This document shows, one piece after another, positions 1 to 64,000 of a DNA stretch of 64,000 nucleotides. Origin of the DNA: Mesoflavibacter zeaxanthinifaciens DSM 18436 (GTDB lineage: Bacteria > Bacteroidota > Bacteroidia > Flavobacteriales > Flavobacteriaceae). Every line of letters starts with the position of its first letter. Position 1 is the stretch's first letter. The DNA lies in NCBI RefSeq assembly GCF_000422365.1, contig NZ_AULQ01000009.1, forward strand, positions 67,001 through 131,000, written 5' to 3'. A model generated the notes under the pieces. The model was not told the DNA's origin. It saw nothing but the letters and a program-made list of their open reading frames with translations, and did not search any database. The position numbers and the translations under genes are program-made.

Positions 1-46
1 ATTCTGAAAAAAAATTAAAAACATTAGAGGTTTTAGGTGTCATATT

Positions 47-502
47 TTAATGGTTTAACTGTCTTAATCCTTCATAAATTACAATACTAACTGCATTAGC
101 AATATTTAGACTTCTAATATGTTGGCTATGAAGTGGTATTTTATATAAATTATTAGCTTCTTTTTCTATTAAAGATTTAGGTAAGCCAACCGATTCTTTT
201 CCGAAGACCAAAAACAAATCTTCTTCAAACGGAATATCCCAATGGGTTTTTTTTCCGTGTGCAGATAAAAAAGCCATTTTTTTGTTTTTGTTTTTAGAGA
301 AAAAATCATCTATATTATCATAATAAATAACCTCTAGGTGCTGCCAATAATCTAAACCAGCTCTTTTTAAACGTTTGTCTGTAAGTTCAAAACCAAAGGG
401 TTTGACCAAGTGTAATTTACTACCAGATCCTAACGCTAATCTACCAATGTTTCCTGTGTTATTTGGTATTTCAGGTTCTATTAAAACAATATTAAGCGAC
501 AT
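47..502 (-). CDS. trmL: tRNA (cytidine/uridine-2'-O-)-methyltransferase TrmL
   Basis: This SPOUT-class methyltransferase of 151 aa is expected to 2'-O-methylate the wobble nucleotide 34 of tRNA-Leu isoacceptors using S-adenosylmethionine, acting in the cytoplasm as a dimer. The family motifs are visible in order: PNNTGNIGR near residues 12-21, FGKESVGLP near 101-109, and the C-terminal SLNIANAVSIVIYE, which forms the trefoil-knot SAM pocket. The length matches E. coli TrmL (about 157 aa). Its start overlaps the end of the upstream 74-aa gene by 11 bp, so the two are probably co-transcribed. Confidence 0.93.
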   Translation of the reverse strand: MSLNIVLIEPEIPNNTGNIGRLALGSGSKLHLVKPFGFELTDKRLKRAGLDYWQHLEVIYYDNIDDFFSKNKNKKMAFLSAHGKKTHWDIPFEEDLFLVFGKESVGLPKSLIEKEANNLYKIPLHSQHIRSLNIANAVSIVIYEGLRQLNH

Positions 503-716
503 TCTTTTTATTGATTTTTAAGATGAAAATTCTAATTAAAAGTACCCAAGGAAATCCATGTAATACAACGTCAAACCAATCCATCAGCAGCATGCCATTT
601 GCACCACCAGCAATCCATTTTAGTTTTCCCCAAAGATGAGGTTCGGGAAAAAAAGGAGCTAAACCAAGCGTTAAGCAGAGTAGTATTATTAAACGAAAAT
701 CATTAAGTAATTTCAT
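492..716 (-). CDS. Small conserved membrane protein
   Basis: This is a 74-aa protein with two hydrophobic stretches (about residues 8-22 and 50-66) and a Trp/Gly-rich middle (WGKLKWIAGGANG), so a two-pass inner-membrane protein is likely. I do not know a function. It lies upstream of trmL with an 11-bp overlap, which supports a real, translationally coupled gene. Its ATG sits immediately after the U-tract of the terminator at 721-753, so its promoter must lie in or around that hairpin, or it depends on readthrough. Confidence 0.7.
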   Translation of the reverse strand: MKLLNDFRLIILLCLTLGLAPFFPEPHLWGKLKWIAGGANGMLLMDWFDVVLHGFPWVLLIRIFILKINKKNVA

Positions 717-720
717 AAAA

Positions 721-753
721 AAAAGCCTATTCTACCTTTTAAGAATAGGCTTT
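721..753 (-). terminator. Intrinsic terminator
   Basis: There is an 11-bp perfect stem (AAGCCTATTCT at 723-733 paired with 742-752) with an 8-nt loop. Read on the minus strand it is followed by eight U residues. It lies 20 bp after the stop of the 48-aa ORF at 773-919. Confidence 0.85.
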
Positions 754-772
754 AAATATAAATATTTACAGA

Positions 773-919
773 TTAACTGTTTGTTTTATTTTGCTGATTT
801 TTGATTGTTTTTTCATCAATATCAAAATCGTTTGTTTCCAACTTTGTGTTTCCTGTCGGATTAGTTGGATTGGTTTGTTCTTTTGTTCGTTTTAATTTTC
901 TGTCGGCTATAATTCCCAT
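773..919 (-). CDS. Small hypothetical protein (48 aa)
   Basis: This minus-strand ORF starts MGIIADRKLKRTKEQ and ends DEKTIKNQQNKTNS. It is strongly hydrophilic, Thr/Asn/Lys-rich and free of membrane segments. The support is an A-rich leader, a normal ATG, and a clean intrinsic terminator (721-753) placed just behind its stop. No family is recognised. The plus-strand 74-aa frame over the same bases looks like a shadow because its product is improbable and the terminator context favours the minus strand. Confidence 0.5.
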   Translation of the reverse strand: MGIIADRKLKRTKEQTNPTNPTGNTKLETNDFDIDEKTIKNQQNKTNS

Positions 920-1010
920 AATTTTTCTTTTTTTGTTCAATTATAATTTAAGAAAAACAATGAGAAATTTTCATAAATCGTTGTTAAACAATTCTTTTAA
1001 GATGTTAATA

Positions 1011-1042
1011 AAAAAGCCTGCATAACTTATGCAGGCTTTTTT
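1011..1042 (-). terminator. Intrinsic terminator after the DUF805 gene
   Basis: A nearly perfect 15-bp palindrome (AAAAAGCCTGCATAA at 1011-1025 against 1027-1041) has A/T-runs on both sides, so it can act in both directions. On the minus strand it lies 17 bp beyond the stop of the DUF805 gene. Confidence 0.85.
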
Positions 1043-1058
1043 ATGGTTTAGAAATATT

Positions 1059-1466
1059 TTAGTCATTTACTTGACCAATCTCATTAATTTCTTCAGAGTT
1101 TGGTGCTTTAGGATCTGGACCATATTGATTAGGACCTTTATCTCCTTCTGTAACAAAAAGAATTAATAACCAAATCCCACCAATTAATGGTATTAAACTA
1201 ATTAGATAAAACCATCCGCTTTTTCCAACATCATGTAATCGTCTTACAGCTACAGCTAAACTAGGGATAAACACTGCTAAAACATAGATAAGGTATAAAA
1301 ACATAAAACCAGGAGCTTCTAATAGACCTGATAGTACACCAGAAACTAAAGCAATAGCTACTATAAATAAAAAATTAAATAAGACAAACATCCAATACTC
1401 TTGACGTCTTGCTCTTCCTTCAAAATTTGCGTAATTATCTCTTACGACTTTTAAATACCATTCCAT
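1059..1466 (-). CDS. DUF805 family membrane protein
   Basis: This 135-aa inner-membrane protein has the DUF805 signatures FEGRARRQEYW (about residues 15-25) before the first membrane helix and VRRLHDVGKSGW (about 74-85) between later helices. Three to four transmembrane segments are visible, followed by a polar tail containing GPNQYGPDPKAPN. The family function is unknown; E. coli YhaH is a relative. It is the last gene before the terminator at 1011-1042 and follows trpA with only 46 bp between, so readthrough from the trp operon is possible. Confidence 0.88.
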   Translation of the reverse strand: MEWYLKVVRDNYANFEGRARRQEYWMFVLFNFLFIVAIALVSGVLSGLLEAPGFMFLYLIYVLAVFIPSLAVAVRRLHDVGKSGWFYLISLIPLIGGIWLLILFVTEGDKGPNQYGPDPKAPNSEEINEIGQVND

Positions 1467-1512
1467 AATGAAATATTTTAATTGGTTAGTGATTAATAAC
1501 CAAATATATGTT

Positions 1513-2277
1513 TTATTTTCTTACAGAGCTGATGAAGTCTTCTATTTTGTTAACACCGTTATTTGATAAATGTTTAATAAACGCGCTTCCAATAATAGCT
1601 CCTTTAGCATAAGTTGTGGCTTGAGTAAAAGTATCGTTGTTATTTATTCCAAATCCTACGATTTGCGGATTGTTAAGTTGCATATCTGCAATGCGCTTAA
1701 AATAATTGGTTTGCGTATCACCAAAACCTTTACTGCTTCCTGTAACACTCGCGCTACTAACCATATAAATAAATCCGTTTGAAATAGAATCTATAAATTT
1801 AATACGCTCTTTTGAGGTTTGAGGTGTAATTAAAAATACATTTATTAATCCGTACTTTTCAAAAGTACTTTTGTATTGTTCGTTATACACATCTACTGGC
1901 AAATCAGGAATTATTAATCCATCTATACCAATTTCTTGACATTTTTTACAAAAAGCCTCAACACCATATTGCAACATCGGATTAAAATACCCCATGATAA
2001 TTAATGGAATAGAAACGGTTTTTCTTACATCTTTTAATTGCTTAAAAAGCACTTCTGTAGTCATTCCATTTTTTAGAGCTTCTGTAGAGCTTGCCTGTAT
2101 GGTTGGCCCATCTGCTAAAGGATCACTAAAAGGTAACCCAATCTCTATCATATCTACACCGCTTTTTTCTAGATTTTCTATTATTGTAAGGGTATCATTT
2201 AAGTTTGGATAACCTGCTGTAAAGTATATAGACAAAAGTTTTTTGTCTTCGTTTAGTTTTTGGTTTATTCTGTTCAT
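1513..2277 (-). CDS. trpA: Tryptophan synthase alpha subunit
   Basis: TrpA cleaves indole-3-glycerol phosphate to indole and glyceraldehyde-3-phosphate and channels the indole to TrpB. The 254-aa TIM barrel is complete. The catalytic glutamate lies in MIEIGLPFSDP (Glu45) and the second acid in LADGP (Asp56). The phosphate-binding glycine loops GFGINN and GAIIGSAFIKH are near the C-terminus. It is the last trp gene of the operon, separated from trpB by 81 bp that hold two palindromic repeats. Confidence 0.97.
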   Translation of the reverse strand: MNRINQKLNEDKKLLSIYFTAGYPNLNDTLTIIENLEKSGVDMIEIGLPFSDPLADGPTIQASSTEALKNGMTTEVLFKQLKDVRKTVSIPLIIMGYFNPMLQYGVEAFCKKCQEIGIDGLIIPDLPVDVYNEQYKSTFEKYGLINVFLITPQTSKERIKFIDSISNGFIYMVSSASVTGSSKGFGDTQTNYFKRIADMQLNNPQIVGFGINNNDTFTQATTYAKGAIIGSAFIKHLSNNGVNKIEDFISSVRK

Positions 2278-2284
2278 TTTATAT

Positions 2285-2354
2285 GTTATTCCTATTTAAG
2301 TAGGAATCTATTTTTAGGTTTTTATTTGGATTCCGCATTAAGTGCGGAATGACA
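2285..2354. repeat. Pair of short palindromic repeats, trpB-trpA spacer
   Basis: Two copies of the GTCATTCC...GGAATC palindrome family lie here: a diverged copy at 2285-2308 and a well-conserved copy at 2329-2354 (GATTCCGC...GCGGAATGACA). In RNA each folds to a short hairpin. Closely related copies recur throughout the trp operon. Confidence 0.85.
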
Positions 2355-2358
2355 AGTT

Positions 2359-3540
2359 TTAAATTTTAAAATAGTCTATATAGTTTTGTAAATCCTTATC
2401 ACCACGACCAGATAAACTTACTACAACAATATCGTTAGGTTTAAACGTTTTTTGTTCGAAAACACCTAATGCATGAGATGTTTCTATAGCAGGAATAATA
2501 CCTTCTAATTTGCACAATTCTAAACCAGCTTGCATGGCTTGATCATCTGTAATCGAAATAAACTCGGCACGACCAGTTTTGTATAAATGCGCATGCATTG
2601 GTCCAACGCCAGGATAATCTAATCCTGCTGAAATAGAATAAGGCTCGGTAATTTGACCATCGTTAGTTTGCATTAATAAAGTTTTACTTCCGTGAATGAT
2701 GCCTTCTTTTCCTAATACAGATGTTGCAGCACTTTCACCAGAATCTACGCCTAAACCAGCAGCTTCTACAGCGATAAGTTTTACGTTTTCATTATTTAAA
2801 TAATGGTAATATGCGCCAGCAGCATTACTACCGCCACCAACACAAGCAATAACGTAGTCTGGATTTTCGGTACCTTCTTTGTCTTTTAGTTGAAATTTAA
2901 TTTCTTCTGAAACTACTGCTTGAAACTTTGCTACCATATCAGGATAAGGATGCGGACCAACAACACTTCCAATAATATAATGTGTGTCTACAGGATTATT
3001 AATCCAATCTCTAATAGCTTCGTTTGTAGCGTCTTTTAAGGTTTTGCTTCCAGAGGTTGCAGGTATTACTGTTGCGCCAAGCATTTTCATACGTGCTACA
3101 TTTGGTGCTTGACGTGCGATATCAATTTCACCCATGTAAACAATACATTCTATACCCATAAGTGCACAAACTGTTGCTGTTGCTACACCATGTTGTCCAG
3201 CACCAGTTTCGGCAATAATACGGTTTTTGCCTAGTCGTTTTGCCATTAAAATTTGACCAATGGTATTGTTAATTTTATGTGCACCAGTATGATTTAAATC
3301 TTCGCGCTTTAAATAGATTTTAGTGTTATATTTTTCTGAAAGACGTTTGGCAAAATAGAGTGGAGAAGGACGACCAACATAATCTTTTAATAATTGGTCA
3401 AACTCTGCTTTAAAAGAAGGTTCTGCCATGATGTTTAAGTAATTTTGACGTAATTCTTCTACGTTTGGATAGAGCATTTCTGGGATAAATGCACCGCCAA
3501 AATCTCCGTAATACCCTTTTTCGTTAATGTTGTAATTCAT
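2359..3540 (-). CDS. trpB: Tryptophan synthase beta subunit
   Basis: TrpB is the PLP enzyme that condenses indole with serine to tryptophan. The 393-aa protein has the PLP lysine in HTGAHK (Lys89), the catalytic glutamate in ETGAGQHG (Glu111), the phosphate-binding GGGSNAAG near residue 235 and the C-terminal SGRGDKD loop that contacts the pyridine nitrogen. It is full length for the TrpB1 type. It lies between trpF and trpA; the 196-bp upstream spacer is filled with repeats. Confidence 0.98.
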   Translation of the reverse strand: MNYNINEKGYYGDFGGAFIPEMLYPNVEELRQNYLNIMAEPSFKAEFDQLLKDYVGRPSPLYFAKRLSEKYNTKIYLKREDLNHTGAHKINNTIGQILMAKRLGKNRIIAETGAGQHGVATATVCALMGIECIVYMGEIDIARQAPNVARMKMLGATVIPATSGSKTLKDATNEAIRDWINNPVDTHYIIGSVVGPHPYPDMVAKFQAVVSEEIKFQLKDKEGTENPDYVIACVGGGSNAAGAYYHYLNNENVKLIAVEAAGLGVDSGESAATSVLGKEGIIHGSKTLLMQTNDGQITEPYSISAGLDYPGVGPMHAHLYKTGRAEFISITDDQAMQAGLELCKLEGIIPAIETSHALGVFEQKTFKPNDIVVVSLSGRGDKDLQNYIDYFKI

Positions 3541-3558
3541 AGTATTTTATTTTATCGT

Positions 3559-3654
3559 CAGGTCAATTAATTCCGATTTATCAGAATTGTATCAAGACCT
3601 TTTGCTTCTAGTTACAATTTTTTCGTTTCTCAAAAATAACTCGAAGTGACCAAT
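3559..3654. repeat. Degenerate long palindrome in the trpF-trpB spacer
   Basis: Remnants of a longer inverted repeat are visible: GGTCA...TTGTATC in the left half and TTACAA...TCGAAGTGACC in the right half. It resembles a decayed copy of the class at 30431-30548. The similarity is judged by eye only. Confidence 0.4.
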
Positions 3655-3666
3655 TTGTTTTTTTGT

Positions 3667-3753
3667 GTCATTCCTACGTAGTTAGGAATCTTTTTAATTT
3701 TACATTTCTTTTATTCAGTTTGAAATAGATTCCGCATCAAGTGCGGAATGACA
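3667..3753. repeat. Pair of short palindromic repeats overlapping the trpF 3' end
   Basis: One copy lies at 3667-3690 (GTCATTCCTACG...GGAATC). A second, at 3728-3753 (GATTCCGC...GCGGAATGACA), overlaps the last codons of trpF and supplies its stop codon. The second copy matches the one at 2329-2354 in 25 of 26 bases. Confidence 0.9.
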
Positions 3754-4387
3754 TGCTGCTCTTAAATTTTTCTAATGCTTCAATATCTTTTAAACCAGGT
3801 GTAATTTCAAATTTGCTATTCACGTCAATAGCGTAACAGTTTTTGGATTCCTTTTTTTGCTGGAATGACAAAATAGATTCAACTTCATTTAAACCTATTC
3901 CGCCACTTAAAAAATAAGGTGTTGTTGAAGGATAGTTTTTTAATACGTCCCAATTAAATGTGTATCCATTTCCGCCAGGTAATTTTCCTTTTGTATCGAA
4001 TAAAAAATAGTCACAAATGTTTTCAAAAGGTTGTAATACTGAAAAATCAAAATGGTCTTTTATTGAAAAGACTTTGATGATTTTTATAGATTTTTCGCTG
4101 TGGTCTGAATGACAATGTGTTTTTAATTCTTTACAAAATTCAGGTGTTTCTTGTCCATGTAATTGGATAACGTTTAATTGATGTGTTTCAATTTTACTCA
4201 AAATAAACTCTAAACTAGCATCTACAAATACACCAACTTTTTTTACTGTTTTTGGTAACTTAGGAATAACACCTTCAAAAAAACGACTTGATTTTTCGTA
4301 AAAAATGAAACCCAAATAATCAGGTTGCAACGCAGCAACTTGATTAATGTTGTCTTGGTATTTCATTCCGCAAACTTTTAGTTTCAT
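3737..4387 (-). CDS. trpF: Phosphoribosylanthranilate isomerase
   Basis: TrpF converts phosphoribosylanthranilate to the carboxyphenylamino-deoxyribulose phosphate used by TrpC. The 216-aa barrel has the catalytic cysteine in KVCGM (Cys6), QLHGQE, FDTKGKLPGGNG and the catalytic aspartate and phosphate site in AIDVNSKFE...GLKD. Three stretches do not look like the family: THCHSDHSEKS, ILSFQQKKESK and the last residues MSFRT. All three are translated palindromic repeats (4089-4114, 3845-3870, 3728-3753). The frame stays open and the catalytic motifs are kept, so I regard it as functional. Confidence 0.93.
   Translation of the reverse strand: MKLKVCGMKYQDNINQVAALQPDYLGFIFYEKSSRFFEGVIPKLPKTVKKVGVFVDASLEFILSKIETHQLNVIQLHGQETPEFCKELKTHCHSDHSEKSIKIIKVFSIKDHFDFSVLQPFENICDYFLFDTKGKLPGGNGYTFNWDVLKNYPSTTPYFLSGGIGLNEVESILSFQQKKESKNCYAIDVNSKFEITPGLKDIEALEKFKSSMSFRT
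3845..3870. repeat. Palindromic repeat inside the trpF coding sequence (copy 1)
   Basis: On the minus strand the unit reads TGTCATTCCAGC, seven A, GGAATCC, in the trpF frame, and encodes LSFQQKKES between the SGGIG loop and the DVNSKFE motif. It is the same family as the intergenic copies. Confidence 0.8.
4089..4114. repeat. Palindromic repeat inside the trpF coding sequence (copy 2)
   Basis: On the minus strand it reads TGTCATTCAGACC...GAAAAATC and encodes CHSDHSEKS. That peptide is typical of translated GTCATTC(C)GACC repeats and lies in a surface region between barrel strands. Confidence 0.75.
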
Positions 4388-4393
4388 ATTCTT

Positions 4394-4512
4394 GTCATTC
4401 CTGCGTAGGCAGGAATCTATTATTTAATTACTATTTATGGTCATTTCGACGTGAGCAAAGCGATTGAGAAATTACATCATGATGAGATGTCTCACATGCA
4501 TTCAACATGACA
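4394..4512. repeat. Palindromic repeats in the trpC-trpF spacer
   Basis: A near-perfect 24-bp palindrome lies at 4394-4417 (GTCATTCCTGCG...CAGGAATC). A longer imperfect inverted repeat at 4439-4512 begins GTCATTTCGACG and ends ACATGACA, with inner arms TGAGAAAT and ATGTCTCA. Together they fill almost the whole 126-bp spacer. Confidence 0.85.
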
Positions 4513-4513
4513 A

Positions 4514-5305
4514 TTATCTATTTAATTCTTCAATAAACACTTTTGCATTTTCTCCCGGATTGTCTGTTTTCATAAAGTTTTCACCTATTAAAAAACCTTT
4601 GTAGCCAAATTGCTTTAAATCTTTAATGGCTTCAACAGTGCTTATTCCGCTTTCAGATACTTTTACAAAATCATTAGGGATAATTTCGCTTAACAGTTTA
4701 CTAGTTTCAAGAGAGACTTCAAAAGTTTTTAAATTTCTGTTGTTTACGCCTAACATATCAATACTTGGCATGATGGATTTGTGTAATTCTTCTTCATTAT
4801 GAACTTCTAATAAAACATCTAAATTTAATTGTTTAGCAAGTGTTGAAAACTGCTTAATTTCTTCTTTAGAAAGTATTGCAGCAATTAGTAAAATAACATC
4901 TGCACCATAAGCTTTTGCTTCTATAATTTGATATTGGTCAATTATAAATTCTTTTCTAAGTAGTGGTAAATTACTACTTGCTCTAGCAAGAATTAGATCG
5001 TCTAAACTACCGCCAAAATATTTACCGTCGGTTAGTACAGACATACCACAAACACCAGCGTTTTCGTAACCTTTTGCAACATCTTGAACGTTTAAATCTT
5101 GATTTATAGTTGCTTTAGAAGGTGAACGGCGTTTATGTTCTGCAATGATACCTGAAGCGCTATTTTTTAATCTTTCTGTTAATGAAATGGTTTGTCTTTG
5201 GAATAGAAACGATTGTTCTAATTGTTTGGCTGAAATAAGTGATTTTTTTAAATCGACTTCTTTACGTTTATCTGCTGTAATTTTATCTAAGATGTTCATT
5301 TTCAT
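4514..5305 (-). CDS. trpC: Indole-3-glycerol phosphate synthase
   Basis: TrpC closes the indole ring, producing indole-3-glycerol phosphate. The 263-aa monofunctional enzyme has the N-terminal substrate-binding segment IIAEHKRRSPSKA, the VLTDGKYFGGS loop, LLRKEFIIDQYQI with the catalytic Lys/Glu pair, the LEVHNEEE strand, GVNNRNLKTF, and the phosphate-binding SESGIS and GFLIGENFM. It starts ATG AAA ATG; the second Met (MNILDKI) is an equally plausible start. It lies 43 bp after trpD. Confidence 0.97.
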   Translation of the reverse strand: MKMNILDKITADKRKEVDLKKSLISAKQLEQSFLFQRQTISLTERLKNSASGIIAEHKRRSPSKATINQDLNVQDVAKGYENAGVCGMSVLTDGKYFGGSLDDLILARASSNLPLLRKEFIIDQYQIIEAKAYGADVILLIAAILSKEEIKQFSTLAKQLNLDVLLEVHNEEELHKSIMPSIDMLGVNNRNLKTFEVSLETSKLLSEIIPNDFVKVSESGISTVEAIKDLKQFGYKGFLIGENFMKTDNPGENAKVFIEELNR

Positions 5306-5348
5306 TACAATTTTATTGGTCTTTTAAAACTTCTTGATATGATATCTA

Positions 5349-6341
5349 TTAATAACTTAATTCTATTAATTTTTGTAAGCTGCGTTTTGCTTCACCTGTA
5401 CCAAGACTTTCTTTAGCAAGTTTAAATCCTTCCTGATGAGAAATTTGCTTAACTGTAGCAATAGCAAGACCTGCATTAGCACAAACAACATCGTTTTGCG
5501 CTTTAGTGCCTTTTCCTGAAATTACTTTTTTGAAAATTCTAGCAGCATCTTCAACAGTATTACCACCAAAAATTTCTGAAGCTTCAATTTGTTCTATATT
5601 TAAGTCGCTTGGGTCTAAAATAACTTCAGATTGGTTAGTGATGATTTTTGTTTTTCCTGTCAGTGAGATTTCATCATAACCATCTATTGCATGAACAATG
5701 CTGTAGTTTTTATCGGTTTGTTGGTATAGGTAACCATATAGGCGTTGTAATTCTAGATTAAATACACCAACCATTTGATTTTTAGGAAACGCTGGATTTA
5801 CCATTGGGCCAAGCATGTTAAAGAACGTTTTTACGCCTAACTCTTTTCTTATTGGGCCTACGTTTTTCATTACTGGATGAAATAAAGGTGCGTGCATAAC
5901 GCAAATACCAGCTTGGTCAATACAGCGTTTTAAAACATCTTCATTGTTGGTAAAATGCACTCCTAGTTTTTCTAAAACATTGGAAGATCCTGAAGCTGAA
6001 GATACGCCATAATTACCGTGCTTTGCAACTTTAACTCCTGCTCCTGCTGTAATAAAAGAGGATAATGTTGATATGTTAAATGTGTTTTTACCATCACCAC
6101 CAGTACCGCATAAATCTATAGCGTTAAAATCTGAAAGATCTACAGGTATACACAATTCTAAAAGCGCATCACGAAAACCTTGCAGCTCTTCTAAAGTAAT
6201 GCTTCTCATCATGTAAACAGTTAAAAAAGAAGCTATTTGACTTTTGTTGTAAAGACCTTCTGAAATATTTACTAATACTTGTTTTGCTTCTTCGCTAGAG
6301 ATGCTTTCGTGATTTATTAATCGGTTTAATATGTGTTTCAT
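5349..6341 (-). CDS. trpD: Anthranilate phosphoribosyltransferase
   Basis: TrpD transfers the phosphoribosyl group from PRPP to anthranilate. The 330-aa protein has the PRPP-binding glycine-rich motif DLCGTGGDGKNTFNIST near residue 77, KHGNYGVSSASGSSNVLE, and the acidic motif GYDEISLTG. It is full length. It lies 68 bp behind trpG; that spacer contains a strongly decayed repeat (about 6352-6400). Confidence 0.97.
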   Translation of the reverse strand: MKHILNRLINHESISSEEAKQVLVNISEGLYNKSQIASFLTVYMMRSITLEELQGFRDALLELCIPVDLSDFNAIDLCGTGGDGKNTFNISTLSSFITAGAGVKVAKHGNYGVSSASGSSNVLEKLGVHFTNNEDVLKRCIDQAGICVMHAPLFHPVMKNVGPIRKELGVKTFFNMLGPMVNPAFPKNQMVGVFNLELQRLYGYLYQQTDKNYSIVHAIDGYDEISLTGKTKIITNQSEVILDPSDLNIEQIEASEIFGGNTVEDAARIFKKVISGKGTKAQNDVVCANAGLAIATVKQISHQEGFKLAKESLGTGEAKRSLQKLIELSY

Positions 6342-6409
6342 AATTATTTTAACGTGACAATTTTTTTTAAATCTTTTTTGATTCCTTATCTCTTGAAGGA
6401 AAGACGGAT

Positions 6410-6976
6410 TTATTCTTTTAGCCAGTTTTCTAAAATTTTTTTTCCGTAAGGTGTTAATACACTTTCTGGATGATATTGTACACCTTTTACATCATATATT
6501 TTATGGCGTAAAGACATGATTTGTCCGTTTTCGTCTACCGAAGTAGCTTCTAAACTTTCAGGTAAATTAGGGTCTACAACCCAAGAGTGATATCGTCCTA
6601 CTTCAATGGTTTTTTCTAATCCGTTAAACAATGATTCGTCATCTACAGTAATTGTTACTTTTGTTGATACACCATGATACACATCGTTTAGATTAATTAA
6701 TTGTCCCCCGAAAACTTCAGCAATTGCTTGTTGCCCTAAGCAAACACCAAAAATACTTTTTGTAGGTGCATAAGTTTTTATGATTTCTTTTAATAAACCA
6801 GCCTCTTCAGGAATACCTGGACCAGGCGACAATACTACTTTATCAAATTGCTCTACAAAATCTATAGTAAGTTTGTCGTTTCTTTTTACGGTAACATTGC
6901 AGTTAAGGTCTTCTAAATAATGTACTAAGTTGTACGTAAAACTGTCGTAATTATCTATAACTAATACTTTTTTCAT
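6410..6976 (-). CDS. trpG: Anthranilate synthase glutamine amidotransferase subunit
   Basis: TrpG releases ammonia from glutamine for TrpE. The 188-aa class I amidotransferase has LSPGPGIPEEAG (about residues 49-60), the nucleophilic cysteine in GVCLGQQ (Cys79) and the His/Glu pair in YHPESVL near residue 169. A role shared with folate synthesis (PabA) is possible, because many bacteria use one amidotransferase for both. It is 18 bp downstream of trpE. Confidence 0.95.
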   Translation of the reverse strand: MKKVLVIDNYDSFTYNLVHYLEDLNCNVTVKRNDKLTIDFVEQFDKVVLSPGPGIPEEAGLLKEIIKTYAPTKSIFGVCLGQQAIAEVFGGQLINLNDVYHGVSTKVTITVDDESLFNGLEKTIEVGRYHSWVVDPNLPESLEATSVDENGQIMSLRHKIYDVKGVQYHPESVLTPYGKKILENWLKE

Positions 6977-6994
6977 GTTTATTTAGATTTAGGA

Positions 6995-8392
6995 TTAATT
7001 AATTTGTTCTGCTAAATCAATTGCTTTTGTTAAGGCTCCTAGTTTGTTGTAAACTTCTTGTAATTCGTTTTCTGGAATGGATTTAGATACAATTCCTGCG
7101 CCAGCTTGCCAATGTAGGTTATGGTCTTTGCTTATAAATGTACGTATCATGATGGCGTGATTGTAGTTACCTTTAAAATCCATAAAACCAATTGCACCTC
7201 CATAAAATGCACGACTTGTTTTTTCGTATTTTTCTATAAGTTGTAAAGCTTTATGTTTTGGAGCGCCGCTTAACGTGCCCGCAGGAAAAGTATCAGCAAC
7301 AACTTGCATTGTCGCTGTGTTTTTATGAACTTTACCTGTAACTTTACTTACTAAATGTATAACGTGCGAAAAGAATTGCGCTTCTCTGTAAGTTTCTACT
7401 TTTACTTCGCTTCCGTGTCTGCTTAAATCGTTTCTTGCTAAATCAACTAGCATGACATGTTCTGCATTTTCTTTAGCGTCTTCTGCTAATTTTTTAGCTA
7501 GCTTTTGGTCTTCTTCATCATTACCTGTTCTTTTAAATGTGCCAGCAATTGGATGTATTTCGGCTTGACCGTTATTAACTACTAGTTGTGCTTCTGGAGA
7601 GCTTCCGAAGATTTTAAAATTTCCGTAGTCAAAATAAAACAAATACGGAGAAGGATTAATACTTCTTAATGCACGATATACGTTAAACTCATCACCTTTA
7701 AAGCTTTGAGAGAATTTTTTAGATAACACTAACTGAAACACATCACCTCTTGCACAATGTTTTTTAGCTAACTCTACGTGATTTTTATAGTCCTCATCTG
7801 TTAGGTTAGACTTTATTTCAGATTCTGTGTTAAATTTATATGTAGCATAATTTTTAGAGCTTATTAATTGTAAAACTTCGTCTATATTATTATCTGTCTC
7901 AAAACAATGGGCAAAAATATATGCTTCATTTTTAAAATGATTTATGGCTATGATGTTTTGGTAAACTGCATAGTAAATATCAGGTATATCTAAAGAATTT
8001 GGTTTTTTACTAATAGAAACATCTTCAAAATGTTTTACAGCATCATAGGCAGTGTAACCAAAAATACCATTGTTGATAAACTTAAAATCTGTTTCAGAAT
8101 TGACTTTAAATCGTTTAGTAAACTTATGTATCATTTGAGTTACATTTCTTACTCTGTTACTCATAACACTTCCGTCAGGAAAAGTTTGTGTAATAGCTTT
8201 GTCATCTACTTTAATAGAGGCTATTGGATTGAAACAGATGTAAGAAAAACTGTTATCGTTAGCGTGATAATCGCTACTTTCTAATAGGATACTATTTGGA
8301 TATTTATCACGAATTTTTAAATAGATACTAACGGGTGTTATCGTATCTGCTAAGATTTTTTTGTAATGAGTGTATAAGCTAAATGTTTTCAT
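6995..8392 (-). CDS. trpE: Anthranilate synthase component I
   Basis: TrpE makes anthranilate from chorismate with ammonia from TrpG. The 465-aa protein (start at 8392, MKTFSLYTHYKK) has the LLES motif (residues 36-39), which in TrpE binds feedback tryptophan, and the chorismate-site motifs PIAGTFKRTG, DLARNDLSRHG, GTLSGAPKHKA and YGGAIGFM. An in-frame ATG 12 codons upstream (8428) lies inside the attenuator stem and encodes an unlikely extension, so I reject it. The chosen ATG follows the attenuator U-tract by only 6 nt. Confidence 0.95.
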   Translation of the reverse strand: MKTFSLYTHYKKILADTITPVSIYLKIRDKYPNSILLESSDYHANDNSFSYICFNPIASIKVDDKAITQTFPDGSVMSNRVRNVTQMIHKFTKRFKVNSETDFKFINNGIFGYTAYDAVKHFEDVSISKKPNSLDIPDIYYAVYQNIIAINHFKNEAYIFAHCFETDNNIDEVLQLISSKNYATYKFNTESEIKSNLTDEDYKNHVELAKKHCARGDVFQLVLSKKFSQSFKGDEFNVYRALRSINPSPYLFYFDYGNFKIFGSSPEAQLVVNNGQAEIHPIAGTFKRTGNDEEDQKLAKKLAEDAKENAEHVMLVDLARNDLSRHGSEVKVETYREAQFFSHVIHLVSKVTGKVHKNTATMQVVADTFPAGTLSGAPKHKALQLIEKYEKTSRAFYGGAIGFMDFKGNYNHAIMIRTFISKDHNLHWQAGAGIVSKSIPENELQEVYNKLGALTKAIDLAEQIN

Positions 8393-8398
8393 AATGGT

Positions 8399-8434
8399 AA
8401 AAAAAAAAAGGCTTGTCGTGAATGACAAGCCTTT
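8399..8434 (-). terminator. trp attenuator (intrinsic terminator in the trpE leader)
   Basis: In the leader RNA an 11-bp perfect stem (8434-8424 with 8417-8407, AAAGGCUUGUC) with loop AUUCAC is followed by an uninterrupted U-tract (8406-8399), directly before the trpE ATG. The loop plus the closing pair, UUCACGA (8422-8416), is complementary to UCGUGAA (8478-8472) in the leader-peptide region. This gives an alternative antiterminator pairing. Confidence 0.88.
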
Positions 8435-8467
8435 ATAAAATATTTTTAAATTAAATATACTAAGGGT

Positions 8468-8530
8468 TTACTTCACGAAGATTGAAATCTTGAAGTTCCA
8501 CCACCAAGTATGATTTAAAATTGTGTTCAT
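8468..8530 (-). CDS. trpL: trp operon leader peptide with three tandem Trp codons
   Basis: This short ORF encodes MNTILNHTWWWNFKISIFVK. The three consecutive TGG codons (8506-8498) lie just upstream of a hairpin (8495-8471) whose downstream arm can instead pair with the attenuator loop. This is the classic arrangement for ribosome-mediated attenuation: scarce charged tRNA-Trp stalls the ribosome on WWW, frees the downstream arm, breaks the terminator and lets trpE be transcribed. The promoter lies about 45 bp upstream. The product is presumably a cis-acting peptide with no other role. Confidence 0.88.
   Translation of the reverse strand: MNTILNHTWWWNFKISIFVK
8471..8495 (-). promoter_or_regulatory. 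Leader hairpin of the trp attenuator (1:2 stem)
   Basis: The arms are CUUC + AAGAUU (8495-8486) and AAUCUU...GAAG (8483-8471), with a 3-nt bulge. The distal arm contains UCGUGAA, which competes for the attenuator loop. The stem starts only 2 nt after the third Trp codon, so a stalled ribosome would mask the proximal arm. Confidence 0.75.
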
Positions 8531-8574
8531 GTGTTTTATTTACGGTGTAAATATAAAAATGAAATTTTAGTTTT

Positions 8575-8582
8575 CAAATATA
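8575..8582 (-). promoter_or_regulatory. Candidate trp promoter -7 element
   Basis: On the minus strand TATATTTG matches the Bacteroidota -7 consensus TAnnTTTG exactly. It would start transcription near 8568, about 38 nt before the leader ATG. No good TTG is seen at the -33 position. Confidence 0.55.
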
Positions 8583-8658
8583 ATCAGCAATTAATTATTT
8601 GTTAAAACTTAAAATAACACATAGGTGATTATTATTTTTATTCTAAAATTTAGATTTA

Positions 8659-9144
8659 ATGAGATACATATTGCCAATTTTAGTGGTTTTATTAATGGTT
8701 TCTTGTAAAGAAGAAAGTAAAGAAATAACATTTACAGAAGTAGATTATAACGGTTTAGAAAAAGTGCTAAACAAACAGGACAATAAGACTTATGTAGTTA
8801 ATTTTTGGGCAACTTGGTGTGCGCCATGCGTTAAAGAATTACCTTATTTTGAAAGGATTAATAAACAATATAAAGATAAAAATGTAGAGGTTGTTTTGGT
8901 CAGTTTAGACTTTCCTAAGCATTTTGATACAAAACTTAAAAATTTTATAAACGAAAAACAGTTACAGTCAGAGCTTTATGCTTTAAATGATATGGATTCT
9001 AATTATTGGATTCCAAAAGTAAATAAAGACTGGTCTGGTGCTATACCAGCAACTTTAATTTATAATTCTAAAAAACGAGAATTTTTTGAGCAAGCTTTTG
9101 AGTATGAAGAATTAGAAAGAACACTAAATAAATTTTTAAAATAA
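8659..9144 (+). CDS. Thioredoxin-fold lipoprotein (TlpA/ResA-like)
   Basis: This 161-aa protein has a lipoprotein signal ending LLMVSC (Cys16) and a thioredoxin fold with active site WCAPC (Cys54, Cys57) followed by KELPYF. The cis-proline motif is AIPATLIY. It should act as a periplasm-facing, membrane-anchored thiol-disulfide reductase, as TlpA/ResA proteins do in cytochrome c maturation or in the repair of secreted proteins. It ends 5 bp before a second thioredoxin-fold gene, so they form an operon. Confidence 0.9.
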   Translation: MRYILPILVVLLMVSCKEESKEITFTEVDYNGLEKVLNKQDNKTYVVNFWATWCAPCVKELPYFERINKQYKDKNVEVVLVSLDFPKHFDTKLKNFINEKQLQSELYALNDMDSNYWIPKVNKDWSGAIPATLIYNSKKREFFEQAFEYEELERTLNKFLK

Positions 9145-9149
9145 CTCTC

Positions 9150-9761
9150 ATGAAAACAACACAGAAATTATTAACATTATTTGTACTAGTGCTAACAATT
9201 AGTGCTTTTACAATTAAACCTAAAGAAGGTTATAAAATAGGTGATATTGCTACCGATTTTAAATTAGAAAACATAGACGGATCTATGGTGTCACTTTCAG
9301 ATTTTAATGAAGCAAAAGGATTTATAGTAACTTTTACATGTAATACATGTCCATATGCAGTAGCTTATGAAGACAGAATTGAAGCCTTAAATAAAAAATA
9401 TTCAAGTAAAGGTTACCCTGTTATTGCAATTATGCCAAATAATACAGATGTAAAACCAGGAGATAACATGGAAGCAATGCAAAAAAGAGCCAAAGAAAAA
9501 GGTTTTACATTTCCGTATCTAATTGATAAAGGTCAAAAGATTTATCCACAATATGGAGCCACTAAAACACCACATGTGTATGTTTTGCAAAAAACTAAAA
9601 AAGGAAATATTGTTAAATATATTGGCGCAATAGATGATAATTTTCAAGATGCAAATGCAGTAAAAACTAGATATGTAGAAGATGCTGTTAACGCATTGCT
9701 ATCAGGAAATGAAATTAAAGTTAAGGAAACAAAAGCTATTGGTTGTACTATAAAAGTATAA
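9150..9761 (+). CDS. Secreted redoxin-family protein (AhpC/TSA-like)
   Basis: This 203-aa protein has an N-terminal signal peptide (about residues 1-21), a redoxin domain beginning YKIGDIATDFKLENIDG, and a CxxC active site in FTCNTCPYA (Cys64, Cys67). KTPHVYVL is the cis-Pro region. Relatives are annotated as thioredoxin-family or peroxiredoxin-like proteins; the exact substrate is unknown. It is co-transcribed with the preceding lipoprotein and ends before the terminator at 9787-9817. Confidence 0.88.
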   Translation: MKTTQKLLTLFVLVLTISAFTIKPKEGYKIGDIATDFKLENIDGSMVSLSDFNEAKGFIVTFTCNTCPYAVAYEDRIEALNKKYSSKGYPVIAIMPNNTDVKPGDNMEAMQKRAKEKGFTFPYLIDKGQKIYPQYGATKTPHVYVLQKTKKGNIVKYIGAIDDNFQDANAVKTRYVEDAVNALLSGNEIKVKETKAIGCTIKV

Positions 9762-9786
9762 AAGTTTATAATTTTATTTAAAGTTA

Positions 9787-9817
9787 AGACCCGAAATGTA
9801 ACATTCCGGGTTTTTTT
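9787..9817 (+). terminator. Intrinsic terminator
   Basis: ACCCGAAATGT (9789-9799) pairs with ACATTCCGGGT (9801-9811) with one mismatch, followed by seven T. It is placed 26 bp after the redoxin gene. Confidence 0.85.
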
Positions 9818-9840
9818 ACGTCTATATAACTTAGAAATCT

Positions 9841-9848
9841 TAATTTTG
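9841..9848 (+). promoter_or_regulatory. Candidate promoter -7 element for the rhodanese pair
   Basis: TAATTTTG fits TAnnTTTG and lies 18 bp before the ATG at 9867. No -33 TTG is found at the usual spacing. Confidence 0.4.
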
Positions 9849-9866
9849 AAAAAAAATATTTAAAAG

Positions 9867-10175
9867 ATGGCAAATTTATCTCAAAAAGATTGGACAGAGC
9901 AGCTTAATGCAGATGATAATGCAGTAATATTAGATGTAAGAACAGAAGCTGAAGTTGCAGAAAAGAAAATACCAAATTCAATTAATATAGATATTTATAA
10001 AGGGCAAGGATTTGTTTATCAACTTGAAGAACTTGATAAATCAAAAAACTACTATGTGTATTGTAGATCAGGAGCACGTAGTGAAAAAGCTTGTAATATT
10101 ATGAATCAATTAGGTTTTGATAATGCTTATAATTTATTAGGTGGTATATTAGAATGGACAGGAGACGTAGAATAA
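9867..10175 (+). CDS. Rhodanese-like domain protein, cytoplasmic
   Basis: This is a 102-aa single rhodanese domain without a signal peptide. The LDVRTEAEV entry motif and the active-site loop YCRSGARS (nucleophile Cys66) are intact, so persulfide or sulfur transfer is possible. The length is typical of stand-alone GlpE/PspE-like rhodaneses. It is followed after 14 bp by a secreted paralogue. The physiological acceptor cannot be read from the sequence. Confidence 0.9.
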   Translation: MANLSQKDWTEQLNADDNAVILDVRTEAEVAEKKIPNSINIDIYKGQGFVYQLEELDKSKNYYVYCRSGARSEKACNIMNQLGFDNAYNLLGGILEWTGDVE

Positions 10176-10189
10176 ATAAACTTTTTAGT

Positions 10190-10567
10190 ATGAAAAAACC
10201 TTTAATTTTATTCTTGTTATTAGCAGTTATTGTAAGCTGTAAAACAGTAACCGAAGGAGAAATAGAAGTTGTGTCACAAGAAGAGATGCAAACATATCTT
10301 AATATGGAAGATGTGCAACTAATAGATGTAAGGACTCCAGAAGAGTATGATGCAGGACATATTGCAACAGCACAAAACATAAATTTTTTATCACCAACTT
10401 TTGAAAATGATATACAACAGTTAGATAAAAACAAACCAGTATTGGTGTATTGTCACATGGGAGGTAGAAGTGCTAAATGTGCAGAAAAAATGAAGTCCCT
10501 AGGATTTGTTAAAATTTATGACTTTAAAGGCGGATACAGTAAATGGTTAAGCCAAGAAGAGAAATAA
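10190..10567 (+). CDS. Rhodanese-like lipoprotein
   Basis: This 125-aa protein starts at the ATG at 10190 (MKKPLILFLLL); the longer in-frame start at 10154 would add basic residues that spoil the signal peptide. The lipobox is AVIVSC (Cys17). The rhodanese domain has LIDVRTPEEYDAGHI and active loop VYCHMGGRS (Cys88). It is a periplasm-facing counterpart of the preceding cytoplasmic rhodanese and shares an operon with it. The terminator at 10572-10602 follows immediately. Confidence 0.9.
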   Translation: MKKPLILFLLLAVIVSCKTVTEGEIEVVSQEEMQTYLNMEDVQLIDVRTPEEYDAGHIATAQNINFLSPTFENDIQQLDKNKPVLVYCHMGGRSAKCAEKMKSLGFVKIYDFKGGYSKWLSQEEK

Positions 10568-10571
10568 AAAT

Positions 10572-10602
10572 AAAAAGCCTTACATTTCTGTAAGGCTTTT
10601 TT
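10572..10602 (+). terminator. Intrinsic terminator
   Basis: A 13-bp perfect stem AAAAAGCCTTACA / TGTAAGGCTTTTT with a TTTC loop ends in a T-run. It lies 5 bp after the rhodanese lipoprotein gene. Confidence 0.92.
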
Positions 10603-10665
10603 GTTGAGATTTAATAAATTTAATAAAATGATTAATAGCCAAAAAATAAATTTAACTCAACAATT

Positions 10666-10755
10666 AGCTAACTTAAGATAATGGCTTCTCCCAAAACATT
10701 ATCTATGGTGTAAAGCTAACTTAATAGTTTAAAATAGTTTTACGGTAAACCGTAA
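10666..10755. repeat. Direct repeats, hairpin and palindrome downstream of the response regulator
   Basis: AGCTAACTTAA occurs at 10666-10676 and 10714-10724. Between them is a hairpin AGATAATG/CATTATCT (10676-10704). A perfect palindrome TTACGGTAAACCGTAA lies at 10740-10755. None has a T-run on the minus strand, so these are not ordinary terminators. Confidence 0.5.
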
Positions 10756-10765
10756 GTTGAATAAA

Positions 10766-11431
10766 TTAAATTAGACCAGTATCTTTTGTTATTGATACTA
10801 AGTGTATTGCGTTTTGAGCATTAAAGTATAATTTAAGTTTATTTATTTTTTTTTCTATTGAACTTAAACTGTTAGGCGATATATTTTTCTGTTTAAAATT
10901 ACTGCTAATTTCATCTTGAGATAATCCTATAGATAATAGTTTTAATAACTCGATGTCATAGTCTGTTATTTCTAAATGATTTTTAGATTTTAAACGATCA
11001 GAAATTGATGGTGAAAGATATGTTTTTTTATCATAAACATCAATTATGGCATTTTTTAATTCTTTTAAACCATTTCTTCCTTTACATACGTAAGCACTTA
11101 CTTTATTATTAGAATAAAGTTGTTTTACATTTTCTAGTCTATCTTCAATACTATAAACTATAATTTTTAAATCAGGATGTTCTTGGGTTAATGTATTAAT
11201 TAAATCTTTACCAGAATTAAATTTTTGTTCACGATGATCTGCAATAAAAGATAAGTCTGTAATAAATAATTGATAAGGGTTTTTGTCTAGATAACCTTTT
11301 TTTAATTTTAAATACGCATCATCACAATAAAGTGTTTTATCTATATTGCTAATATTTAAACTTTCAAGTGTGCTTAAAACACCTTGGCTAATACTATCTA
11401 AGTCATCAGAAATTAAAACTTTTTTGAACAT
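10766..11431 (-). CDS. Response regulator, NarL/FixJ type
   Basis: This 221-aa protein has a receiver domain (residues about 1-135) with acidic residues Asp9/Asp10, phosphoacceptor Asp59 in LFITDLSF and the conserved lysine in VCKGRNG (Lys117). A C-terminal LuxR-like HTH (about 155-215) contains LLKLLSIGLSQDEI and a recognition-helix region. The HTH is somewhat divergent. It follows the sensor kinase gene by 1 bp, so the two form a cognate two-component pair. The target genes are unknown. Confidence 0.88.
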   Translation of the reverse strand: MFKKVLISDDLDSISQGVLSTLESLNISNIDKTLYCDDAYLKLKKGYLDKNPYQLFITDLSFIADHREQKFNSGKDLINTLTQEHPDLKIIVYSIEDRLENVKQLYSNNKVSAYVCKGRNGLKELKNAIIDVYDKKTYLSPSISDRLKSKNHLEITDYDIELLKLLSIGLSQDEISSNFKQKNISPNSLSSIEKKINKLKLYFNAQNAIHLVSITKDTGLI

Positions 11432-11432
11432 T

Positions 11433-13055
11433 TTAAATTATAATTTTTGCTTTAAAACCATTATTTGGTTTAGTATCAAAAGTAATAGTTCCTTTTAAGG
11501 TATTTATACGGTTTTCCGTATTCTTCAAACCATTTTTAAAATTTAGATTAGTACCAATACCATTATCTGTATATTGAAGTTCTAGTTTTTTACGATTTGT
11601 ATTAATTTTAATTACTACTAAATTAGCTTGACTATGTTTTTTTGTGTTAGTTAAAAGCTCTTGTAATACGCGGTAAATAGTTATTTTTTTATGCTTGTTA
11701 ATTTTGTTCCAGTCAATATCAGAAAAACCATTACTTACAACTTTACATTGGTTGTTAGAATAGCTAGAAAAGAGATCTTTTAATTCGTCTTTAAAATTAG
11801 ATTTTTCATTTATTACATTAATTTCTTTAGAGATATCTCTAGTCTTGTAGTATATATCTTCTATGGTGTCTAATTGTAGCTGTTTATCTAATTTGTTTTC
11901 ATTTAAAACAATCATATATTTATAAATGTCGTTTGCTACTTCATCATGTATTCTTTTAGAGATGTTGGTTTCAGTTTGGTAGATTTGTTCTAATTTTTGT
12001 TTTTTGTGTCTTATGTTTAATAAATACAAGAATAATACAACTAGTATTATTGTAAAGATTAAGCTAAACTTGTAGATGGTTTTTTGGTTTTTTTGCTTTT
12101 CAGTTTCTAGTAAGCTTTTATTTACATTATACTTTAAAAGAGAGTATTGATTTTTATTGATGTTTCTTACTTTTTCTAAACTGTCTGTAAGTTTTAAAAA
12201 CTCATTAATGTTGTAATTATTATTGGTTTTAAGTTTTAATTTAATAGCATCTATTTGATAAGAAGGACTATTAATTAGTTTGGATATATTGTAAGCTAGA
12301 TCACTATATTTTTTTGCAGAGTCGATATTATTCTTGCTAAAGTAATAATTGAAATGGCTTTTATAACTTGGGTATAATTGCGAATAATCTTTAAGTTTCT
12401 GGCGTATTTTTAGTGATTTTTTTAGATAAGTATAAGCTTCTGGGTCTTGTAAAATAGTCTTTACGGCTCCAAGATTGTCAAGTATTCTAGCTACCTCGGT
12501 TTGATCATTAATTTTATGTAATAACTCTTTAGCTTTTAGTAGGATGTTGTTAGCCTTTTTAAAATCTTTATTAGCCTTATATGTTGTAGCAATATTATTG
12601 TAAATGACAACACTATCTTTAGTAGTACTAGCAATTTTAAGCGATTTGTTGTAAAAATTTAGCGCTTGATCATTAAAGTTTAATGCTTTATAAATTTTAC
12701 CTAATAATGTGTAAAGACTTTTTTTATAGCTTGTTTTAAAGTCAGAGTCGGCAATTTTATCAATAATTTTTAAAGCTTGCACAGCATTATATTCGCTATC
12801 ATAGTAAAAGCCTAAAGTGTAGTCAATTTTAGAAAGGTTGTAGTAAATATAAGTTTTGTCTAAATCAGATCTTTTTTCTTTCTCTTTAGACAAGTAGTTA
12901 TAAGCATCAAAAAGATCTTTGTTAGAGTTTATCGAGGTTATTTTTTCAATAAAAAACTGTAGACTATCTATTTCAGTTTTACTAAAAGCTATTTTAATAC
13001 TCATAAAATAGCAAGCAAAAAAAGAAAATAATATTAATAGTGATTTATTATTCAT
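11433..13055 (-). CDS. TPR-containing sensor histidine kinase (HisKA_3 type)
   Basis: The 540-aa protein has a signal peptide, a periplasmic or extracytoplasmic region of tetratricopeptide-like helices (about residues 35-320), one membrane segment (about 327-345, IFTIILVVLFLYLL), a dimerisation/phosphoacceptor box KRIHDEVANDI with His370, and an ATPase domain with N box LLTNTKKHS (about 465) and DNGIG (about 501). This TPR-HK layout is common in Bacteroidota and pairs with LuxR-type regulators, as here. The signal sensed is unknown. The gene abuts the insertion site of the mobile element; in the ancestral order it followed ssrA. Confidence 0.9.
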   Translation of the reverse strand: MNNKSLLILFSFFACYFMSIKIAFSKTEIDSLQFFIEKITSINSNKDLFDAYNYLSKEKEKRSDLDKTYIYYNLSKIDYTLGFYYDSEYNAVQALKIIDKIADSDFKTSYKKSLYTLLGKIYKALNFNDQALNFYNKSLKIASTTKDSVVIYNNIATTYKANKDFKKANNILLKAKELLHKINDQTEVARILDNLGAVKTILQDPEAYTYLKKSLKIRQKLKDYSQLYPSYKSHFNYYFSKNNIDSAKKYSDLAYNISKLINSPSYQIDAIKLKLKTNNNYNINEFLKLTDSLEKVRNINKNQYSLLKYNVNKSLLETEKQKNQKTIYKFSLIFTIILVVLFLYLLNIRHKKQKLEQIYQTETNISKRIHDEVANDIYKYMIVLNENKLDKQLQLDTIEDIYYKTRDISKEINVINEKSNFKDELKDLFSSYSNNQCKVVSNGFSDIDWNKINKHKKITIYRVLQELLTNTKKHSQANLVVIKINTNRKKLELQYTDNGIGTNLNFKNGLKNTENRINTLKGTITFDTKPNNGFKAKIII

Positions 13056-13138
13056 AAATCAAAAATATAACAATACGTATAAAGCAGGAATATTATTTTA
13101 AGAAATTTCTTTCAGAATAAATTATTAAAAAATAAATA

Positions 13139-13170
13139 AAACCCTGTAAAATAAACACTTTACAGGGTTT
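13139..13170 (-). terminator. Intrinsic terminator, inferred original ssrA terminator
   Basis: AAACCCTGTAAA (13139-13150) pairs perfectly with 13159-13170. On the minus strand it follows the partial ssrA 3' end at attL by 2 bp. That places it exactly where the terminator of ssrA would have been before the element inserted. Confidence 0.8.
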
Positions 13171-13172
13171 TA

Positions 13173-13188
13173 TGTGGAGTCGGAGAGA
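13173..13188. repeat. attL: duplicated 3' end of ssrA
   Basis: TGTGGAGTCGGAGAGA is identical to 25362-25377, the 3' end of the tmRNA gene. Downstream the sequence diverges (ACCACT here, ATCGAA at the intact gene), as expected for an integrase core duplication. Confidence 0.92.
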
Positions 13189-13322
13189 CCACTTTAACTA
13201 AAAATCGCTCCTTACTCAAATAATTGAGTTTCCTTTAAAGCTGCTATTAAAATCAAAGGTTTGTAGTGTAAATCTTTAAAAAATACTTTTAATAGGTTTC
13301 GATTAGTTTGTTTTAATTTTAG

Positions 13323-13347
13323 TTTTACCGTACAAATGCCGTACATA
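13323..13347. repeat. Candidate integrase arm site, left
   Basis: TTTTACCGTACA...GTACATA matches 19 of 25 positions in direct orientation with 25282-25306 near the other end. It lies between attL and the int start, where arm-type binding sites are expected. Confidence 0.5.
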
Positions 13348-13378
13348 TTTTGTATATTGCTTTATCAATATAGGCAAA

Positions 13379-14659
13379 ATGGCAAGCGTAAATTTTTTAT
13401 ATCGCTCAAGCAAGAGCGAAGCGTATTTAAATATACGGCTTTTATTTAGGTTTCATGATTCTGAATTTAAAAAGGGTTACAAGGATATTGTTCTAGGAGC
13501 AAAGACTAAGCTCAAGGTTAGTGAGCATTACTGGAACAAGCAGCACAATCTAAAACGTGTTAAAGATGTTGAGGTTGTTAATAGGCAGTCAGAAGTTAAT
13601 GCAGAGCTTAACAGTATCAAAAGCTATGTTCTAGATGCTTTTGAAAAATCTGATCCAAGTAACGTTGATAAAGAATGGCTTGTTAGTGCTTTAAATGATT
13701 ATTACAGTCCTAAAACTAAAGCTCAAAAAATACCAGAAGATTTAATCTCGTTCATCAAATACTACATTGAAGAACGTCAAGAGGATATTTCAGAAGCTTC
13801 AATAAAAAAATTCAATGTCATCCGTAACAAAATGATTAGGATGCAAGCGGCTAGAGGTAAAACTATTTTAATTAGTGAAATAGGAGAAACTTTTAAGCAG
13901 GAGTTAATCAAATACTATAAAAAAGAAAAATATTCTCAAAATACTATACAAAGAGAGTTAGTGTTCATTAAGTCATTTTGCAAATATGCCAAAAAGAAAG
14001 GTTTGCCAACGCATCCAGAACTATTAGATCTCAAGGTAAAAAAAGAACCAGTTAAGAGTATATATCTTTCATTTGAGGAGCTTGAAAAAATTCAAAATAA
14101 AGAATACTCTAAAGAGCATCTTGATAACGCTAGAGATTGGCTAATAATTAGTTGTTATACGGGACAAAGAATTAGTGACTTTATGAGGTTTACATCTGAT
14201 ATGATAAGAGTAGAAAACGGAAAATCATTAATTGAATTCAAGCAGAAAAAAACAAACAAGTTAATGACTATACCTGTGCATCCAAAAGTGCAAGAGATAC
14301 TTAATAAAAGAGATGGACAGTTTCCTAGAGCAATTTCGGACCAGAAGTACAACGATTACATAAAAACAGTTTGTCAGTTAGCTAAGATAAATGATAAGGT
14401 TAGTGGTAAGGTACAAGCAAACATAGATCCAGAAGCAGATAAATCAAAAATTAGACGTGTACCTGGTAAATACGAAAAATGGAAACTTGTATCTTCTCAT
14501 GTAGGTAGAAGATCCTTTGCTTCAAATTTTTACGGACACAATAATATTCCAACCAGTTACTTAATTTATGTTACTGGTCATACTACAGAAGCAGCATTTT
14601 TAAATTATATAGGCAAGAGTAATAAAGATCTTGCGCTTGAATTAACTAATTACTTTTAA
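13379..14659 (+). CDS. int: Tyrosine recombinase / phage-type integrase
   Basis: This 426-aa protein has an N-terminal arm-binding region with an LNIRLLFRF-like strand, a SAM-like core-binding domain (about residues 115-215) and a catalytic domain. The catalytic residues are visible: Arg in CYTGQRISDF (about 263), HxxR in SSHVGRRSFAS (about 374), His in VTGHTTEAAF (about 400) and the nucleophilic Tyr in LNYIGKS (about 410). It lies 190 bp inside attL and should catalyse insertion into, and excision from, ssrA. The next gene begins 2 bp after it. Confidence 0.96.
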   Translation: MASVNFLYRSSKSEAYLNIRLLFRFHDSEFKKGYKDIVLGAKTKLKVSEHYWNKQHNLKRVKDVEVVNRQSEVNAELNSIKSYVLDAFEKSDPSNVDKEWLVSALNDYYSPKTKAQKIPEDLISFIKYYIEERQEDISEASIKKFNVIRNKMIRMQAARGKTILISEIGETFKQELIKYYKKEKYSQNTIQRELVFIKSFCKYAKKKGLPTHPELLDLKVKKEPVKSIYLSFEELEKIQNKEYSKEHLDNARDWLIISCYTGQRISDFMRFTSDMIRVENGKSLIEFKQKKTNKLMTIPVHPKVQEILNKRDGQFPRAISDQKYNDYIKTVCQLAKINDKVSGKVQANIDPEADKSKIRRVPGKYEKWKLVSSHVGRRSFASNFYGHNNIPTSYLIYVTGHTTEAAFLNYIGKSNKDLALELTNYF

Positions 14660-14661
14660 TT

Positions 14662-15444
14662 ATGAGTTTAGATAATCCAAATAAGATTAATCATTATATA
14701 TCTCAAACAATTTATGAATCAGAATTGTTAGCTGAGAAAGATGCTAAGAAAGAAATAAAACTATCGATTGAAAGTAACAATACTGATGAGATGAAGATGG
14801 TTATTGCAGAATATTCACAAATTAATAACCCATACAAATTATTAAATAGTGAATTTGAATTAAAAGTTAAAGATCCTTATAACTTCTTGAATGATACAGA
14901 TAGATTGAATTTTATAGCTGATGAAATTGCTGATAATTTCAATTATCAGTTTTTAATGGTTGATACAGGAAAAGATGCAAGAAGATTGTATAATCAAATT
15001 GATAACATACAAGATGTCGTTTATAGTACAAAAAAGCTAAAAATAAAATCAGAAACCTTTCAAAAGTATCTTAAAACTAAGATTAAACCTCAAGAAAGTT
15101 CAGTTGAAGGAAAACCCAAGAACCCACGAAAAAAACCAAAGTACAAAGAGTTTTTTGAGAGTATAGATGAACTAGCTCTATATTTATTTTATATAGAAGA
15201 GGAGGTAACTAAGTCAAACAATATGGATTTTGGTAAAAAGTGGGAATGTTCTGGTCACAAATTATATCAAAAATTTAATCGTTATAGACAAATAGGATAT
15301 AGAACACGTAGCTATGATTCGATAATAAAAGATAGAAATCATAAAAATAGATTAGAAAATGTAAAAAATGTTCTACCTGATGGAAAAAGGGTAGTTATAG
15401 AGACTGATCTAAAAGACTTTTTAAAAAATAGTAACTGGTTATAA
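14662..15444 (+). CDS. Hypothetical element protein (260 aa)
   Basis: I recognise no family. The protein is soluble, acidic at the N-terminus and Lys/Arg-rich in the centre (KPKNPRKKPKYKEFF, about residues 152-166) and C-terminal third. Tyr/Arg-rich segments (YQKFNRYRQIGYRTRSY) could bind nucleic acid. It starts 2 bp after int and so is co-transcribed with it. A perfect 22-bp palindrome covers its stop codon. Its position next to the integrase suggests a role in element mobility or regulation, but this is inference. Confidence 0.75.
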   Translation: MSLDNPNKINHYISQTIYESELLAEKDAKKEIKLSIESNNTDEMKMVIAEYSQINNPYKLLNSEFELKVKDPYNFLNDTDRLNFIADEIADNFNYQFLMVDTGKDARRLYNQIDNIQDVVYSTKKLKIKSETFQKYLKTKIKPQESSVEGKPKNPRKKPKYKEFFESIDELALYLFYIEEEVTKSNNMDFGKKWECSGHKLYQKFNRYRQIGYRTRSYDSIIKDRNHKNRLENVKNVLPDGKRVVIETDLKDFLKNSNWL

Positions 15445-15452
15445 CCAGTTAC
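15431..15452. promoter_or_regulatory. Perfect 22-bp palindrome, candidate operator
   Basis: GTAACTGGTTA followed by its exact reverse complement lies at the end of the 260-aa gene and 51 bp before the HTH gene. There is no T-run, so it fits a dimeric-protein binding site better than a terminator. Confidence 0.5.
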
Positions 15453-15502
15453 GCAAAAATAGCTAACCCATATTTGCACAGTAACGATAACAAAGTGCAA
15501 TT

Positions 15503-15766
15503 ATGGAAAATCCTTTCAAAGTTTTAGAAGAAAAATTATCTGGTATCGAGAAAATGATATCAGATATAAGAACAGCTAAACAGCAAAAGCCAAAAGACGA
15601 CGAAGATCTATTAACCAGAGATCAAGTATGTAAACTGTTAGATATTAACAGTACAACACTTTGGACATATACCAATCAAGGCAGACTTCAAGCCTATTCA
15701 ATTGGTAGTCGTAGATATTACAAAAAATCAGAAATAATGCAGGCACTAAAGCCTGTAAAAAAATAA
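15503..15766 (+). CDS. Helix-turn-helix (MerR/excisionase-type) DNA-binding protein
   Basis: This 87-aa protein has a short N-terminal coiled-coil (KVLEEKLSGIEKMISDIR) followed by a winged HTH_17-type domain (about residues 37-85): LLTRDQVCKLLDINSTTLWTYTNQGRL, then YSIGSRRYYKKSEI. This is the fold of Xis/AlpA-like directionality factors and is typically found beside tyrosine integrases in Bacteroidota elements. Its likely job is control of excision and/or transcription of the element. Whether it bends att DNA cannot be judged here. Confidence 0.88.
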   Translation: MENPFKVLEEKLSGIEKMISDIRTAKQQKPKDDEDLLTRDQVCKLLDINSTTLWTYTNQGRLQAYSIGSRRYYKKSEIMQALKPVKK

Positions 15767-15850
15767 AGCCATGAATACATTCCATACTCACGGCTTTAAT
15801 GCGGATTATTTCGCTTTTTGCGATACTGCAATATACAAAATTATACTGTT

Positions 15851-16585
15851 ATGAGTAATTCCAAAAATAAAAATAACAGTAAATATTTCAATTTTCCTGT
15901 TCAGTTTCTTACTGGTTTTTTGGAGAATCCAATTACAAGCTTAAACATAATTTGTAAGTATTGTTTGTATCATCATTCTCTCAAACTAAATAATAATAAA
16001 AAGATAGACAGGTTTATCGCAGCTACTTTCTATTTTGATTTAAGTTACGGTGATGGTGGTCATCAGGCGTATGTAGATGCTATGAATGATGCTGAAAGAA
16101 TCTATAATAATTCAATTGCTGAGCATGGAGAAAACCCGCCAAAAACAGGGCTTAAAATAGAGGTTTTTAAAAGGTTTATAATTGAAAATAAATCAAAATT
16201 TGACTATACCTGTTTGCTAGCTTTTCTAGCTTTAAAAAGTATTATAGGTAAAAAACCATATTGCAAAACAACTAATAACTACTGGTTGGCTAGAATGGAT
16301 GGGAAAACTCATTCAGTAAATGATAAATCAGAACTGTCAGATCAAATTCAAAAGTTTAGTAACGAGTATCAAACTAAAAAAATTAAATCAGAGCTTCAAA
16401 ATAGTTGGGGATTAATAACATATTCTAGATATACAAGAGGTTTTTACATTTCCTTTCAAATGAAATTAGAAGATTTAATTTATCAAGCAGAATTAAATAG
16501 AAAATCAACTTTAGATAAGCAAAGAAAACTTGAGCAAAAGATAGTTTTAGAAAGGGTTTTAAAAATGATTGAAGAGGGAAAATGA
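15851..16585 (+). CDS. Hypothetical element protein, possible replication/DNA-binding protein
   Basis: This is a 244-aa protein from ATG 15851; a TTG 33 bp upstream gives a longer version. No family is recognised with certainty. The middle segment LLAFLALKSIIGKKPYCKTTNNYWLARMDGK (about residues 132-162) and the later KSELQNSWGLITYSRYTRGFYISF (about 185-208) look like helix-turn-helix plus wing elements. Its position after the excisionase-like gene matches that of replication initiators or primases in satellites. It overlaps the next small ORF by ATGA. Confidence 0.7.
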   Translation: MSNSKNKNNSKYFNFPVQFLTGFLENPITSLNIICKYCLYHHSLKLNNNKKIDRFIAATFYFDLSYGDGGHQAYVDAMNDAERIYNNSIAEHGENPPKTGLKIEVFKRFIIENKSKFDYTCLLAFLALKSIIGKKPYCKTTNNYWLARMDGKTHSVNDKSELSDQIQKFSNEYQTKKIKSELQNSWGLITYSRYTRGFYISFQMKLEDLIYQAELNRKSTLDKQRKLEQKIVLERVLKMIEEGK

Positions 16586-16725
16586 CATCACGACCATATG
16601 AAGAGCAATACACGACCTATAAAAGAGATTTTGAAAACTGTTTTTTTACTGGTCAACTTATTCTCAAAAATATGACGAGCTATATAAATATACTATACAA
16701 AGAGCAATTAATAAGATTTAAATAA
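16582..16725 (+). CDS. Small hypothetical protein coupled to the preceding gene (47 aa)
   Basis: The ATG at 16582 overlaps the TGA of the 244-aa gene (ATGA), a hallmark of translational coupling. The 47-aa product begins MTSRPYEEQYTTYKRDFENC and ends YKEQLIRFK; it is Tyr-rich and polar. No family is recognised. The evidence is the overlap and a credible amino-acid composition only. Confidence 0.45.
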   Translation: MTSRPYEEQYTTYKRDFENCFFTGQLILKNMTSYINILYKEQLIRFK

Positions 16726-16778
16726 AAAGAGAGCGTAAATAAACTCGCGCTAAAAATTAAATTTTCAATTTATACACA

Positions 16779-17405
16779 ATGAAAAAAGAAGCAATTACAG
16801 AAGATCAATTTTTATGGAAAGATGAAAAATCCATAAAACAAGAAAAATCTAATATGGTTACAGCTAGTCTTAACCTTAACAGGTTTGTTAAAGAAGCTAG
16901 AAGTGTTCTAGGAGGAAAACTTTCAGAAGAGCAAATGATTAAGCTAAAAGATGAAAAATTCAATTATTTAGAAAAAGAAGTTAAAAAGCTTTTTCAGTTT
17001 CCTAACGCTTCTGATGAATTTAATTTAAATGCTCTAGGGATAAGTATAGAACCTTTGAGAAAGTATAACAGGGTTTACTGGAAAGGTTACGAATACGACA
17101 TCATTGATGAAGAGTTTGTACTAAAGGAAGATCAACCGATTTTAGAAAGGTATTATGCTTATGCCGATAATACTCAAAAAAAAGAAATGCTAAGAATAGC
17201 CAATACTATTGTTGAGGCCTTTAGAGATGCAAGAACAATAGGGATGGTTAGAAAAGATTATTTAGCAAATGTTTGTGTGGCTTTAAATGGGTTAGTAGTA
17301 ATTGAAGGAGATTCAAGAGGAATTGGTGATTGTGAGTTACTTGTTAATAAAAAAGGGATTGGATTGTTTAAACCCACAATTAGACAAAATTTCCTTGAAA
17401 AATAA
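16779..17405 (+). CDS. Hypothetical element protein upstream of the tape-measure gene
   Basis: This 208-aa soluble protein is not recognised. It has a Lys/Glu-rich helical first half (KLSEEQMIKLKDEKFNYLEKEVKKL near residues 50-72) and a compact C-terminal part with hydrophobic strands (LANVCVALNGLVVIEGDSRGIG). It precedes the tape-measure-like gene by 7 bp. In phages this slot often holds tail-assembly proteins, so a structural or assembly role is possible but unsupported by any motif I can name. Confidence 0.72.
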   Translation: MKKEAITEDQFLWKDEKSIKQEKSNMVTASLNLNRFVKEARSVLGGKLSEEQMIKLKDEKFNYLEKEVKKLFQFPNASDEFNLNALGISIEPLRKYNRVYWKGYEYDIIDEEFVLKEDQPILERYYAYADNTQKKEMLRIANTIVEAFRDARTIGMVRKDYLANVCVALNGLVVIEGDSRGIGDCELLVNKKGIGLFKPTIRQNFLEK

Positions 17406-17412
17406 TTAAATC

Positions 17413-20130
17413 ATGAATACAGAAAGAATTAAATTATTTGAAGCAGATATTGATGTAGATGGTATCATTAAAAAATCTGTTGATTTGAAAAAAGAGATTT
17501 ATAGCTTAAAGCTTGAGCAACAAAAGCTAAAATCTACAGTTGGAGAAACCAGTGAGGAATTTATTAAAACAGAGGCACGTCTTAAAAAAGTATCTGCTGA
17601 GTATAGATTAAACCAAAGACAAGTTGAAAACCTTACAGAAACTAACGGAAAATTATTAAGCGTAGAGCAAAAACTAACTCTTGCTCTTAATAAAGAAGTT
17701 TTGTCTATTGATGCTGCCAACAAAAATAACAAGGAACTTAAAAAGATAAGAAACCAGGTTAATATTGAAACCGAAGAGGGACAAAGAGCAATAGCAGAAA
17801 TTAACGAAAAACTTAACCGTAATACTGATATCATTAAAGGAAATGTTTCAGCATTAGAGGAGCAAAAAATCGGAATTGGTGGTTATAAAGATGCTATAAA
17901 AGAAGCTCTAGACGAAACCAATATTTTTAAAGATGGTTTAACTGGTGTAACAAATAATATTCTGGTCCTGTCGGAAAGATCAAAAGAAGCAGGTGGATCA
18001 GGTGCATTCTTAAAAAACTCTTTAAAATCTGCAGGTCAAGGATTAGTTTCTCTAACTAAAGCTGCAATTGGTTTTATAGCAACGCCTTTAGGAGCAACTT
18101 TGGCTATTCTGGTAGGTGCATTTGCTTTAATCAAAAGCGCGATGAACCGTAGTGAAGAATCAACTAATAAAATTAAACGTGCGTTTTCTGCTTTTCAAGG
18201 TATATCCAACGCGCTATTCAAAATTTTACAACCACTAGGAGAATTTTTAATTGATGGAATTGTTAAAGGTTTTGAACTTGCAGAAAAAGCAATCTACAAG
18301 GGTATTGAAGTTATAGCTTCTGGATTAGAGTTGTTAGGTTTTGAAGATGAGGCTAAAGCATTAAAAACTTTCAATGCTGAGGTTCAGAAAGGAGCAAAAG
18401 ATACCAAAGCATTAGCAGATGCAGAGGCAAGATTAGAGAAAGAGCAACGTAAAGCTCAACTTGTTCAGCTTGAATACCAGAAAGCAGCCGAAAAACTGAG
18501 ACAAATTAGAGATGATACAACTAAATCAATTCCAGAACGTATCCGTGCAAATGCAGCTCTAGGTCAAGTTTTACAAACTCAATTACAGAAAGAATTAGAA
18601 ATTGCTCAAGCAGCTTTAGAAGTAGCAAATTTACGTATTCAATCAGAGGGAGAAACCAAAGATGCACTAGATCAACAAGCTGAAGCTCTGACAACAATTG
18701 CAGATATCCAGGAACGAATAACAGGACAACAAAGTGAGCAAATTAGAGAACGTGTTGCGCTTCAAAAAGAGGCAAACGATCAAGTTAGAGAAGCTGCTGA
18801 AAAAAGAATAGAGAAAGCAGAACAAGAGCTTGAGTTTCTTAAAGAGCAAAGAAGATTTAACGAGCAGAATTTAGAGGAATTGAAATTTTTAGCAAATGAA
18901 GAAATCAAAATATTAGATAAAAAACTTGAATCTAAGTTACTCTCTGAGACTGAATATGCTACTGAAGTATTAAAGATTAACAATGACTTAAAACAGTTCC
19001 AAATTGAAGCTAATGAGACAGAATTAGGAAGAATAATTGAGTTTAATAATCGAAAAAATGAACTTCAAAATGAGATTGATTTAAGAAATATAGAAGATGC
19101 TAATCAAAGAGCAATAGCAAAAGCAGAACAGGACTATCAGAGACAGCTTTTAGAACTTGAACAACTAGAACTCAATGAGCAGCAAAAAACAGAATTACTA
19201 TCATTGATAGAGACTGAAAGAGGTCAGATTATTTCAGAAATTCAACAGAATATTCTGGAGGATAGACTTGCCAAAGAATTGGAAGTAAATAAAAGGCTTA
19301 TTGAATCTGATGAAACAACAGCCAATATTCGTGCGTCTTTAGCTCAAACATTGACAAGTACACTGACTGGTTTCTTAGGCGATAGCTTGGCGGCTAAACT
19401 AGCATCTATTGCGGTTGAAGCAGCAGCACAAGCAGGACTAGTAAAAATTGAATCAGCAGGTGCATCTGCAAGAGTGGCTTCTAATGTAGCAGCAGCAAAC
19501 GCAGCAGCAATTGCAGCTTCTCCATTAACAGCAGGTTTACCATTTACAGCGTTAAATACAGCTCAAGGTGCAGCTCTTCAAGCAAATATAGGAGTTTCAA
19601 CAGCTCAAGCAATTAGTAGAATTTTAGCAGGTGCAGCAATTAAATCAATTGGTACCATTGGCGGAAAAATTAAAAAGGCTGAGCATGGAGCTGTTATTGA
19701 TATTGGTGGTAAACGTCATAGTTCTGGAGGAACTAAGTTCTGGGGAGAAGATGGAACTGCTTTTGAAGCAGAAAAAGATGAAAAAATGTTTATTCTAAAC
19801 AGAAGAGCATCAGCAGCTATACAACCACTTTTATCTAAAATAAATCAACAATATGGTGGAGTTTCATTAGGAACAACTTCAAGTTACCTCCAATCTGGAG
19901 GACAGATACTAAGAGCGAATTCTAATGATAAAGTTGATTATAGCACGCTTAGTAATGTTATATCTGCAGCTGTAGAAAAAGGCTCAGAAATGGGATCGTT
20001 AAAAGGTGCGCTTGAGGGATCAAGACAAGGATCACTAGAGGGATCTTATAAAGGAAGTTCACAAGGAACTCATTCAGGTATTGCCGAAAGGATTGAAAAC
20101 GACAATATCGAAGCAGGAGCAAATTTTTAA
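17413..20130 (+). CDS. Phage tail tape-measure-like protein
   Basis: This 905-aa protein has the layout of a tape measure: N-terminal coiled coil (residues 1-165), a hydrophobic segment (about 210-242, with GFIATPLGATLAILVGAFALI), very long charged coiled coils (about 330-625), an Ala-rich hydrophobic region (about 641-750), a GG(K/T)-type stretch with RHSSGGTKFWGEDG, and a C-terminal run of GS-x-x units (856-891). In tailed phages such proteins set tail length and help DNA cross the envelope. It is the largest gene of the element, yet no other tail gene accompanies it. A coiled-coil surface or secreted protein is an alternative. Confidence 0.75.
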   Translation: MNTERIKLFEADIDVDGIIKKSVDLKKEIYSLKLEQQKLKSTVGETSEEFIKTEARLKKVSAEYRLNQRQVENLTETNGKLLSVEQKLTLALNKEVLSIDAANKNNKELKKIRNQVNIETEEGQRAIAEINEKLNRNTDIIKGNVSALEEQKIGIGGYKDAIKEALDETNIFKDGLTGVTNNILVLSERSKEAGGSGAFLKNSLKSAGQGLVSLTKAAIGFIATPLGATLAILVGAFALIKSAMNRSEESTNKIKRAFSAFQGISNALFKILQPLGEFLIDGIVKGFELAEKAIYKGIEVIASGLELLGFEDEAKALKTFNAEVQKGAKDTKALADAEARLEKEQRKAQLVQLEYQKAAEKLRQIRDDTTKSIPERIRANAALGQVLQTQLQKELEIAQAALEVANLRIQSEGETKDALDQQAEALTTIADIQERITGQQSEQIRERVALQKEANDQVREAAEKRIEKAEQELEFLKEQRRFNEQNLEELKFLANEEIKILDKKLESKLLSETEYATEVLKINNDLKQFQIEANETELGRIIEFNNRKNELQNEIDLRNIEDANQRAIAKAEQDYQRQLLELEQLELNEQQKTELLSLIETERGQIISEIQQNILEDRLAKELEVNKRLIESDETTANIRASLAQTLTSTLTGFLGDSLAAKLASIAVEAAAQAGLVKIESAGASARVASNVAAANAAAIAASPLTAGLPFTALNTAQGAALQANIGVSTAQAISRILAGAAIKSIGTIGGKIKKAEHGAVIDIGGKRHSSGGTKFWGEDGTAFEAEKDEKMFILNRRASAAIQPLLSKINQQYGGVSLGTTSSYLQSGGQILRANSNDKVDYSTLSNVISAAVEKGSEMGSLKGALEGSRQGSLEGSYKGSSQGTHSGIAERIENDNIEAGANF

Positions 20131-20152
20131 ACACTTAATAAATACAAATATC

Positions 20153-20332
20153 ATGTCTAGATATTCAAAAGAAAACAGAAAAAAATTGCATGATTCTATG
20201 CGAAAAAGAGAATTTATCAAAACAGCAAAAAGAACTGCTGATAATATGAGAAAGTCTATCCATAATGATAATAAAGACGGATATGATCCAGAAAGAGTTA
20301 AAGTTCTTAGAGAGGCTAGAAAAAAGAAATAA
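20153..20332 (+). CDS. Small basic hypothetical protein (59 aa)
   Basis: It starts at the ATG at 20153 (MSRYSKENRKKLHD); the longer frame from 20081 would overlap the tape-measure gene by 50 bp. It is extremely basic (about one-third Lys/Arg) and helical, and ends EARKKK. Nucleic-acid binding or a small virion/packaging accessory are both possible. It lies 22 bp after the tape-measure-like gene and 38 bp before the terminase-like gene, so it belongs to the same transcription unit. Confidence 0.6.
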   Translation: MSRYSKENRKKLHDSMRKREFIKTAKRTADNMRKSIHNDNKDGYDPERVKVLREARKKK

Positions 20333-20370
20333 GCAAAAAATATGTCATTTAATGTCCTATAAAAAGAAAG

Positions 20371-20826
20371 ATGAAAAATAGAGAGTTATCAGATAAGACT
20401 TTAGAGAAATACAAGCTTGTTATTGATGAGTGGTTTGTAAATGGATTTAACGGAACCAAAGCTTATCAGCAATTTTATAAACATGCCAAAAACTCAACAG
20501 CTGATTCTAATTTTAGAAAAATACTCGGAAATACTCGGATTCAGGAATACATTGAAGATAAGCGTAATAAGCTAATTGAAGAGCTTGAGATTACTCTAAA
20601 AAGACAGTTGTATGAATTGGAAGATTTAAAGGAGCGCTCTAAAGTTACAAGAAAGTATAGCACAGCAATTGATGCTATAAAGGAGCAAAACAAGCTTTTA
20701 GGATATTATGAAAAAGACAACTCTCAAAAGAGTATTGTGGTTGGATCGGATATAACACCAGAAGAACGCGAAGCAAGAATTAAGTTTTTGCTAAAAAAGA
20801 GAGAGCAAGGACTTAAGCGTAAATAG
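20371..20826 (+). CDS. terS: Terminase small-subunit-like protein
   Basis: This 151-aa protein has the small-terminase organisation: an N-terminal HTH-like segment (IDEWFVNGFNGTKAYQQFY...NSTADSNFRKILGNTRIQEYIEDK, about residues 13-66) followed by a helical oligomerisation region and the DAIKEQNKLLGYYEKD segment (about 105-120) that typifies Terminase_2 proteins. TerS recognises pac sites and hands DNA to the large terminase. No large subunit is present, which is the pattern of satellites that redirect a helper phage's packaging machine. A remnant of a lost prophage packaging module is the alternative. Confidence 0.75.
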   Translation: MKNRELSDKTLEKYKLVIDEWFVNGFNGTKAYQQFYKHAKNSTADSNFRKILGNTRIQEYIEDKRNKLIEELEITLKRQLYELEDLKERSKVTRKYSTAIDAIKEQNKLLGYYEKDNSQKSIVVGSDITPEEREARIKFLLKKREQGLKRK

Positions 20827-20828
20827 GT

Positions 20829-21035
20829 TTATTTTTTAAAACGAGAACTATTGCGTTTATCTATTAGCTGTTTAATGTGATCTTGAGAAAGTGGCTTTTT
20901 TAAATTAGAGCTGTCCGAACCACCAGACAGCTCCTCTCTAAGTATCGCAGCATCTTTTAATAAACGATGTGCGTTAGCCTCCATGCTTTCAATTAGCATT
21001 AATATTTTTTCTCTATCGATTTTATTTGACATCAT
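20829..21035 (-). CDS. Small helical hypothetical protein (68 aa)
   Basis: It starts MMSNKIDREKILM; a start at the second Met (21032) is equally possible. The first half is a helix with regular hydrophobic spacing (KILMLIESMEANAHRLLKDAAILREEL) and the tail is basic (HIKQLIDKRNSSRFKK). The gene overlaps the upstream HTH regulator by 14 bp, so they form an operon; it may be a partner or antirepressor of the regulator. It is convergent with terS, 2 bp apart. Confidence 0.6.
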   Translation of the reverse strand: MMSNKIDREKILMLIESMEANAHRLLKDAAILREELSGGSDSSNLKKPLSQDHIKQLIDKRNSSRFKK

Positions 21036-21282
21036 TTGTGATTTTATACATGATTTCAAATTCAATACCTAGATAATCACAAAGTTTAAATAGCCTACTG
21101 TTAGAAAGTCTTGGAGTAGATTGATTTCCTCCAGCTATGCTTTTAATGTTGTAATACTGAGTTCTGCTAATTTGGTATTCACTACTTAGAAGCATATCAG
21201 GATTTTTTAATCCTCTCTTTCTCATGTCTAAATCAATACTATTGATTAAAAGACTATAAAATTCTATTTCGTTTTTTATCAT
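21022..21282 (-). CDS. HTH transcriptional regulator, repressor-like
   Basis: This 86-aa Cro/CI-like protein has helices around MLLSSEYQISRTQYYNIKSIAGG (residues about 30-52) as the HTH and a short C-terminal LSNSRLFKLCDYLGIEFEIMY. It is too short to carry a protease or dimerisation domain of the LexA type. It faces a divergent gene (21364) across an 81-bp gap that contains two TACAA...TTGTA inverted repeats overlapping the divergent promoter. It is therefore the probable master repressor of the element. Confidence 0.75.
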   Translation of the reverse strand: MIKNEIEFYSLLINSIDLDMRKRGLKNPDMLLSSEYQISRTQYYNIKSIAGGNQSTPRLSNSRLFKLCDYLGIEFEIMYKITNDVK

Positions 21283-21300
21283 TCAACAAAGATAAAAAAA

Positions 21301-21335
21301 GTACAATTAATTTGTAGTACAAATATTTTGTACTA
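21301..21335. promoter_or_regulatory. Two tandem operators in the divergent control region
   Basis: The distal site is TACAATTAATTTGTA (21302-21316). The proximal site is a perfect 21-bp inverted repeat at 21315-21335: TAGTACAAA, spacer TAT, TTTGTACTA. Both share TACAA/TTGTA half-sites. The proximal site fills the spacer between the -33 and -7 elements of the plus-strand promoter, so a bound repressor would block RNA polymerase. Confidence 0.75.
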
Positions 21336-21341
21336 TATTTG
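21312..21341 (+). promoter_or_regulatory. Promoter of the divergent 91-aa gene
   Basis: TTG at 21312-21314, a 19-bp spacer, and TATATTTG at 21334-21341 form a full Bacteroidota-type promoter. The ATG follows 22 bp after it. Confidence 0.8.
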
Positions 21342-21363
21342 AGTGTAACAAAAAGCAAGTAAT

Positions 21364-21639
21364 ATGATAGAATCAGACTTAATTTCTACAGAAAGTATTT
21401 TAAAAAATCATCCTAACGTTTTGTATTCTAAAGAAGCGAACATAATAGGATCTCATATTGAAAAGCAAAAGGAGATTATAATTCTACCAGTTTACAAAGA
21501 ACTTACTGGAGATGAAATTGAATTCATTGCAAATCAATATAATATTAAAAATTACCAGGTTATTAAAAAGCAGCAATTATCAGCAGGAACAGGAGAAACG
21601 GATCAGTTTGACTGCTTTATTTATATAATAAAATATTGA
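21364..21639 (+). CDS. Hypothetical protein under repressor control (91 aa)
   Basis: No family is recognised. The small soluble protein is acidic (MIESDLISTESILKNHP), has a central strand-helix pattern (KEIIILPVYKELTGDEIEFIANQY) and a C-terminal hydrophobic strand (DCFIYIIKY). It is transcribed alone, divergently from the repressor-like gene, from a promoter overlapped by operators. That position is where Cro-like, antirepressor or replication-switch genes sit in phages and satellites. It ends about 100 bp before a terminator. Confidence 0.65.
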   Translation: MIESDLISTESILKNHPNVLYSKEANIIGSHIEKQKEIIILPVYKELTGDEIEFIANQYNIKNYQVIKKQQLSAGTGETDQFDCFIYIIKY

Positions 21640-21742
21640 ATTTTATTAGGTGTGAAAAGTAAATAAAATTGTATATTGTAATATATTACATTACTTTTTA
21701 AAAAGAGTTCTTATATACCTATATTGATTTAAAATTGTTTAG

Positions 21743-21772
21743 AGAGCCTATTGAAAAATAGGCTCTTTTTTA
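21743..21772 (+). terminator. Intrinsic terminator
   Basis: A 10-bp stem AGAGCCTATT / AATAGGCTCT with a GAAA tetraloop is followed by T6. It ends the 91-aa gene transcript. On the minus strand the tract after the stem is not U-rich. Confidence 0.85.
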
Positions 21773-21780
21773 TTTTTAAA

Positions 21781-23103
21781 TCAATTGTCAATGTGTTGAT
21801 GTTCGGATAGTATTATATTAGATGTTAAATTGTTTCTATGATCGCAGGGTTGGTTGATAATTAATTTTTCTGCAATTAATTTTACTATTTTAGCGTTAAC
21901 CGCATTTCCTAAAGCACTAAAACTAGTACTTAGATTTTCTGGTAGTTTTATTCCTTCCATACTTTGCAGAGCAGCTCCTTCTTCTGGAGATATATATCTG
22001 TTTTCCCAGCCTATTATTGGAACTTGAGTACTGACAGTTACTAAAGATGGGAATATGTCTGGTTTTTTTATTCTAACTCCTGAGGCTCTAAACTGTATAA
22101 TATAATCTTTTATGTTTCTTCTTGAGTCACCACAATTCCACTCAAGTTTTTGCCAACTAGAATTATTAAATTTTTTTATTTTCTTAATAACAGAATCTAT
22201 ATTTGTTTTATGTAATTGATAAAACTCCCTATTTTTTCTTATATAATTTTGTTTCCAAGTAGGGAAGACTTCTTGTTTAGTTCTTGCGTATGATGGTAAA
22301 TTTTTGAATTTATCCTCTCTTGTCATATTTTTTAAAGGAACACCGAAACTTCCTTTGCTTTTTCCTAAAGCCCAATTTGAAGAAGAATACGGTGTGCTAG
22401 TTTCGTAAGGATAATCAGCACCAAATTCCATAGCCCATATTGGAAATCCTGGTATTTTAGTTTTTTTAGGAAAAATATCTAAGAATTCTTGCCAAACATT
22501 TAAGACATGTTTTTTCTCTTCTTCTAATAGTCTAGTTTTGTGAGCTTGTCTTAAAAAGTCTTTTGTACTTTTTGTAAGAGTGCTTGTCTCTGGCCATTTG
22601 AAGTGATTTAGTCCATCTAGACATCCCACAATAAAAAGTCTTTCTCTATGTTGAGGTATGTTAAACTGATGGGGAGAAAATATTTTTTTATCAATAGAAT
22701 ATCCTAAATCTTCAAGTCTTAAAGAAATATAATCCCATGTTTTAAAGTCATCATGAGATTCTAGGTTTCTTACATTTTCTAAAATAAAATATTTAGGCTT
22801 ATGATAATTTAAAATTTCAGCTAGAATATCAAAAAAACTTCCGTTATTTTCGTCTTTTAATCCCTTTTGTTTACCAGCCTTAGAGAATGGCTGGCACGGA
22901 AAACCTGCACATAAGATTTCATGAGAGGGTATTTTATCTGGTGAAATAAGTCTAATATCTCTATTAACCTCAATATTATAATTTTCTTTATAAAGTTTTG
23001 CAAGGTTTTCCTTTTTCTCACTTGCAAATACACATTCATGACCCATTTTCGTCAAAGCGAAATGAAAACCTCCTAACCCAGCAAATAAATCAATAAATTT
23101 CAT
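21781..23103 (-). CDS. C5-cytosine DNA methyltransferase
   Basis: This 440-aa protein has the ordered Dcm motifs: I, FAGLGGFH (residues 7-14); IV, AGFPCQPFS with the catalytic Cys70; VI, ENV (109-111); VIII, PQHRERLF; a target-recognition region of about 180 residues; IX, RASGVRIKKPDIFPSLV; and X, LGNAVNAKIV. It methylates cytosine in a sequence-specific site that cannot be read from the primary sequence. It is the last gene of a three-gene cargo operon, 2 bp after a candidate nuclease, so it probably protects self DNA. Confidence 0.95.
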   Translation of the reverse strand: MKFIDLFAGLGGFHFALTKMGHECVFASEKKENLAKLYKENYNIEVNRDIRLISPDKIPSHEILCAGFPCQPFSKAGKQKGLKDENNGSFFDILAEILNYHKPKYFILENVRNLESHDDFKTWDYISLRLEDLGYSIDKKIFSPHQFNIPQHRERLFIVGCLDGLNHFKWPETSTLTKSTKDFLRQAHKTRLLEEEKKHVLNVWQEFLDIFPKKTKIPGFPIWAMEFGADYPYETSTPYSSSNWALGKSKGSFGVPLKNMTREDKFKNLPSYARTKQEVFPTWKQNYIRKNREFYQLHKTNIDSVIKKIKKFNNSSWQKLEWNCGDSRRNIKDYIIQFRASGVRIKKPDIFPSLVTVSTQVPIIGWENRYISPEEGAALQSMEGIKLPENLSTSFSALGNAVNAKIVKLIAEKLIINQPCDHRNNLTSNIILSEHQHIDN

Positions 23104-23105
23104 TT

Positions 23106-23927
23106 TTAATTAAATGTAGAGTTACACCATTCCAGAACTTCTGATCTGAGTCCTGTTTCTATGTCTTTGTTATATAGTGAGTTATATATTCTTAACCTAT
23201 CAAATAACATACCGTAGGTGGAAACTTGTTTTCCAAATTCTTTCAAATCAACATAATCAACAGTTGAAATAGATTCTATAATATTTTTGCTATACCAATA
23301 AATATATTTTGTCCACCTTTCTAGAGGTATCTGTTTCTTTTTACTCCAGTGTTTTCCTGCGGCACATTGTTGTAAAACATATAGATTAGAGGATCTATTA
23401 TCGTTAAATTTTTTATAGCCTATTACATCTACTCCGTCATCTTTATAATCATTATTAGCTTGCATTCCTCTATGCTCATGAAATAGATAAGATAACTCAT
23501 CTAAGTATTCGTTTAGGTTTTTGTTTGCAGGAAAACCTAATATGTATACATCTCCATTAATAAAATTTTTTAAAGCATAAGCGGAAATTTTTTCAAATAG
23601 TTTAGTCCCTGTGATATCACTGCTAGCTCCATATAAAGAGAAGTGTATACATAAAAAATATTCAGGTACTTCATTCCATTTTTTTAAAGGAGTAATTATG
23701 TTATTTTCAACTGAATATAAAGATCTATTAAGATATTTATAGCTTCTATTTTCAATTGTGGCGATCCAGCTATCAATGTCTTCTTCTTTAACCTCTCTCT
23801 CATAAGAAAGAGTTCTGTCAACTAAATCTCTAATGATAGATTTAGTTATGGGATTTGCATATAGCAATAAATTATATTCAAGGCATTCTATTTCCCTGCC
23901 TACAATAAAACCTACAAAATCTTCCAT
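23106..23927 (-). CDS. Candidate restriction endonuclease-like protein
   Basis: This 273-aa protein matches no family I can name with confidence. Residues 163-192 read DDGVDVIGY, then 15 residues, then LYVLQQCAAGKHW. That is the spacing of a PD-(D/E)xK nuclease core (Asp164/Asp167, then a strand), but with QxC where (D/E)xK is expected and Lys192 nearby. It sits between a ParB-like gene (1-bp overlap) and a C5 methyltransferase (2-bp gap). That context is the main reason for proposing a restriction role. Confidence 0.6.
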   Translation of the reverse strand: MEDFVGFIVGREIECLEYNLLLYANPITKSIIRDLVDRTLSYEREVKEEDIDSWIATIENRSYKYLNRSLYSVENNIITPLKKWNEVPEYFLCIHFSLYGASSDITGTKLFEKISAYALKNFINGDVYILGFPANKNLNEYLDELSYLFHEHRGMQANNDYKDDGVDVIGYKKFNDNRSSNLYVLQQCAAGKHWSKKKQIPLERWTKYIYWYSKNIIESISTVDYVDLKEFGKQVSTYGMLFDRLRIYNSLYNKDIETGLRSEVLEWCNSTFN

Positions 23928-25123
23928 TATTTCAAATTACTCTTTAATGCATTTAATAGTTTTTCGAGCTCATCAATTTGATTTAATAATTCTTGATCTC
24001 CACTGTATTTGTAAGCAAATTGTAATGATGTTTGTAAAGCCCTGGATGCTTTACTTAAATTTTGAGACAAGTAGTCACGCTCACCATTAGTTCTTTCATA
24101 AGCTTCATCGATATTTTTATACTCCCTTAAATACCTTACCGCATCATCACTAGTAACTATATGGCTTAGTTTACTCGTTATTTTTCTAGAATCAGTTAAT
24201 ACAGGTTCTATTCCCTTGTTTCTATTCCCAAATACCCAAGTTAGAACCTCTTCAAACTCTTCGAGTTTATTTTCAGGAACTAAATAATCTTCATTGAAAT
24301 CAACTTTTTTATAAGGGTCTACACCAATATAATCTCTAATAGAACCTGAATTATAAAGGACCTGCAGCAGAGAGAATCTATTTAAAATAGGTTTTACATC
24401 ATAGTTTTCTAGTCTGTTTTCTGCTTCTCTAAATATTTTGTATGTTACATATTGTTTTCTTAAAACGTCTGATCTGTCGGCTACAACTTGCTGTACGTTT
24501 TTAATAGCTTCATTTGTCTGAGAACCTTCTTCAACTTTTTCCTGAATCATTTCAGCTACATAAGCAGCCTTAGCAAATGCTTCCCATTTTAATAATCCAG
24601 CTATATGTCTTACACCTAAATACGGAGAAACATCTTTCTTGTTTTTGTAAAGAATACTAGGTATGACAGATATATCTTTTCTTATATCAGGATCATCAAG
24701 TTTTGGATAAAGTTTGTTTATTCCTAAGTCTTCTCTTAAGTTGTTATTTAAGAGTAGTTTAATAGTTGACACTCTTCTGTTTCCTTCAACAACAGTAAAT
24801 GAAATTTCCTTTTTATCAATAAGATCTTGAAGCTGTTTTTCTAACTCTTCATTACTATAGTTATCATAAGAAAAATTATGTGGTAAATCTTTAGGAACTA
24901 CTATTATAGGCTCCTCATCAAAATAACCATTTTCTATAAGGGAAAGAGCTATAACTTCAGTATCAAAGTGTTGATACATGACTGATATTAAGTCTAATTC
25001 TGTAAAATCTTCATCTTGAACATACTGAACTAATCTTGGATTACTTTCATCTAAATGTATAAGATCTATGGGTATTTCTAATTGAGGTTTTTTTCCTCCT
25101 TTACCTGCGAATGTTTTTGTCAT
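23927..25123 (-). CDS. ParB/Srx-fold domain protein
   Basis: The 398-aa protein opens with a ParB-type N-terminal domain: IPIDLIHLDESNPR (about 17-30), a helical insertion, then FTVVEGNRRVSTIKLLL (EGNRR at 113-117), which corresponds to the nucleotide-binding ENxxR/GNRR box of ParB/Srx proteins. The rest is helical, ending in a Leu-rich coiled coil. No ParA is nearby, so plasmid-style partition is unlikely. It is the first gene of an operon with a candidate nuclease and a C5 methyltransferase and probably acts in the same defence module, perhaps as an NTP-binding switch. Confidence 0.8.
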   Translation of the reverse strand: MTKTFAGKGGKKPQLEIPIDLIHLDESNPRLVQYVQDEDFTELDLISVMYQHFDTEVIALSLIENGYFDEEPIIVVPKDLPHNFSYDNYSNEELEKQLQDLIDKKEISFTVVEGNRRVSTIKLLLNNNLREDLGINKLYPKLDDPDIRKDISVIPSILYKNKKDVSPYLGVRHIAGLLKWEAFAKAAYVAEMIQEKVEEGSQTNEAIKNVQQVVADRSDVLRKQYVTYKIFREAENRLENYDVKPILNRFSLLQVLYNSGSIRDYIGVDPYKKVDFNEDYLVPENKLEEFEEVLTWVFGNRNKGIEPVLTDSRKITSKLSHIVTSDDAVRYLREYKNIDEAYERTNGERDYLSQNLSKASRALQTSLQFAYKYSGDQELLNQIDELEKLLNALKSNLK

Positions 25124-25151
25124 TTAAAGCCTTTTAATTGGACAACTACAA

Positions 25152-25159
25152 CAAATATA
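25152..25159 (-). promoter_or_regulatory. Candidate promoter -7 element of the ParB/nuclease/methyltransferase operon
   Basis: On the minus strand TATATTTG fits TAnnTTTG, 28 bp before the ATG. TTA instead of TTG occupies the -33 position with 19-bp spacing (25179-25181). Confidence 0.5.
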
Positions 25160-25180
25160 TTATAATTGGCCATAATTTTA

Positions 25181-25196
25181 ATACAGAATACTGTAT
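25181..25196. promoter_or_regulatory. Inverted repeat upstream of the cargo operon promoter
   Basis: ATACAG-AATA-CTGTAT is a 6-bp-arm inverted repeat at and just upstream of the -33 region. It could be an operator controlling the restriction-like operon. It differs from the TACAA/TTGTA operators at 21301-21335. Confidence 0.4.
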
Positions 25197-25281
25197 AAGT
25201 TAGTAAAATTAGAGTGAATGCAAAGTGTTCTTAGTAAACTTATTTTTCATAATTTTTTGACTAATAAGTTTTAATATCTAA

Positions 25282-25306
25282 TTTTACTGTACATAAATCA
25301 TACATA
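25282..25306. repeat. Candidate integrase arm site, right
   Basis: TTTTACTGTACA...ATACATA is a direct partner of 13323-13347 (19 of 25 identical). It is 55 bp inside attR. Confidence 0.5.
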
Positions 25307-25318
25307 ATCATAAAAAAT

Positions 25319-25359
25319 AAAACCTTAATCAGTTTATTTTCAATTGATTAAGGTTTTTT
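25319..25359 (-). terminator. Element-borne terminator behind the restored ssrA
   Basis: AAACCTTAATCA / TGATTAAGGTTT form a 12-bp stem, with A/T-runs on both sides. On the minus strand it follows the ssrA 3' end by only a few bases. Since it lies inside the element, it replaces the native terminator left at 13139-13170. Confidence 0.85.
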
Positions 25360-25361
25360 TC

Positions 25362-25377
25362 TGTGGAGTCGGAGAGA
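25362..25377. repeat. attR core within ssrA
   Basis: This is the second copy of TGTGGAGTCGGAGAGA, here part of the intact tmRNA 3' acceptor and T-arm region. Confidence 0.92.
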
Positions 25378-25758
25378 ATCGAACTCTCGTCCAAACAAGT
25401 AACCAAATAGCTTTCTACACGTTTAGTCTTTTCTTGTGTTTTCATCAGCAACCTGGTTAAAGACAACCTAGTTACTGCCTATCTTCTTAAAGTTTCGATT
25501 TAGCATCAAAGCGCTACCAAATCTATATTGACATTTACGATGCCTCAAAAAGGAACGCCGCCAATCAAGGCTTTCCAGAGACATTTAGCTTGCTTACCTT
25601 GTAAGCCTAGGCGTAATCTTACTATAATTCAGATTAGGCAGCTAAAGCGTAGTTATTCTCGCCGTTTAAAAAGTTGACCTAGCGTTTTACGTGTCTCATA
25701 GTCGTTACACGACGTGCTTACCATTTAATTAATCTCGCTGTCAAAACCAGTCGACCCC
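25364..25758 (-). ncRNA. ssrA: tmRNA (transfer-messenger RNA)
   Basis: tmRNA rescues ribosomes stalled on broken mRNA and tags the nascent chain for proteolysis. The 5' end GGGGUCGACUGGUUUUGACAGC starts at 25758. The tag frame GENNYALAA-stop runs 25663-25634. The 3' end has the T-arm GAGAGUUCGAUUCUCUC and acceptor strand CGACUCC-A, which pairs with 5' GGGGUCG (one GU). CCA is not encoded (CAG follows), so it must be added post-transcriptionally. Its 3' end serves as the attachment site for the element and is regenerated by it. Confidence 0.95.
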
Positions 25759-25766
25759 AATTTTAT

Positions 25767-25866
25767 GGCGTTACCCACTTTTGCTTTTAATGGCAAAAGT
25801 GCGTCAGGCTTTCGGTAGTCGCAATCAAAGATGTGCTCCAACAATACCTCAATCCTTAACGCGGTC
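25767..25866. repeat. GGCGTTACCC...TAACGCGG repeat upstream of ssrA (copy A)
   Basis: This is a member of a roughly 100-bp repeat family that starts GGCGTTACC, contains GCTTTCGGTAGTCGC and ends CCTTAACGCGG. It shares a perfectly identical 29-nt segment (25817-25845) with the inverted copy at 31544-31572. It lies directly upstream of the tmRNA 5' end, so it would be in the precursor or promoter region of ssrA. Confidence 0.8.
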
Positions 25867-26010
25867 CTAAACCAAAAGTTAGTTTTAAAAACCTTTTAAA
25901 GTAAAGGACTGCGAATTTACTAAAAATAATGTATCAAAAAATATACCAACACACATTTATAAAAAACTTAAGAAAAAATGACATAAAAATAATTACATTA
26001 AAATAAAAAA

Positions 26011-26223
26011 ATGATACGACAAGGAAGTAAGGTAAAATGGAAATGGGGAAGCGGGACAGCAATAGGAAAAGTGCAAGAAACTTACACAAAACAAATAACA
26101 AAAACCATTAAAGGAACAGATGTAACAAGAGATGGAACTACAAATAATAAAGCACTATACATTAAACAAGATGAAGGAGATTATGTCTTAAAACTAGAAA
26201 ATGAAGTTGAAAAAGTAGAATAA
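26011..26223 (+). CDS. DUF2945 / hypervirulence-associated TUDOR-domain protein
   Basis: This is a 70-aa beta-rich protein. GSKVKWKWGSGTAIGKVQETYT, KTIKGTDVTRDGT and ALYIKQDEGDYVLKLENEV are the family's conserved blocks. DUF2945 proteins are small SH3/Tudor-like proteins of unknown role. It is the first gene after ssrA, divergently transcribed; the 887-bp space between the ParB-like gene and this one holds the att region, ssrA and the copy A repeat. Confidence 0.88.
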   Translation: MIRQGSKVKWKWGSGTAIGKVQETYTKQITKTIKGTDVTRDGTTNNKALYIKQDEGDYVLKLENEVEKVE

Positions 26224-26281
26224 AATTTCATTTGCTAAAGCTTAATAATAAAGGTATTTTAGCAGGATTAAAATGTAATAC

Positions 26282-27487
26282 ATGAAATTCGCAATAATAA
26301 AAGAACGTAAAAATCCACCAGATAGACGCGTTGTATTTTCACCAAAAGATTTAAAAACACTAAAAGATAATTTTCCAGAAGCAAACGTAGTAGTAGAAGC
26401 TTCAGATATTAGGGTTTTTCCAGATAAAGACTATTCAGATTTAGGATTTACAGTAACTCAAGATGTCTCAGAAGCAGACGTCATGTTAGGTGTAAAAGAA
26501 GTGCCAATAGACGCTTTAATTCCTAATAAAAAATATTTTTTCTTCAGTCATACTATAAAAAAGCAACCTTATAATCGTAAGCTGCTAAAAGCCATCTTAG
26601 AAAAAAATATCGAGCTATACGATCACGAAACCATCGTTAAAGAAAGCGGAGCACGATTAATAGGTTTTGGTCGCTACGCAGGATTAGTTGGTGCTTACAA
26701 TGGGTTTAGGGCTTTAGGATTACGTGATGGTTTGTTTGAACTACCAAAAGTAGAACACTTAAAAGATTTAGATGAGGTAAAAGCAGAGCTTGATAAAATA
26801 AAATTACCAAACATAAAGATTGTGCTTTCCGGAACAGGTAAAGTAGCAAAAGGCGCTAAAGAAATTTTGGACCATTTAAAAATTAAAGAAGTAAGTGATG
26901 CGTTATACTTAACGTCAGATTTTACAGAGCCTGTTTATTGTATGATAGATGTTATGGAATATAACAAACGCAAAGATGGTAAAGTAGGAAGTAGACCAGA
27001 GTTTTATAAAGATCCAAGCGATTACGAAAGCAATTTTATGCCTTACGCTAAGGTAACCGATTTTTTTATCGCTGGTCATTTTTATGGTGATGGCGCACCT
27101 TATATATTTACAAGAGAAGATGCAAAACATCCAGATTTTAAAATTAATTTAGTAGCAGATGTGTCTTGTGATATTGACGGACCAGTTGCTAGTACAATAA
27201 GACCTTCAACAATTGCAGATCCATTTTATGGTTACGATCCTAAGACAGAAAATGAAGTACCATACAATGCAAAAGGAGCAATTACCGTTATGGCTGTAGA
27301 TAATTTACCTTGTGAATTACCAAAAGACGCAAGTGAAGGTTTTGGTGAGATGTTTTTAAAATCGGTGATACCTGCATTTTTTAATGGTGATAAAAATGGT
27401 GTTTTAAAACGAGCAAAAATGACAGAAAACGGAAAGTTAACCAAACGTTATGCGTATCTACAAGATTATGTAGAAGGAAAAGAATAA
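26282..27487 (+). CDS. Saccharopine dehydrogenase (lysine-forming)/alanine dehydrogenase-like oxidoreductase
   Basis: This 401-aa protein belongs to the AlaDH/PNT-like superfamily: an N-terminal catalytic half starting KFAIIKERKNPPDRRVVFSP, KYFFFSHTIKKQ and YDHETIVKESGARLIGFGRYAG, then a Rossmann NAD-binding segment IKIVLSGTGKVAKGAKEIL (about 179-197) and NLVADVSCDIDGPVASTIRPS. The second half matches LYS1-type saccharopine dehydrogenases. The physiological substrate in Flavobacteriaceae is uncertain. It is apparently monocistronic, 58 bp after the DUF2945 gene. Confidence 0.83.
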   Translation: MKFAIIKERKNPPDRRVVFSPKDLKTLKDNFPEANVVVEASDIRVFPDKDYSDLGFTVTQDVSEADVMLGVKEVPIDALIPNKKYFFFSHTIKKQPYNRKLLKAILEKNIELYDHETIVKESGARLIGFGRYAGLVGAYNGFRALGLRDGLFELPKVEHLKDLDEVKAELDKIKLPNIKIVLSGTGKVAKGAKEILDHLKIKEVSDALYLTSDFTEPVYCMIDVMEYNKRKDGKVGSRPEFYKDPSDYESNFMPYAKVTDFFIAGHFYGDGAPYIFTREDAKHPDFKINLVADVSCDIDGPVASTIRPSTIADPFYGYDPKTENEVPYNAKGAITVMAVDNLPCELPKDASEGFGEMFLKSVIPAFFNGDKNGVLKRAKMTENGKLTKRYAYLQDYVEGKE

Positions 27488-27548
27488 GGTTAATTCTCTT
27501 TTGTAATTATTTTAATTTACCTTTAGTTTAGTATTCAATGTTTTAAGT

Positions 27549-29609
27549 ATGAAGTTTTCAAAACTAATTTACACCTTAGTATTTCTTTTTTTAGTAGTTT
27601 CTTGTGAAAAGGATAATAATATACCTATCAACCAACAACAAGAAGATGGGTTATCTGATAATCCATTCTTTTCTAATTTTGGATCACAAATTTCAGCAGA
27701 CTTTATAGGTCGAGTTGTAGATGAAAATAATGAGCCAATTATAGGTGCAAACATTACTTTAGGTAGCGGATTTGCAATAACAGACGTTAATGGTGTTTTT
27801 GCAGTTAACGATGTTTCTGTCTACGAAAGCTTTGCGTACATAAGAGCATCAAAACAAGGTTACATTTCTGGATCTAGAGCATTAGTGCCAACACAAGGTG
27901 TTAATCAAGTTAAAATAATGTTGTTAGATGCTACACCAAATGCAACAATAGTTTCTGGTCAAGCTATAACAATTGATTTGCCAAACGGAACCAAAGTTGA
28001 TTTTGATGGTAATTTTGAAACTTCAACAGGATTTGCATATCAAGGTAATGTAGATGTCGTGTTAAGACATTTAAATCCAGATGAAGAAGATATGAATCTA
28101 CAAATGCCAGGTATGTTAATAGCTCAAGATGCGGCTGGAGATTTAAGAGCTTTAGAAACTTATGGTATGATTGCTGTAGAACTAATTGGAGAAAATGGTG
28201 AAGATTTAAATATTGCATCTGGTAGTACAGCAACTATAACTGTTCCCATGCCAACTAATGCTACAAATCCGCCAACAACAATACCATTATGGTATTTTGA
28301 TGAGCAAAATGGATATTGGGTAGAAGAAGGTGAAGCTATCTTAATTGGTAGTGAATATGTAGGTGAAGTATCACATTTTAGTTTCTGGAATTGTGATGCG
28401 CCTTTTGATGTTGTTCAAACTTGTATAATATTACAAGATAATAACGGTAATCCATTGTCTAGCTTATATACACAACTAACGCTACAAACAACTACATGGA
28501 ATTCAACTACAGGAGGATATACAAATAGTAACGGGGAAGTTTGTGGTTTAGTAGCTGCAAACGAAGCATTAACTTTAACCGTTCCTAATTATGGCTGTGA
28601 TATGTTTACAACAACAGTAGGACCATTTTCTGCAGATGATACAGTTACTGTTACAGTAACAAATTCAACAGAACAAATTACAACACTAACAGGAATGTTT
28701 AATGATTGTGATGGAAATCCAATTACCAACGGGTATATGCAATTAGTTAATGGTAACAATGCGCAAATTATACCTGTTACTGATGGAACCGTAAACGAAA
28801 GTATTAGTTATTGTGCTTCAGATAGCTCATATATAATAAATGTAGTAGATGTGGCTGGAGGACAAGAAACTGATGTTTTAACTGGAAATTTCACAACAAA
28901 TACAGATTTAGGAACAACATCAACCTGTATCACTTTAGGAGATTTTGACAATGATGGTGTTTATGATATAGATGAAGATATTAATGGAAACGGAAATTTA
29001 TTAGATGATGATACTGACCAAGATGGTATACCAGATTATCAAGACCAAGATGATGATGGTGATGGAATAAATACTGCAGATGAAGTTTATGGAAGTAATA
29101 CAAACCCAGTGGAACAAGATAGCGACGGAGACAATGTTCCTGATTATTTAGATCCTCAAGATGTAGCTGTTTATAGCGCAGAATGGTTCTCAGAAGATTG
29201 CGATGGATTGACTTATGATTTAGAACAGTTTAATGACAATTACATAAACTCAAACATAACTTTTCATGAAACTCAAGCAGATGCAGATGCTAACGTTAAT
29301 CCTATTGCAACTCCATTTTCAAATTCTAGCGGACTAACAGTTTTATATGTAAGAGTTGAAAATACAGTATCAAATCAAGTATCAACAAACGGAATGTTTT
29401 ATTTATTAGGTCCTCCAACATTTATAGATTCTGATAATGATGGCTTATTTGATTGTGAAGAACTAACCGGTATCGATAACGGTCAATCTACAGCTAATCC
29501 TAACGGAAACATCACAGATCCGGATAATCCAGATACCGATGGAGATGGTGTTAATGATGGTGATGAAGCAACAAATGGAACCGATCCAAACGATGCTACA
29601 GATTTTTAA
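27549..29609 (+). CDS. Large surface lipoprotein with carboxypeptidase-regulatory-like domain and calcium-binding repeats
   Basis: This 686-aa protein starts with a lipoprotein signal (LFLVVSC, Cys19). A CarboxypepD_reg-like beta sandwich follows (about residues 54-125, FIGRVVDENNEPIIGANITL). The middle carries further Ig-like beta domains rich in Thr/Asn. The C-terminal third has thrombospondin type-3-like Asp-rich repeats (DFDNDGVYDIDEDINGNG, DTDQDGIPDYQDQDDDGDG and again at the C-terminus), which bind calcium. It is probably exposed on the cell surface; the ligand is unknown. There is no type IX secretion C-terminal domain that I can recognise. Confidence 0.82.
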   Translation: MKFSKLIYTLVFLFLVVSCEKDNNIPINQQQEDGLSDNPFFSNFGSQISADFIGRVVDENNEPIIGANITLGSGFAITDVNGVFAVNDVSVYESFAYIRASKQGYISGSRALVPTQGVNQVKIMLLDATPNATIVSGQAITIDLPNGTKVDFDGNFETSTGFAYQGNVDVVLRHLNPDEEDMNLQMPGMLIAQDAAGDLRALETYGMIAVELIGENGEDLNIASGSTATITVPMPTNATNPPTTIPLWYFDEQNGYWVEEGEAILIGSEYVGEVSHFSFWNCDAPFDVVQTCIILQDNNGNPLSSLYTQLTLQTTTWNSTTGGYTNSNGEVCGLVAANEALTLTVPNYGCDMFTTTVGPFSADDTVTVTVTNSTEQITTLTGMFNDCDGNPITNGYMQLVNGNNAQIIPVTDGTVNESISYCASDSSYIINVVDVAGGQETDVLTGNFTTNTDLGTTSTCITLGDFDNDGVYDIDEDINGNGNLLDDDTDQDGIPDYQDQDDDGDGINTADEVYGSNTNPVEQDSDGDNVPDYLDPQDVAVYSAEWFSEDCDGLTYDLEQFNDNYINSNITFHETQADADANVNPIATPFSNSSGLTVLYVRVENTVSNQVSTNGMFYLLGPPTFIDSDNDGLFDCEELTGIDNGQSTANPNGNITDPDNPDTDGDGVNDGDEATNGTDPNDATDF

Positions 29610-29680
29610 ATTTGAAAATAAAAATTAGTGTCTAATTTACTTTTTTATTAAATTTAAATCTAACTAAAAAACAAAAAATT

Positions 29681-30040
29681 ATGCTTGGGTTATTATTAAT
29701 TATAGCAAATATTACTGGAGGAATTTTGCTTGGTCTGTCAACATTAGATAAATGGGATGGAGAAAGTAACTTTTTTAACAAAATCGCAGGTGTTTTAGCG
29801 CCTTTTCAAACTATAATTGGTGGCGCATTAGTCGTAATACCATTGTTAAGACTATTTGGAGGTCATTTTAGTTTATATGGTATTATGAGTATTCTTGGTG
29901 GTGTTTTGCTACTTACACACGTATTTGGTAAAGCGCCTGCGTTTGAAAATTCATTAAGAAAATTATCAGACAAGTTAATGCCTTTTAAAGCGATTATCGG
30001 AATTGTTTTATTAGTGATTGGTATTTTAGCCATATTCTAA
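29681..30040 (+). CDS. Small integral membrane protein
   Basis: This 119-aa protein has four hydrophobic segments (about residues 1-20, 38-60, 65-84, 99-118). Two halves look alike (KIAGVLAPFQTIIGGALVVIPLL and KLSDKLMPFKAIIGIVLLVIGIL), which suggests an internal duplication. No function is recognised. It ends 1 bp before the DUF1801 gene, so the two are co-transcribed. Confidence 0.72.
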   Translation: MLGLLLIIANITGGILLGLSTLDKWDGESNFFNKIAGVLAPFQTIIGGALVVIPLLRLFGGHFSLYGIMSILGGVLLLTHVFGKAPAFENSLRKLSDKLMPFKAIIGIVLLVIGILAIF

Positions 30041-30041
30041 A

Positions 30042-30389
30042 ATGAATCCTGCAGAACAATATATATTAAATCAGCCCGAACCTTTTCGGGCTATTTTATT
30101 GCATTTACAAATTTTAGTAGAACACACTTTACCAGAAATAGAATTAAAATACAAGTATAAAATCCCATTTTACTACTTAAAAGGAAAGCCTTTTTGTTAC
30201 TTCAATGCTAGTCATAAAAAGCAATTTGTAGATGTTGGTTTTGTAAAAGGACCAGAAATAAAAGTACATCAAGAATATCAAATTACCGAAAATCGTAAAA
30301 AAATGATGTCACTTAGATATACGTCTTTAGATGCTATAAATGATAACATTTTTATAGATGTGTTGAAAGCAGCTAGTGAATTGTATTGA
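30042..30389 (+). CDS. DUF1801 (YdhG-like) family protein
   Basis: This is a 115-aa single-domain protein. The family features are the N-terminal helix NQPEPFRAILLHLQILVEHTLPEIE, the strand region YKYKIPFYYLKGKPFCYFNASHKKQFVDVGFVKG and the C-terminal RYTSLDAIND helix. The function of DUF1801 proteins is unknown. It is tightly linked to the preceding membrane protein. Confidence 0.85.
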   Translation: MNPAEQYILNQPEPFRAILLHLQILVEHTLPEIELKYKYKIPFYYLKGKPFCYFNASHKKQFVDVGFVKGPEIKVHQEYQITENRKKMMSLRYTSLDAINDNIFIDVLKAASELY

Positions 30390-30430
30390 AAAACAAATAG
30401 CTCTATCATCAAAGGTAATATTCATTATCA

Positions 30431-30548
30431 TCACTTCGAGTGATTTTACGAAGAGTAGCTAAGTAAAATTGTATCGAGAAGTATAAACTTAAAGTTCTCG
30501 ATACATTTTTTATTCCATTTAAAATTGCATAAAAAACACTCGAACTGA
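30431..30548. repeat. Long two-level palindromic repeat
   Basis: Outer arms are TCACTTCGAGTG (30431-30442) and CACTCGAACTGA (30537-30548), with one mismatch. Inner arms are TGTATCGAGAA (30470-30480) and TTCTCGATACA (30495-30505), perfect and followed by T6, so the inner stem may also terminate the DUF1801 transcript. It fills most of the 225-bp gap before kdsA. Confidence 0.8.
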
Positions 30549-30614
30549 CGTAGTTTTATAAACAACTATATTAGAAATATAATTAGTGATAATTCGTGTA
30601 ATTGGTGTCACTAA

Positions 30615-31433
30615 TTAAAAACTCTGCACCAACTTTCTAATCGCTACCAAATTAGTTAGTAAACCTTCTAAATTATCTAAGTGTAGCATGTTTGCTCCAT
30701 CGCTTTTTGCGTTAGCTGGATCAAAATGTGTTTCGATAAATAAACCATCTACATTATTTACAACGCCAGCACGCGCAATAGTTTCGATCATATCTGGTCG
30801 TCCGCCTGTAACACCAGCGCTTTGGTTAGGTTGTTGTAAAGAATGTGTAACGTCTAAAACTACAGGCGCATAGTGTTTCATTGTAGGAATACCTCTAAAA
30901 TCTACAATCATATCTTGGTAACCAAACATAGTACCACGATCGGTAATCCAAGCTTTGTCACTTCCTGCATCCTTTACTTTTTGTACAGCGTGTTTCATCG
31001 CTTCAGGACTCATAAATTGTCCTTTTTTAAGGTTGACTACTTTTCCTGTTTTTGCAGCAGCAACAACCAAATCGGTTTGACGTACTAAAAACGCTGGGAT
31101 TTGTAATACATCTACGTATTGTGCTGCTTTTGCAGCATCGCTAACTTCATGTATATCTGTAATGGTAGGGACATCAAATTTTTCAGACACTTTAGCAAGA
31201 ATTTCTAATGCGTTTTCATCGCCAATACCTGTAAAACTATCAATACGACTACGATTTGCTTTTTTAAAACTACCTTTAAATACGTAAGGTATATTTAGCT
31301 TATCGGTAATGCTAACTACTTTTTCGGCAATACGGTAAGCCATGTCTTCGCCTTCAATAGCGCATGGACCACAAAGTAAAAAGAAGTTATTATTATCTGT
31401 ATGTTTGATTTTAGGTATATCTTGAAGTGTCAT
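30615..31433 (-). CDS. kdsA: 3-deoxy-8-phosphooctulonate synthase (KDO-8-P synthase)
   Basis: KdsA condenses PEP with arabinose-5-phosphate, the first committed step of KDO synthesis for lipopolysaccharide. The 272-aa protein starts at 31433 (MTLQDIPKIKHT); the upstream in-frame Met adds a non-homologous tail. Motifs: LLCGPCAIEG, KGSFKKANRSR, VPTITDIHEV, DVLQIPAFLVRQTD, LKKGQFMSP, ITDRGTMFGY and the metal/substrate site HSLQQPNQSAGVTGG. It is full length. It is divergent from typA with a repeat in between. Confidence 0.96.
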   Translation of the reverse strand: MTLQDIPKIKHTDNNNFFLLCGPCAIEGEDMAYRIAEKVVSITDKLNIPYVFKGSFKKANRSRIDSFTGIGDENALEILAKVSEKFDVPTITDIHEVSDAAKAAQYVDVLQIPAFLVRQTDLVVAAAKTGKVVNLKKGQFMSPEAMKHAVQKVKDAGSDKAWITDRGTMFGYQDMIVDFRGIPTMKHYAPVVLDVTHSLQQPNQSAGVTGGRPDMIETIARAGVVNNVDGLFIETHFDPANAKSDGANMLHLDNLEGLLTNLVAIRKLVQSF

Positions 31434-31526
31434 TATTATAGTTTTAGATGTCACAAAGATACTATTAATGACTGAAATAAATAGGCTTTTATTTTTAGTT
31501 GAAATAAATAATCTTGGCAAACACAT

Positions 31527-31653
31527 GCATTAGCGATTGAAGAATTGTTGGAGCACATCTTTGATTGCGACTTCTGAAAGCGCGACCCTTTGTAACTTGT
31601 TAATAATCTTTGTTTTAGTCTAAAAATTGGCGTTGTTACAAAGGGTAATGCCC
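31527..31653. repeat. Inverted copy of the GGCGTTACCC repeat (copy B)
   Basis: On the minus strand it begins GGGCATTACCC and contains GGGTCGCGCTTTC and the 29-nt stretch (31544-31572) identical to 25817-25845. It fills the kdsA-typA intergenic region. Confidence 0.8.
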
Positions 31654-31670
31654 AATTAAAAAATAAAGTG

Positions 31671-31700
31671 TTGAATATATATAATTTATACCTACCTTTG
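31671..31700 (+). promoter_or_regulatory. typA promoter
   Basis: TTG (31671-31673), a 19-bp spacer and TACCTTTG (31693-31700) match the Bacteroidota consensus TTG-N19-TAnnTTTG exactly. The typA ATG is 24 bp downstream. Confidence 0.88.
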
Positions 31701-31724
31701 CACGCTTAAAATAAGGCACTATTT

Positions 31725-33524
31725 ATGGCTAAGATTAAAAACATTGCAATTATTGCGCACGTAGACCACGGTAAAACAACGCTGGTTGATAAAATTATGT
31801 ATCACTGTCAGTTATTTAGAGAAAACGAAAATACTGGTGATTTAATTTTGGATAATAACGATTTAGAGCGTGAACGTGGTATTACGATTACCTCTAAAAA
31901 CGTATCTGTTACTTATAAAGACACTAAAATTAATATTATTGATACACCAGGTCACGCCGATTTTGGTGGAGAAGTAGAGCGTGTTTTAAACATGGCAGAT
32001 GGTGTGCTTTTATTAGTTGATGCTTTTGAAGGACCAATGCCTCAAACGCGTTTTGTACTTCAAAAAGCTATTGATTTAGGGTTAAAACCTTGCGTAGTTG
32101 TAAACAAAGTTGACAAAGAAAACTGTACACCGGATGAGGTACACGAAAAAGTGTTTGACTTAATGTTTGAACTTGGTGCAGAAGAGTGGCAATTAGACTT
32201 CCCGACAGTTTATGGTTCTGCAAAGAACAACTGGATGAGTGAAGATTGGAAGCAACAAACAGAAAACATCGAGCCATTATTAGATATGGTTATCGAGCAT
32301 ATTCCTGAACCAAAAATTGAAGAAGGAACAACGCAAATGTTAATCACGTCTTTAGACTACTCTAGTTTTACAGGTCGTATTGCTATTGGACGTTTAACGC
32401 GTGGCGACTTAAAAGTTAACCAACAAATTACGTTAGTAAAACGTGATGGTTCTAAGGTGAAAAGTAGAATTAAAGAATTACACGTCTTTGAAGGTTTAGG
32501 TCGTATAAAAGTAGATCAAGTACAAACTGGAGATATTTGTGCAATTGTTGGTCTTGATGGTTTTGAAATTGGTGATACTGTTGCCGATTTTGAAAATCCA
32601 GAAGGATTAAAAACTATTGCAATTGACGAGCCAACAATGAGTATGTTATTTACCATTAACGATTCGCCTTTCTTTGGAAAAGACGGAAAGTTTGTAACGT
32701 CAAGACATATTAAAGACCGTTTAACAAAAGAGTTAGAAAAAAACTTAGCCTTACGTGTACAAGAAACTGATAGTGCCGATAAATTTATGGTCTTTGGTCG
32801 TGGTGTATTACACTTATCGGTTTTAATCGAAACGATGCGTCGTGAAGGTTATGAGTTACAAATAGGTCAGCCACAAGTAATTATTAAAGAAATTGATGGT
32901 GTAAAATGTGAGCCAGTTGAAGAAATGACTATCGATTTACCAGAAACAGTTTCTGGTAAAGCAGTAGAGCTTGTAACAATGCGTAAAGGTGAAATGATGA
33001 GTATGGAAGCTAAAGGAGACCGTATGGTTTGTGAGTTTATCATTCCGTCAAGAGGTATCATCGGTTTACGTAACCAATTATTAACAGCAACTGCAGGAGA
33101 AGCAATTATGGCACACCGTTTTAAAGAATATCAACCAGTAAAAGGTGGTATTCCAGAAAGACAAAATGGATCTTTAGTATCTATGGAAAACGGTCAAGCT
33201 ATTCCTTATTCTATTGATAAATTACAAGAAAGAGGAAAGTTTTTTATCGATCCAGGAGAAGATATTTACGAAGGTCAAGTAATTGGAGAAAACTCTCGTC
33301 AAGATGATATGACTGTAAACGTTACAAAAACTAAAAAGTTAAGTAACGTACGTAGTGCTGGAGCAGACGATAAAGCTAAAATTGTACCTGCAATTAAGTT
33401 TTCTTTAGAAGAAGCTTTAGAATACATACAAAAAGATGAGTATGTAGAGGTAACACCAAACCACTTACGATTACGTAAAATTTTACTAAAAGAAGTAGAG
33501 CGTAAGCGTAATAAAGCTTTGTAA
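31725..33524 (+). CDS. typA: Ribosome-associated GTPase TypA/BipA
   Basis: TypA is a translational GTPase related to EF-G that assists 50S assembly and growth under stress. The 599-aa protein has the P-loop AHVDHGKTT (about 11-19), switch I RGITI, DTPGHADFGGEVER, NKVDK and the C-terminal BipA-specific domain with RGIIGLRNQLLTAT. Length and motif order are complete. It has its own consensus promoter. It is followed 3 bp later by a transporter gene starting with GTG. Confidence 0.98.
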   Translation: MAKIKNIAIIAHVDHGKTTLVDKIMYHCQLFRENENTGDLILDNNDLERERGITITSKNVSVTYKDTKINIIDTPGHADFGGEVERVLNMADGVLLLVDAFEGPMPQTRFVLQKAIDLGLKPCVVVNKVDKENCTPDEVHEKVFDLMFELGAEEWQLDFPTVYGSAKNNWMSEDWKQQTENIEPLLDMVIEHIPEPKIEEGTTQMLITSLDYSSFTGRIAIGRLTRGDLKVNQQITLVKRDGSKVKSRIKELHVFEGLGRIKVDQVQTGDICAIVGLDGFEIGDTVADFENPEGLKTIAIDEPTMSMLFTINDSPFFGKDGKFVTSRHIKDRLTKELEKNLALRVQETDSADKFMVFGRGVLHLSVLIETMRREGYELQIGQPQVIIKEIDGVKCEPVEEMTIDLPETVSGKAVELVTMRKGEMMSMEAKGDRMVCEFIIPSRGIIGLRNQLLTATAGEAIMAHRFKEYQPVKGGIPERQNGSLVSMENGQAIPYSIDKLQERGKFFIDPGEDIYEGQVIGENSRQDDMTVNVTKTKKLSNVRSAGADDKAKIVPAIKFSLEEALEYIQKDEYVEVTPNHLRLRKILLKEVERKRNKAL

Positions 33525-33527
33525 AAA

Positions 33528-34295
33528 GTGACCGATACTACCATATCAAATCCTTTGCTTAGGCGCATTGTACACTCTAAATATATAGATGTACTTGGAG
33601 TAGTTTTGGTAGTTGGAATTACACTTTACAGAAACTTTCATGAAACTATATATTATGAAGGAGGTATCCGTTTTGGGATACCTTTTTCTAGTTTATGGAG
33701 CTATATAGAAAAAGGCGCTTTCCCAATAGGTATTTTATCTATTTTAGGAGCTGTTTTTTCTTTATTAGCTACACGTTTTTTAGTTAGACAAAGTAATATA
33801 GGTAACGTAATTTGGATTTTTACAACTATAAATTCTGGAGTTATAGATTATTTATTTGGCAATCATTCAGCTATAATAACTTATCCTTTAACCTTTGGAT
33901 TAGCGTTATTGTCTACAAAAAAATGGTATGAAGGCGAACGTATTAAAAATGCAGATTTTAGGTATTGGATATTATTTATTGTTGCATTTATAATTTCGTA
34001 TAGTCTTGTATATTTAGGGTTTTATTGGTTTGGTACAACAATAACCAATCCAATTTTTAAACATACAATTGCAATTATTTTTGGAATTTCTATTATAGGA
34101 AACGTTGGTATTGTATTTAAATACAAACAGTCCTTTTTAGTCTGGACATTTTATAATTTTGCGCAAATAGTAAAGAATTTTATTCAAGGTAATTTAGCTA
34201 ATGTTATCAAATATGTGTTTTATTTAAGCAATGCTATTTTAACCTATTTTGATTGGCATCTTAATGGAGATGTAAAAACTTTAAAAGAAAAATAA
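33528..34295 (+). CDS. PnuC-like nicotinamide riboside/vitamin transporter
   Basis: This 255-aa membrane protein with about seven transmembrane helices uses a GTG start 3 bp after the typA stop; no ATG is available nearby. The C-terminal stretch FLVWTFYNFAQIVKNFIQGNLANVIKYVFYLSNAILTYFDWH has the PnuC pattern of WxxYN and an Asn/Gln-rich amphipathic helix. PnuC proteins import NAD precursors by facilitated diffusion. Substrate choice cannot be read here. The next gene starts directly at its stop. Confidence 0.7.
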   Translation: MTDTTISNPLLRRIVHSKYIDVLGVVLVVGITLYRNFHETIYYEGGIRFGIPFSSLWSYIEKGAFPIGILSILGAVFSLLATRFLVRQSNIGNVIWIFTTINSGVIDYLFGNHSAIITYPLTFGLALLSTKKWYEGERIKNADFRYWILFIVAFIISYSLVYLGFYWFGTTITNPIFKHTIAIIFGISIIGNVGIVFKYKQSFLVWTFYNFAQIVKNFIQGNLANVIKYVFYLSNAILTYFDWHLNGDVKTLKEK

Positions 34296-34535
34296 ATGGA
34301 ACTATTCGGTATAACTCTAACGGAATATATTGGCTATTTAGCCTCTTTTTTTGTCTTACTTTCATTTACAATGAAAAATGTAAAAAGACTAAGAATTGTT
34401 AACATGATTGGTTGTACATTATTTATAATTTATGGTTTTATGATGCCAACCGTTAGAGTTGGTTTGCCTATAATTATAGCAAACGCAGCAATATTTTGTG
34501 TTAACTTTTATTATGCGTTTTTAAAGAAAAATTAG
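34296..34535 (+). CDS. YgjV-like inner membrane protein
   Basis: This 79-aa protein has three hydrophobic helices (about residues 8-24, 35-50, 56-74) and the pattern YIGYLASFFVLLSFTMKNVKRLRIVNMIGCTLFIIYG of YgjV-family proteins. The family function is unknown. It is translationally linked to the PnuC-like gene (stop TAA followed by ATG with no gap). Confidence 0.72.
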   Translation: MELFGITLTEYIGYLASFFVLLSFTMKNVKRLRIVNMIGCTLFIIYGFMMPTVRVGLPIIIANAAIFCVNFYYAFLKKN

Positions 34536-34565
34536 TACTTTCAAAGCTGTAAAAACAGTTATTCT

Positions 34566-35510
34566 ATTTATTCAGTACTTAAATATTCAGCATCACATCT
34601 TAAGCTTTGGAATGACTTTATAAGTCAGTCCAAAAATGGCACATTTCTTTTTAATCGTCACTTTATGGATTATCATAAAGACCGATTTGAAGACTATTCT
34701 TTAATGGTATTTAAAGATGAAAAGTTAGTCGCAGTTTTGCCAGCAAATAGAGTAGAAGATAAGCTGTTTTCTCATCAGGGATTAACTTATGGCGGATTTG
34801 TGTTTTGTGAAAATATTAAAGACTTCACTAGTTTAGTAGATATTATAAGTCAGGTCGGTGTATTTTTAAAAAGCCAAAATTTTAAGTCTTTAAAGATTAA
34901 ATTAATTCCTGAATTTTATTACAAACAAAAATATCTCTATAATGAAATTATTACTTGTTTTAACGAACAGGTAGAAGAGACTAAAATGGTTTTTGCAGTA
35001 GATTTAACTAAAAAGTTAACGATACATAAAAATAAATTAAAAAAGTACAGGAATAATAAGCATCATTTTATAATAGATAAATCAAATCAATTTGACCGGT
35101 TTTGGAATGATGTTTTAATTCCTAGATTAAGAGAAAAACACCAAGCACAACCAGTTCATTCACTTTCTGAAATTAAATATTTATCTAATCTATTTCCTGA
35201 TAACATAAAACAATTTAATATTTATTTAGATAATATTTTATTAGCAGGTATAACTATTTTTGAAAAAGACCATGTTGTAAAATCACAATATGGAGCAACT
35301 ACAACTCTAGGAGAAAAATATCGAGCATTGGATTATCTTTTCATACACTTAATCAATTTGTATCAAAAAGAAGGTAAGCAAAGTTTTTCTATGGGAACAG
35401 CGTTTGCAAAAACATCTTTAGGATATAATCCTGGCTTAAAGAAGCAGAAGGAGGAATTAGGTTGTACGATATTTGAACAGTCAATAATTAATTTAGAGTT
35501 TGATGATTAG
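34566..35510 (+). CDS. GNAT/FemAB-like acyltransferase of the polysaccharide cluster
   Basis: From the first ATG (34665) the product is 281 aa, with a GNAT/FemAB-type fold: [24 protein letters not shown]-like RNNKHHFII and [24 protein letters not shown]. However, the 33 codons before that ATG are open and read [20 protein letters not shown]... [10 protein letters not shown], which looks like the normal N-terminus of the family. There is no ATG, GTG or TTG in that stretch; I give 34566 (ATT) as the most plausible start. It probably N-acylates the amino sugar made by the adjacent FdtB-like enzyme. Confidence 0.72.
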
Positions 35511-36600
35511 TTTTCTAGACTTACATAAAATCAATGCACGTTTTGAAACCGAATTTAAAACAAAGTTTGAGGCTTTTTTAAAAAGCGGTTGGTACATTCT
35601 TGGTGAAGGAGTAAAGCTGTTTGAAACCGAATTTGCTACCTATTGCGGTACACAGTATTGTATAGGAACAGGAAACGGTTTAGATGCTTTAGAATTGATT
35701 TTTAAAGGCTATTTAAAATTAGGGCTTCTACAACCAAAAGATGAGGTAATTGTCCCTGCAAATACTTATATAGCAAGCATTATATCTATAATAAACGCCG
35801 GTTTAACTCCAGTTTTAGTAGAGCCAGACGCAAAAACTTTTAATATTGATGTATTAGAAATAGATAAGCATATTTCAACTAAAACAAAAGCAATTTTAGT
35901 CGTTCATTTATATGGGCAGTTGTGCGATATGAATTCTATAAATAAACTGGCTAATGATAAAAATTTATTAGTTATTGAAGATGCAGCACAAGCACATGGT
36001 GCAACAGCAGATTCAAAAAAAGCAGGCAATTTAGCAGATGCTGCAGCATTTAGTTTTTACCCTTCAAAAAATCTTGGCGCATTAGGAGATGCTGGTGCTG
36101 TTACTACAAATAATGAAGAATTAGCGAAGGTGATTTTCAAGTTAAGAAATTACGGATCTTCAGCTAAATATGTTAACGAATTTGTAGGAAGTAACAGTCG
36201 TTTGGATGAAATACAGGCATTGTTTCTTTCAACTAAATTAAAACAATTAGATGCAGATAATTTAAGACGTCAAGAGATAGCAAAGTGTTACTTATCCGAA
36301 ATCAATAATCCTAAAATCAAATTACCGTTTTATGATTACTCCTCAAACCACGTGTTTCATTTATTTGTTGTTTTAGTAAATAATCGTCAAGATTTTGTTA
36401 ATTATTTAAAAGCTAACAAAATAGAGTCGTCTATACATTATCCTACAGCTCCTCACCAACAAAAAGCGCTTTATCGATTAAATAGTTTAAAATTTCCGAT
36501 AACAGAAAAAATTCACGAAACTTGTGTTAGTCTACCTATTAGTCCTGTGATGACTCAAAAAGAAGTAGATCAAGTTATTAGAACCCTTAATGATTACTAA
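35503..36600 (+). CDS. fdtB: DegT/DnrJ/EryC1/StrS aminotransferase (FdtB-like)
   Basis: This 365-aa PLP enzyme should convert a 3-keto-6-deoxy-dTDP-sugar to the 3-amino sugar. Visible motifs: [33 protein letters not shown] (PLP ring aspartate), [16 protein letters not shown] with the Schiff-base lysine, NSRLDEIQA and the C-terminal SLPISP. Start ATG 35503 (a TTG lies one codon upstream) overlaps the acyltransferase stop by 8 bp. Together with the FdtA homologue at 40178 it indicates dTDP-Fuc3NAc- or Qui3NAc-type synthesis. Confidence 0.9.
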
Positions 36601-37908
36601 TTGAAAAAAGTATTAAACTATATTAATAATAATGTTTTATTAAAAGTAGCTTCACTTAATTCAGTATCTGTGATTGTTAAAATTATAGCTGGATTTTTAA
36701 CGTCAAAGTTTATGGCTATTTTTATTGGTGCCGAAGGTATGGCACTAGTGGGTAACCTTCGTAATTTTGTAGGTTCTGTACAGTCTGTATCTATTTTAGG
36801 TCTATACAAAGGTGTTGTTAAATATATAGCACAACATAAGCATGACAGGACAAAACTTTCTAAGATACTATCTACAGTTTTTTATTTAGGGTTTATCTCT
36901 ACTCTTTTACTAAGTTTTTTAATTTATTATAATGCAGAGTACATAAACGACTTCATTTTTAAAGCCTATAATAACTACACATACATAATAAAAATTTTAG
37001 CATTAGCACTACCTTTTTATGCATTAAACACGTTGGCTTTTGCTATAATGAATGGTTTTTCTAAATATAAATATTTAATCATATTCAACATTTTTGGTCA
37101 GATTTTAGGAGCCATTATTACTATTCTTTTAATTTGGAAAAACCGAATAGATGGAGCCTTAACAGCTGTTGCTATTGCAGAGTCTATAATCTTTTTAATT
37201 ACGCTTGTAGGGATTATTAATAGACAAAACTTGGCACCATTAATTAAAGCTAGTAAGTTTAGTTTTAAGTTAACTAAAAAGCTAAGTTCATATTCCGGAA
37301 TGGCTTTGTTTTCTGCCATTATTTTACCTTTAGTAGCATTATTTATAAGAAATTATATTATAGATAATGTAGGAGTAGAAAGTGCTGGACATTGGGAAGC
37401 AATGAACAGAATATCTAACTACTATTTAATGTTTGTTAGCACACTTTTGTCTCTATATATTTTACCTCGTTTTTCTGAAATTGATACTATTAAAGACTTT
37501 AGAAAAGAAGTGTTTAGCTTTTATAAGACTATAATTCCGATTTTTGGATTAGGTCTCATTATCATTTACTTCTTAAGACATTTTATTGTTTTAATTGTTT
37601 TAACTGAAGAGTTTCAACCTGTAGAAGACCTATTTTTTTGGCAGCTTTTAGGAGATTTTATCAAAGTACTATCAATAGTTATTGCCTATCAATTTTTGGC
37701 AAAACGAATGTTTTGGCATTATATAATTACAGAAGCTTTTTCTGTAACAACCTTATACTTTACAAGTCAGTATTTGATTGATGAGTTTGGAGTTGTTGGT
37801 GCAAATATGGCTCACTTTGTAACTTATGTATTGTATTACGGGATTATCTTGATGATTTTTTATTCTTCTTTATTTGGTATAATCCCAGAGAAACAGGAAG
37901 AAGATTAA
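36601..37908 (+). CDS. Wzx-like O-antigen/polysaccharide flippase
   Basis: This 435-aa protein has about 12 transmembrane helices and typical MATE/polysaccharide-synthase sequence, for example KIIAGFLTSKFMAIFIGAEGMALVGNLRNF. It uses a TTG start immediately after the aminotransferase stop; no ATG is near. It should flip undecaprenyl-linked oligosaccharides across the inner membrane. Position in the cluster and topology support this; the exact glycan is unknown. It overlaps the convergent glycosyltransferase by 4 bp. Confidence 0.88.
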   Translation: MKKVLNYINNNVLLKVASLNSVSVIVKIIAGFLTSKFMAIFIGAEGMALVGNLRNFVGSVQSVSILGLYKGVVKYIAQHKHDRTKLSKILSTVFYLGFISTLLLSFLIYYNAEYINDFIFKAYNNYTYIIKILALALPFYALNTLAFAIMNGFSKYKYLIIFNIFGQILGAIITILLIWKNRIDGALTAVAIAESIIFLITLVGIINRQNLAPLIKASKFSFKLTKKLSSYSGMALFSAIILPLVALFIRNYIIDNVGVESAGHWEAMNRISNYYLMFVSTLLSLYILPRFSEIDTIKDFRKEVFSFYKTIIPIFGLGLIIIYFLRHFIVLIVLTEEFQPVEDLFFWQLLGDFIKVLSIVIAYQFLAKRMFWHYIITEAFSVTTLYFTSQYLIDEFGVVGANMAHFVTYVLYYGIILMIFYSSLFGIIPEKQEED

Positions 37909-39044
37909 TTATTCTGCCAAGTTGCTAAGTATTGTTTTGCAACTTCTTTATAATCATGATGTGTTTCAATAAACTGTCTAGCATTTTTAGAAATCTTATT
38001 AATTTGATCAGGGTTTTCTATTAACCATTCTAATTTTTTAACTAAATAATTTACATCAGGTAAAGCGTTTATAGCAACAGTATCTTCTTCTAAATTATAA
38101 TGATCTAGCCATTCTTGTTCAGCGCCTGTAAAAACTACTTTACCTTTTGCCATAGCTTCTAAAGCATTGTAACCTTGGTCGTAGCCGTAAACTTGATCCA
38201 GTAAAATATGACAAGAGTCATATAATTTTATGTAATCTTTATAAGGGATATTTTCAGTTCTAAAGACTTCAACTTTATCTGGATATTTATCTTTTAAAAT
38301 AGATATAGCATCGTCAAAAAATAAGTTACCTTTTTTGTGATAAGCAAATTTATTAACACCATGAAAAATTTTTATTTTTTTTTCAATACTAATTGGAATG
38401 TAATGTATTTTATCAGAATTAACAGCATTAGGAATTAATCTTAGATATTTTTCTTTTTTTAGAAAGGGAATATGATAGTCTATGTCACTAGATATAATGC
38501 CGTTACATTTTGTGAGTATAAAATCGTGTAAGCGCTTGTAAGGTTTGCTTAAGTACATTAATTGAAAACGATAACGATTTTTTAATGATTTATCGTTTAG
38601 ATATGGTGTCATAATACTGTACTTGAAACCACCATTAATCATATACTTCATACATGTGTAATCAATACCACAGGATAATAAATAAATTTTTTTAGTTTGT
38701 TTAGAAAGAGAGTTAATAAACTTAATTTCGTATTTAGGTGTTATTTTTAATGGCGATTCATTTATAAGTTGTACAACATCAAAGTTGCCTAGGGTTTTTA
38801 GGTTAGATTTAGCTTTAATATACATTTGAAAAGCCCCCAAATCTATTTTAGTGAGTTTGTAAATTAAAACTTTAAGCTTTTTTAAAAAGAAATTATTAAA
38901 AGAATGGTTTATTTTAATATCTACAGGATAATTTTTAAAACCATCACCAGAAGCCATTATTGTAACATCATGCCCTAATTCAGTCAATCCTTCTTTTAAA
39001 GAGTTGTGAAGTCTGCTATACTCTCCAACTAATAATATCTTCAT
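37905..39044 (-). CDS. Glycosyltransferase, family 4-like
   Basis: This 379-aa protein starts at 39044 (MKILLVGEYSRLHNSLKEGL); an upstream Met gives six extra residues. It has a GT-B fold: N-terminal Rossmann strand with GLTELGHDV, a middle KIFHGVNKF strand, and the C-terminal donor-site region LLDQVYGYDQGYNALEAMAKGKVVFTG (the EAM...G motif). It is on the minus strand inside a plus-strand cluster. The sugar transferred is unknown. Confidence 0.85.
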   Translation of the reverse strand: MKILLVGEYSRLHNSLKEGLTELGHDVTIMASGDGFKNYPVDIKINHSFNNFFLKKLKVLIYKLTKIDLGAFQMYIKAKSNLKTLGNFDVVQLINESPLKITPKYEIKFINSLSKQTKKIYLLSCGIDYTCMKYMINGGFKYSIMTPYLNDKSLKNRYRFQLMYLSKPYKRLHDFILTKCNGIISSDIDYHIPFLKKEKYLRLIPNAVNSDKIHYIPISIEKKIKIFHGVNKFAYHKKGNLFFDDAISILKDKYPDKVEVFRTENIPYKDYIKLYDSCHILLDQVYGYDQGYNALEAMAKGKVVFTGAEQEWLDHYNLEEDTVAINALPDVNYLVKKLEWLIENPDQINKISKNARQFIETHHDYKEVAKQYLATWQNN

Positions 39045-39084
39045 ATTTTGTACTTTTACCATTCAAAGATAATTATAAAAAATA

Positions 39085-40176
39085 TTGCAGGTAACTAAGA
39101 GTAATAAAAAGAAAATATGCATTATTGTGTCTTCTCTAGGTGCTGGAGGAGCAGAACGATCGTCTGCTTTGTTATCTAAAATGTTAGACTATTTAGGTTA
39201 TGAGGTTTATCTCATTACTATGTTAAATAGAATAGATTATAAATATCATGGTAAACTATTAAATTTAGGATTGATAAAAGATAGTAACCCTAGTTTTTTA
39301 GGGTTAATTAAACGGTATCGATTATTAAAAGAAACACTTGCAAAAGAAAAATTTGATTTGATAATAGATAATCGAACAAGACCTATTTTTTTTAAAGAAT
39401 TACTTTTAAGTAATTTATTTTATAAAAATCAAAAATTACTTTACGTAATACGAAGTAGGAAATTAAGTGTGTACTTATCAAAAAAAACAATATTTACTTC
39501 TCTAGTTTATAATAATGATCATTTCTATGTAGGTGTTTCTAAAGAAATTGAAGACAAAGTAAAGCAGATATATGGGTTTGAAAATGTATTTTCTATATAT
39601 AATCCTTTAGATTTTAAAGAATTAGAAAGTCTTGCTAATACGTCAATTAAATTTTCAGGAAAGTATATCCTATTTTATGGTAGTTTAAAAGACAAAACTA
39701 AGAATATATCAATGCTTATAGATGCCTATAAAAAGTCTGTTTTACCGTCTAAAAAAATACGTCTTTTGATTTTAGGAGATGGTGATGATTTGCAAAAATT
39801 AAAGCAAAAAGCCAATACAAATTTAATAGTGTTTAAACCCTTTACAAAAAACCCATTCCCTTATGTGAAAAATGCACTTTTTACCTGTTTAACAAGTAGG
39901 TATGAGGGTTTTCCAAGAGTTGTAATAGAGTCTTTGGCTTTAGGTACTCCAGTAGTGTCTGTAAATTGTTCTGGCTCAAGAGAGATTATAAAACACGCCT
40001 ATAATGGGTTAATTGTAAATAATGATACAGAGTTATATAAACAAGCATTAAACATGTTTATTCTAGAGCAAAACAAATATTTAGCTTGTAAAAAAAATGC
40101 AAAAAGTAGTGTAAAGCACCTAAGAATGAGTGCTATTGCAAAACAATGGGAACAAATAGTAAAAAACATTACATAA
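39085..40176 (+). CDS. Glycosyltransferase, GT4 family
   Basis: This 363-aa GT-B enzyme starts with TTG at 39085; there is no in-frame ATG near the family N-terminus KKICIIVSSLGAGGAERSS. Typical motifs are SLGAGGAERS (acceptor side), KYILFYGSLKDKTKNISMLIDAY, LLILGDGDDLQKL and the donor site CLTSRYEGFPRVVIESLALGTPVVSVNCSG. It is divergent from the preceding glycosyltransferase with 40 bp between starts and co-directional with fdtA 1 bp later. Confidence 0.9.
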   Translation: MQVTKSNKKKICIIVSSLGAGGAERSSALLSKMLDYLGYEVYLITMLNRIDYKYHGKLLNLGLIKDSNPSFLGLIKRYRLLKETLAKEKFDLIIDNRTRPIFFKELLLSNLFYKNQKLLYVIRSRKLSVYLSKKTIFTSLVYNNDHFYVGVSKEIEDKVKQIYGFENVFSIYNPLDFKELESLANTSIKFSGKYILFYGSLKDKTKNISMLIDAYKKSVLPSKKIRLLILGDGDDLQKLKQKANTNLIVFKPFTKNPFPYVKNALFTCLTSRYEGFPRVVIESLALGTPVVSVNCSGSREIIKHAYNGLIVNNDTELYKQALNMFILEQNKYLACKKNAKSSVKHLRMSAIAKQWEQIVKNIT

Positions 40177-40177
40177 T

Positions 40178-40582
40178 ATGTTTAAAGAGTTAAAAATAAT
40201 AAACATACCCGTAGTAAAGGATTTAAGAGGTAATTTAGGAGTCGTAGAAAAAGATACCATTCCTTTTGATATAAAACGCGTATATTACTTATATGATGTG
40301 CCAAGTGACGCCTATCGTGGTGGGCATGCACATAAAGAACAGTTAGAGTTACTTATAGCATTAAGCGGAAGCTTTGAGGTAACTCTTGATGATGGTAAAA
40401 GTAAACGCTCAATAATATTAAATAAACCAAATAAAGGCTTATTAATACCTAAAGGAGTTTGGAGAGAGTTGCAAGATTTTTCATCTGGATCTGTGTGTTT
40501 GGTACTAGCTTCAGATGTGTTTGATGAAGAAGATTATATTAGAGATTACAATGATTTTTTGTCTTTTAAAAACTTTATTTAG
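40178..40582 (+). CDS. fdtA: FdtA-like sugar 3,4-ketoisomerase
   Basis: This 134-aa single cupin converts dTDP-4-keto-6-deoxyglucose to the 3-keto isomer, which FdtB then aminates. Motifs: DLRGNLGVVE, RVYYLYDVPSDAYRGGHAHKEQ with the catalytic histidine pair, GSFEVTLDDG, and IPKGVWRELQDFSSGSVCLVLAS. The length is typical of FdtA/WxcM-C proteins. RmlA and RmlB, which make the substrate, are not in the window. It overlaps the convergent GT2 gene by 8 bp. Confidence 0.92.
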   Translation: MFKELKIINIPVVKDLRGNLGVVEKDTIPFDIKRVYYLYDVPSDAYRGGHAHKEQLELLIALSGSFEVTLDDGKSKRSIILNKPNKGLLIPKGVWRELQDFSSGSVCLVLASDVFDEEDYIRDYNDFLSFKNFI

Positions 40583-41468
40583 AAGTATTGAAATATTGAT
40601 AACTCATAAAACTTATTCTGTATAGTTGTAAGATTTTAATATTAGGATTTTTACCTAATAAATTAGATTTGATTATAACACCAAAATGCTTGTAGATTAA
40701 CGAAAACAAAAATAGCAAATGTGTTTTTTTTAAAGTTTCAAAAAATGCAAGTAAAGTATTTTCATGAGCTTTAATTTTATTTGACTGGTAAATGCATAAT
40801 AAGCTTTTTGCGGCAATTTCTTTTTTTTGTAAGTAGTCTGCATTTTTTTCTATTCCTAAGTGATAAACTTCATTGTCTATATGATGTACATTAATTTTAT
40901 GTTTTTTCAGTAAAGCACCAAAGTAGTTATCCTGACCATAAGAAGAATCTTTTATCATTGAGTTAATCATTAAGAAAACTCTTTTTTTTATCATAAAATT
41001 AGCAGAAATTATAACCTTAAAAGGTTTTTTGTTTCTCTTTAAAGCTGGTATCTCTTCATTATTTACCCCATATTTCCAACGTAATGTTTGCTTTGGTCCT
41101 GGCGGAGATTTATGATAAGCAAAACCGCCATAAATAGCATCAAAAATAAAGTTGTTTTTGTTAATATATCTAGAAATAAAATTTTTAGATTTTGGCATAA
41201 CATCAGCATCTAAAAATAGAAGCCAGTCGTATTTTGCTTTCTTGGCAAGATGTTGTCTTGTGGCACTTCTTCCATGGTTTTTTTTAGATTTGTAGTAATG
41301 TGTATGCTCTAGCTTGGTAATTGAGGCATTTTTAGAAGAGTAAACTGTACTACAGTCATCTACACAAATGATTTCAAAATCAACTTTACATAATACTAGT
41401 TGCTCATAAATTTCAGAAACTAAACTTGTTATATCGTAGTTATAAACAGGAATTAATATTGAAATCAT
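40575..41468 (-). CDS. Glycosyltransferase family 2
   Basis: This 297-aa GT-A enzyme has the N-terminal ISILIPVYNYD, IICVDDCS, NHGRSATRQHLAKKAKYDWLLFLDADVMP (the DxD motif), and an acceptor-domain segment SANFMIKKRVFLMI...YGQDNYFGALLKKH. The C-terminal 60 residues are basic and hydrophobic and may contact the membrane. It is on the minus strand, convergent with fdtA. The donor sugar is unknown. Confidence 0.9.
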   Translation of the reverse strand: MISILIPVYNYDITSLVSEIYEQLVLCKVDFEIICVDDCSTVYSSKNASITKLEHTHYYKSKKNHGRSATRQHLAKKAKYDWLLFLDADVMPKSKNFISRYINKNNFIFDAIYGGFAYHKSPPGPKQTLRWKYGVNNEEIPALKRNKKPFKVIISANFMIKKRVFLMINSMIKDSSYGQDNYFGALLKKHKINVHHIDNEVYHLGIEKNADYLQKKEIAAKSLLCIYQSNKIKAHENTLLAFFETLKKTHLLFLFSLIYKHFGVIIKSNLLGKNPNIKILQLYRISFMSYQYFNTSK

Positions 41469-41555
41469 TAAATGAAGGATTAGACTGTAAAAGTAATTAT
41501 TTTAAATTAGTTTTAGCTTAAAATATTTATATTGCATTTTACAAAATATCAATGT

Positions 41556-42383
41556 ATGACTGATATAGAAACTTCAGAAATAGCCAATTTAATTTTTAAT
41601 AAAATTCATTCCTCTAAAGAAGAATTAAAACGACTTTATGATGGATCAAAAGATGAGATAGGCTTTTTTTTTATTGATGATCTTTTACCTGAAGATTTGG
41701 CGTTAAAATTAAATGATATTTTTCCAAAAGAAGAAGATATGAGATGTTTAAAAAGTTTGAGAGAATATAAATTTATTTCAGCTCAAATGAATAAACATAA
41801 CAGTCTTTTAGAGAAAGTTTTATACGCGTTTCAGGATGAAAGAATAATTTCTGAGATATCAAAAATTACAGATATTAAGAACTTATATGCAGATCCTTGT
41901 TTATACGCAGGAGGATTATCGATGATGAGAAAAGATAATTTTTTAAAACCGCATTTAGATAATTCACATGATGCTAATAGAGCAAGGTGGCGAGTTTTAA
42001 ATTTACTATATTACGTCTCTCCAGATTGGAAACTAGAAAACGGAGGAAATTTAGAGATTTGGCCAAATGGAACAGGTGGTAAGCAAATAACTATTGAAAG
42101 TAAATTTAATAGATTAGCAGTAATGGCTACACATGATCATTCTTGGCATTCGGTAAGTAAAGTTGTTGTTAATAAAAGTAGAAAATGCATATCAAATTAT
42201 TATTTTAGTGATTATCCTTTAAAGGATAACGATAAGTTTCATGTCACTACCTTTAGAGGTCGACCTAATGAGTTTATTACTAATCTAATTCTTAAATCAG
42301 ATAGTAAATTAAGAATGTTAATTAGAAAAATTTTCAAAAATGGGATTAGAAAAAACCCGCATATTTATAAAAAAGATAATTAA
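41556..42383 (+). CDS. 2-oxoglutarate/Fe(II)-dependent oxygenase family protein
   Basis: This 275-aa protein starts at ATG 41556; a TTG 24 bp upstream gives a longer frame. The iron-binding HxD...H facial triad is visible as FLKPHLDNSHD (His/Asp) and THDHSWHSVSKV (distal His), followed by KCISNYYFSDYPL with a 2OG-binding arginine candidate. The fold matches prolyl-4-hydroxylase-like or Rps23-type oxygenases. In a polysaccharide cluster it may hydroxylate a sugar or lipid carrier, but this is inference. It overlaps ftsE by 4 bp, convergent. Confidence 0.8.
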   Translation: MTDIETSEIANLIFNKIHSSKEELKRLYDGSKDEIGFFFIDDLLPEDLALKLNDIFPKEEDMRCLKSLREYKFISAQMNKHNSLLEKVLYAFQDERIISEISKITDIKNLYADPCLYAGGLSMMRKDNFLKPHLDNSHDANRARWRVLNLLYYVSPDWKLENGGNLEIWPNGTGGKQITIESKFNRLAVMATHDHSWHSVSKVVVNKSRKCISNYYFSDYPLKDNDKFHVTTFRGRPNEFITNLILKSDSKLRMLIRKIFKNGIRKNPHIYKKDN

Positions 42384-43063
42384 CTTTTACGTTGTACAAC
42401 TTCAAACACTTTGTTGTCATCACATTTTAATGTTTTGCTTGGGTATTTTAAAAGTAAAGCATAGTCATGGGTCGCCATTAAAATGGTGTTTCCGTTTTTG
42501 TTAATGTCTTGTAGCACTTCCATTACCTCAATACTTGTTTGTGGATCTAAATTACCAGTTGGTTCATCTGCTAGTATTAATTCTGGCTCGTTTAATAATG
42601 CTCTTGCTATTGCAATACGCTGTTGTTCTCCTCCAGATAATTCATGCGGAAATTTAAAGCCTTTAGTTTTCATACCTACTTTATCCAAAACGGTTTCAAT
42701 GCGTTCTTTCATTTTATCTTTGTCTTTCCAGCCTGTTGCTTTTAAAACAAAGGTTAAATTGTCATTTATGGTTCTGTCGGTTAGTAATTTAAAATCTTGA
42801 AAAACAATACCAAGCTTTCGTCTTAAAAAAGGGATTTCTTTTTCTTTAAGTGTGCGTAAATTAAAATCTACAATATGACCTTCACCTTGTGTTAGTTTTA
42901 AATCACCATAAAGCGTTTTCATAAAACTACTTTTTCCAGATCCAGTTTTTCCTATTAAATAAACAAAATCACCTTTGTTGACTTGTAAATTAACATTAGA
43001 TAATACTAAACTTTCTCCTTGAAAAATACTAGCGTCTTTTAATTCTAAAACGGTTTGACTCAT
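42380..43063 (-). CDS. ftsE: FtsE-like ABC transporter ATP-binding protein
   Basis: This 227-aa ATPase has Walker A GKTGSGKSS (about 38-46), Q-loop VFQDFKLL, signature LSGGEQQR, Walker B LILADEPTGNLD and H-loop ATHDYALL. The sequence style (FVYLIGKTGSGKSSFMKTLYGDL) is that of FtsE, which with FtsX regulates peptidoglycan hydrolases at division. No ftsX is adjacent here; in Bacteroidota the two genes are often separate. It is a single-gene unit. Confidence 0.88.
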   Translation of the reverse strand: MSQTVLELKDASIFQGESLVLSNVNLQVNKGDFVYLIGKTGSGKSSFMKTLYGDLKLTQGEGHIVDFNLRTLKEKEIPFLRRKLGIVFQDFKLLTDRTINDNLTFVLKATGWKDKDKMKERIETVLDKVGMKTKGFKFPHELSGGEQQRIAIARALLNEPELILADEPTGNLDPQTSIEVMEVLQDINKNGNTILMATHDYALLLKYPSKTLKCDDNKVFEVVQRKS

Positions 43064-43170
43064 ATTCGATTTTAATTATTTATAACAAAGTAAACAAAAT
43101 TTTATGTCACAGCCTATTAAAAGGTTTTTATATTAATCTTAAAGCATTACCTTAGTCATTTTTACAAAAA

Positions 43171-44439
43171 ATGATAAAATTACTACCAACCAAATACCGT
43201 ATAATTTATCTTATAATTTTTGTTTTAGGACTTTTAAAGGTCTTAAAAACTGGTGCTATTTTTTATCCAGATAGTTATGCGTTTTTAGATATGCAAATTA
43301 ACAGGTCACCGGTTTACAGTCTGTTCTTAAAACTGACAACGACTGTTTTTGGTGATTATTATGAGGTGCCAGTTTTGGTTTTACAGTATTTGTTTTTTGT
43401 ATTAGCTATTAATTATTTATTAAAGTCAATCAAATCAAAAATCAATTTATCAGCAGTAGGAATTTTATTAATCCAGTTTTCAATTTTAATAAATGGGTTG
43501 TACTTTTATTTATCGGTAAATAGAGTGCTTTCTGAAGCTATAGTGTTTCCTTTAATTTTAATTTTTATTGCTGAAGTTTTTAAACTATTATCCAATAAAA
43601 CACTTAAGAGCTCTTATAAACTAATTGTTGTTTTTTTTGTTCTACTATTTACAAGAGGTCAGTTTTTAGCTTTTTTACCATTATTAATTTTAGCGCTTCT
43701 TTATGTTATTTATCAATCTAAAAATTATAAAAAAGGAATCATTGTTTTATGCTTAACATTAGCAACACCTTTTTTAAGTAGTCTTTTAGAAAAGACGTAT
43801 AACAAAGTGGTTATTGGTGAATTTAAAGGTTACGCTATGACCTATGTACATTTTATAACAAACCCTTTTTATATCGCTAATACGGAAGATGAAAAGCTGT
43901 TTTCTAATCCTGAAGAAAAAGCTTTTTTTAATAGAACATACAATCTAATGTTAGATAAAAAAATAACAAGAAACCAAGCTATACAAACCAAATATGTAGA
44001 TGATTATCTTTTTTTTGAGAACAACTTTTCAAAAATTTGTAACGCTTCAATTCATCAGGCTAACATGGATTATTATGGCACGCAAGGGTATAATTATTTA
44101 GAACAGCAATACAAGGTAGACCAAATGACATCTAGTATGTTTTTGCCTTTATTAAAGGCAAACTTTAAAACATGGGTAAGAATGGTTGTAAAAAGCTTTA
44201 TTAAAGGATTTGGCGGAATACAAATGTGTCTTGCTTTAGGATTATTACTCTTATATTGCATTATGTTTTTTAAAGATAATACAATGTTATTTTTAGGAAT
44301 AGCAATAACTTTAAAGGTTTTAAACGGAATTATCATCGCAATGGTCGTACATTCAATTTATAGGTATACTTTTTATTTTGATTGGGTTTTATTATCAGCA
44401 TTTATTTTAATATTAGATTCTAAAATTAAAAAAGCATAA
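43171..44439 (+). CDS. Multi-spanning membrane protein, possible lipid-linked-sugar glycosyltransferase
   Basis: This 422-aa protein has about ten transmembrane helices and the N-terminal pattern GAIFYPDSYAFLDMQINRSPVYSLFLK. An Asp in the first loop and a long polar segment (about 230-320) recall GT-C enzymes (ArnT/PMT superfamily), but I cannot identify a specific family. It is followed 1 bp later by a polyprenol-phosphate-type GT2, which would be a logical partner (donor synthesis plus transfer). Confidence 0.7.
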   Translation: MIKLLPTKYRIIYLIIFVLGLLKVLKTGAIFYPDSYAFLDMQINRSPVYSLFLKLTTTVFGDYYEVPVLVLQYLFFVLAINYLLKSIKSKINLSAVGILLIQFSILINGLYFYLSVNRVLSEAIVFPLILIFIAEVFKLLSNKTLKSSYKLIVVFFVLLFTRGQFLAFLPLLILALLYVIYQSKNYKKGIIVLCLTLATPFLSSLLEKTYNKVVIGEFKGYAMTYVHFITNPFYIANTEDEKLFSNPEEKAFFNRTYNLMLDKKITRNQAIQTKYVDDYLFFENNFSKICNASIHQANMDYYGTQGYNYLEQQYKVDQMTSSMFLPLLKANFKTWVRMVVKSFIKGFGGIQMCLALGLLLLYCIMFFKDNTMLFLGIAITLKVLNGIIIAMVVHSIYRYTFYFDWVLLSAFILILDSKIKKA

Positions 44440-44440
44440 G

Positions 44441-45559
44441 ATGTCTGTAGAGTTATCCATAGTAATGCCATGTTTAAATGAAGCTGAAACCATAGAAAGC
44501 TGTATAGCAAAAGCACTAAATTTTTTAAAAGAAAACAATATTTCTGGAGAAGTTGTTATTGGTGATAACGGAAGCACAGATGGTTCTCAAAATTTAGCAT
44601 TGGCTTTAGGTGCTAGAGTAGTAGATGTAAAAGAAAAAGGTTATGGTAGTGCGTCAAGAGGCGCGATTGAAGCAGCGAAAGGCAAATATGTAATTACTGC
44701 AGATACAGACGATAGTCATGATTTAGAAAACCTAATGCCTTTTGTAACAAAACTACGCGAAGGTTATGACTTGGTAATGGGTAATCGTTTTAAAGGCGAA
44801 AAAATTGAAAACTCAATGCCTTTTTTACATCGGTATTTAGGTAATCCAGTACTGAGTTTTATTGGAAATTTATTTTTTAAAACTAAAATAAACGACTTTC
44901 ATTGTGGTTTACGAGGTATTAATAAAAAAGCATACCAAACACTAGATTTAAAATCTACAGGAATGGAGTTTGCTTCAGAAATTGTAGTAAAAGCCTCCAT
45001 GTTAAATCTTAAAATAACCGAAGTACCAACTACAGTTTTTCCAGCGGGAAGAACACGTAAAGCGCATTTAAGAACATTTCCCGATGGTTGGCGTCACCTT
45101 CGTTTTTTATTGCTGTACAGTCCAAAATGGTTGTTCCTTTTTCCTGGGTTGTTATTGTTGTTAATAGCTTTACTTGCAACAATTTATTTGGTTGTTAAGC
45201 CAGAAGATAATTTAATAAAATGGTTGCCGGTTTCGTCTTCATTAATATTAATTGGGTTTCAGTTTATATTATTTTATGCGCTAACAAAGATTTATGCAAC
45301 AAATCAAAACCTAATTCCAAGAGGAAAAAACTATAATAACCTATTTAAATATTTTACTTTAGAAAAAGGTTTGTTAGTTGGATTTTTAATGATTCTTGGC
45401 GGAAGCGCAAGTTTACTCTATTGCTTTTTAGCAGAAATTTCTTCTTTTGAAGTGTTAAAACTCTTAATTCCTTCAGCAATTTTTACAGCGCTTGGTGTAC
45501 AACTAATTTTGTTTAGCTTTTTCTTTAGTATACTTGGTTTAGTAGATAAAAAGGATTAG
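44441..45559 (+). CDS. Polyprenol-phosphate glycosyltransferase (GT2, DPM1-like) with membrane domain
   Basis: This 372-aa protein has an N-terminal GT-A domain: LSIVMPCLNEAETI, VVIGDNGSTDGS, VITADTDDSHD (metal-binding acids), GNRFKG and DFHCGLRGINKKAY. The C-terminal half has four transmembrane helices (about 225-372). Such enzymes transfer a sugar from NDP-sugar to undecaprenyl phosphate, giving the donor for GT-C enzymes. It is directly downstream of the multi-spanning membrane protein, so they are probably functionally linked. Confidence 0.88.
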   Translation: MSVELSIVMPCLNEAETIESCIAKALNFLKENNISGEVVIGDNGSTDGSQNLALALGARVVDVKEKGYGSASRGAIEAAKGKYVITADTDDSHDLENLMPFVTKLREGYDLVMGNRFKGEKIENSMPFLHRYLGNPVLSFIGNLFFKTKINDFHCGLRGINKKAYQTLDLKSTGMEFASEIVVKASMLNLKITEVPTTVFPAGRTRKAHLRTFPDGWRHLRFLLLYSPKWLFLFPGLLLLLIALLATIYLVVKPEDNLIKWLPVSSSLILIGFQFILFYALTKIYATNQNLIPRGKNYNNLFKYFTLEKGLLVGFLMILGGSASLLYCFLAEISSFEVLKLLIPSAIFTALGVQLILFSFFFSILGLVDKKD

Positions 45560-45629
45560 TTAAAGTCTACATTTAATAACTCCGTTTATAATTATTAGTT
45601 AAATCTAACGTTAAGCTATTAGATTAATT

Positions 45630-45637
45630 TATCTTTG
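45630..45637 (+). promoter_or_regulatory. Candidate promoter -7 element of the TPR gene
   Basis: TATCTTTG fits TAnnTTTG and lies 24 bp before ATG 45662. This argues against the in-frame upstream start at 45635. Confidence 0.5.
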
Positions 45638-45661
45638 ATTTACAATTTAAAAAACGTGTCA

Positions 45662-48600
45662 ATGTTAGTAAAAAAACAGCTCACCTTTTTAGTGGTTTTT
45701 CTATTTTCGGTAGTGATGATGGCGCAACAAACCGCCATTTATACAAGTCCTTTAACCGATTATCAAAAAGCACTTCAACTATTTAATAATCAACAATATT
45801 TAGCGGCGCAAACCTTGTTTAGTCAGGTTAAAAAGCAAACCGATAATCCAAATATCGAAAGCGATTGTGCTTTCTATATTGCCAATTCGGCAATTAGATT
45901 AAACCAGCAAGGCGCAGATACGATGATGGAAAATTTTGTTGAAAATTATCCAACAAGTACCAAAAAGAATACAGCCTTTTTAGATGTAGCCGATTATTAT
46001 TTTGAAAACGGAAAATACGCCTACGCACAAAAATGGTACGAAAAAGTAGACGAAGCGTCTATGAGTCGAGCAGACCGAGAAAAATTCAATTTTAATAATG
46101 GTTACGCTTCATTTGTAACCAAAAATTATAACGATGCTAAAAAGTATTTAACGCGTGTAGAGACTTCACAAAAATATGGCTCTCAAGCAAAATATTATTT
46201 AGGATTTATGTCTTATCAAGGTGATGATTATGATAGCGCCAACAAGTATTTTGATCAAGTTAGTGATGACGAAAAGTACAAAGAAAAGCTAAGCTATTAC
46301 CAAGCCGATTTAAACTTTAAACTAGGTAAGTTTGAAAAAGCGATAGAATTAGCTAAAGAAAAACTACCAACTAGTGATAGAAATGAAATTTCTGAACTTA
46401 ATAAAATTATAGGCGAAAGCTATTTCAACTTAGAAAAATACAGCGATGCCATTCCGTATTTAAAAGAATACCGAGGTAGAAAAGGCAAGTGGAGCAATAC
46501 CGATTATTACCAATTAGGTTACGCCTATTACAAACAGAAAGATTATGACAGTGCTATTTCAGAATTTAATAAAATTGTAAGCGCAAATAATAGCGTTGCC
46601 CAAAATGCTTACTATCATTTAGGCGAAAGTTACGTACATGTCGGTAAAAAACAAGAAGCATTAAACGCTTTTAGAAATGCATCTCAGATGGATTACGATT
46701 TAAAAATTCAAGAAGATGCTTGGTTAAATTATGCTAAAATTAGTTACGAGATTGGTAACGCTTACCAATCGGTACCACAAGTATTGACAAGTTATTTAGA
46801 AAAATATCCTGATACGCAATATAAAGATGAAGTAGAAACACTTTTAATAGACTCTTACATTACATCTAAAAACTATAAAGAAGCGTTAGAATTACTAAAA
46901 AATAAAAAGAGTTTTGAAAGTAAAGTAGCATACCAAAAAGTAGCGTTTTATCGTGGTTTAGAATTATATAATGAAGGAAATTACCAAGACGCAAAAGACC
47001 TTTTTGAAAAATCTTTAAGCGAGCAACAAGACCAAACCTTTACAGCGCGTGCAACATTTTGGAACGCCGAAACGGATTATAATTTAAGTGATTACAACGA
47101 AGCTTTAATTGGTTTTAAACAGTTTGAACAGCAAACTGAAGCGCCTTCAACTAAAGAATATACTAACTTAGATTACAATATTGCTTACACCTATTTTAAA
47201 CAAAAAAAGTATAGTGAAGCGACGCAGTATTTCAACAGTTTTATCTCAAAACACAAAGAAGATAAAGTAAGATTGAATGATGCTTACTTGCGTTTAGCCG
47301 ATGGTTATTTTGTGTCAAGTCGTTATACAGATGCTATTTCGGCTTACGAAAAAGCAATTGCTGTTGGACAATTAGAAAACGATTATGCGTTCTTTCAAAA
47401 GGCGATGAGTTATGGTTACATAAGCCAAGATGCTAAAAAAAGAAATGAGTTAGAACAGTTTATTTCAACGTATAATAACTCAAAACTACGTGATGATGCG
47501 ATGTACGCGTTAGGAGATTCTTATGTAAAATCTGGTGACGATGCTAAAGCAATTCAGACCTTTGATCGCTTAATTTCAGAGTACAAAACAAGTCCGTTTA
47601 ACAGCAAAGCACAGTTGCGTCAAGGATTAGTATTTTACAATAAAAATGATAACCAACACGCATTGACTAAGTTAAAAGCTGTGGCAGAGAATTATCCAAA
47701 CTCACCAGAAGCCAATCAAGCGGTCTCTACTGCAAGATTAATCTACATAGATTTAGGTCAAGTAGACGCTTATGCTGCTTGGGTTAATACTTTGGATTAT
47801 GTAGAAGTTACCGATGCCGATTTAGATAATGACACTTACGAAGCTGCCGAAAAACAGTTTTTAGACAACAATACCAATGCAGCGATTAAACAGTTTAACA
47901 ACTATTTAAACCAATTTCCTAATGGATTACATGCTAACTCTGCACATTTCTATTTGGCACAAATGTATTTTAAAAAGGACTTGCCAGATAATGCAAAACC
48001 ACATTTTGAATATGTTGTAAACCAATCGCAAAGCGAATTTACAGAAGAAGCATTGCTACGTTTATCTCAAATTCAGTTAGATCAAAAAGATTGGAATGCA
48101 GCAATACCAACGTTAAAGCGTTTGGAAGCCGAATCTAATTTTCCGCAAAACTCTCTGTTTGCGCAGTCTAATTTAATGCAAGCTAATTATCAATTAGAGC
48201 AGTATAGTCAAGCTGTCGCTTACGCGGAAAAAGTACTTGCTAACACCAATTTAGATAACAAAATTAAAAGCGATGCTTACGTCATTATTGCACGTTCTGC
48301 AATTAAAACAAATGATGAAGCTAAAGCTAAAACAGCATATCAAAACGTTGAAGTAACTGCAACAGGAGAAACTGCTGCAGAAGCTTTGTACTACAGCGCT
48401 TATTTTAAAAACAAAGAAGGCAACTATGAAGCGTCTAACGCAGTAGCACAGCGATTAGCTAAAGATTATTCGGGTTATAAATATTACGGAGCAAAAGGGT
48501 TAATCGTTATGGCAAAGAATTTTTATGCTTTAGGCGATGCGTTTCAAGCGACTTACATTTTAGAAAGTGTGATTAAAAACTTCAGCAATTTTGAAGATGT

Positions 48601-48682
48601 AAAGACAGAAGCCGAAACCGAATTAGCAACTATAAAAGCAGAAGAAGCTAAAACAAATTCTTCTGTAATTACCGAAGATTAA
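45662..48682 (+). CDS. Secreted tetratricopeptide-repeat protein (1006 aa)
   Basis: It begins MLVKKQLTFLVVFLFSVVMMAQ, a signal peptide with an AQ cleavage region. The remainder is an almost continuous array of TPR units (recurring YxLGxxYxxxxxYxxAIxxFxxxI), ending in an Ala/Glu-rich tail. Such long TPR solenoids are protein-interaction scaffolds of the periplasm or inner face of the outer membrane. The next gene encodes an outer-membrane beta-barrel-like protein 30 bp downstream, so the two may form one envelope complex. The role is otherwise unknown. Confidence 0.85.
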   Translation: MLVKKQLTFLVVFLFSVVMMAQQTAIYTSPLTDYQKALQLFNNQQYLAAQTLFSQVKKQTDNPNIESDCAFYIANSAIRLNQQGADTMMENFVENYPTSTKKNTAFLDVADYYFENGKYAYAQKWYEKVDEASMSRADREKFNFNNGYASFVTKNYNDAKKYLTRVETSQKYGSQAKYYLGFMSYQGDDYDSANKYFDQVSDDEKYKEKLSYYQADLNFKLGKFEKAIELAKEKLPTSDRNEISELNKIIGESYFNLEKYSDAIPYLKEYRGRKGKWSNTDYYQLGYAYYKQKDYDSAISEFNKIVSANNSVAQNAYYHLGESYVHVGKKQEALNAFRNASQMDYDLKIQEDAWLNYAKISYEIGNAYQSVPQVLTSYLEKYPDTQYKDEVETLLIDSYITSKNYKEALELLKNKKSFESKVAYQKVAFYRGLELYNEGNYQDAKDLFEKSLSEQQDQTFTARATFWNAETDYNLSDYNEALIGFKQFEQQTEAPSTKEYTNLDYNIAYTYFKQKKYSEATQYFNSFISKHKEDKVRLNDAYLRLADGYFVSSRYTDAISAYEKAIAVGQLENDYAFFQKAMSYGYISQDAKKRNELEQFISTYNNSKLRDDAMYALGDSYVKSGDDAKAIQTFDRLISEYKTSPFNSKAQLRQGLVFYNKNDNQHALTKLKAVAENYPNSPEANQAVSTARLIYIDLGQVDAYAAWVNTLDYVEVTDADLDNDTYEAAEKQFLDNNTNAAIKQFNNYLNQFPNGLHANSAHFYLAQMYFKKDLPDNAKPHFEYVVNQSQSEFTEEALLRLSQIQLDQKDWNAAIPTLKRLEAESNFPQNSLFAQSNLMQANYQLEQYSQAVAYAEKVLANTNLDNKIKSDAYVIIARSAIKTNDEAKAKTAYQNVEVTATGETAAEALYYSAYFKNKEGNYEASNAVAQRLAKDYSGYKYYGAKGLIVMAKNFYALGDAFQATYILESVIKNFSNFEDVKTEAETELATIKAEEAKTNSSVITED

Positions 48683-48712
48683 GATACAATCATAATTCAA
48701 TAAAACTAAATT

Positions 48713-50446
48713 ATGTTTAATAACAAAAAGCAAATCATATTACTGTTTTTATCTTTGATAACAACCGTAATGTTATTTTCTCAAGAAAGAGATCAAGACA
48801 CTATAAATACAGATGTTATAGATGTTATAAAGCCATATACACCAACCGTTTCGGATGCATTTAAAGTAAAAGAAACACCAACGTTAGATGATACCGAAAC
48901 TGGTGCAAAAAAAGAAGTGCAATACAATATTTTTTCGTTTCCTGTAGCATCTACATTTACACCAGCAAAAGGTAAAGCAGCAGTTGTTGACAAAGCAAAA
49001 AAAGTGAAATTATACGATAACTATGCTAGTTTAGGTGTTGGGACTTACACAACTATTGTTGGAGAAGTATTTTTAAATCACGCAATTGGTCGTAATCAGT
49101 CTGTAAGTGCTCACGTTGCACATCAATCGTCTCAAGGCGATGTAGAAGATGTGTTGACAGATAGTGGTTTTTCAGATTCTAAATTAAATTTAAGCTATAC
49201 TAATAGAAATAGAGATTTTACCTGGTCTGCTTTAGGCGGATTTCAATATCAAACTTACAATTGGTATGGTTTACAGCAACCATTATATGATCAGACAACA
49301 GCAGATGGATTGGACGTTGGTCATTCTTATTACACAGCTCATGTTGGTGGTGATATTAATTTTGAAGATGCAATTGTTAATGATGGAAGTGTGTTGTTTA
49401 GACGATTTGGAGACGATTACAGTTCTGTAGAAAATAGATTTAAAGCCGATGTAAACGGAACAGTGACCATTCAAGATTTAGATATAAATACAGGCGTTTT
49501 TGTAGATTATTTAAGCGGAAGTTTTGACCGTGATTACTACTCGCCAACCGAATTAAACTATGGTAATTTTCAAGTTGGTGTCAATCCAAAATTACAACTT
49601 AAACAAGACGATTTAACAGTAGATTTAGGTTTAAAAGCGGTTTATTTTAATAATACAGAAGCTAGTGATAGTAAGTTTTTTGTCTATCCAGATATTGCAG
49701 CAAGTTATAAATTAGTAGACGAAATTTTAATCGTTTTTGCAGGAGTAAAAGGTGGATTAATACAAAATAACTATCATGATTTTGCACAAGAGAATCCGTT
49801 TGTGTCACCAAATTTATATGTCGTCCCTACAGATCAGCAATACAATGCATTTGGAGGATTAAGAGGAAAATTATCTAGCAATACAAGTTATACGATTAGC
49901 GGAAGATATCAAGCCGAAAAAAACAAAACTTTATTTATAAATAATGATGTGTTGGCAACAGAACAACCATATACTTATGGTAATTCTTTTGGTGTAACCT
50001 ATGATAATGTAAATACGTTTAGCGTTGCAGGTGAAGTAAATGTAGACGTAAACAGAAACTTTACCTTAGGTTTAAAAGCCGAATATTTTACTTATGATGT
50101 TAAAAATGAAGAAGAAGCATGGAATCTGCCAGATATTGAAGCGTCTTTATTTTTAGATTATCAAATAGACGAACATTGGTTTGCAGGCGCTAACTTATTT
50201 TATGTTGGAGAACGTAAAGATTTATTATTTGTGCCAAGTCTATTAGCTCCACCAACAAATCAAGTAGTAACTTTAGATAGTTATTTTGATGCTAATGCAC
50301 ATGTGGGTTATCACATTACCGATAGATGGTCTGCATTTTTAAAGGCAAATAATATTGCTTCTCAAAACTACAATAAGTGGCAAAACACGCCAGTACAAGG
50401 TATTCAGATCTTAGCTGGTGCGACTTATAAGTTTGATTTTAATTAG
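48713..50446 (+). CDS. Outer-membrane beta-barrel protein, TonB-receptor-like
   Basis: This 577-aa protein has an N-terminal signal peptide ending near LFSQ, a short periplasmic segment (DTINTDVIDVIKPYTPTVSDAFKVKE) and then alternating hydrophobic/polar beta strands rich in Tyr, Asn and Asp. It ends FLKANNIASQNYNKWQNTPVQGIQILAGATYKFDF, the aromatic end typical of outer-membrane barrels. It lacks a full plug domain, so it is more like a shortened TonB-receptor relative or porin. It is co-transcribed with the TPR gene. Confidence 0.83.
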   Translation: MFNNKKQIILLFLSLITTVMLFSQERDQDTINTDVIDVIKPYTPTVSDAFKVKETPTLDDTETGAKKEVQYNIFSFPVASTFTPAKGKAAVVDKAKKVKLYDNYASLGVGTYTTIVGEVFLNHAIGRNQSVSAHVAHQSSQGDVEDVLTDSGFSDSKLNLSYTNRNRDFTWSALGGFQYQTYNWYGLQQPLYDQTTADGLDVGHSYYTAHVGGDINFEDAIVNDGSVLFRRFGDDYSSVENRFKADVNGTVTIQDLDINTGVFVDYLSGSFDRDYYSPTELNYGNFQVGVNPKLQLKQDDLTVDLGLKAVYFNNTEASDSKFFVYPDIAASYKLVDEILIVFAGVKGGLIQNNYHDFAQENPFVSPNLYVVPTDQQYNAFGGLRGKLSSNTSYTISGRYQAEKNKTLFINNDVLATEQPYTYGNSFGVTYDNVNTFSVAGEVNVDVNRNFTLGLKAEYFTYDVKNEEEAWNLPDIEASLFLDYQIDEHWFAGANLFYVGERKDLLFVPSLLAPPTNQVVTLDSYFDANAHVGYHITDRWSAFLKANNIASQNYNKWQNTPVQGIQILAGATYKFDFN

Positions 50447-50464
50447 TATTGGCATAATAATTGT

Positions 50465-50472
50465 TAAATTTG
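50465..50472 (+). promoter_or_regulatory. Candidate promoter -7 element of the DUF2059-like gene
   Basis: TAAATTTG fits TAnnTTTG, 21 bp before ATG 50494. No TTG lies at the usual -33 spacing. Confidence 0.45.
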
Positions 50473-50493
50473 AAATAACAATAAACCTTTAAA

Positions 50494-51021
50494 ATGAAAA
50501 ATATAATCACTCTTATTTGCTTTTTAGTAGTAGCAAATACAGGTTTTGCACAAGTTGATGCCTATAGCGAAGACGTAAAAAAATGTATAAAAAGTAATGG
50601 TACGATAGCTTATTATGAAAATGTAGTAGACCAAATGTTTACAATGTTAGAAGAACAATTTGAATCTCAAAACGTTCCAGCAAAAGTTTGGACAGAAGTA
50701 AAAGCAGAAAAAACAGATGCAATGGATGAGTTAGCTCAAATGATAGTGTCTGCTTATCGCGCACACTTTACCCATGAAGACGTAAAAAAAATGAATGCAT
50801 TATACGCAACCAAAGCTGGACAAAACATGTTTAAACCAGAAGAGTTGTCTGAAGGAGATAAAGTAGTTTTAAAAGAATTTTATGCAAGCGAAACAGGACA
50901 GAAAATTGTAAACTCACAAGATTCTATGAATGCGTCCATGAGTAATATATCTGAGATGTGGAGTAAAGATTTATACCAAGGTGTAATTTCTAAATTATCA
51001 GAAAAAGGTTATAATCTTTAA
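50494..51021 (+). CDS. Secreted DUF2059-like protein
   Basis: This 175-aa protein has a signal peptide MKNIITLICFLVVANTGFAQ. The mature part is all helical with the DUF2059 pattern: an N-terminal helix, QMIVSAYRAHFTHEDVKKMNALYATKAGQNMF and LKEFYASETGQKIV. DUF2059 proteins are small periplasmic proteins of unknown function. It may be co-transcribed with the next gene, 8 bp downstream. Confidence 0.8.
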   Translation: MKNIITLICFLVVANTGFAQVDAYSEDVKKCIKSNGTIAYYENVVDQMFTMLEEQFESQNVPAKVWTEVKAEKTDAMDELAQMIVSAYRAHFTHEDVKKMNALYATKAGQNMFKPEELSEGDKVVLKEFYASETGQKIVNSQDSMNASMSNISEMWSKDLYQGVISKLSEKGYNL

Positions 51022-51029
51022 GTGATTTT

Positions 51030-51737
51030 ATGAAAGTTTATACTTTAACAATAGGGCTATTCCTTTTTTCAGTGGTTAGCTATGCTTGTAGTTGTAGTTA
51101 CGGAACATTAAGTACTAAACTTAATAGTTTTGATAATATTTTTACAGCTAAAGTAGTTAAGGTGTTAGAGTATCATAGTAATTCTAAACAAGCAAAAAAG
51201 ATAGAGGTTGAATTTTTAGAAAAAATAAATTTTAAGTACAATTCAAATATAATTTATTTCTCAGAACCAAGTGGGATTTGTCCAATACCAAACCCAAAAA
51301 AAGATTCAGAATGGCTTTTTTATATTAATATATCTGAAGAAAATAAATTAATTATCAGTGAATGTAATCCTTCAGTTAATTTAAAAAACAGGAGAGCTAA
51401 AGATGATTTAAGTAAATTGAAAATCTTAAACAATCTACGAAAGGAAAATTTAGAGTCTTTAAGTTTTTATGAAAGTAATCTGTCTTTTTTTCAGTCAGAT
51501 TTTAGTCGATCAAAATATTATGAGTTTGATAATGATTATGGTCTATATGAAGTTGTTTTTGACAATAATCTTTCATGTGTAAACAAGATAACAGTAAAAA
51601 AAGGACTAGGCGATAAATTTGATGAAAAAATAATGAGTTATTTTAAAAATAGGTTTAATTTAAAATTAAGAAGTAATGTGAAGTCTTTAGTTGATGATAA
51701 TTTTAAATTAAGAGTTTTAGTATGGAAGACTAAATAA
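51030..51737 (+). CDS. Secreted protein with NTR/TIMP-like N-terminus
   Basis: This 235-aa protein has a signal peptide (MKVYTLTIGLFLFSVVSYA) followed directly by CSCSYG and a strand FDNIFTAKVVKVLEY, then SGICPIPNPKKDSEWLFYI and ISECNPS. The mature start CSC and the beta pattern resemble NTR/TIMP-fold domains. The C-terminal 80 residues are a separate charged segment with no family that I know. The function is unknown. The end overlaps the convergent methyltransferase by 8 bp. Confidence 0.72.
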   Translation: MKVYTLTIGLFLFSVVSYACSCSYGTLSTKLNSFDNIFTAKVVKVLEYHSNSKQAKKIEVEFLEKINFKYNSNIIYFSEPSGICPIPNPKKDSEWLFYINISEENKLIISECNPSVNLKNRRAKDDLSKLKILNNLRKENLESLSFYESNLSFFQSDFSRSKYYEFDNDYGLYEVVFDNNLSCVNKITVKKGLGDKFDEKIMSYFKNRFNLKLRSNVKSLVDDNFKLRVLVWKTK

Positions 51738-52428
51738 AAATTTTAGCCAAATACTCATAATGCTCGCCTTCAGCGAGCATTTCGCATTTTAAACCAACAG
51801 CTTTGCATGCGGTATCTAATAAATTAAAGTCTAGGTAAAGCCACTTCATTGGTGTTTCTTTTTCACCTTTATAAGAAATGTAATAATCTAATTCGCCATA
51901 ATAATTAGCATTCATATCGTGCCAAAATCCGCCATCTTCATCTAAGTACATATATTTTATATCACTAGAATCAATTAAAATTTGTCCGTTTTTATTTAAA
52001 ATAGATTTTAAGTGTAATAGGTATTTTGACACTTGATTTAAGGTTTGAAAAATACCAGTGCCATTCATAAGTAAAAGAATAGTATCAAAAGTTTCGGTTT
52101 CATCTAAAATAGATTTGTGTTCAATATTTAAAACGCCTCTTTGTTTTGCAACTTCCACAGCACCTTTAGAGATATCTATTGCTTTAACTTCAATATCTTT
52201 TTGCTGTAAATACAAACTGTGGCTACCTGCGCCACAACCAACATCAAGCGTTTTACCTTTTGCTAATTTTAGTGCTTTTTGCTCTAGTTTAGGCATGTCT
52301 TTAAAACCTCTGAATAAATAAGGAAGCGGTAACTCATCCTCATCAGAAATGTTTGTTGAGGTTATAATGTCTTCGGTGTAGTTACCGTTATAATAATCTA
52401 ATAAAGCTTTTCCAAAAAGGTCTTTCAT
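51730..52428 (-). CDS. Class I SAM-dependent methyltransferase
   Basis: This 232-aa protein has the Rossmann SAM-binding motif KTLDVGCGAGSHSLYLQ (motif I), VKAIDISKGAVEVAKQRG (acid in motif II) and FDTILLLMNGTGIFQTL (motif IV region). The N-terminal part begins LFGKALLDYYNGNY. The substrate is unknown; small molecules such as ubiquinone-like or other metabolites are possible. It is monocistronic on the minus strand. Confidence 0.88.
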   Translation of the reverse strand: MKDLFGKALLDYYNGNYTEDIITSTNISDEDELPLPYLFRGFKDMPKLEQKALKLAKGKTLDVGCGAGSHSLYLQQKDIEVKAIDISKGAVEVAKQRGVLNIEHKSILDETETFDTILLLMNGTGIFQTLNQVSKYLLHLKSILNKNGQILIDSSDIKYMYLDEDGGFWHDMNANYYGELDYYISYKGEKETPMKWLYLDFNLLDTACKAVGLKCEMLAEGEHYEYLAKIFI

Positions 52429-52441
52429 TTAGTTTTAATTT

Positions 52442-52464
52442 TCATTTCCGCGAAAGCGAAAACA
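52442..52464. repeat. Degenerate short palindromic repeat
   Basis: TCATTTCCGCGAAAGCGAAAA is a decayed member of the GTCATTCC(N)GCG...CGGAATC family, between the methyltransferase and YkgJ-like genes. Confidence 0.5.
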
Positions 52465-52490
52465 TAGTGGTAAAATAGTATTTTTGCAGC

Positions 52491-52985
52491 ATGCAAGAGT
52501 TTATAAATAACCTTCCAAAGCTTGCCAAAGATAAGCATAAGGAAAACAAAACCTTTTTTACAAAGTTAAAAAAGAAGCCGCCAAAACAATTAGATTATAT
52601 CATGCAAGAGTTGCATGAAGAAGAATTTGAACGTACAGATTGTTTAGAATGTGCTAATTGTTGTAAAACAACAGGTCCATTATTTACCAATAAGGATGTA
52701 GAGCGTATTGCTAAGTATTTTAAAATGAAACCACAACAATTTATCGATACGTATTTGCGTATTGATGAAGATAATGATTATGTATTGCAAAGCGTACCAT
52801 GTACATTTTTAGGTGCCGATAATTATTGTTCTATTTATGATGTTAGACCCAAAGCTTGTGCCGAGTTTCCGCATACGGATAGAAAAAAGTTTCAGCAAAT
52901 ATCAAATTTAACAATGAAAAATGTAGCCATTTGTCCTGCTGCTTATAATATAGTTGAAGCTATGAAAAAACGTATTAATCTATAA
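52491..52985 (+). CDS. YkgJ-family cysteine-cluster protein
   Basis: This 164-aa protein has the CxxC-rich metal-binding region: DCLECANCCKTTGPLFTNKD (four Cys, about residues 48-55), SVPCTFLGADNYCSIYDVRPKACAEFP and the late NVAICPAAYN. YkgJ proteins are putative zinc- or iron-sulfur-binding proteins of unknown role. A -7-like TATTTTTG (52479-52486) ends only 4 bp before the ATG, so the mRNA could be leaderless or nearly so. Confidence 0.9.
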   Translation: MQEFINNLPKLAKDKHKENKTFFTKLKKKPPKQLDYIMQELHEEEFERTDCLECANCCKTTGPLFTNKDVERIAKYFKMKPQQFIDTYLRIDEDNDYVLQSVPCTFLGADNYCSIYDVRPKACAEFPHTDRKKFQQISNLTMKNVAICPAAYNIVEAMKKRINL

Positions 52986-53029
52986 CATTTGGTTTGGTTT
53001 TTGTGCATTAATGGTCTAAATTTAATTCT

Positions 53030-53920
53030 ATGAAAAAAAGTGTATTTGCTTTATTATTATGTGTTTTTGTAACTAGTTTTTCTTGGTCGCAAGAATGGTT
53101 AACCTCTTTTAAATTTGCTAAAAGATTGGCTTTAATGGAAGATAAGATGATTTTAGCAATTTGGGAAAACTCTGCAAGTTATGCTTATCCTGTTTTGATA
53201 GAAGACAATAAAGGTATTAAGTACGAGGTCAAGCTATTTGAAGATGAAAACGCAAACAAATTAGTTTGGGAATATTTTGTGCCAGTCATAATTAGTGAGA
53301 GTAATTATGATCAATTAGCAGAAGATTACTTAAAGGATAAAAGTTACCAATATAAAGAACGTTTTAATGATGACTTTTTAAAAGTCATGGATCCAAATGG
53401 AAATATAATTAATACTAAAGCTTTAGACGAATACGGTATTTTAAACCTTACTAGACTGATTAGAAGCTATGCATTAAACTTATCATTTTTAAAATCTGAA
53501 ATGACAGGTTATTTTGAAAACAAGTCATTTTCATCTGCATTTAGACTCGCAGTTAAATATTTAGATTTTGCAACTTATGCTAAAGACGACGTTAAAAAAG
53601 AGATTGTTAATTTATCTGATATTTATATGAATGAAGCTAAGACATTGTTAGAAAAAAGTAATTTTGATAATAAATCTGCTTTAACTCAAAAAATAGAATT
53701 ATTAGATTTAAATAAAGATTTAATCTTAGGTAGACATCGTAAAGTTTACCGTGCTTTAAAAAAGACAAATGAGACTAGTATAGATAAAATTAATAAATCA
53801 CTATATGCCTTTTTACAATATGCTTCATTAAAAGGGATAGGTAAAATAGAAGAATCCTTAAAATGGCAAGGTCAAGTCACTCAAAATGATTTGAATAAAA
53901 TAAAGTTTCTCGTTAAATAA
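53030..53920 (+). CDS. Secreted hypothetical protein (296 aa)
   Basis: It has a signal peptide ending SWSQ. The segment EWLTSFKFAKRLALMEDKMILAIWENSASYAYPVLI resembles the start of a thioredoxin-like fold (the DUF255/thioredoxin_7-like beginning, where a CxxC is usual), but the cysteines are absent, so no redox function is expected. The C-terminal half is helical with Lys/Asn-rich repeats. I do not recognise a function. Confidence 0.72.
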   Translation: MKKSVFALLLCVFVTSFSWSQEWLTSFKFAKRLALMEDKMILAIWENSASYAYPVLIEDNKGIKYEVKLFEDENANKLVWEYFVPVIISESNYDQLAEDYLKDKSYQYKERFNDDFLKVMDPNGNIINTKALDEYGILNLTRLIRSYALNLSFLKSEMTGYFENKSFSSAFRLAVKYLDFATYAKDDVKKEIVNLSDIYMNEAKTLLEKSNFDNKSALTQKIELLDLNKDLILGRHRKVYRALKKTNETSIDKINKSLYAFLQYASLKGIGKIEESLKWQGQVTQNDLNKIKFLVK

Positions 53921-53947
53921 ACTTTATTTCATATCTTGTAGTTGGTT

Positions 53948-54775
53948 ATGGAAACACTTTTAAACTACTTTGAGGCTATACCGTCAACACACAGAAGTGC
54001 GTTGTTAATTGGAGGTATTACGCTATTTTGGATATTAGAAGGTATGTTGCCACTTTTTAATTTTAAATACAAAAAATGGAAGCATGCATTGCCTAATCTA
54101 TTCTTTACATTTACAACGGTTATTATCAATTTTACATTAGCAGGATTATTAATTTTTACTTCCTTTTGGGTGAAAGAAAATAACTTTGGGATTATTAATT
54201 GGCTACCAGAAATGCCTTTATGGTTATATGCGCTATTAGGAGTTTTATTTTTAGACTTTTTTGGAGCTTACTTAGCACATTATGTAGAGCATAAAGTAAA
54301 ACCACTTTGGATGGTACACCTTGTACATCATTCTGATCATAATGTAGATACAACTACAGCAAATAGACATCATCCAATAGAAAGTATTATAAGATTTGCA
54401 TTTACACTTGCAGGTGTGTTTATAGTTGGTACGCCAATAGCAATTGTGTTTTTGTATCAGTCAATGTCACTTGTTGCTACGCAGTTTACACATGCTAATA
54501 TCAAAATGTCTAAGCGTGTAGATAAATTAATTAGTTACGTGTTTATTTCACCAGATATGCACAAAATTCACCATCATTATAAATTACCATATACAGATTC
54601 TAACTACGGTAATATTTTTTCTATTTGGGATAGACTTTTTGGTACTTATATGTACATGAACAGAGAAGATATTGTTTATGGTGTAGATACTTTTCCTAAT
54701 GAAAAAGAAAATGGTAGTCTAATTCATCTTTTAAAACAACCTTTTCATAAATATAGAAATCCTACAACAGATTAG
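53948..54775 (+). CDS. Sterol desaturase/fatty-acid hydroxylase family protein
   Basis: This 275-aa membrane protein starts at 53948 (METLLNYFEAIPST); an in-frame TTG is two codons earlier. It has about four transmembrane helices and the di-iron histidine boxes HYVEHKVKPLWMVHLVHHSDH, NRHHPIES and PDMHKIHHHYKLPYTDSNYGN. The family hydroxylates or desaturates lipids. In Bacteroidota the substrate may be a fatty acid, sphingolipid or carotenoid-like compound; it cannot be fixed here. Confidence 0.92.
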   Translation: METLLNYFEAIPSTHRSALLIGGITLFWILEGMLPLFNFKYKKWKHALPNLFFTFTTVIINFTLAGLLIFTSFWVKENNFGIINWLPEMPLWLYALLGVLFLDFFGAYLAHYVEHKVKPLWMVHLVHHSDHNVDTTTANRHHPIESIIRFAFTLAGVFIVGTPIAIVFLYQSMSLVATQFTHANIKMSKRVDKLISYVFISPDMHKIHHHYKLPYTDSNYGNIFSIWDRLFGTYMYMNREDIVYGVDTFPNEKENGSLIHLLKQPFHKYRNPTTD

Positions 54776-55038
54776 TTTTGTATAAATTTCAATCATTTTA
54801 TTGTTTTGTTGATTTTATCCTAATAAATTAAATAAAACATTACATTTTTATCTGTTTTGTATTGAATTTCACGCATAAATTATTGATTATCAGTTAAATT
54901 GGTTATTGGTCGAGTATTTTATGCTTTTTGGCTAATTTCTTGTAAATTTAATATTGATACCAACTTAGTAAGTTTTTTTCGATATACATTTGACTTCCCT
55001 TAGCAATTGATTTTTAGCATTACGTTAAAAATATAAAG

Positions 55039-56064
55039 ATGAAATACCTACAAAAAACATTACTATTCGCAGCTTTATTTGCGCTGACTTTTTCTGTAAC
55101 TGCGCAAGAAAAATTTACGCTTATTCATAAAAATAAAAATAGCTCTGCTTTAGGTTTAAAACATGATTTAAACAAAGTAGGAGATACTATTTTGATGACA
55201 AGTGATAAATCAATTCTAAGAGTAAGCTTTTTAAGTCATGCTCAAAAAGAGACCGTTATGGTAGATTTAGATAATAAAAGCGCTATAATACCATTGCACC
55301 ACTTAGCAAAAGGAAGGTATACTATTGCTGTGTATAGAGAAGACATGATTATTGCTTTTGATATTGTAAGGCAAAAAGAAATTTTAGCTGTAGACAATTC
55401 TGTTACAGATTTAGAAGAAAGTATCTTGCGATCTAGCTTATCTCAAGAAGAACAAGAAAAAAGATTCATAAAGCCTTTATCAAAAAGCACTAATAAAGAT
55501 ACGCGTTTAGCAAGTAGTAATAATATAAATACTAAAAATCAGCTATCAGATAAAGAAATTTCTGAACGTGATAGAATAAAAAAAGAAAGAGAAGCGCTTT
55601 TAGAAAAAGAAAGAGCAATAGCTAAAGCAAATCTTATAAAATTACAAGAAGAAAGAGCTGCAAAACAAAAGAAAGAAGAAGTAGCAATAGCAGAAGCTAA
55701 AAAAGAAGAAGAATTAGCAAAGCAAATAGCTTTAAAACATCAAGAAGAATTAAAGCTAGCTGAAGAGAACCGAAAAAAGCTAAAAGAAGAAGCTGAAAAG
55801 AGAAGAGTTGCAGAAGCAAGACAAAAAGAAGAAGAAGCAAAAAGAGCAGAAATAGAAGCATCTAAAAGAGTAATGTTAGCTCAGTTAGAAAAAAATAAAA
55901 AAGATAAAGCTAATTCTGAAAAAGAATTAGCTAGCAATACAGTAAAACCTAAAAAAGTAAAATATAATTTGACTCTTGTTAATGATAAATCTGTAGATGT
56001 TCAAACTAGGGAAGAGTATCGTAAAGAAAACTTAAGGCCAAACGGTAAACCTTATAACGATTAA
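55039..56064 (+). CDS. Secreted Lys/Glu-rich coiled-coil protein
   Basis: This 341-aa protein has a signal peptide ending VTAQ. Residues about 25-110 are beta-rich (KAILRVSFLSHAQ-like strands, then RYTIAVYREDMIIAFDIVRQK). Residues about 170-300 are a highly charged Lys/Glu/Ala coiled coil with repeated EERAAKQKKEE- and KKEEELAKQ-like units, resembling TolA/IgA-peptidase-type linkers. No specific family is recognised. It is convergent with the DUF1343 gene (4-bp overlap). Confidence 0.75.
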   Translation: MKYLQKTLLFAALFALTFSVTAQEKFTLIHKNKNSSALGLKHDLNKVGDTILMTSDKSILRVSFLSHAQKETVMVDLDNKSAIIPLHHLAKGRYTIAVYREDMIIAFDIVRQKEILAVDNSVTDLEESILRSSLSQEEQEKRFIKPLSKSTNKDTRLASSNNINTKNQLSDKEISERDRIKKEREALLEKERAIAKANLIKLQEERAAKQKKEEVAIAEAKKEEELAKQIALKHQEELKLAEENRKKLKEEAEKRRVAEARQKEEEAKRAEIEASKRVMLAQLEKNKKDKANSEKELASNTVKPKKVKYNLTLVNDKSVDVQTREEYRKENLRPNGKPYND

Positions 56065-57353
56065 TTATAAATTAAATATGTTTTTCGTTTTGTCAAATAA
56101 TCTTCTAAGCCACTTTGCCAAGTGGCTTTTATTTTGTCTTCAGTCCAACCTGCTTTAATTTGTTCTTGTAGTTTGTTAGTTCCTGCTAACTTGTCTATAA
56201 AATTATTTTTTAAGAAAAAGCTTTCTTTGTTTGTAGTTGTATTATAAGCGTTTATAATAAAGCTTAAATCTATTTTGTCAAGTCTTTTGAGGTCTCTTAA
56301 ATCGTAACCGTTACAAACCTTATTTTCATGCTTTGGGTATTTTGCGCCATCATTAGATTTTGGTATAAAAGTAAAGTTGGTTTTAGGTAAATCTGGTGAT
56401 CCATAAATTTGAAATTGCATATCTGTACCACGACCAGCGCTAACATTAGTACCTTCAAAAAAACACAAACTAGGATAAAGATTAATTGCTTTTGCGTTTG
56501 GTAGGTTTGGAGATGGTTTGACAGGTAAATCATACTCTAAATTACGAGTGTAATTATCCATAGGTATAACTGTTAAGTCACATGTAATGTTGTTATTTAA
56601 CCAACCTTCTCCGTTTACCATTTTAGCATATTCGCCAATAGTTAATCCGTGTACAATAGGTACAGGATGCATACCAACAAAACTTTTATATTCTGGATCT
56701 AAAATAGGACCATCAACATAATGACCATTTGGGTTTGGTCGATCTAAAACAATCACTTTTATATTGTTTTCAGCACAAGCCTCCATAACATAGTGTAATG
56801 TAGAAATATAAGTGTAAAAACGAGCACCAACATCTTGTATGTCAAAAACAATAATATCAATGTCTTTTAATTGATTTGCGGTTGGCTTTTTGTTATTACC
56901 GTATAAAGAAATAATAGGTAAACCAGTTTTGGTATCAATACCGTCCTTAACAACTTCACCAGCATCTGCTTGACCTCTAAAACCATGTTCTGGCGCAAAA
57001 ACAGTCGTCACATTTACACTCATGTAATCTTTAAGGTAATCGACTAAATGTTGTGTTACTTTTTTACTTCCCATTGTACTTTCATCTACAACTGCGCGTT
57101 GTAAAAAAGTGATTTCAGAAGTTTGATTAGCAACAATTCCAACACGTTTCCCTTTTAATAACGGTAAATATAAATTAGTTTTATTAACTCCAAGTACTAA
57201 GGGTTTAGATGTCTCAGTTGTTGTGCCAGCTTCAGTTTTAATAACTGTTTTTTCTACGTGAGTTAAACTTTTTTTTGTTTGATTACCACAGGCAAATAGT
57301 GTTAAAACAAATAATAAAACTGTATTTTTACACCAATTAAAAGAAAATATCAT
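56061..57353 (-). CDS. DUF1343 protein, NamZ-like exo-beta-N-acetylmuramidase, lipoprotein
   Basis: This 430-aa protein starts at 57353 (MIFSFNWCKNTVLLF), giving a lipobox LTLFAC; the longer frame reading through the divergent gene's start is rejected. DUF1343/NamZ enzymes remove N-acetylmuramic acid from peptidoglycan fragments for recycling. Motifs: GKRVGIVANQTS, TTVFAPEHGFRG, DIIVFDIQDVGARFYTYISTLHYVMEA, VLDRPNPNGHYVDGPILDP, PIVHGLTIGEYAKMVNGE and EGTNVSAGRGTDMQFQIYGSPD. It is complete and anchored to the envelope. Confidence 0.9.
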   Translation of the reverse strand: MIFSFNWCKNTVLLFVLTLFACGNQTKKSLTHVEKTVIKTEAGTTTETSKPLVLGVNKTNLYLPLLKGKRVGIVANQTSEITFLQRAVVDESTMGSKKVTQHLVDYLKDYMSVNVTTVFAPEHGFRGQADAGEVVKDGIDTKTGLPIISLYGNNKKPTANQLKDIDIIVFDIQDVGARFYTYISTLHYVMEACAENNIKVIVLDRPNPNGHYVDGPILDPEYKSFVGMHPVPIVHGLTIGEYAKMVNGEGWLNNNITCDLTVIPMDNYTRNLEYDLPVKPSPNLPNAKAINLYPSLCFFEGTNVSAGRGTDMQFQIYGSPDLPKTNFTFIPKSNDGAKYPKHENKVCNGYDLRDLKRLDKIDLSFIINAYNTTTNKESFFLKNNFIDKLAGTNKLQEQIKAGWTEDKIKATWQSGLEDYLTKRKTYLIYN

Positions 57354-57354
57354 A

Positions 57355-58593
57355 TTGAATCTCGAGTTTTTTATAGCTAAACGCATTATTGATAGTAAGG
57401 CGTATAAAAGTAGTATTTCGGCGCCAATTATAAAAATAGGAATTTTAGCCATAATCCTAGGTATGATTGTAATGTTAATTGCTATTGCTACTGGTATTGG
57501 CTTACAAAAAAAGATTAGAGAAAAAGTAGTTGCTTTTGAAGGTCATGCAGTTATAGAAAGATATGATAATAATAATTCTCAAGAAAGTCAGAACCCAATA
57601 ACGACAGAGCAAGATTTTTACCCAAAATTTTCAGCAGTTCCAGAAGTAACACATATACAAGCAACAGCAACAAAATCAGGAATAATCAGATTAGAAGACG
57701 ATTTTGAATATGTTGTTTTAAAAGGTGTTGGTAAAGATTACGACTGGCAATATTTTGAAGAGTTTTTAGTAGAAGGAAAGCTTCCAGATTTTCCTAAAGA
57801 AAAATGGAATGACCAAATTCTAATTTCAGAATATTTAGCCAATAGATTACAGTTTAAAGTAGGAGATAAATTCAATACCTATTTCTTAAAAGAAGATACC
57901 TCAAGACCGCCAAACATTGTAACGTTTCAAATCGTAGGTATATACAATTCAGGATTAAAAGAATTTGATCAATTGTATGTTTTAGGTGATATTACACATA
58001 TACAAAGACTAAATAAATGGGACAATAATCAAGTAGGACGTTTTGAGGTGTTTATCAAAGATTTTGACCAATTAGAAACTACCGGAAACGCAATAAGAGA
58101 AGAAGTACCAACCTTACTCAACGCAGTAACTGTAGACCAAATGCATCCTGTAATTTTCGAGTGGATTTCCATTTTCGATAAAAACACATACGCTATTATA
58201 GGTATCATGATCTTGGTAGCAGGAATAAATATGATTACCGCATTGCTAGTACTAATTTTAGAACGCACACAAATGATAGGCATTTTAAAAGCATTAGGAA
58301 GTAGTAACTTAAGCATCCGAAAAATATTTTTATACAACGCAACCTATTTAATTATAAAAGGGTTATTTTGGGGGAATTTAATAGGTATTAGCCTATTGTT
58401 AATTCAAAAATATTTTGGTTTAATTCCGCTTGATCCAAAAACATATTACGTCTCTACAGTTCCAATTTATTTCAATATCGGGTACATTATCGCACTTAAC
58501 ATCGGTACGTTTGTATTATGCTTACTCATGTTAATTATCCCATCGGTAATAGTGTCAAAAATTTCACCGGTAAAAGCCATTCGTTTCGAGTAA
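57355..58593 (+). CDS. ABC transporter permease, LolC/LolE (FtsX) type
   Basis: This 412-aa permease starts with TTG at 57355 (LEFFIAKRIIDSKAYKSSISAP, the usual family beginning). It has the N-terminal helix, a large periplasmic MacB_PCD-like domain (about 50-260) and three C-terminal helices with the FtsX-like KALGSSNLSIRKIFLYNATYLIIKG. Relatives extract lipoproteins from the inner membrane. No ATPase is adjacent. Its start is one base from that of the divergent DUF1343 gene. Confidence 0.9.
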   Translation: MNLEFFIAKRIIDSKAYKSSISAPIIKIGILAIILGMIVMLIAIATGIGLQKKIREKVVAFEGHAVIERYDNNNSQESQNPITTEQDFYPKFSAVPEVTHIQATATKSGIIRLEDDFEYVVLKGVGKDYDWQYFEEFLVEGKLPDFPKEKWNDQILISEYLANRLQFKVGDKFNTYFLKEDTSRPPNIVTFQIVGIYNSGLKEFDQLYVLGDITHIQRLNKWDNNQVGRFEVFIKDFDQLETTGNAIREEVPTLLNAVTVDQMHPVIFEWISIFDKNTYAIIGIMILVAGINMITALLVLILERTQMIGILKALGSSNLSIRKIFLYNATYLIIKGLFWGNLIGISLLLIQKYFGLIPLDPKTYYVSTVPIYFNIGYIIALNIGTFVLCLLMLIIPSVIVSKISPVKAIRFE

Positions 58594-58608
58594 ATTTCAA
58601 ATTTTTTT

Positions 58609-58699
58609 GGGCGTTACCACAAGGGTCGCGCTATCCGTTACTAGTTTTGGCTCGATGCGCGCCTCGCCAAAAGCTAACCACTACTATCGCTAACGCGGG
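58609..58699. repeat. GGGCGTTACC...CTAACGCGGG repeat (copy C)
   Basis: This third member of the family at 25767 and 31527 begins GGGCGTTACCACAAGGGTCGCGCT and ends ATCGCTAACGCGGG. The centre contains an inverted repeat, AGTTTTGGC...GCCAAAAGCT. It lies between the ABC permease and the cysteine-synthase-like gene. A 68-aa open frame over it is a by-product of the repeat. Confidence 0.75.
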
Positions 58700-58765
58700 T
58701 AAACACTATTGGTCGTTTTTTTAAATCAACGTAAAGACTATTCGTTTAATTCTAAAACAATTCCG

Positions 58766-58773
58766 TACTTTTG
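58766..58773 (+). promoter_or_regulatory. Candidate -7 element of the cysteine-synthase-like gene
   Basis: TACTTTTG fits TAnnTTTG and lies 19 bp before the ATG at 58793. A GTT rather than TTG occupies the expected -33 position. Confidence 0.5.
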
Positions 58774-58792
58774 CAACCGCAAAAAATAACAA

Positions 58793-59773
58793 ATGAACTA
58801 CGCAAACAACATATTAGAAACCATAGGTAATACACCGTTAGTAAAAATAAATAAGCTAACCGAAGCGCTACCATGTTTAGTCCTTTCAAAATACGAAACC
58901 TTTAATCCAGGTAACTCTGTAAAAGATCGTATGGCGCTTAAAATGATAGAAGATGCAGAAGCAGACGGACGCTTAAAACCAGGCGGAACTATTATAGAAG
59001 GTACTTCTGGTAATACAGGTATGGGATTAGCATTAGCTGCTATTGTAAAAGGATACAAATGTATTTTTGTAATGGCAGATAAGCAAAGTAAAGAAAAGGT
59101 AGATATCTTAAAAGCTGTAGGTGCAGAAGTTGTAGTTTGCCCAACTGCGGTAGAACCAGACGATCCACGTTCTTATTATTCTGTATCAAAACGATTAAGT
59201 ACAGAGATAGAAAACAGTTGGTACGTTAACCAATATGATAATCCAAGTAATGCAAAAGCACATTACGAAAGTACAGGACCAGAAATCTGGCAACAAACCG
59301 AAGGTAAAGTAACACACTTTGTGGTTGGTGTTGGTACTGGCGGAACCATTTCTGGAGTTGGAAAATATTTAAAAGAACAAAATCCAAATGTTAAAGTTTG
59401 GGGAGTAGATACCTACGGAAGTGTATTTAAAAAATATCACGAAACAGGAATCTTTGATGAAAACGAAATTTACCCTTACGTAACAGAAGGTATTGGTGAA
59501 GATATTTTACCAGAAAATGTAGATTTTAGTATCATCGATGGATTTACAAAAGTAACCGATAAAGATGCAGCAGTTTATACACAAAGACTAGCCAAAGAAG
59601 AAGGTATGTTTTTAGGTAATAGTGCAGGAGCTGCAATAAAAGGTGTGTTACAATTAAAAGAACATTTTAAACCAGAAGATGTAGTTGTAGTTTTATTTCA
59701 TGATCACGGAAGTAGATACGTTGGTAAAATGTTTAATGACGATTGGATGCGCGAAAAAGGTTATATTGAATAG
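58793..59773 (+). CDS. Cysteine synthase / cystathionine beta-synthase-like PLP enzyme
   Basis: This 326-aa fold-type II PLP protein has NNILETIGNTPLV at the N-terminus, the Schiff-base lysine in NPGNSVKDRMA (Lys42-44 region), EGTSGNTGMGLA for substrate carboxylate, the phosphate-binding GVGTGGTISGVGKYL and LGNSAGAA. There is no C-terminal CBS pair. The SYYSVSKRLSTE insertion and the tail FHDHGSRYVGKMFND are shared with CBS-type enzymes, so either O-acetylserine or serine/homocysteine could be the substrate. Confidence 0.9.
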   Translation: MNYANNILETIGNTPLVKINKLTEALPCLVLSKYETFNPGNSVKDRMALKMIEDAEADGRLKPGGTIIEGTSGNTGMGLALAAIVKGYKCIFVMADKQSKEKVDILKAVGAEVVVCPTAVEPDDPRSYYSVSKRLSTEIENSWYVNQYDNPSNAKAHYESTGPEIWQQTEGKVTHFVVGVGTGGTISGVGKYLKEQNPNVKVWGVDTYGSVFKKYHETGIFDENEIYPYVTEGIGEDILPENVDFSIIDGFTKVTDKDAAVYTQRLAKEEGMFLGNSAGAAIKGVLQLKEHFKPEDVVVVLFHDHGSRYVGKMFNDDWMREKGYIE

Positions 59774-59774
59774 T

Positions 59775-59798
59775 ACCATTCCTGCGAAAGCAGAAATC
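59775..59798. repeat. Degenerate short palindromic repeat
   Basis: ACCATTCCTGCGAAAGCAGAAATC is a decayed copy of the GTCATTCCTGCG...CAGGAATC family, 2 bp after the cysteine-synthase-like gene. Confidence 0.65.
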
Positions 59799-59893
59799 TC
59801 TTAAAATAAAAATTATCCTAGGTCATTTAGACTAAAAGGAGAAATAACAATAACATAGTTGCGAATGAGATATCTCTTTTTCGTTCGATATGA

Positions 59894-59928
59894 TAAAAAA
59901 ACTCACAGCTAACCACTGTGAGTTTTTT
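59894..59928 (+). terminator. Intrinsic terminator
   Basis: AAAAACTCACAG / CTGTGAGTTTTT form a 12-bp stem with a 7-nt loop and T-run, between the cysteine-synthase-like gene and DUF2851. It could work in both directions. Confidence 0.9.
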
Positions 59929-59991
59929 TATGAAATATTTTAAGTGTTGACAATTAATTCAATACTTAAAATAAATTCGTATTTTCAAAGC

Positions 59992-61263
59992 ATGCAAGAA
60001 GACTTTTTACACTACCTCTGGAAATACAAAAAGTTTGAGTCAACTAATCTTCAAACTACTAATGGTGAAGCAGTATCTATCAAAAGTTTAGGGACACATA
60101 ACCATAATGCTGGACCAGATTTTTTTAATGCACAAATAACAATAGGTGATCAACTTTGGGCAGGAAATGTAGAAATCCATATAAAATCTAGCGACTGGTT
60201 TGTACATAACCATGAGGTAGATTTAAACTATGATAATGTTATTTTACATGTAGTTTGGCAACATGATACAGATGTGTTTAGAAAAGATAATACAGCCATA
60301 CCTGCTTTAGAGCTTAAAAAGTACGTGCATTTATCTGCATTAAATAATTATCAAAAATTATTTAATAGTAAATCTACTTGGATTAATTGCGAAAATGAAA
60401 TAAATCAAATATCAGATTTTATATTTAACAACTGGTTAGAACGGTTGTTTTTTGAGCGTTTAGAGCAAAAAGCAAAGGTTATTAATGTTGTTTTAGAACA
60501 ATCTAAAAATAATTGGGAAGCAGTATTATTTAAACTTTTAGCTAAAAATTTTGGTCTAAAAATTAACGGAGAAGCCTTTTTAAGTGTAGCTAATAGTTTT
60601 GATTTTTCGGTAGTGATGAAGCAGCAAAACAGTCTTCAAAATTTAGAAGCTTTATTTTTTGGACAAGCAGGTTTGTTAGAAAAAGATGTACAAGACGCTT
60701 ACTTTTTAAAGTTGAAGAAAGATTATATGTTTTTATCTCAAAAGTTTGGGTTAAAAAATAGTAATGTGCTACCAATGCAGTTTTTTAGGTTGCGTCCACC
60801 TAATTTTCCGACAATTCGTTGGTCGCAATTAGCTAATTTGTATGCACAGCACAAAAATTTATTTTCAAAAATTATAGACTGTAAAACTAAAGAAGATATT
60901 TATGATATTTTTAAAGTAAGCACTTCAGAATATTGGGATACGCATTATACATTTGGAAAAGTTTCAAAAAAAGTCAGCAAAAAAATCAGTACTTCTTTTA
61001 TAGATTTACTTATCATAAATACGATTGTTCCGCTTAAATTTTGCTACGCGAAACAACAAGGAATAGATATAGATGAAAAGTTGACACAATTATTATCTCA
61101 AGTTTCAGCAGAAAAAAATAGTATTATCGATAAATTTGATTCGTTAAATGTAAAAGCAACTTCAGCATTACAAAGTCAAGCATTACTTCAGCTTAAAAAT
61201 GAATATTGTAATAAAAATAAATGTTTACAATGCGCAGTGGGTAATACTTTATTAACCACTTAA
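59992..61263 (+). CDS. DUF2851 family protein
   Basis: This 423-aa protein starts at ATG 59992 (MQEDFLHYLWKYKKFE). The family signature is clear: GTHNHNAGPDFFNAQITIGDQLWAGNVEIHIKSSDWFVHNHEVDLNYDNVILHVVWQHD, then long helical regions and a C-terminal cluster CNKNKCLQCAVG (three Cys). DUF2851 is frequent in Bacteroidota and has no known function; the conserved His/Asp residues suggest a metal-dependent enzyme, but that is inference. Confidence 0.88.
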   Translation: MQEDFLHYLWKYKKFESTNLQTTNGEAVSIKSLGTHNHNAGPDFFNAQITIGDQLWAGNVEIHIKSSDWFVHNHEVDLNYDNVILHVVWQHDTDVFRKDNTAIPALELKKYVHLSALNNYQKLFNSKSTWINCENEINQISDFIFNNWLERLFFERLEQKAKVINVVLEQSKNNWEAVLFKLLAKNFGLKINGEAFLSVANSFDFSVVMKQQNSLQNLEALFFGQAGLLEKDVQDAYFLKLKKDYMFLSQKFGLKNSNVLPMQFFRLRPPNFPTIRWSQLANLYAQHKNLFSKIIDCKTKEDIYDIFKVSTSEYWDTHYTFGKVSKKVSKKISTSFIDLLIINTIVPLKFCYAKQQGIDIDEKLTQLLSQVSAEKNSIIDKFDSLNVKATSALQSQALLQLKNEYCNKNKCLQCAVGNTLLTT

Positions 61264-61335
61264 CTTATATTACAATCATAAGTAATTGTTAAAAATAAAT
61301 ATAGAAACAAAGCTTAAAATTAATTAACTTGCGGT

Positions 61336-61563
61336 ATGCAAATATCTTACAAGCCATTATTATATTTTCAAAAAAGAGGTTATCATGTTTGTCAACGTAT
61401 CGCAGACCGATTAGGTATTCGCGCTAAGGTAGTACGAACTAGTTTTATGTACTTAGCTTTTGTAACTCTAGGTTTTGGGTTTGCATTGTATTTATTCTTA
61501 GCGTTTTGGATGCGCGTAAAAGATCTTATTTATACCAAAAGGACTTCAGTCTTTGACCTATAA
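61336..61563 (+). CDS. PspC-domain protein
   Basis: This is a 75-aa protein with the PspC pattern: a polar N-terminus, VCQRIADRLGIRAKVVRTSFMYLAFVTLGFGFALYLFLAFWM and a basic tail. PspC proteins sense or relay envelope stress in enterobacteria; short stand-alone versions are common in Bacteroidota and their role is unknown. It is 6 bp upstream of the K-channel gene, so they form an operon. Confidence 0.87.
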   Translation: MQISYKPLLYFQKRGYHVCQRIADRLGIRAKVVRTSFMYLAFVTLGFGFALYLFLAFWMRVKDLIYTKRTSVFDL

Positions 61564-61569
61564 AAAATT

Positions 61570-62595
61570 ATGACTAACCCAATTATTCAGCTTTTTAGAT
61601 CAAAAGTTTATACAGCAGTTTTACTATTAGTAATATTATTAATAGTTGGTGTTTTAGGGTTTAAATTCATGTCAGATTATAGTTGGGTAGATGCAATGTA
61701 CATGACGGTAATTACCATTACCACCGTTGGTTTTGGAGAAGTACAACCTTTAGATGATGTATCAAAAATATTCACAATGTTTTTAATTTTAACAAGTGTG
61801 ATTATTGTTGGATATGCTATTACTGTTATTACCGAATATATTTTAAGCCGAAATAATATTGAAGAATTAAAACAAAAGAAAATGCAGAAAAAAATTGATG
61901 CACTGTCTAATCATATTATTATTTGTGGTTATGGACGAAATGGAAAACAAGCTGCAACTAAATTGCTAGCTTACAATAAACCTTTTGTTATTATAGAAAA
62001 AGATAAAGACATAATAGACAAGTTTCAAGACGAAAATATGTCATTTATTTTAGGTAATGCTAATGAAGATGAGGTTTTGCATCAAGCAGGGATAGACCGT
62101 GCTAGTACGTTAATATCAGCACTGCCAAACGATGCCGATAATTTATTTGTAGTACTATCAGCTAGACAAATAAAAAAAGACTTACATATAATTAGTCGTG
62201 CATCTCAAGAAACATCTTATGAAAAATTAAAATTGGCAGGAGCTAACAATGTAATCTTACCAGACAGAATAGGAGGAGACCATATGGCGTCTTTAGTTGT
62301 GGTACCAGATTTAATAGAGTTTATAGATAATCTTGCTATTGTTGGAGAAACAAACATCAATATAGAAGAAATTAAAGCAGAAAAGCTTTATGATGTATCA
62401 AAACAAGCAAGAACAATAAAAGATTTAGATCTGCGTCACAAAACAGGTTGTACAGTAATAGGTTACAAAGGTGAGCATGGAGAGTATATTGTTAACCCAG
62501 AAGCAGACCAAAAGTTAATGCCAAACTCAAAAATAATAGTACTAGGAAGACCAGAACAAATCAACAAATTAAACACACTATACAAGCTAGATTAA
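61570..62595 (+). CDS. Potassium channel protein with TrkA-N/RCK domains
   Basis: This 341-aa protein is a 2-TM ion channel: TM1 (about 14-33), pore helix with the selectivity filter TVGFGE (52-57), TM2 (about 69-92). It is followed by a cytosolic RCK domain with the Rossmann motif IICGYGRNGKQAA (about 113-125), a FILGNANEDEVL region and a C-terminal RCK_C domain. The filter is GFG rather than the usual GYG/GFG pair, but GFG is well known in functional K+ channels. It forms an operon with the PspC-like gene. Confidence 0.93.
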   Translation: MTNPIIQLFRSKVYTAVLLLVILLIVGVLGFKFMSDYSWVDAMYMTVITITTVGFGEVQPLDDVSKIFTMFLILTSVIIVGYAITVITEYILSRNNIEELKQKKMQKKIDALSNHIIICGYGRNGKQAATKLLAYNKPFVIIEKDKDIIDKFQDENMSFILGNANEDEVLHQAGIDRASTLISALPNDADNLFVVLSARQIKKDLHIISRASQETSYEKLKLAGANNVILPDRIGGDHMASLVVVPDLIEFIDNLAIVGETNINIEEIKAEKLYDVSKQARTIKDLDLRHKTGCTVIGYKGEHGEYIVNPEADQKLMPNSKIIVLGRPEQINKLNTLYKLD

Positions 62596-62688
62596 CTACT
62601 GATTTAACAGCATATGTTTTAAAAATTCATCATTTTTTTGCATATTGCTAACTTTAACTAAACTTATAACTAACAATTTAAAATAATT

Positions 62689-64000
62689 ATGAAGAAATAT
62701 CTTCTTTCAATTTTTACTTTGATTATACCAATAATCACATTTGCACAAGATAGTACTGCAGAAAAATTTGACGCTGTATTTAAAAAATATACAGGCTGGT
62801 TTGTAGAAGGCATATTTGCAGAAATACCTTTTACAGATGATATTCAAATTCCGTGGGTTTTATTTGTGCTAGTTGGAGGAGCATTATTCTTTACTATATA
62901 TTTCAAATTTATCAATATTACTGGGTTTAAAACAGCAGTAAAAGTTGTTCAAGGTAAATACGAAGACATCGAAAAACATGGAGTTGATAAGCTTTACGGG
63001 GATCAAACACCAGGAGGAAATGTTTTTGAAACAATAAAAGATGATGGGGCAGATGGAGAAGTATCTCACTTCCAAGCATTAACAGCAGCATTGTCTGCTA
63101 CAGTAGGATTAGGTAATATTGCAGGTGTAGCAGTAGCCTTATCTATAGGTGGACCAGGAGCAACGTTTTGGATGATTGTGGCAGGTCTTTTAGGGATGGC
63201 TTCAAAATTTGCAGAATGTACATTAGGTGTAAAGTATAGAGACGTAGGAGAAGACGGAACTGTTTACGGTGGACCAATGTATTATTTATCTAAAGGTTTA
63301 AAAGAAAAAGGAGCTGGAGGAGTTGGTAAAGTATTAGCAGCAATTTTTGCAATTTTTGTTATCGGTGGATCTTTTGGAGGCGGTAATATGTTTCAGGCTA
63401 ACCAAGCAGCAGCACAGTTTACAAAATTATTTGGTTTAACTGGTGATAATGCAGGTATGTACTTTGGTATAGTAATGGCTGCATTAGTGGCAGTTGTTAT
63501 TATTGGAGGAATTAAACGTATTGCCTCTGTTACAGAAAAAGTTGTACCATTTATGGCTGGTATTTATGTGTTAGCAGCATTAATAATTTTATTTGCCAAC
63601 TTCACTTTAATAGATGATGCTTTTGCTTTAATCTTTGAAGGTGCATTTTCTGGATTAGGAATAGCAGGTGGTTTAATTGGTGTTATGATACAAGGTGTAC
63701 GTCGTGGTGCATTTTCTAATGAAGCTGGAGTTGGTTCTGCAGCAATTGCACACTCGGCTGTACGTACAAAATATCCTGCAAGTGAAGGTATCGTTGCTTT
63801 ATTAGAACCTTTTGTAGATACAGTAGTAATTTGTACAATGACAGCTTTAGTAATTATCATTACAAACTTTGGAGGCGATTCTTCTGCTATTAGTGGTACA
63901 TTTATGCAATATGGTGTAGAGGTAAAAGAAGGTGTAGAGATTACAGCAACAGCATTTGATACGGTAATTCCTCACTTCTCGATTGTACTTACAATTGCGG
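62689..64000 (+). CDS. Alanine/glycine:cation symporter, AgcS family (3' end outside the window)
   Basis: The frame is open from ATG 62689 to the end of the window, giving 437 codons without a stop. It begins with a signal-like MKKYLLSIFTLIIPIITFAQ, as in other Bacteroidota AgcS proteins, then TM1 (IPWVLFVLVGGALFFTIYF). The family motifs are present: GEVSHFQALTAALSATVGLGNIAGVAVAL, GGPGATFWMIVAGLLGMASKFAECTLGVKYR, and GGLIGVMIQGVRRGAFSNEAGVGSAAIAHS. It transports alanine or glycine with Na+. Confidence 0.95.
   Translation, partial: MKKYLLSIFTLIIPIITFAQDSTAEKFDAVFKKYTGWFVEGIFAEIPFTDDIQIPWVLFVLVGGALFFTIYFKFINITGFKTAVKVVQGKYEDIEKHGVDKLYGDQTPGGNVFETIKDDGADGEVSHFQALTAALSATVGLGNIAGVAVALSIGGPGATFWMIVAGLLGMASKFAECTLGVKYRDVGEDGTVYGGPMYYLSKGLKEKGAGGVGKVLAAIFAIFVIGGSFGGGNMFQANQAAAQFTKLFGLTGDNAGMYFGIVMAALVAVVIIGGIKRIASVTEKVVPFMAGIYVLAALIILFANFTLIDDAFALIFEGAFSGLGIAGGLIGVMIQGVRRGAFSNEAGVGSAAIAHSAVRTKYPASEGIVALLEPFVDTVVICTMTALVIIITNFGGDSSAISGTFMQYGVEVKEGVEITATAFDTVIPHFSIVLTIA

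Follow-up and report, generated by a model that had tools for sequence, protein, structure and literature searches.

A likely phage satellite with its own tape-measure and small-terminase genes in the ssrA gene of Mesoflavibacter zeaxanthinifaciens

An integrated element of 12,189 bp (positions 13173-25361), bounded by an exact 16-bp duplication of ssrA, was analysed in a window of 64,000 nucleotides from M. zeaxanthinifaciens DSM 18436. The element, which encodes a tape-measure protein (TMP) and a terminase small subunit (TerS), is likely a phage satellite of Flavobacteriaceae. This is an inference; neither excision, induction, packaging nor transfer has been observed, and the helper is hypothetical. 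In support of the satellite reading, three proteins of the element (p208, p255 and p260) had no counterpart among 50,697 phage records, and p208 and p255 recur in other small integrase elements and in IMG/VR contigs. The first-pass annotation had proposed an undescribed Bacteroidota phage satellite and had left a reduced prophage possible; the proposal is supported, although "satellite" remains inferred, and the reduced prophage is kept as a rival. The features are as follows.

13173-13188, no strand: attL, 16 bp copied from the 3' end of ssrA
13379-14659, plus strand: tyrosine integrase, 426 aa (Phage_int_SAM_5, Phage_integrase; phrog_1, 1.9e-26)
14662-15444, plus strand: p260, unknown, between the integrase and excisionase genes
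15503-15766, plus strand: excisionase-type HTH_17 protein, 87 aa (Pfam and PHROG scans)
15851-16585, plus strand: p255, 244 aa from this ATG (longest ORF 255 aa, from 15818)
16779-17405, plus strand: p208, core gene, first of the operon p208-TMP-p59-TerS
17413-20130, plus strand: TMP, 905 aa, homologous to gp21 of Cellulophaga phage phi46:1
20153-20332, plus strand: p59, 59 aa, between TMP and TerS, with its own ATG
20371-20826, plus strand: TerS, 151 aa (PF03592, 9.4e-6; phrog_51, 1e-11)
20829-21065, minus strand: p78, unknown, with a 60% identical homolog in L060
21025-21282, minus strand: Cro/C1-type HTH protein, probable repressor (PF13443, 0.067, a weak profile match)
21300-21318 and 21316-21334, no strand: two overlapping operator-like palindromes, found by eye
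21334-21341: TATATTTG, a -7-like box next to the palindromes
21364-21639, plus strand: 91-aa protein, unknown, behind the operators
21781-25123, minus strand: cargo, comprising a C5-cytosine methyltransferase (21781-23103), a 273-aa protein and a 398-aa protein
25362-25377, no strand: attR, within the ssrA 3' end
25363-25758, minus strand: tmRNA (ssrA) gene, the integration target, whose 3' end is the right repeat

Exactly two copies of the repeat TGTGGAGTCGGAGAGA are present, one at 13173-13188 and the other at 25362-25377. When up to 3 mismatches are allowed, 0.07 chance matches are expected, and two copies were obtained in none of 100 shuffles. Outside attL, a terminator-like hairpin spans 13173-13136 on the minus strand and is likely the displaced terminator of the host ssrA gene; a second one (25319-25357, scored on the plus strand) is located just inside the element at attR. 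An element of another genus (L026) is also inserted in a tmRNA gene, with the same neighbour gene, which we take to be alanine dehydrogenase (named by eye). One criterion for a satellite, a discrete integrated element with an integrase and att repeats, is met.

The integrase is 50% identical to that of contig L082 and 44% identical to that of element L024, where a 227-aa gene occupies the position of p260 between the integrase and excisionase genes. The p78 homolog of L060 is found in the same place, adjoining TerS and an HTH gene. The palindromes sit between the HTH gene and the divergent 91-aa gene, and the repeat search listed no direct-repeat family in the 21300-21334 region; the adjoining TATATTTG box resembles the -7 motif of Bacteroidota promoters. 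Within the cargo, the 398-aa protein matches the PDC-M38A and PD-Lambda-5_A profiles. Judged from sequence alone, the cargo is likely a restriction/defence module.

The identification of 17413-20130 as a TMP gene rests on its homology to gp21 of phi46:1 (849 aa), with 40% identity over residues 1-853 and homology along the length of the protein; gp21 is annotated as a tape measure and as a virion protein by MS/MS. The corresponding 946-aa protein of the IMG/VR phage L009 is also homologous. The best PHROG was a "virion structural protein" (phrog_21537, 2.8e-15), behind which TMP PHROGs ranked weakly (8e-4 and 1.5e-3). The TerS protein showed 59% identity to TerS of L066 and 40% to that of prophage L059. 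The presence of TerS without a large subunit (TerL) in the element meets a criterion of some PICIs.

The anatomy given in the first-pass annotation was confirmed. The 16-bp ssrA duplications held, with the correction that the right repeat extends to 25377, as did the integrase inside attL (Pfam and PHROG matches), the excisionase-type HTH gene, the TerS-like gene (PF03592, phrog_51) and the tape-measure-like gene, full-length, by its homology to gp21. The repressor-type HTH gene with tandem operators also held, on a weak profile match and on paired palindromes noted by eye, which are putative operators.

One question is whether the core of the element recurs elsewhere. Relatives of p208 are encoded by seven further small Flavobacteriales elements that have an integrase (L019, L024, L025, L026, L028, L034 and L035); with the studied element they form a set of eight. 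Six of the eight are bounded by att-like repeats of 14-50 bp, located at ssrA or tRNA genes and 6.9-13.6 kb apart. The borders of L019 and L028 were undetermined, and the sole candidate repeat of L028 (14 bp, no tRNA) was left out of this count. L028 (genome G256, p208 E 5.5e-5) was kept in the set because the match is placed beside an integrase and other element genes, though it is weaker than that of G021 (E 4.1e-6), which was excluded as 56 C-terminal residues of a 704-aa chromosomal protein (L027). Also excluded were the match in G519 (E 9.7e-4), at a transposable-phage-like locus (L036), and those in G040:C25, G770, G1106 and G1122, which were weak and inside long frames. The p208 search of IMG/VR found none, and that of genome contigs yielded two loci, both already in the set. 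A p208 profile had no match among PDB sequences. Because p208 had no match in the phage records, and scans with Pfam, PHROGs, NCBIfam and PADLOC placed it in no family with significance, the idea that it is a known phage protein was rejected. Its AlphaFold model is mostly helical and unusable (pLDDT 39). Comparison of p208 with the p246 family (L060, L076, L082 and L083) gave an hhalign probability of 51% (E 1.5e-4), so that a distant relationship is possible.

The 244-aa protein (p255), which the first-pass annotation had singled out for searching, recurs in IMG/VR contigs L066, L076, L077 (the same as L082) and L078 (the same as L083). Of 299 genomes of the family, two encode it, this one included, whereas none of the 50,697 phage records does. 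In genome G327 it occurs with integrase and excisionase genes on a contig of 5.5 kb that is cut off next to it (L081). It is a core gene of unknown function; a role in replication or activation is only guessed, and its AlphaFold model was also unusable (pLDDT 41).

TerS-like genes were present in five of the eight p208 elements, and no TerL was found in them. These genes belong to three types that show no mutual BLAST similarity: PF03592 in the studied element, a DUF5681-like family in L024, L026 and L035, and phrog_5193 in L028, whose homolog gp01 lies three genes before terL in phage FCV-1. The DUF5681-like proteins are read as TerS because two phages (MW202710 and MW202462) have a homolog immediately upstream of terL. 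No terL is annotated within 6 kb around the homolog in Bacteroides phage BF1-TP2, and enterobacterial phages gave only weak matches, to hypothetical proteins or unannotated. No convincing TerS was seen in L025, L019 or L034. TMP was present in only two of the eight elements. The TMPs fall into three groups without direct BLAST similarity to one another, although the groups of L061 and L066 have some TMP PHROGs in common.

Taken as a whole, the small protein p59 had no significant tblastn match in phages. Its C-terminal 17 residues, anchored at the end, share 11 of 17 identities with the C-terminus of a protein of phage L009, a score reached in 0 of 200,000 shuffles; the next best was 5 among 442 ORFs of phage loci. 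This match depends on L009 alone, and the partner may be a protease/scaffold protein, as presumed from its position and homologs, with no database annotation. In Bacteroides and Parabacteroides phages the homolog of this protease/scaffold-like L009 protein directly follows the gene homologous to the TMP of the element. By analogy with CpmB, p59 is a possible capsid-assembly modifier, a suggestion inferred from sequence alone. In L082 and L083, the small proteins encoded next to TMP had no scaffold-like (CpmB-like tail) match in phages.

No capsid, portal, TerL, tail-tube or conjugation family was recognised among the scanned proteins of the element (15 with Pfam, 10 of those with PHROGs, 10 with NCBIfam and 7 with PADLOC). 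In the seven other p208 elements, 55 of the 79 listed ORFs were scanned and gave 18 Pfam families, with no capsid, portal, TerL or relaxase; the 24 ORFs left out were 7 integrases, 7 p208, 6 HTH and 4 small ORFs. The absence of capsid genes there rests on Pfam (18 of 18 families) and on the first 25 of 63 PHROG families. All four IMG/VR p255 contigs (L066, L076, L082 and L083) carry TMP and TerS-like genes, and L082 and L083 also carry TerL and portal; PF05065, the only capsid family tested, matched none of the four. These contigs are metagenomic, of unknown host, without end repeats and with a different TMP type, and they may be fragments. L061, which is bounded by 46-bp repeats, encodes a tail protein along with a TMP and a fragment resembling TerS; for L060, L061 and L062, ten selected proteins were scanned with PHROGs and the rest were read as ORFs.

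No capsid gene was recognised in the relatives linked by p208, p255 or TerS plus p78, which are small elements with an integrase. They comprise seven other p208 elements, four p255 contigs and three further TerS-type elements, with no close copy of the studied one. Recurrence as a family, and not as a single broken prophage, is a further satellite criterion that is met. An incomplete set of virion genes is likewise a satellite criterion that the element fulfils. The absence of capsid, portal, large-terminase and conjugation genes noted in the first-pass annotation held for the element proteins scanned with Pfam, PHROGs, NCBIfam and PADLOC. Its reading would have been refuted by related elements having capsid and TerL genes complete and in the same order; such elements were sought and not found.

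We propose that the integrase and excisionase would integrate the element into ssrA and excise it, as inferred from anatomy, and that the Cro/C1-type repressor, on the paired operators, would keep it quiet until a helper phage arrives. Such quiescence is proposed because three probes (TMP, PF04466 and PF04860) revealed no helper prophage in this genome. Replication by a core module including p255 is a guess. The TerS of the element would then join the TerL of the helper and mark satellite DNA for packaging, as happens in the SaPIs and PICIs that encode TerS; this redirection is inferred from the several TerS-like types without TerL across the family. By analogy with PLEs, the TMP may replace that of the helper, yielding chimeric tails; p59 might compete with the helper scaffold, like SaPI CpmB, which is speculative; and the methyltransferase module is inferred to be defence cargo.

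SaPIs and PICIs of about this size carry integrase, regulator, replication and terS genes, and a helper supplies the capsids. The element resembles them in size, in its integrase and regulators and, as in some PICIs, in TerS without TerL (layout: PMC6092414). Its regulators are only a generic HTH repressor and an HTH_17 excisionase, and homology to Stl, AlpA or Pri-Rep was not shown. CpmB of SaPI1 shares a C-terminal tail with the scaffold of its helper (PMC5644958), and p59 is likewise a small protein, with the tail of a presumed protease/scaffold protein. Unlike SaPIs and PICIs, the element carries a TMP and has a Bacteroidota host. In March 2026 the PLEs of Vibrio cholerae were reported to encode tape measures of their own, and PLE11 was shown experimentally to combine its TMP, TAC and baseplate hub with the remaining parts of its helper into chimeric tails; tmp genes also occur in PLE-like elements and in a sampling of cf-PICIs (PMC12987554). 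The studied element similarly encodes its own TMP, but belongs to another phylum and carries TerS, and neither a TAC nor a baseplate hub was recognised in it by Pfam or PHROGs. Cf-PICIs make their own capsids. The tmp genes of some of them, and the portal, TerS and TerL of the relatives L082 and L083, are points of likeness; however, no capsid gene was recognised in the element or its relatives, and the criterion of an own capsid is not met. Phage phi46:1 and related siphophages are the source of this TMP type, but they have head, tail and lysis genes, differ in gene order and match neither p208 nor p255. The literature searched yielded no account of satellites of this kind in Bacteroidota; PMC6092414 contains no words beginning Bacteroid or Flavobacter and no "tape measure", and the main text of PMC12987554 contains no such words for Bacteroidota either (Bacteroid, Flavobacter).

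The chief rival is a deleted prophage, in which a phi46:1-like siphophage would have lost its head, portal, TerL and most tail genes, leaving TerS, TMP and a protease/scaffold end. In its favour, phage homologs of TMP and TerS co-occur in one prophage contig (L059), a protease/scaffold-like gene follows the TMP homolog in Bacteroides and Parabacteroides phages as p59 follows TMP, p59 retains just the protease/scaffold tail, and the relatives L082 and L083 show a phage-like TerS-TMP order and carry additional virion genes. Against it stands the gene order. Phage and prophage contigs that encode homologs of TerS and TMP (L059, L069 and L072) have the order TerS-TerL-...-TMP, from which a simple deletion does not give the TMP-p59-TerS of the element, and its remaining genes are not in that parent-phage order. 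TMP precedes TerS only in the studied element and L061, and in L060 another structural gene precedes TerS; in L066, L076, L082 and L083 TerS comes before TMP. The order argument therefore covers the element and not the family, and the boundary to prophages is not sharp, because L082 and L083 have TerL and portal and the p255 contigs have TerS before TMP. The deleted prophage is also opposed by the non-virion core genes, which are unmatched in phage records while p208 and p255 recur in small elements, and by the intact ORFs, the operon spacing of 7, 22 and 38 bp and the own ATG of p59. We consider it unlikely.

Two further explanations appear very unlikely. An integrative defence island, moved by general transduction or by conjugation in trans, might have acquired TerS and TMP accidentally; the cargo is defence-like, packaging has not been demonstrated, and integrase-bearing islands are common in tRNA and ssrA genes. 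However, three TerS-like types recur in the family, TMPs occur in several elements, the genes p208-TMP-p59-TerS are packed tightly in a single operon, and the scanned proteins included no relaxase family. Alternatively, the element might be a very small autonomous virus with an unrecognised shell protein, e.g. p208 or its p246 counterpart, proteins of unknown function that are possibly distantly related. Against this, p208 has only about 200 aa, its unreliable model is mostly helical, and no tail-tube or baseplate genes were recognised either.

The satellite reading can be extended to a widespread, undescribed class of Bacteroidota satellites, marked by p208/p246 and p255, that practises parts-piracy and swaps modules to match different helpers, as the three TerS types and three TMP groups suggest. 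In this joint claim, which we would sooner doubt than accept, only bulk virion parts (shell and tail tube) would be pirated, and TerS, TMP, in some cases TerL, portal or a head-morphogenesis protein, and here a scaffold-tail mimic would be self-supplied. A Bacteroidota family with TMP and TerS would indicate that satellites in general may resort to tail piracy. It would also add a major phylum, found in the sea and in the gut, to the range of well-marked phage satellites, with p208, p255 and TerS without TerL as handles in the search for them. With its tail, p59 would be the second instance of CpmB-like scaffold mimicry, and an independent one.

Some minor observations concern the TMP genes. 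Four loci found by TMP similarity (L020-L023) appeared by eye to be prophage stretches and were used only as phage context. The TMP gene of the element has a GC content of 0.353, against 0.295-0.312 in neighbour genes, which might reflect recent import or amino-acid composition. Between the TMPs of L076 and L082, identities at the three codon positions are 0.58/0.70/0.35, a pattern that points to constraint at the protein level.

A 16-bp repeat, part of the 3' terminus of the tmRNA gene (ssrA), is present in two exact copies in the window, 12,189 bp apart. The duplication of ssrA sequence at both ends of the element, which had been claimed in the first-pass annotation, was thus confirmed. The features outside the recognised single genes were the following:

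13173-13136, minus strand, terminator-like hairpin outside the left repeat, downstream with respect to ssrA transcription
21300-21334, two overlapping operator-like palindromes at the HTH gene, read by eye
21781-25123, leftward, cargo block encoding a cytosine methyltransferase, a 273-aa protein and a 398-aa protein
25319-25357, second terminator-like hairpin, scored on the plus strand, just on the element side of the right repeat

The first hairpin is likely the displaced terminator of the host ssrA. Rightward, the gene order is int, p260, the excisionase-type gene xis, p255, a 47-aa ORF, p208, the tape-measure protein (TMP) gene, p59 and the small terminase subunit (TerS) gene, with spacings of 7, 22 and 38 bp from p208 through TMP and p59 to TerS (p-names denote genes without known function, by length). 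After TerS, p78 and then the HTH gene are read leftward; beyond the HTH gene and the palindromes lie a 91-aa gene and the leftward cargo block. No capsid, portal, large terminase or conjugation family was detected among the element proteins scanned (PHROGs on ten proteins), so that the absence of these genes, as first annotated, held in family searches of the element proteins.

The 905-aa TMP aligned along its length with gp21 (849 aa) of Cellulophaga phage phi46:1, annotated as a tape measure and as a virion protein by MS/MS, and it also aligned with a 946-aa protein of the IMG/VR phage L009. Its best PHROG was 'virion structural protein', the TMP PHROGs scoring weaker; the initial tape-measure-like assignment is supported by the homology to gp21. 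The GC content of this gene is 0.353, versus 0.295-0.312 in neighbouring genes. The terminase-small-subunit-like assignment also held, since the protein matched PF03592 and phrog_51; its relatives include gp01 of Polaribacter phage P12002L and the TerS proteins of the prophage contig L059 (40%) and the IMG/VR contig L066 (59%). Because L059 carries homologs of both TerS and TMP, the two window proteins could be suited to one type of helper.

The p208 gene was found in 8 of 397 genomes of the host's family, Flavobacteriaceae, 5/395 of the order and 5/395 of the class; these three sets overlap, each including the window genome. Once rejected matches were set aside, eight elements remained (the window element, L019, L024, L025, L026, L028, L034 and L035), six of which are bounded by att-like repeats. 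Such repeats were also searched for in L019 and L028, and none was accepted.

Target genes and att-like repeats of the p208 elements
Window: ssrA, 16-bp repeat
L024: tRNA-Leu, 15-bp repeat
L025 (Kriegella sp. EG-1): tRNA-Arg, 48-bp repeat
L026: ssrA, 14-bp repeat, 5955-14179
L034: tRNA-Leu, 21-bp repeat
L035: tRNA-Asn, 50-bp repeat

The L026 element, from another genus, lies in a tmRNA gene and has the same gene next to it as the window element. Further partial att copies occur at 17197-17900 of L025 (15 bp at 17404 and 11 bp at 17885), and may reflect repeated integration at one tRNA-Arg.

A TerS-like protein is present in five of the eight p208 elements, and a large terminase subunit (TerL) was recognised in none. 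Three types of TerS were distinguished, PF03592 (window), DUF5681-like (L024, L026 and L035) and phrog_5193 (L028), without any mutual BLAST match at E 0.01. In phages MW202710 and MW202462 the DUF5681-like homolog lies immediately ahead of terL and overlaps it, and the phrog_5193 homolog, gp01 of Flavobacterium phage FCV-1, is encoded three genes ahead of terL. Of the 79 ORFs listed for the other seven elements, 55 were scanned (7 integrases, 7 p208, 6 HTH and 4 small ORFs were omitted); among the 18 Pfam families obtained at E 1e-4 there was no capsid, portal, large terminase subunit or relaxase family. Comparison of p208 with the p246 family (L060, L076, L082 and L083) by hhalign gave a probability of 51% (E 1.5e-4), which is only suggestive of a possible distant homology.

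When TerS was searched in 395 genomes of the family, five matches were obtained: the window genome, L059, and the further elements L060, L061 and L062, the last three without a recognised capsid gene. L060 shares the TerS-p78-HTH arrangement of the window (p78 is 60% identical), and ahead of TerS it encodes a virion structural protein of 764 aa (phrog_15220, 2.3e-90); only a weak att assignment, of 13 bp, could be made for it. The TerS gene of L060 (9843-10399) contains an in-frame stop, and this copy may be decaying. L061 is bounded by tRNA-Arg repeats of 46 bp at a distance of 19.0 kb; it encodes a TMP (phrog_23108, 2.8e-47) and a tail protein (phrog_6195, 3.8e-31), with a TerS-like fragment behind both. 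L062, with 49-bp tRNA-Ala repeats 8.6 kb apart, carries TerS, and no TMP was seen in it.

The p255 gene was found in 2/299 genomes and in four IMG/VR contigs, L066, L076, L082 (also handled as L077) and L083 (also L078). L066 (12.3 kb) encodes int, xis, p255 (46%), two TerS-like proteins from different families, a 150-aa protein (phrog_5377; the tail-completion match is weak) and a 1162-aa TMP; a 16-bp repeat occurs in it both at position 420 and where the contig ends. L076 encodes a head-morphogenesis protein and a TMP of 1332 aa together with two DUF5681-like proteins, and both L082 and L083 carry portal, head-morphogenesis, TerS, TerL and TMP genes. The integrase of L082 is 50% identical to that of the window. 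None of the four records matched PF05065; no terminal repeats were found in these contigs, which may be fragments. Their TMPs are mutually homologous, and the codon-position identities between those of L076 and L082 (0.58/0.70/0.35) are typical of constraint at the protein level; part of the divergence may, however, be older than the capture. In L083 the TMP is split into two ORFs of 1054 and 216 aa (9452-13435), possibly an interruption or an assembly error.

The C-terminus of p59, GYDPERVKVLREARKKK, is identical at 11 of 17 positions to that of a 404-aa protein of L009, GYDPDKVREARENRKKK. This match was reached in 0/200,000 shuffles, and when the C-termini of 442 ORFs from phage loci were compared, the runner-up gave 5 identities. 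From its position and homologs we read the 404-aa protein as a likely protease/scaffold: its gene is upstream of the one presumed to encode the major capsid protein, and homologs occupy the corresponding position in phages of Bacteroides and Parabacteroides, directly after a homolog of the window TMP gene; the database records list these proteins as hypothetical. The p59 tail is compatible with both a phage leftover and a functional mimic. A precedent for the latter is CpmB of SaPI1, a competitor of the 80alpha scaffold that has a C-terminal motif in common with it (PMC5644958).

A question left open in the first-pass annotation is whether the element is a satellite or a reduced prophage. Origin by deletion from a prophage is unlikely, since the window order TMP-p59-TerS cannot be derived by simple deletion from the order TerS-TerL-...-TMP observed in L059, L069 and L072. 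In addition, a tblastn search of 50,697 phage records (limit E 1) returned nothing for p260, p255 or p208, whereas p208 and p255 recur in other elements or contigs, and TerS without recognised TerL is repeated across the p208 elements. In favour of a deleted prophage, TerS also precedes TMP in L066, L076, L082 and L083, which weakens gene order as a family-wide argument, and the p59 tail could be the remnant of an L009-type protease/scaffold gene. No helper was identified: searches of the window genome for a further TMP and for Terminase_3 and Phage_portal, the only families tested, gave no match; in the eight p208 genomes the single Terminase_3 match, in genome G164, was below the cut-off.

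The anatomy, family and homologies of the element are shown; its functioning as a satellite is inferred. It would integrate into ssrA and excise, and remain quiescent under repressor control; TerS would direct the TerL of a helper to package the element into the helper shell, and the satellite's TMP would be incorporated into the tail. More speculatively, p59 might be a scaffold competitor, p208 an assembly or packaging factor and p255 a replication factor. For PLE11, the use of the satellite's own TMP in chimeric tails was demonstrated with microscopy, western blotting and mass spectrometry, and deleting tmp lowered transduction by 96% for PLE1 and 99% for PLE4 (PMC12987554).

A satellite with a TMP is of a known kind (PLEs). 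No Bacteroidota satellite family was found in the literature searched, which is no proof, most subscription papers being outside that search. PMC12324425 deals with unrelated marine elements; the broad PICI survey PMC6092414 contains no word beginning Bacteroid or Flavobacter; and the report on the flavobacteriacean Riemerella anatipestifer (PMC9745183) describes a 50-kb defective prophage island that excises and circularises, mentions an earlier 10-kb island, and refers to PICIs only in its introduction. Within this literature, the present lineage and its combination of TerS with TMP and p59 appear to be new.

Regarding cargo, the 398-aa protein of the window matches the PDC-M38A and PD-Lambda-5_A profiles, and the 21781-25123 block could represent a restriction or defence system that has not yet been described. 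L034 has its own cargo at 6241-8139, with a KAP-like NTPase, and L062 carries at 11604-15130 a large ATPase-like gene and two further genes, one restriction-endonuclease-like (both named by eye from ORFs).
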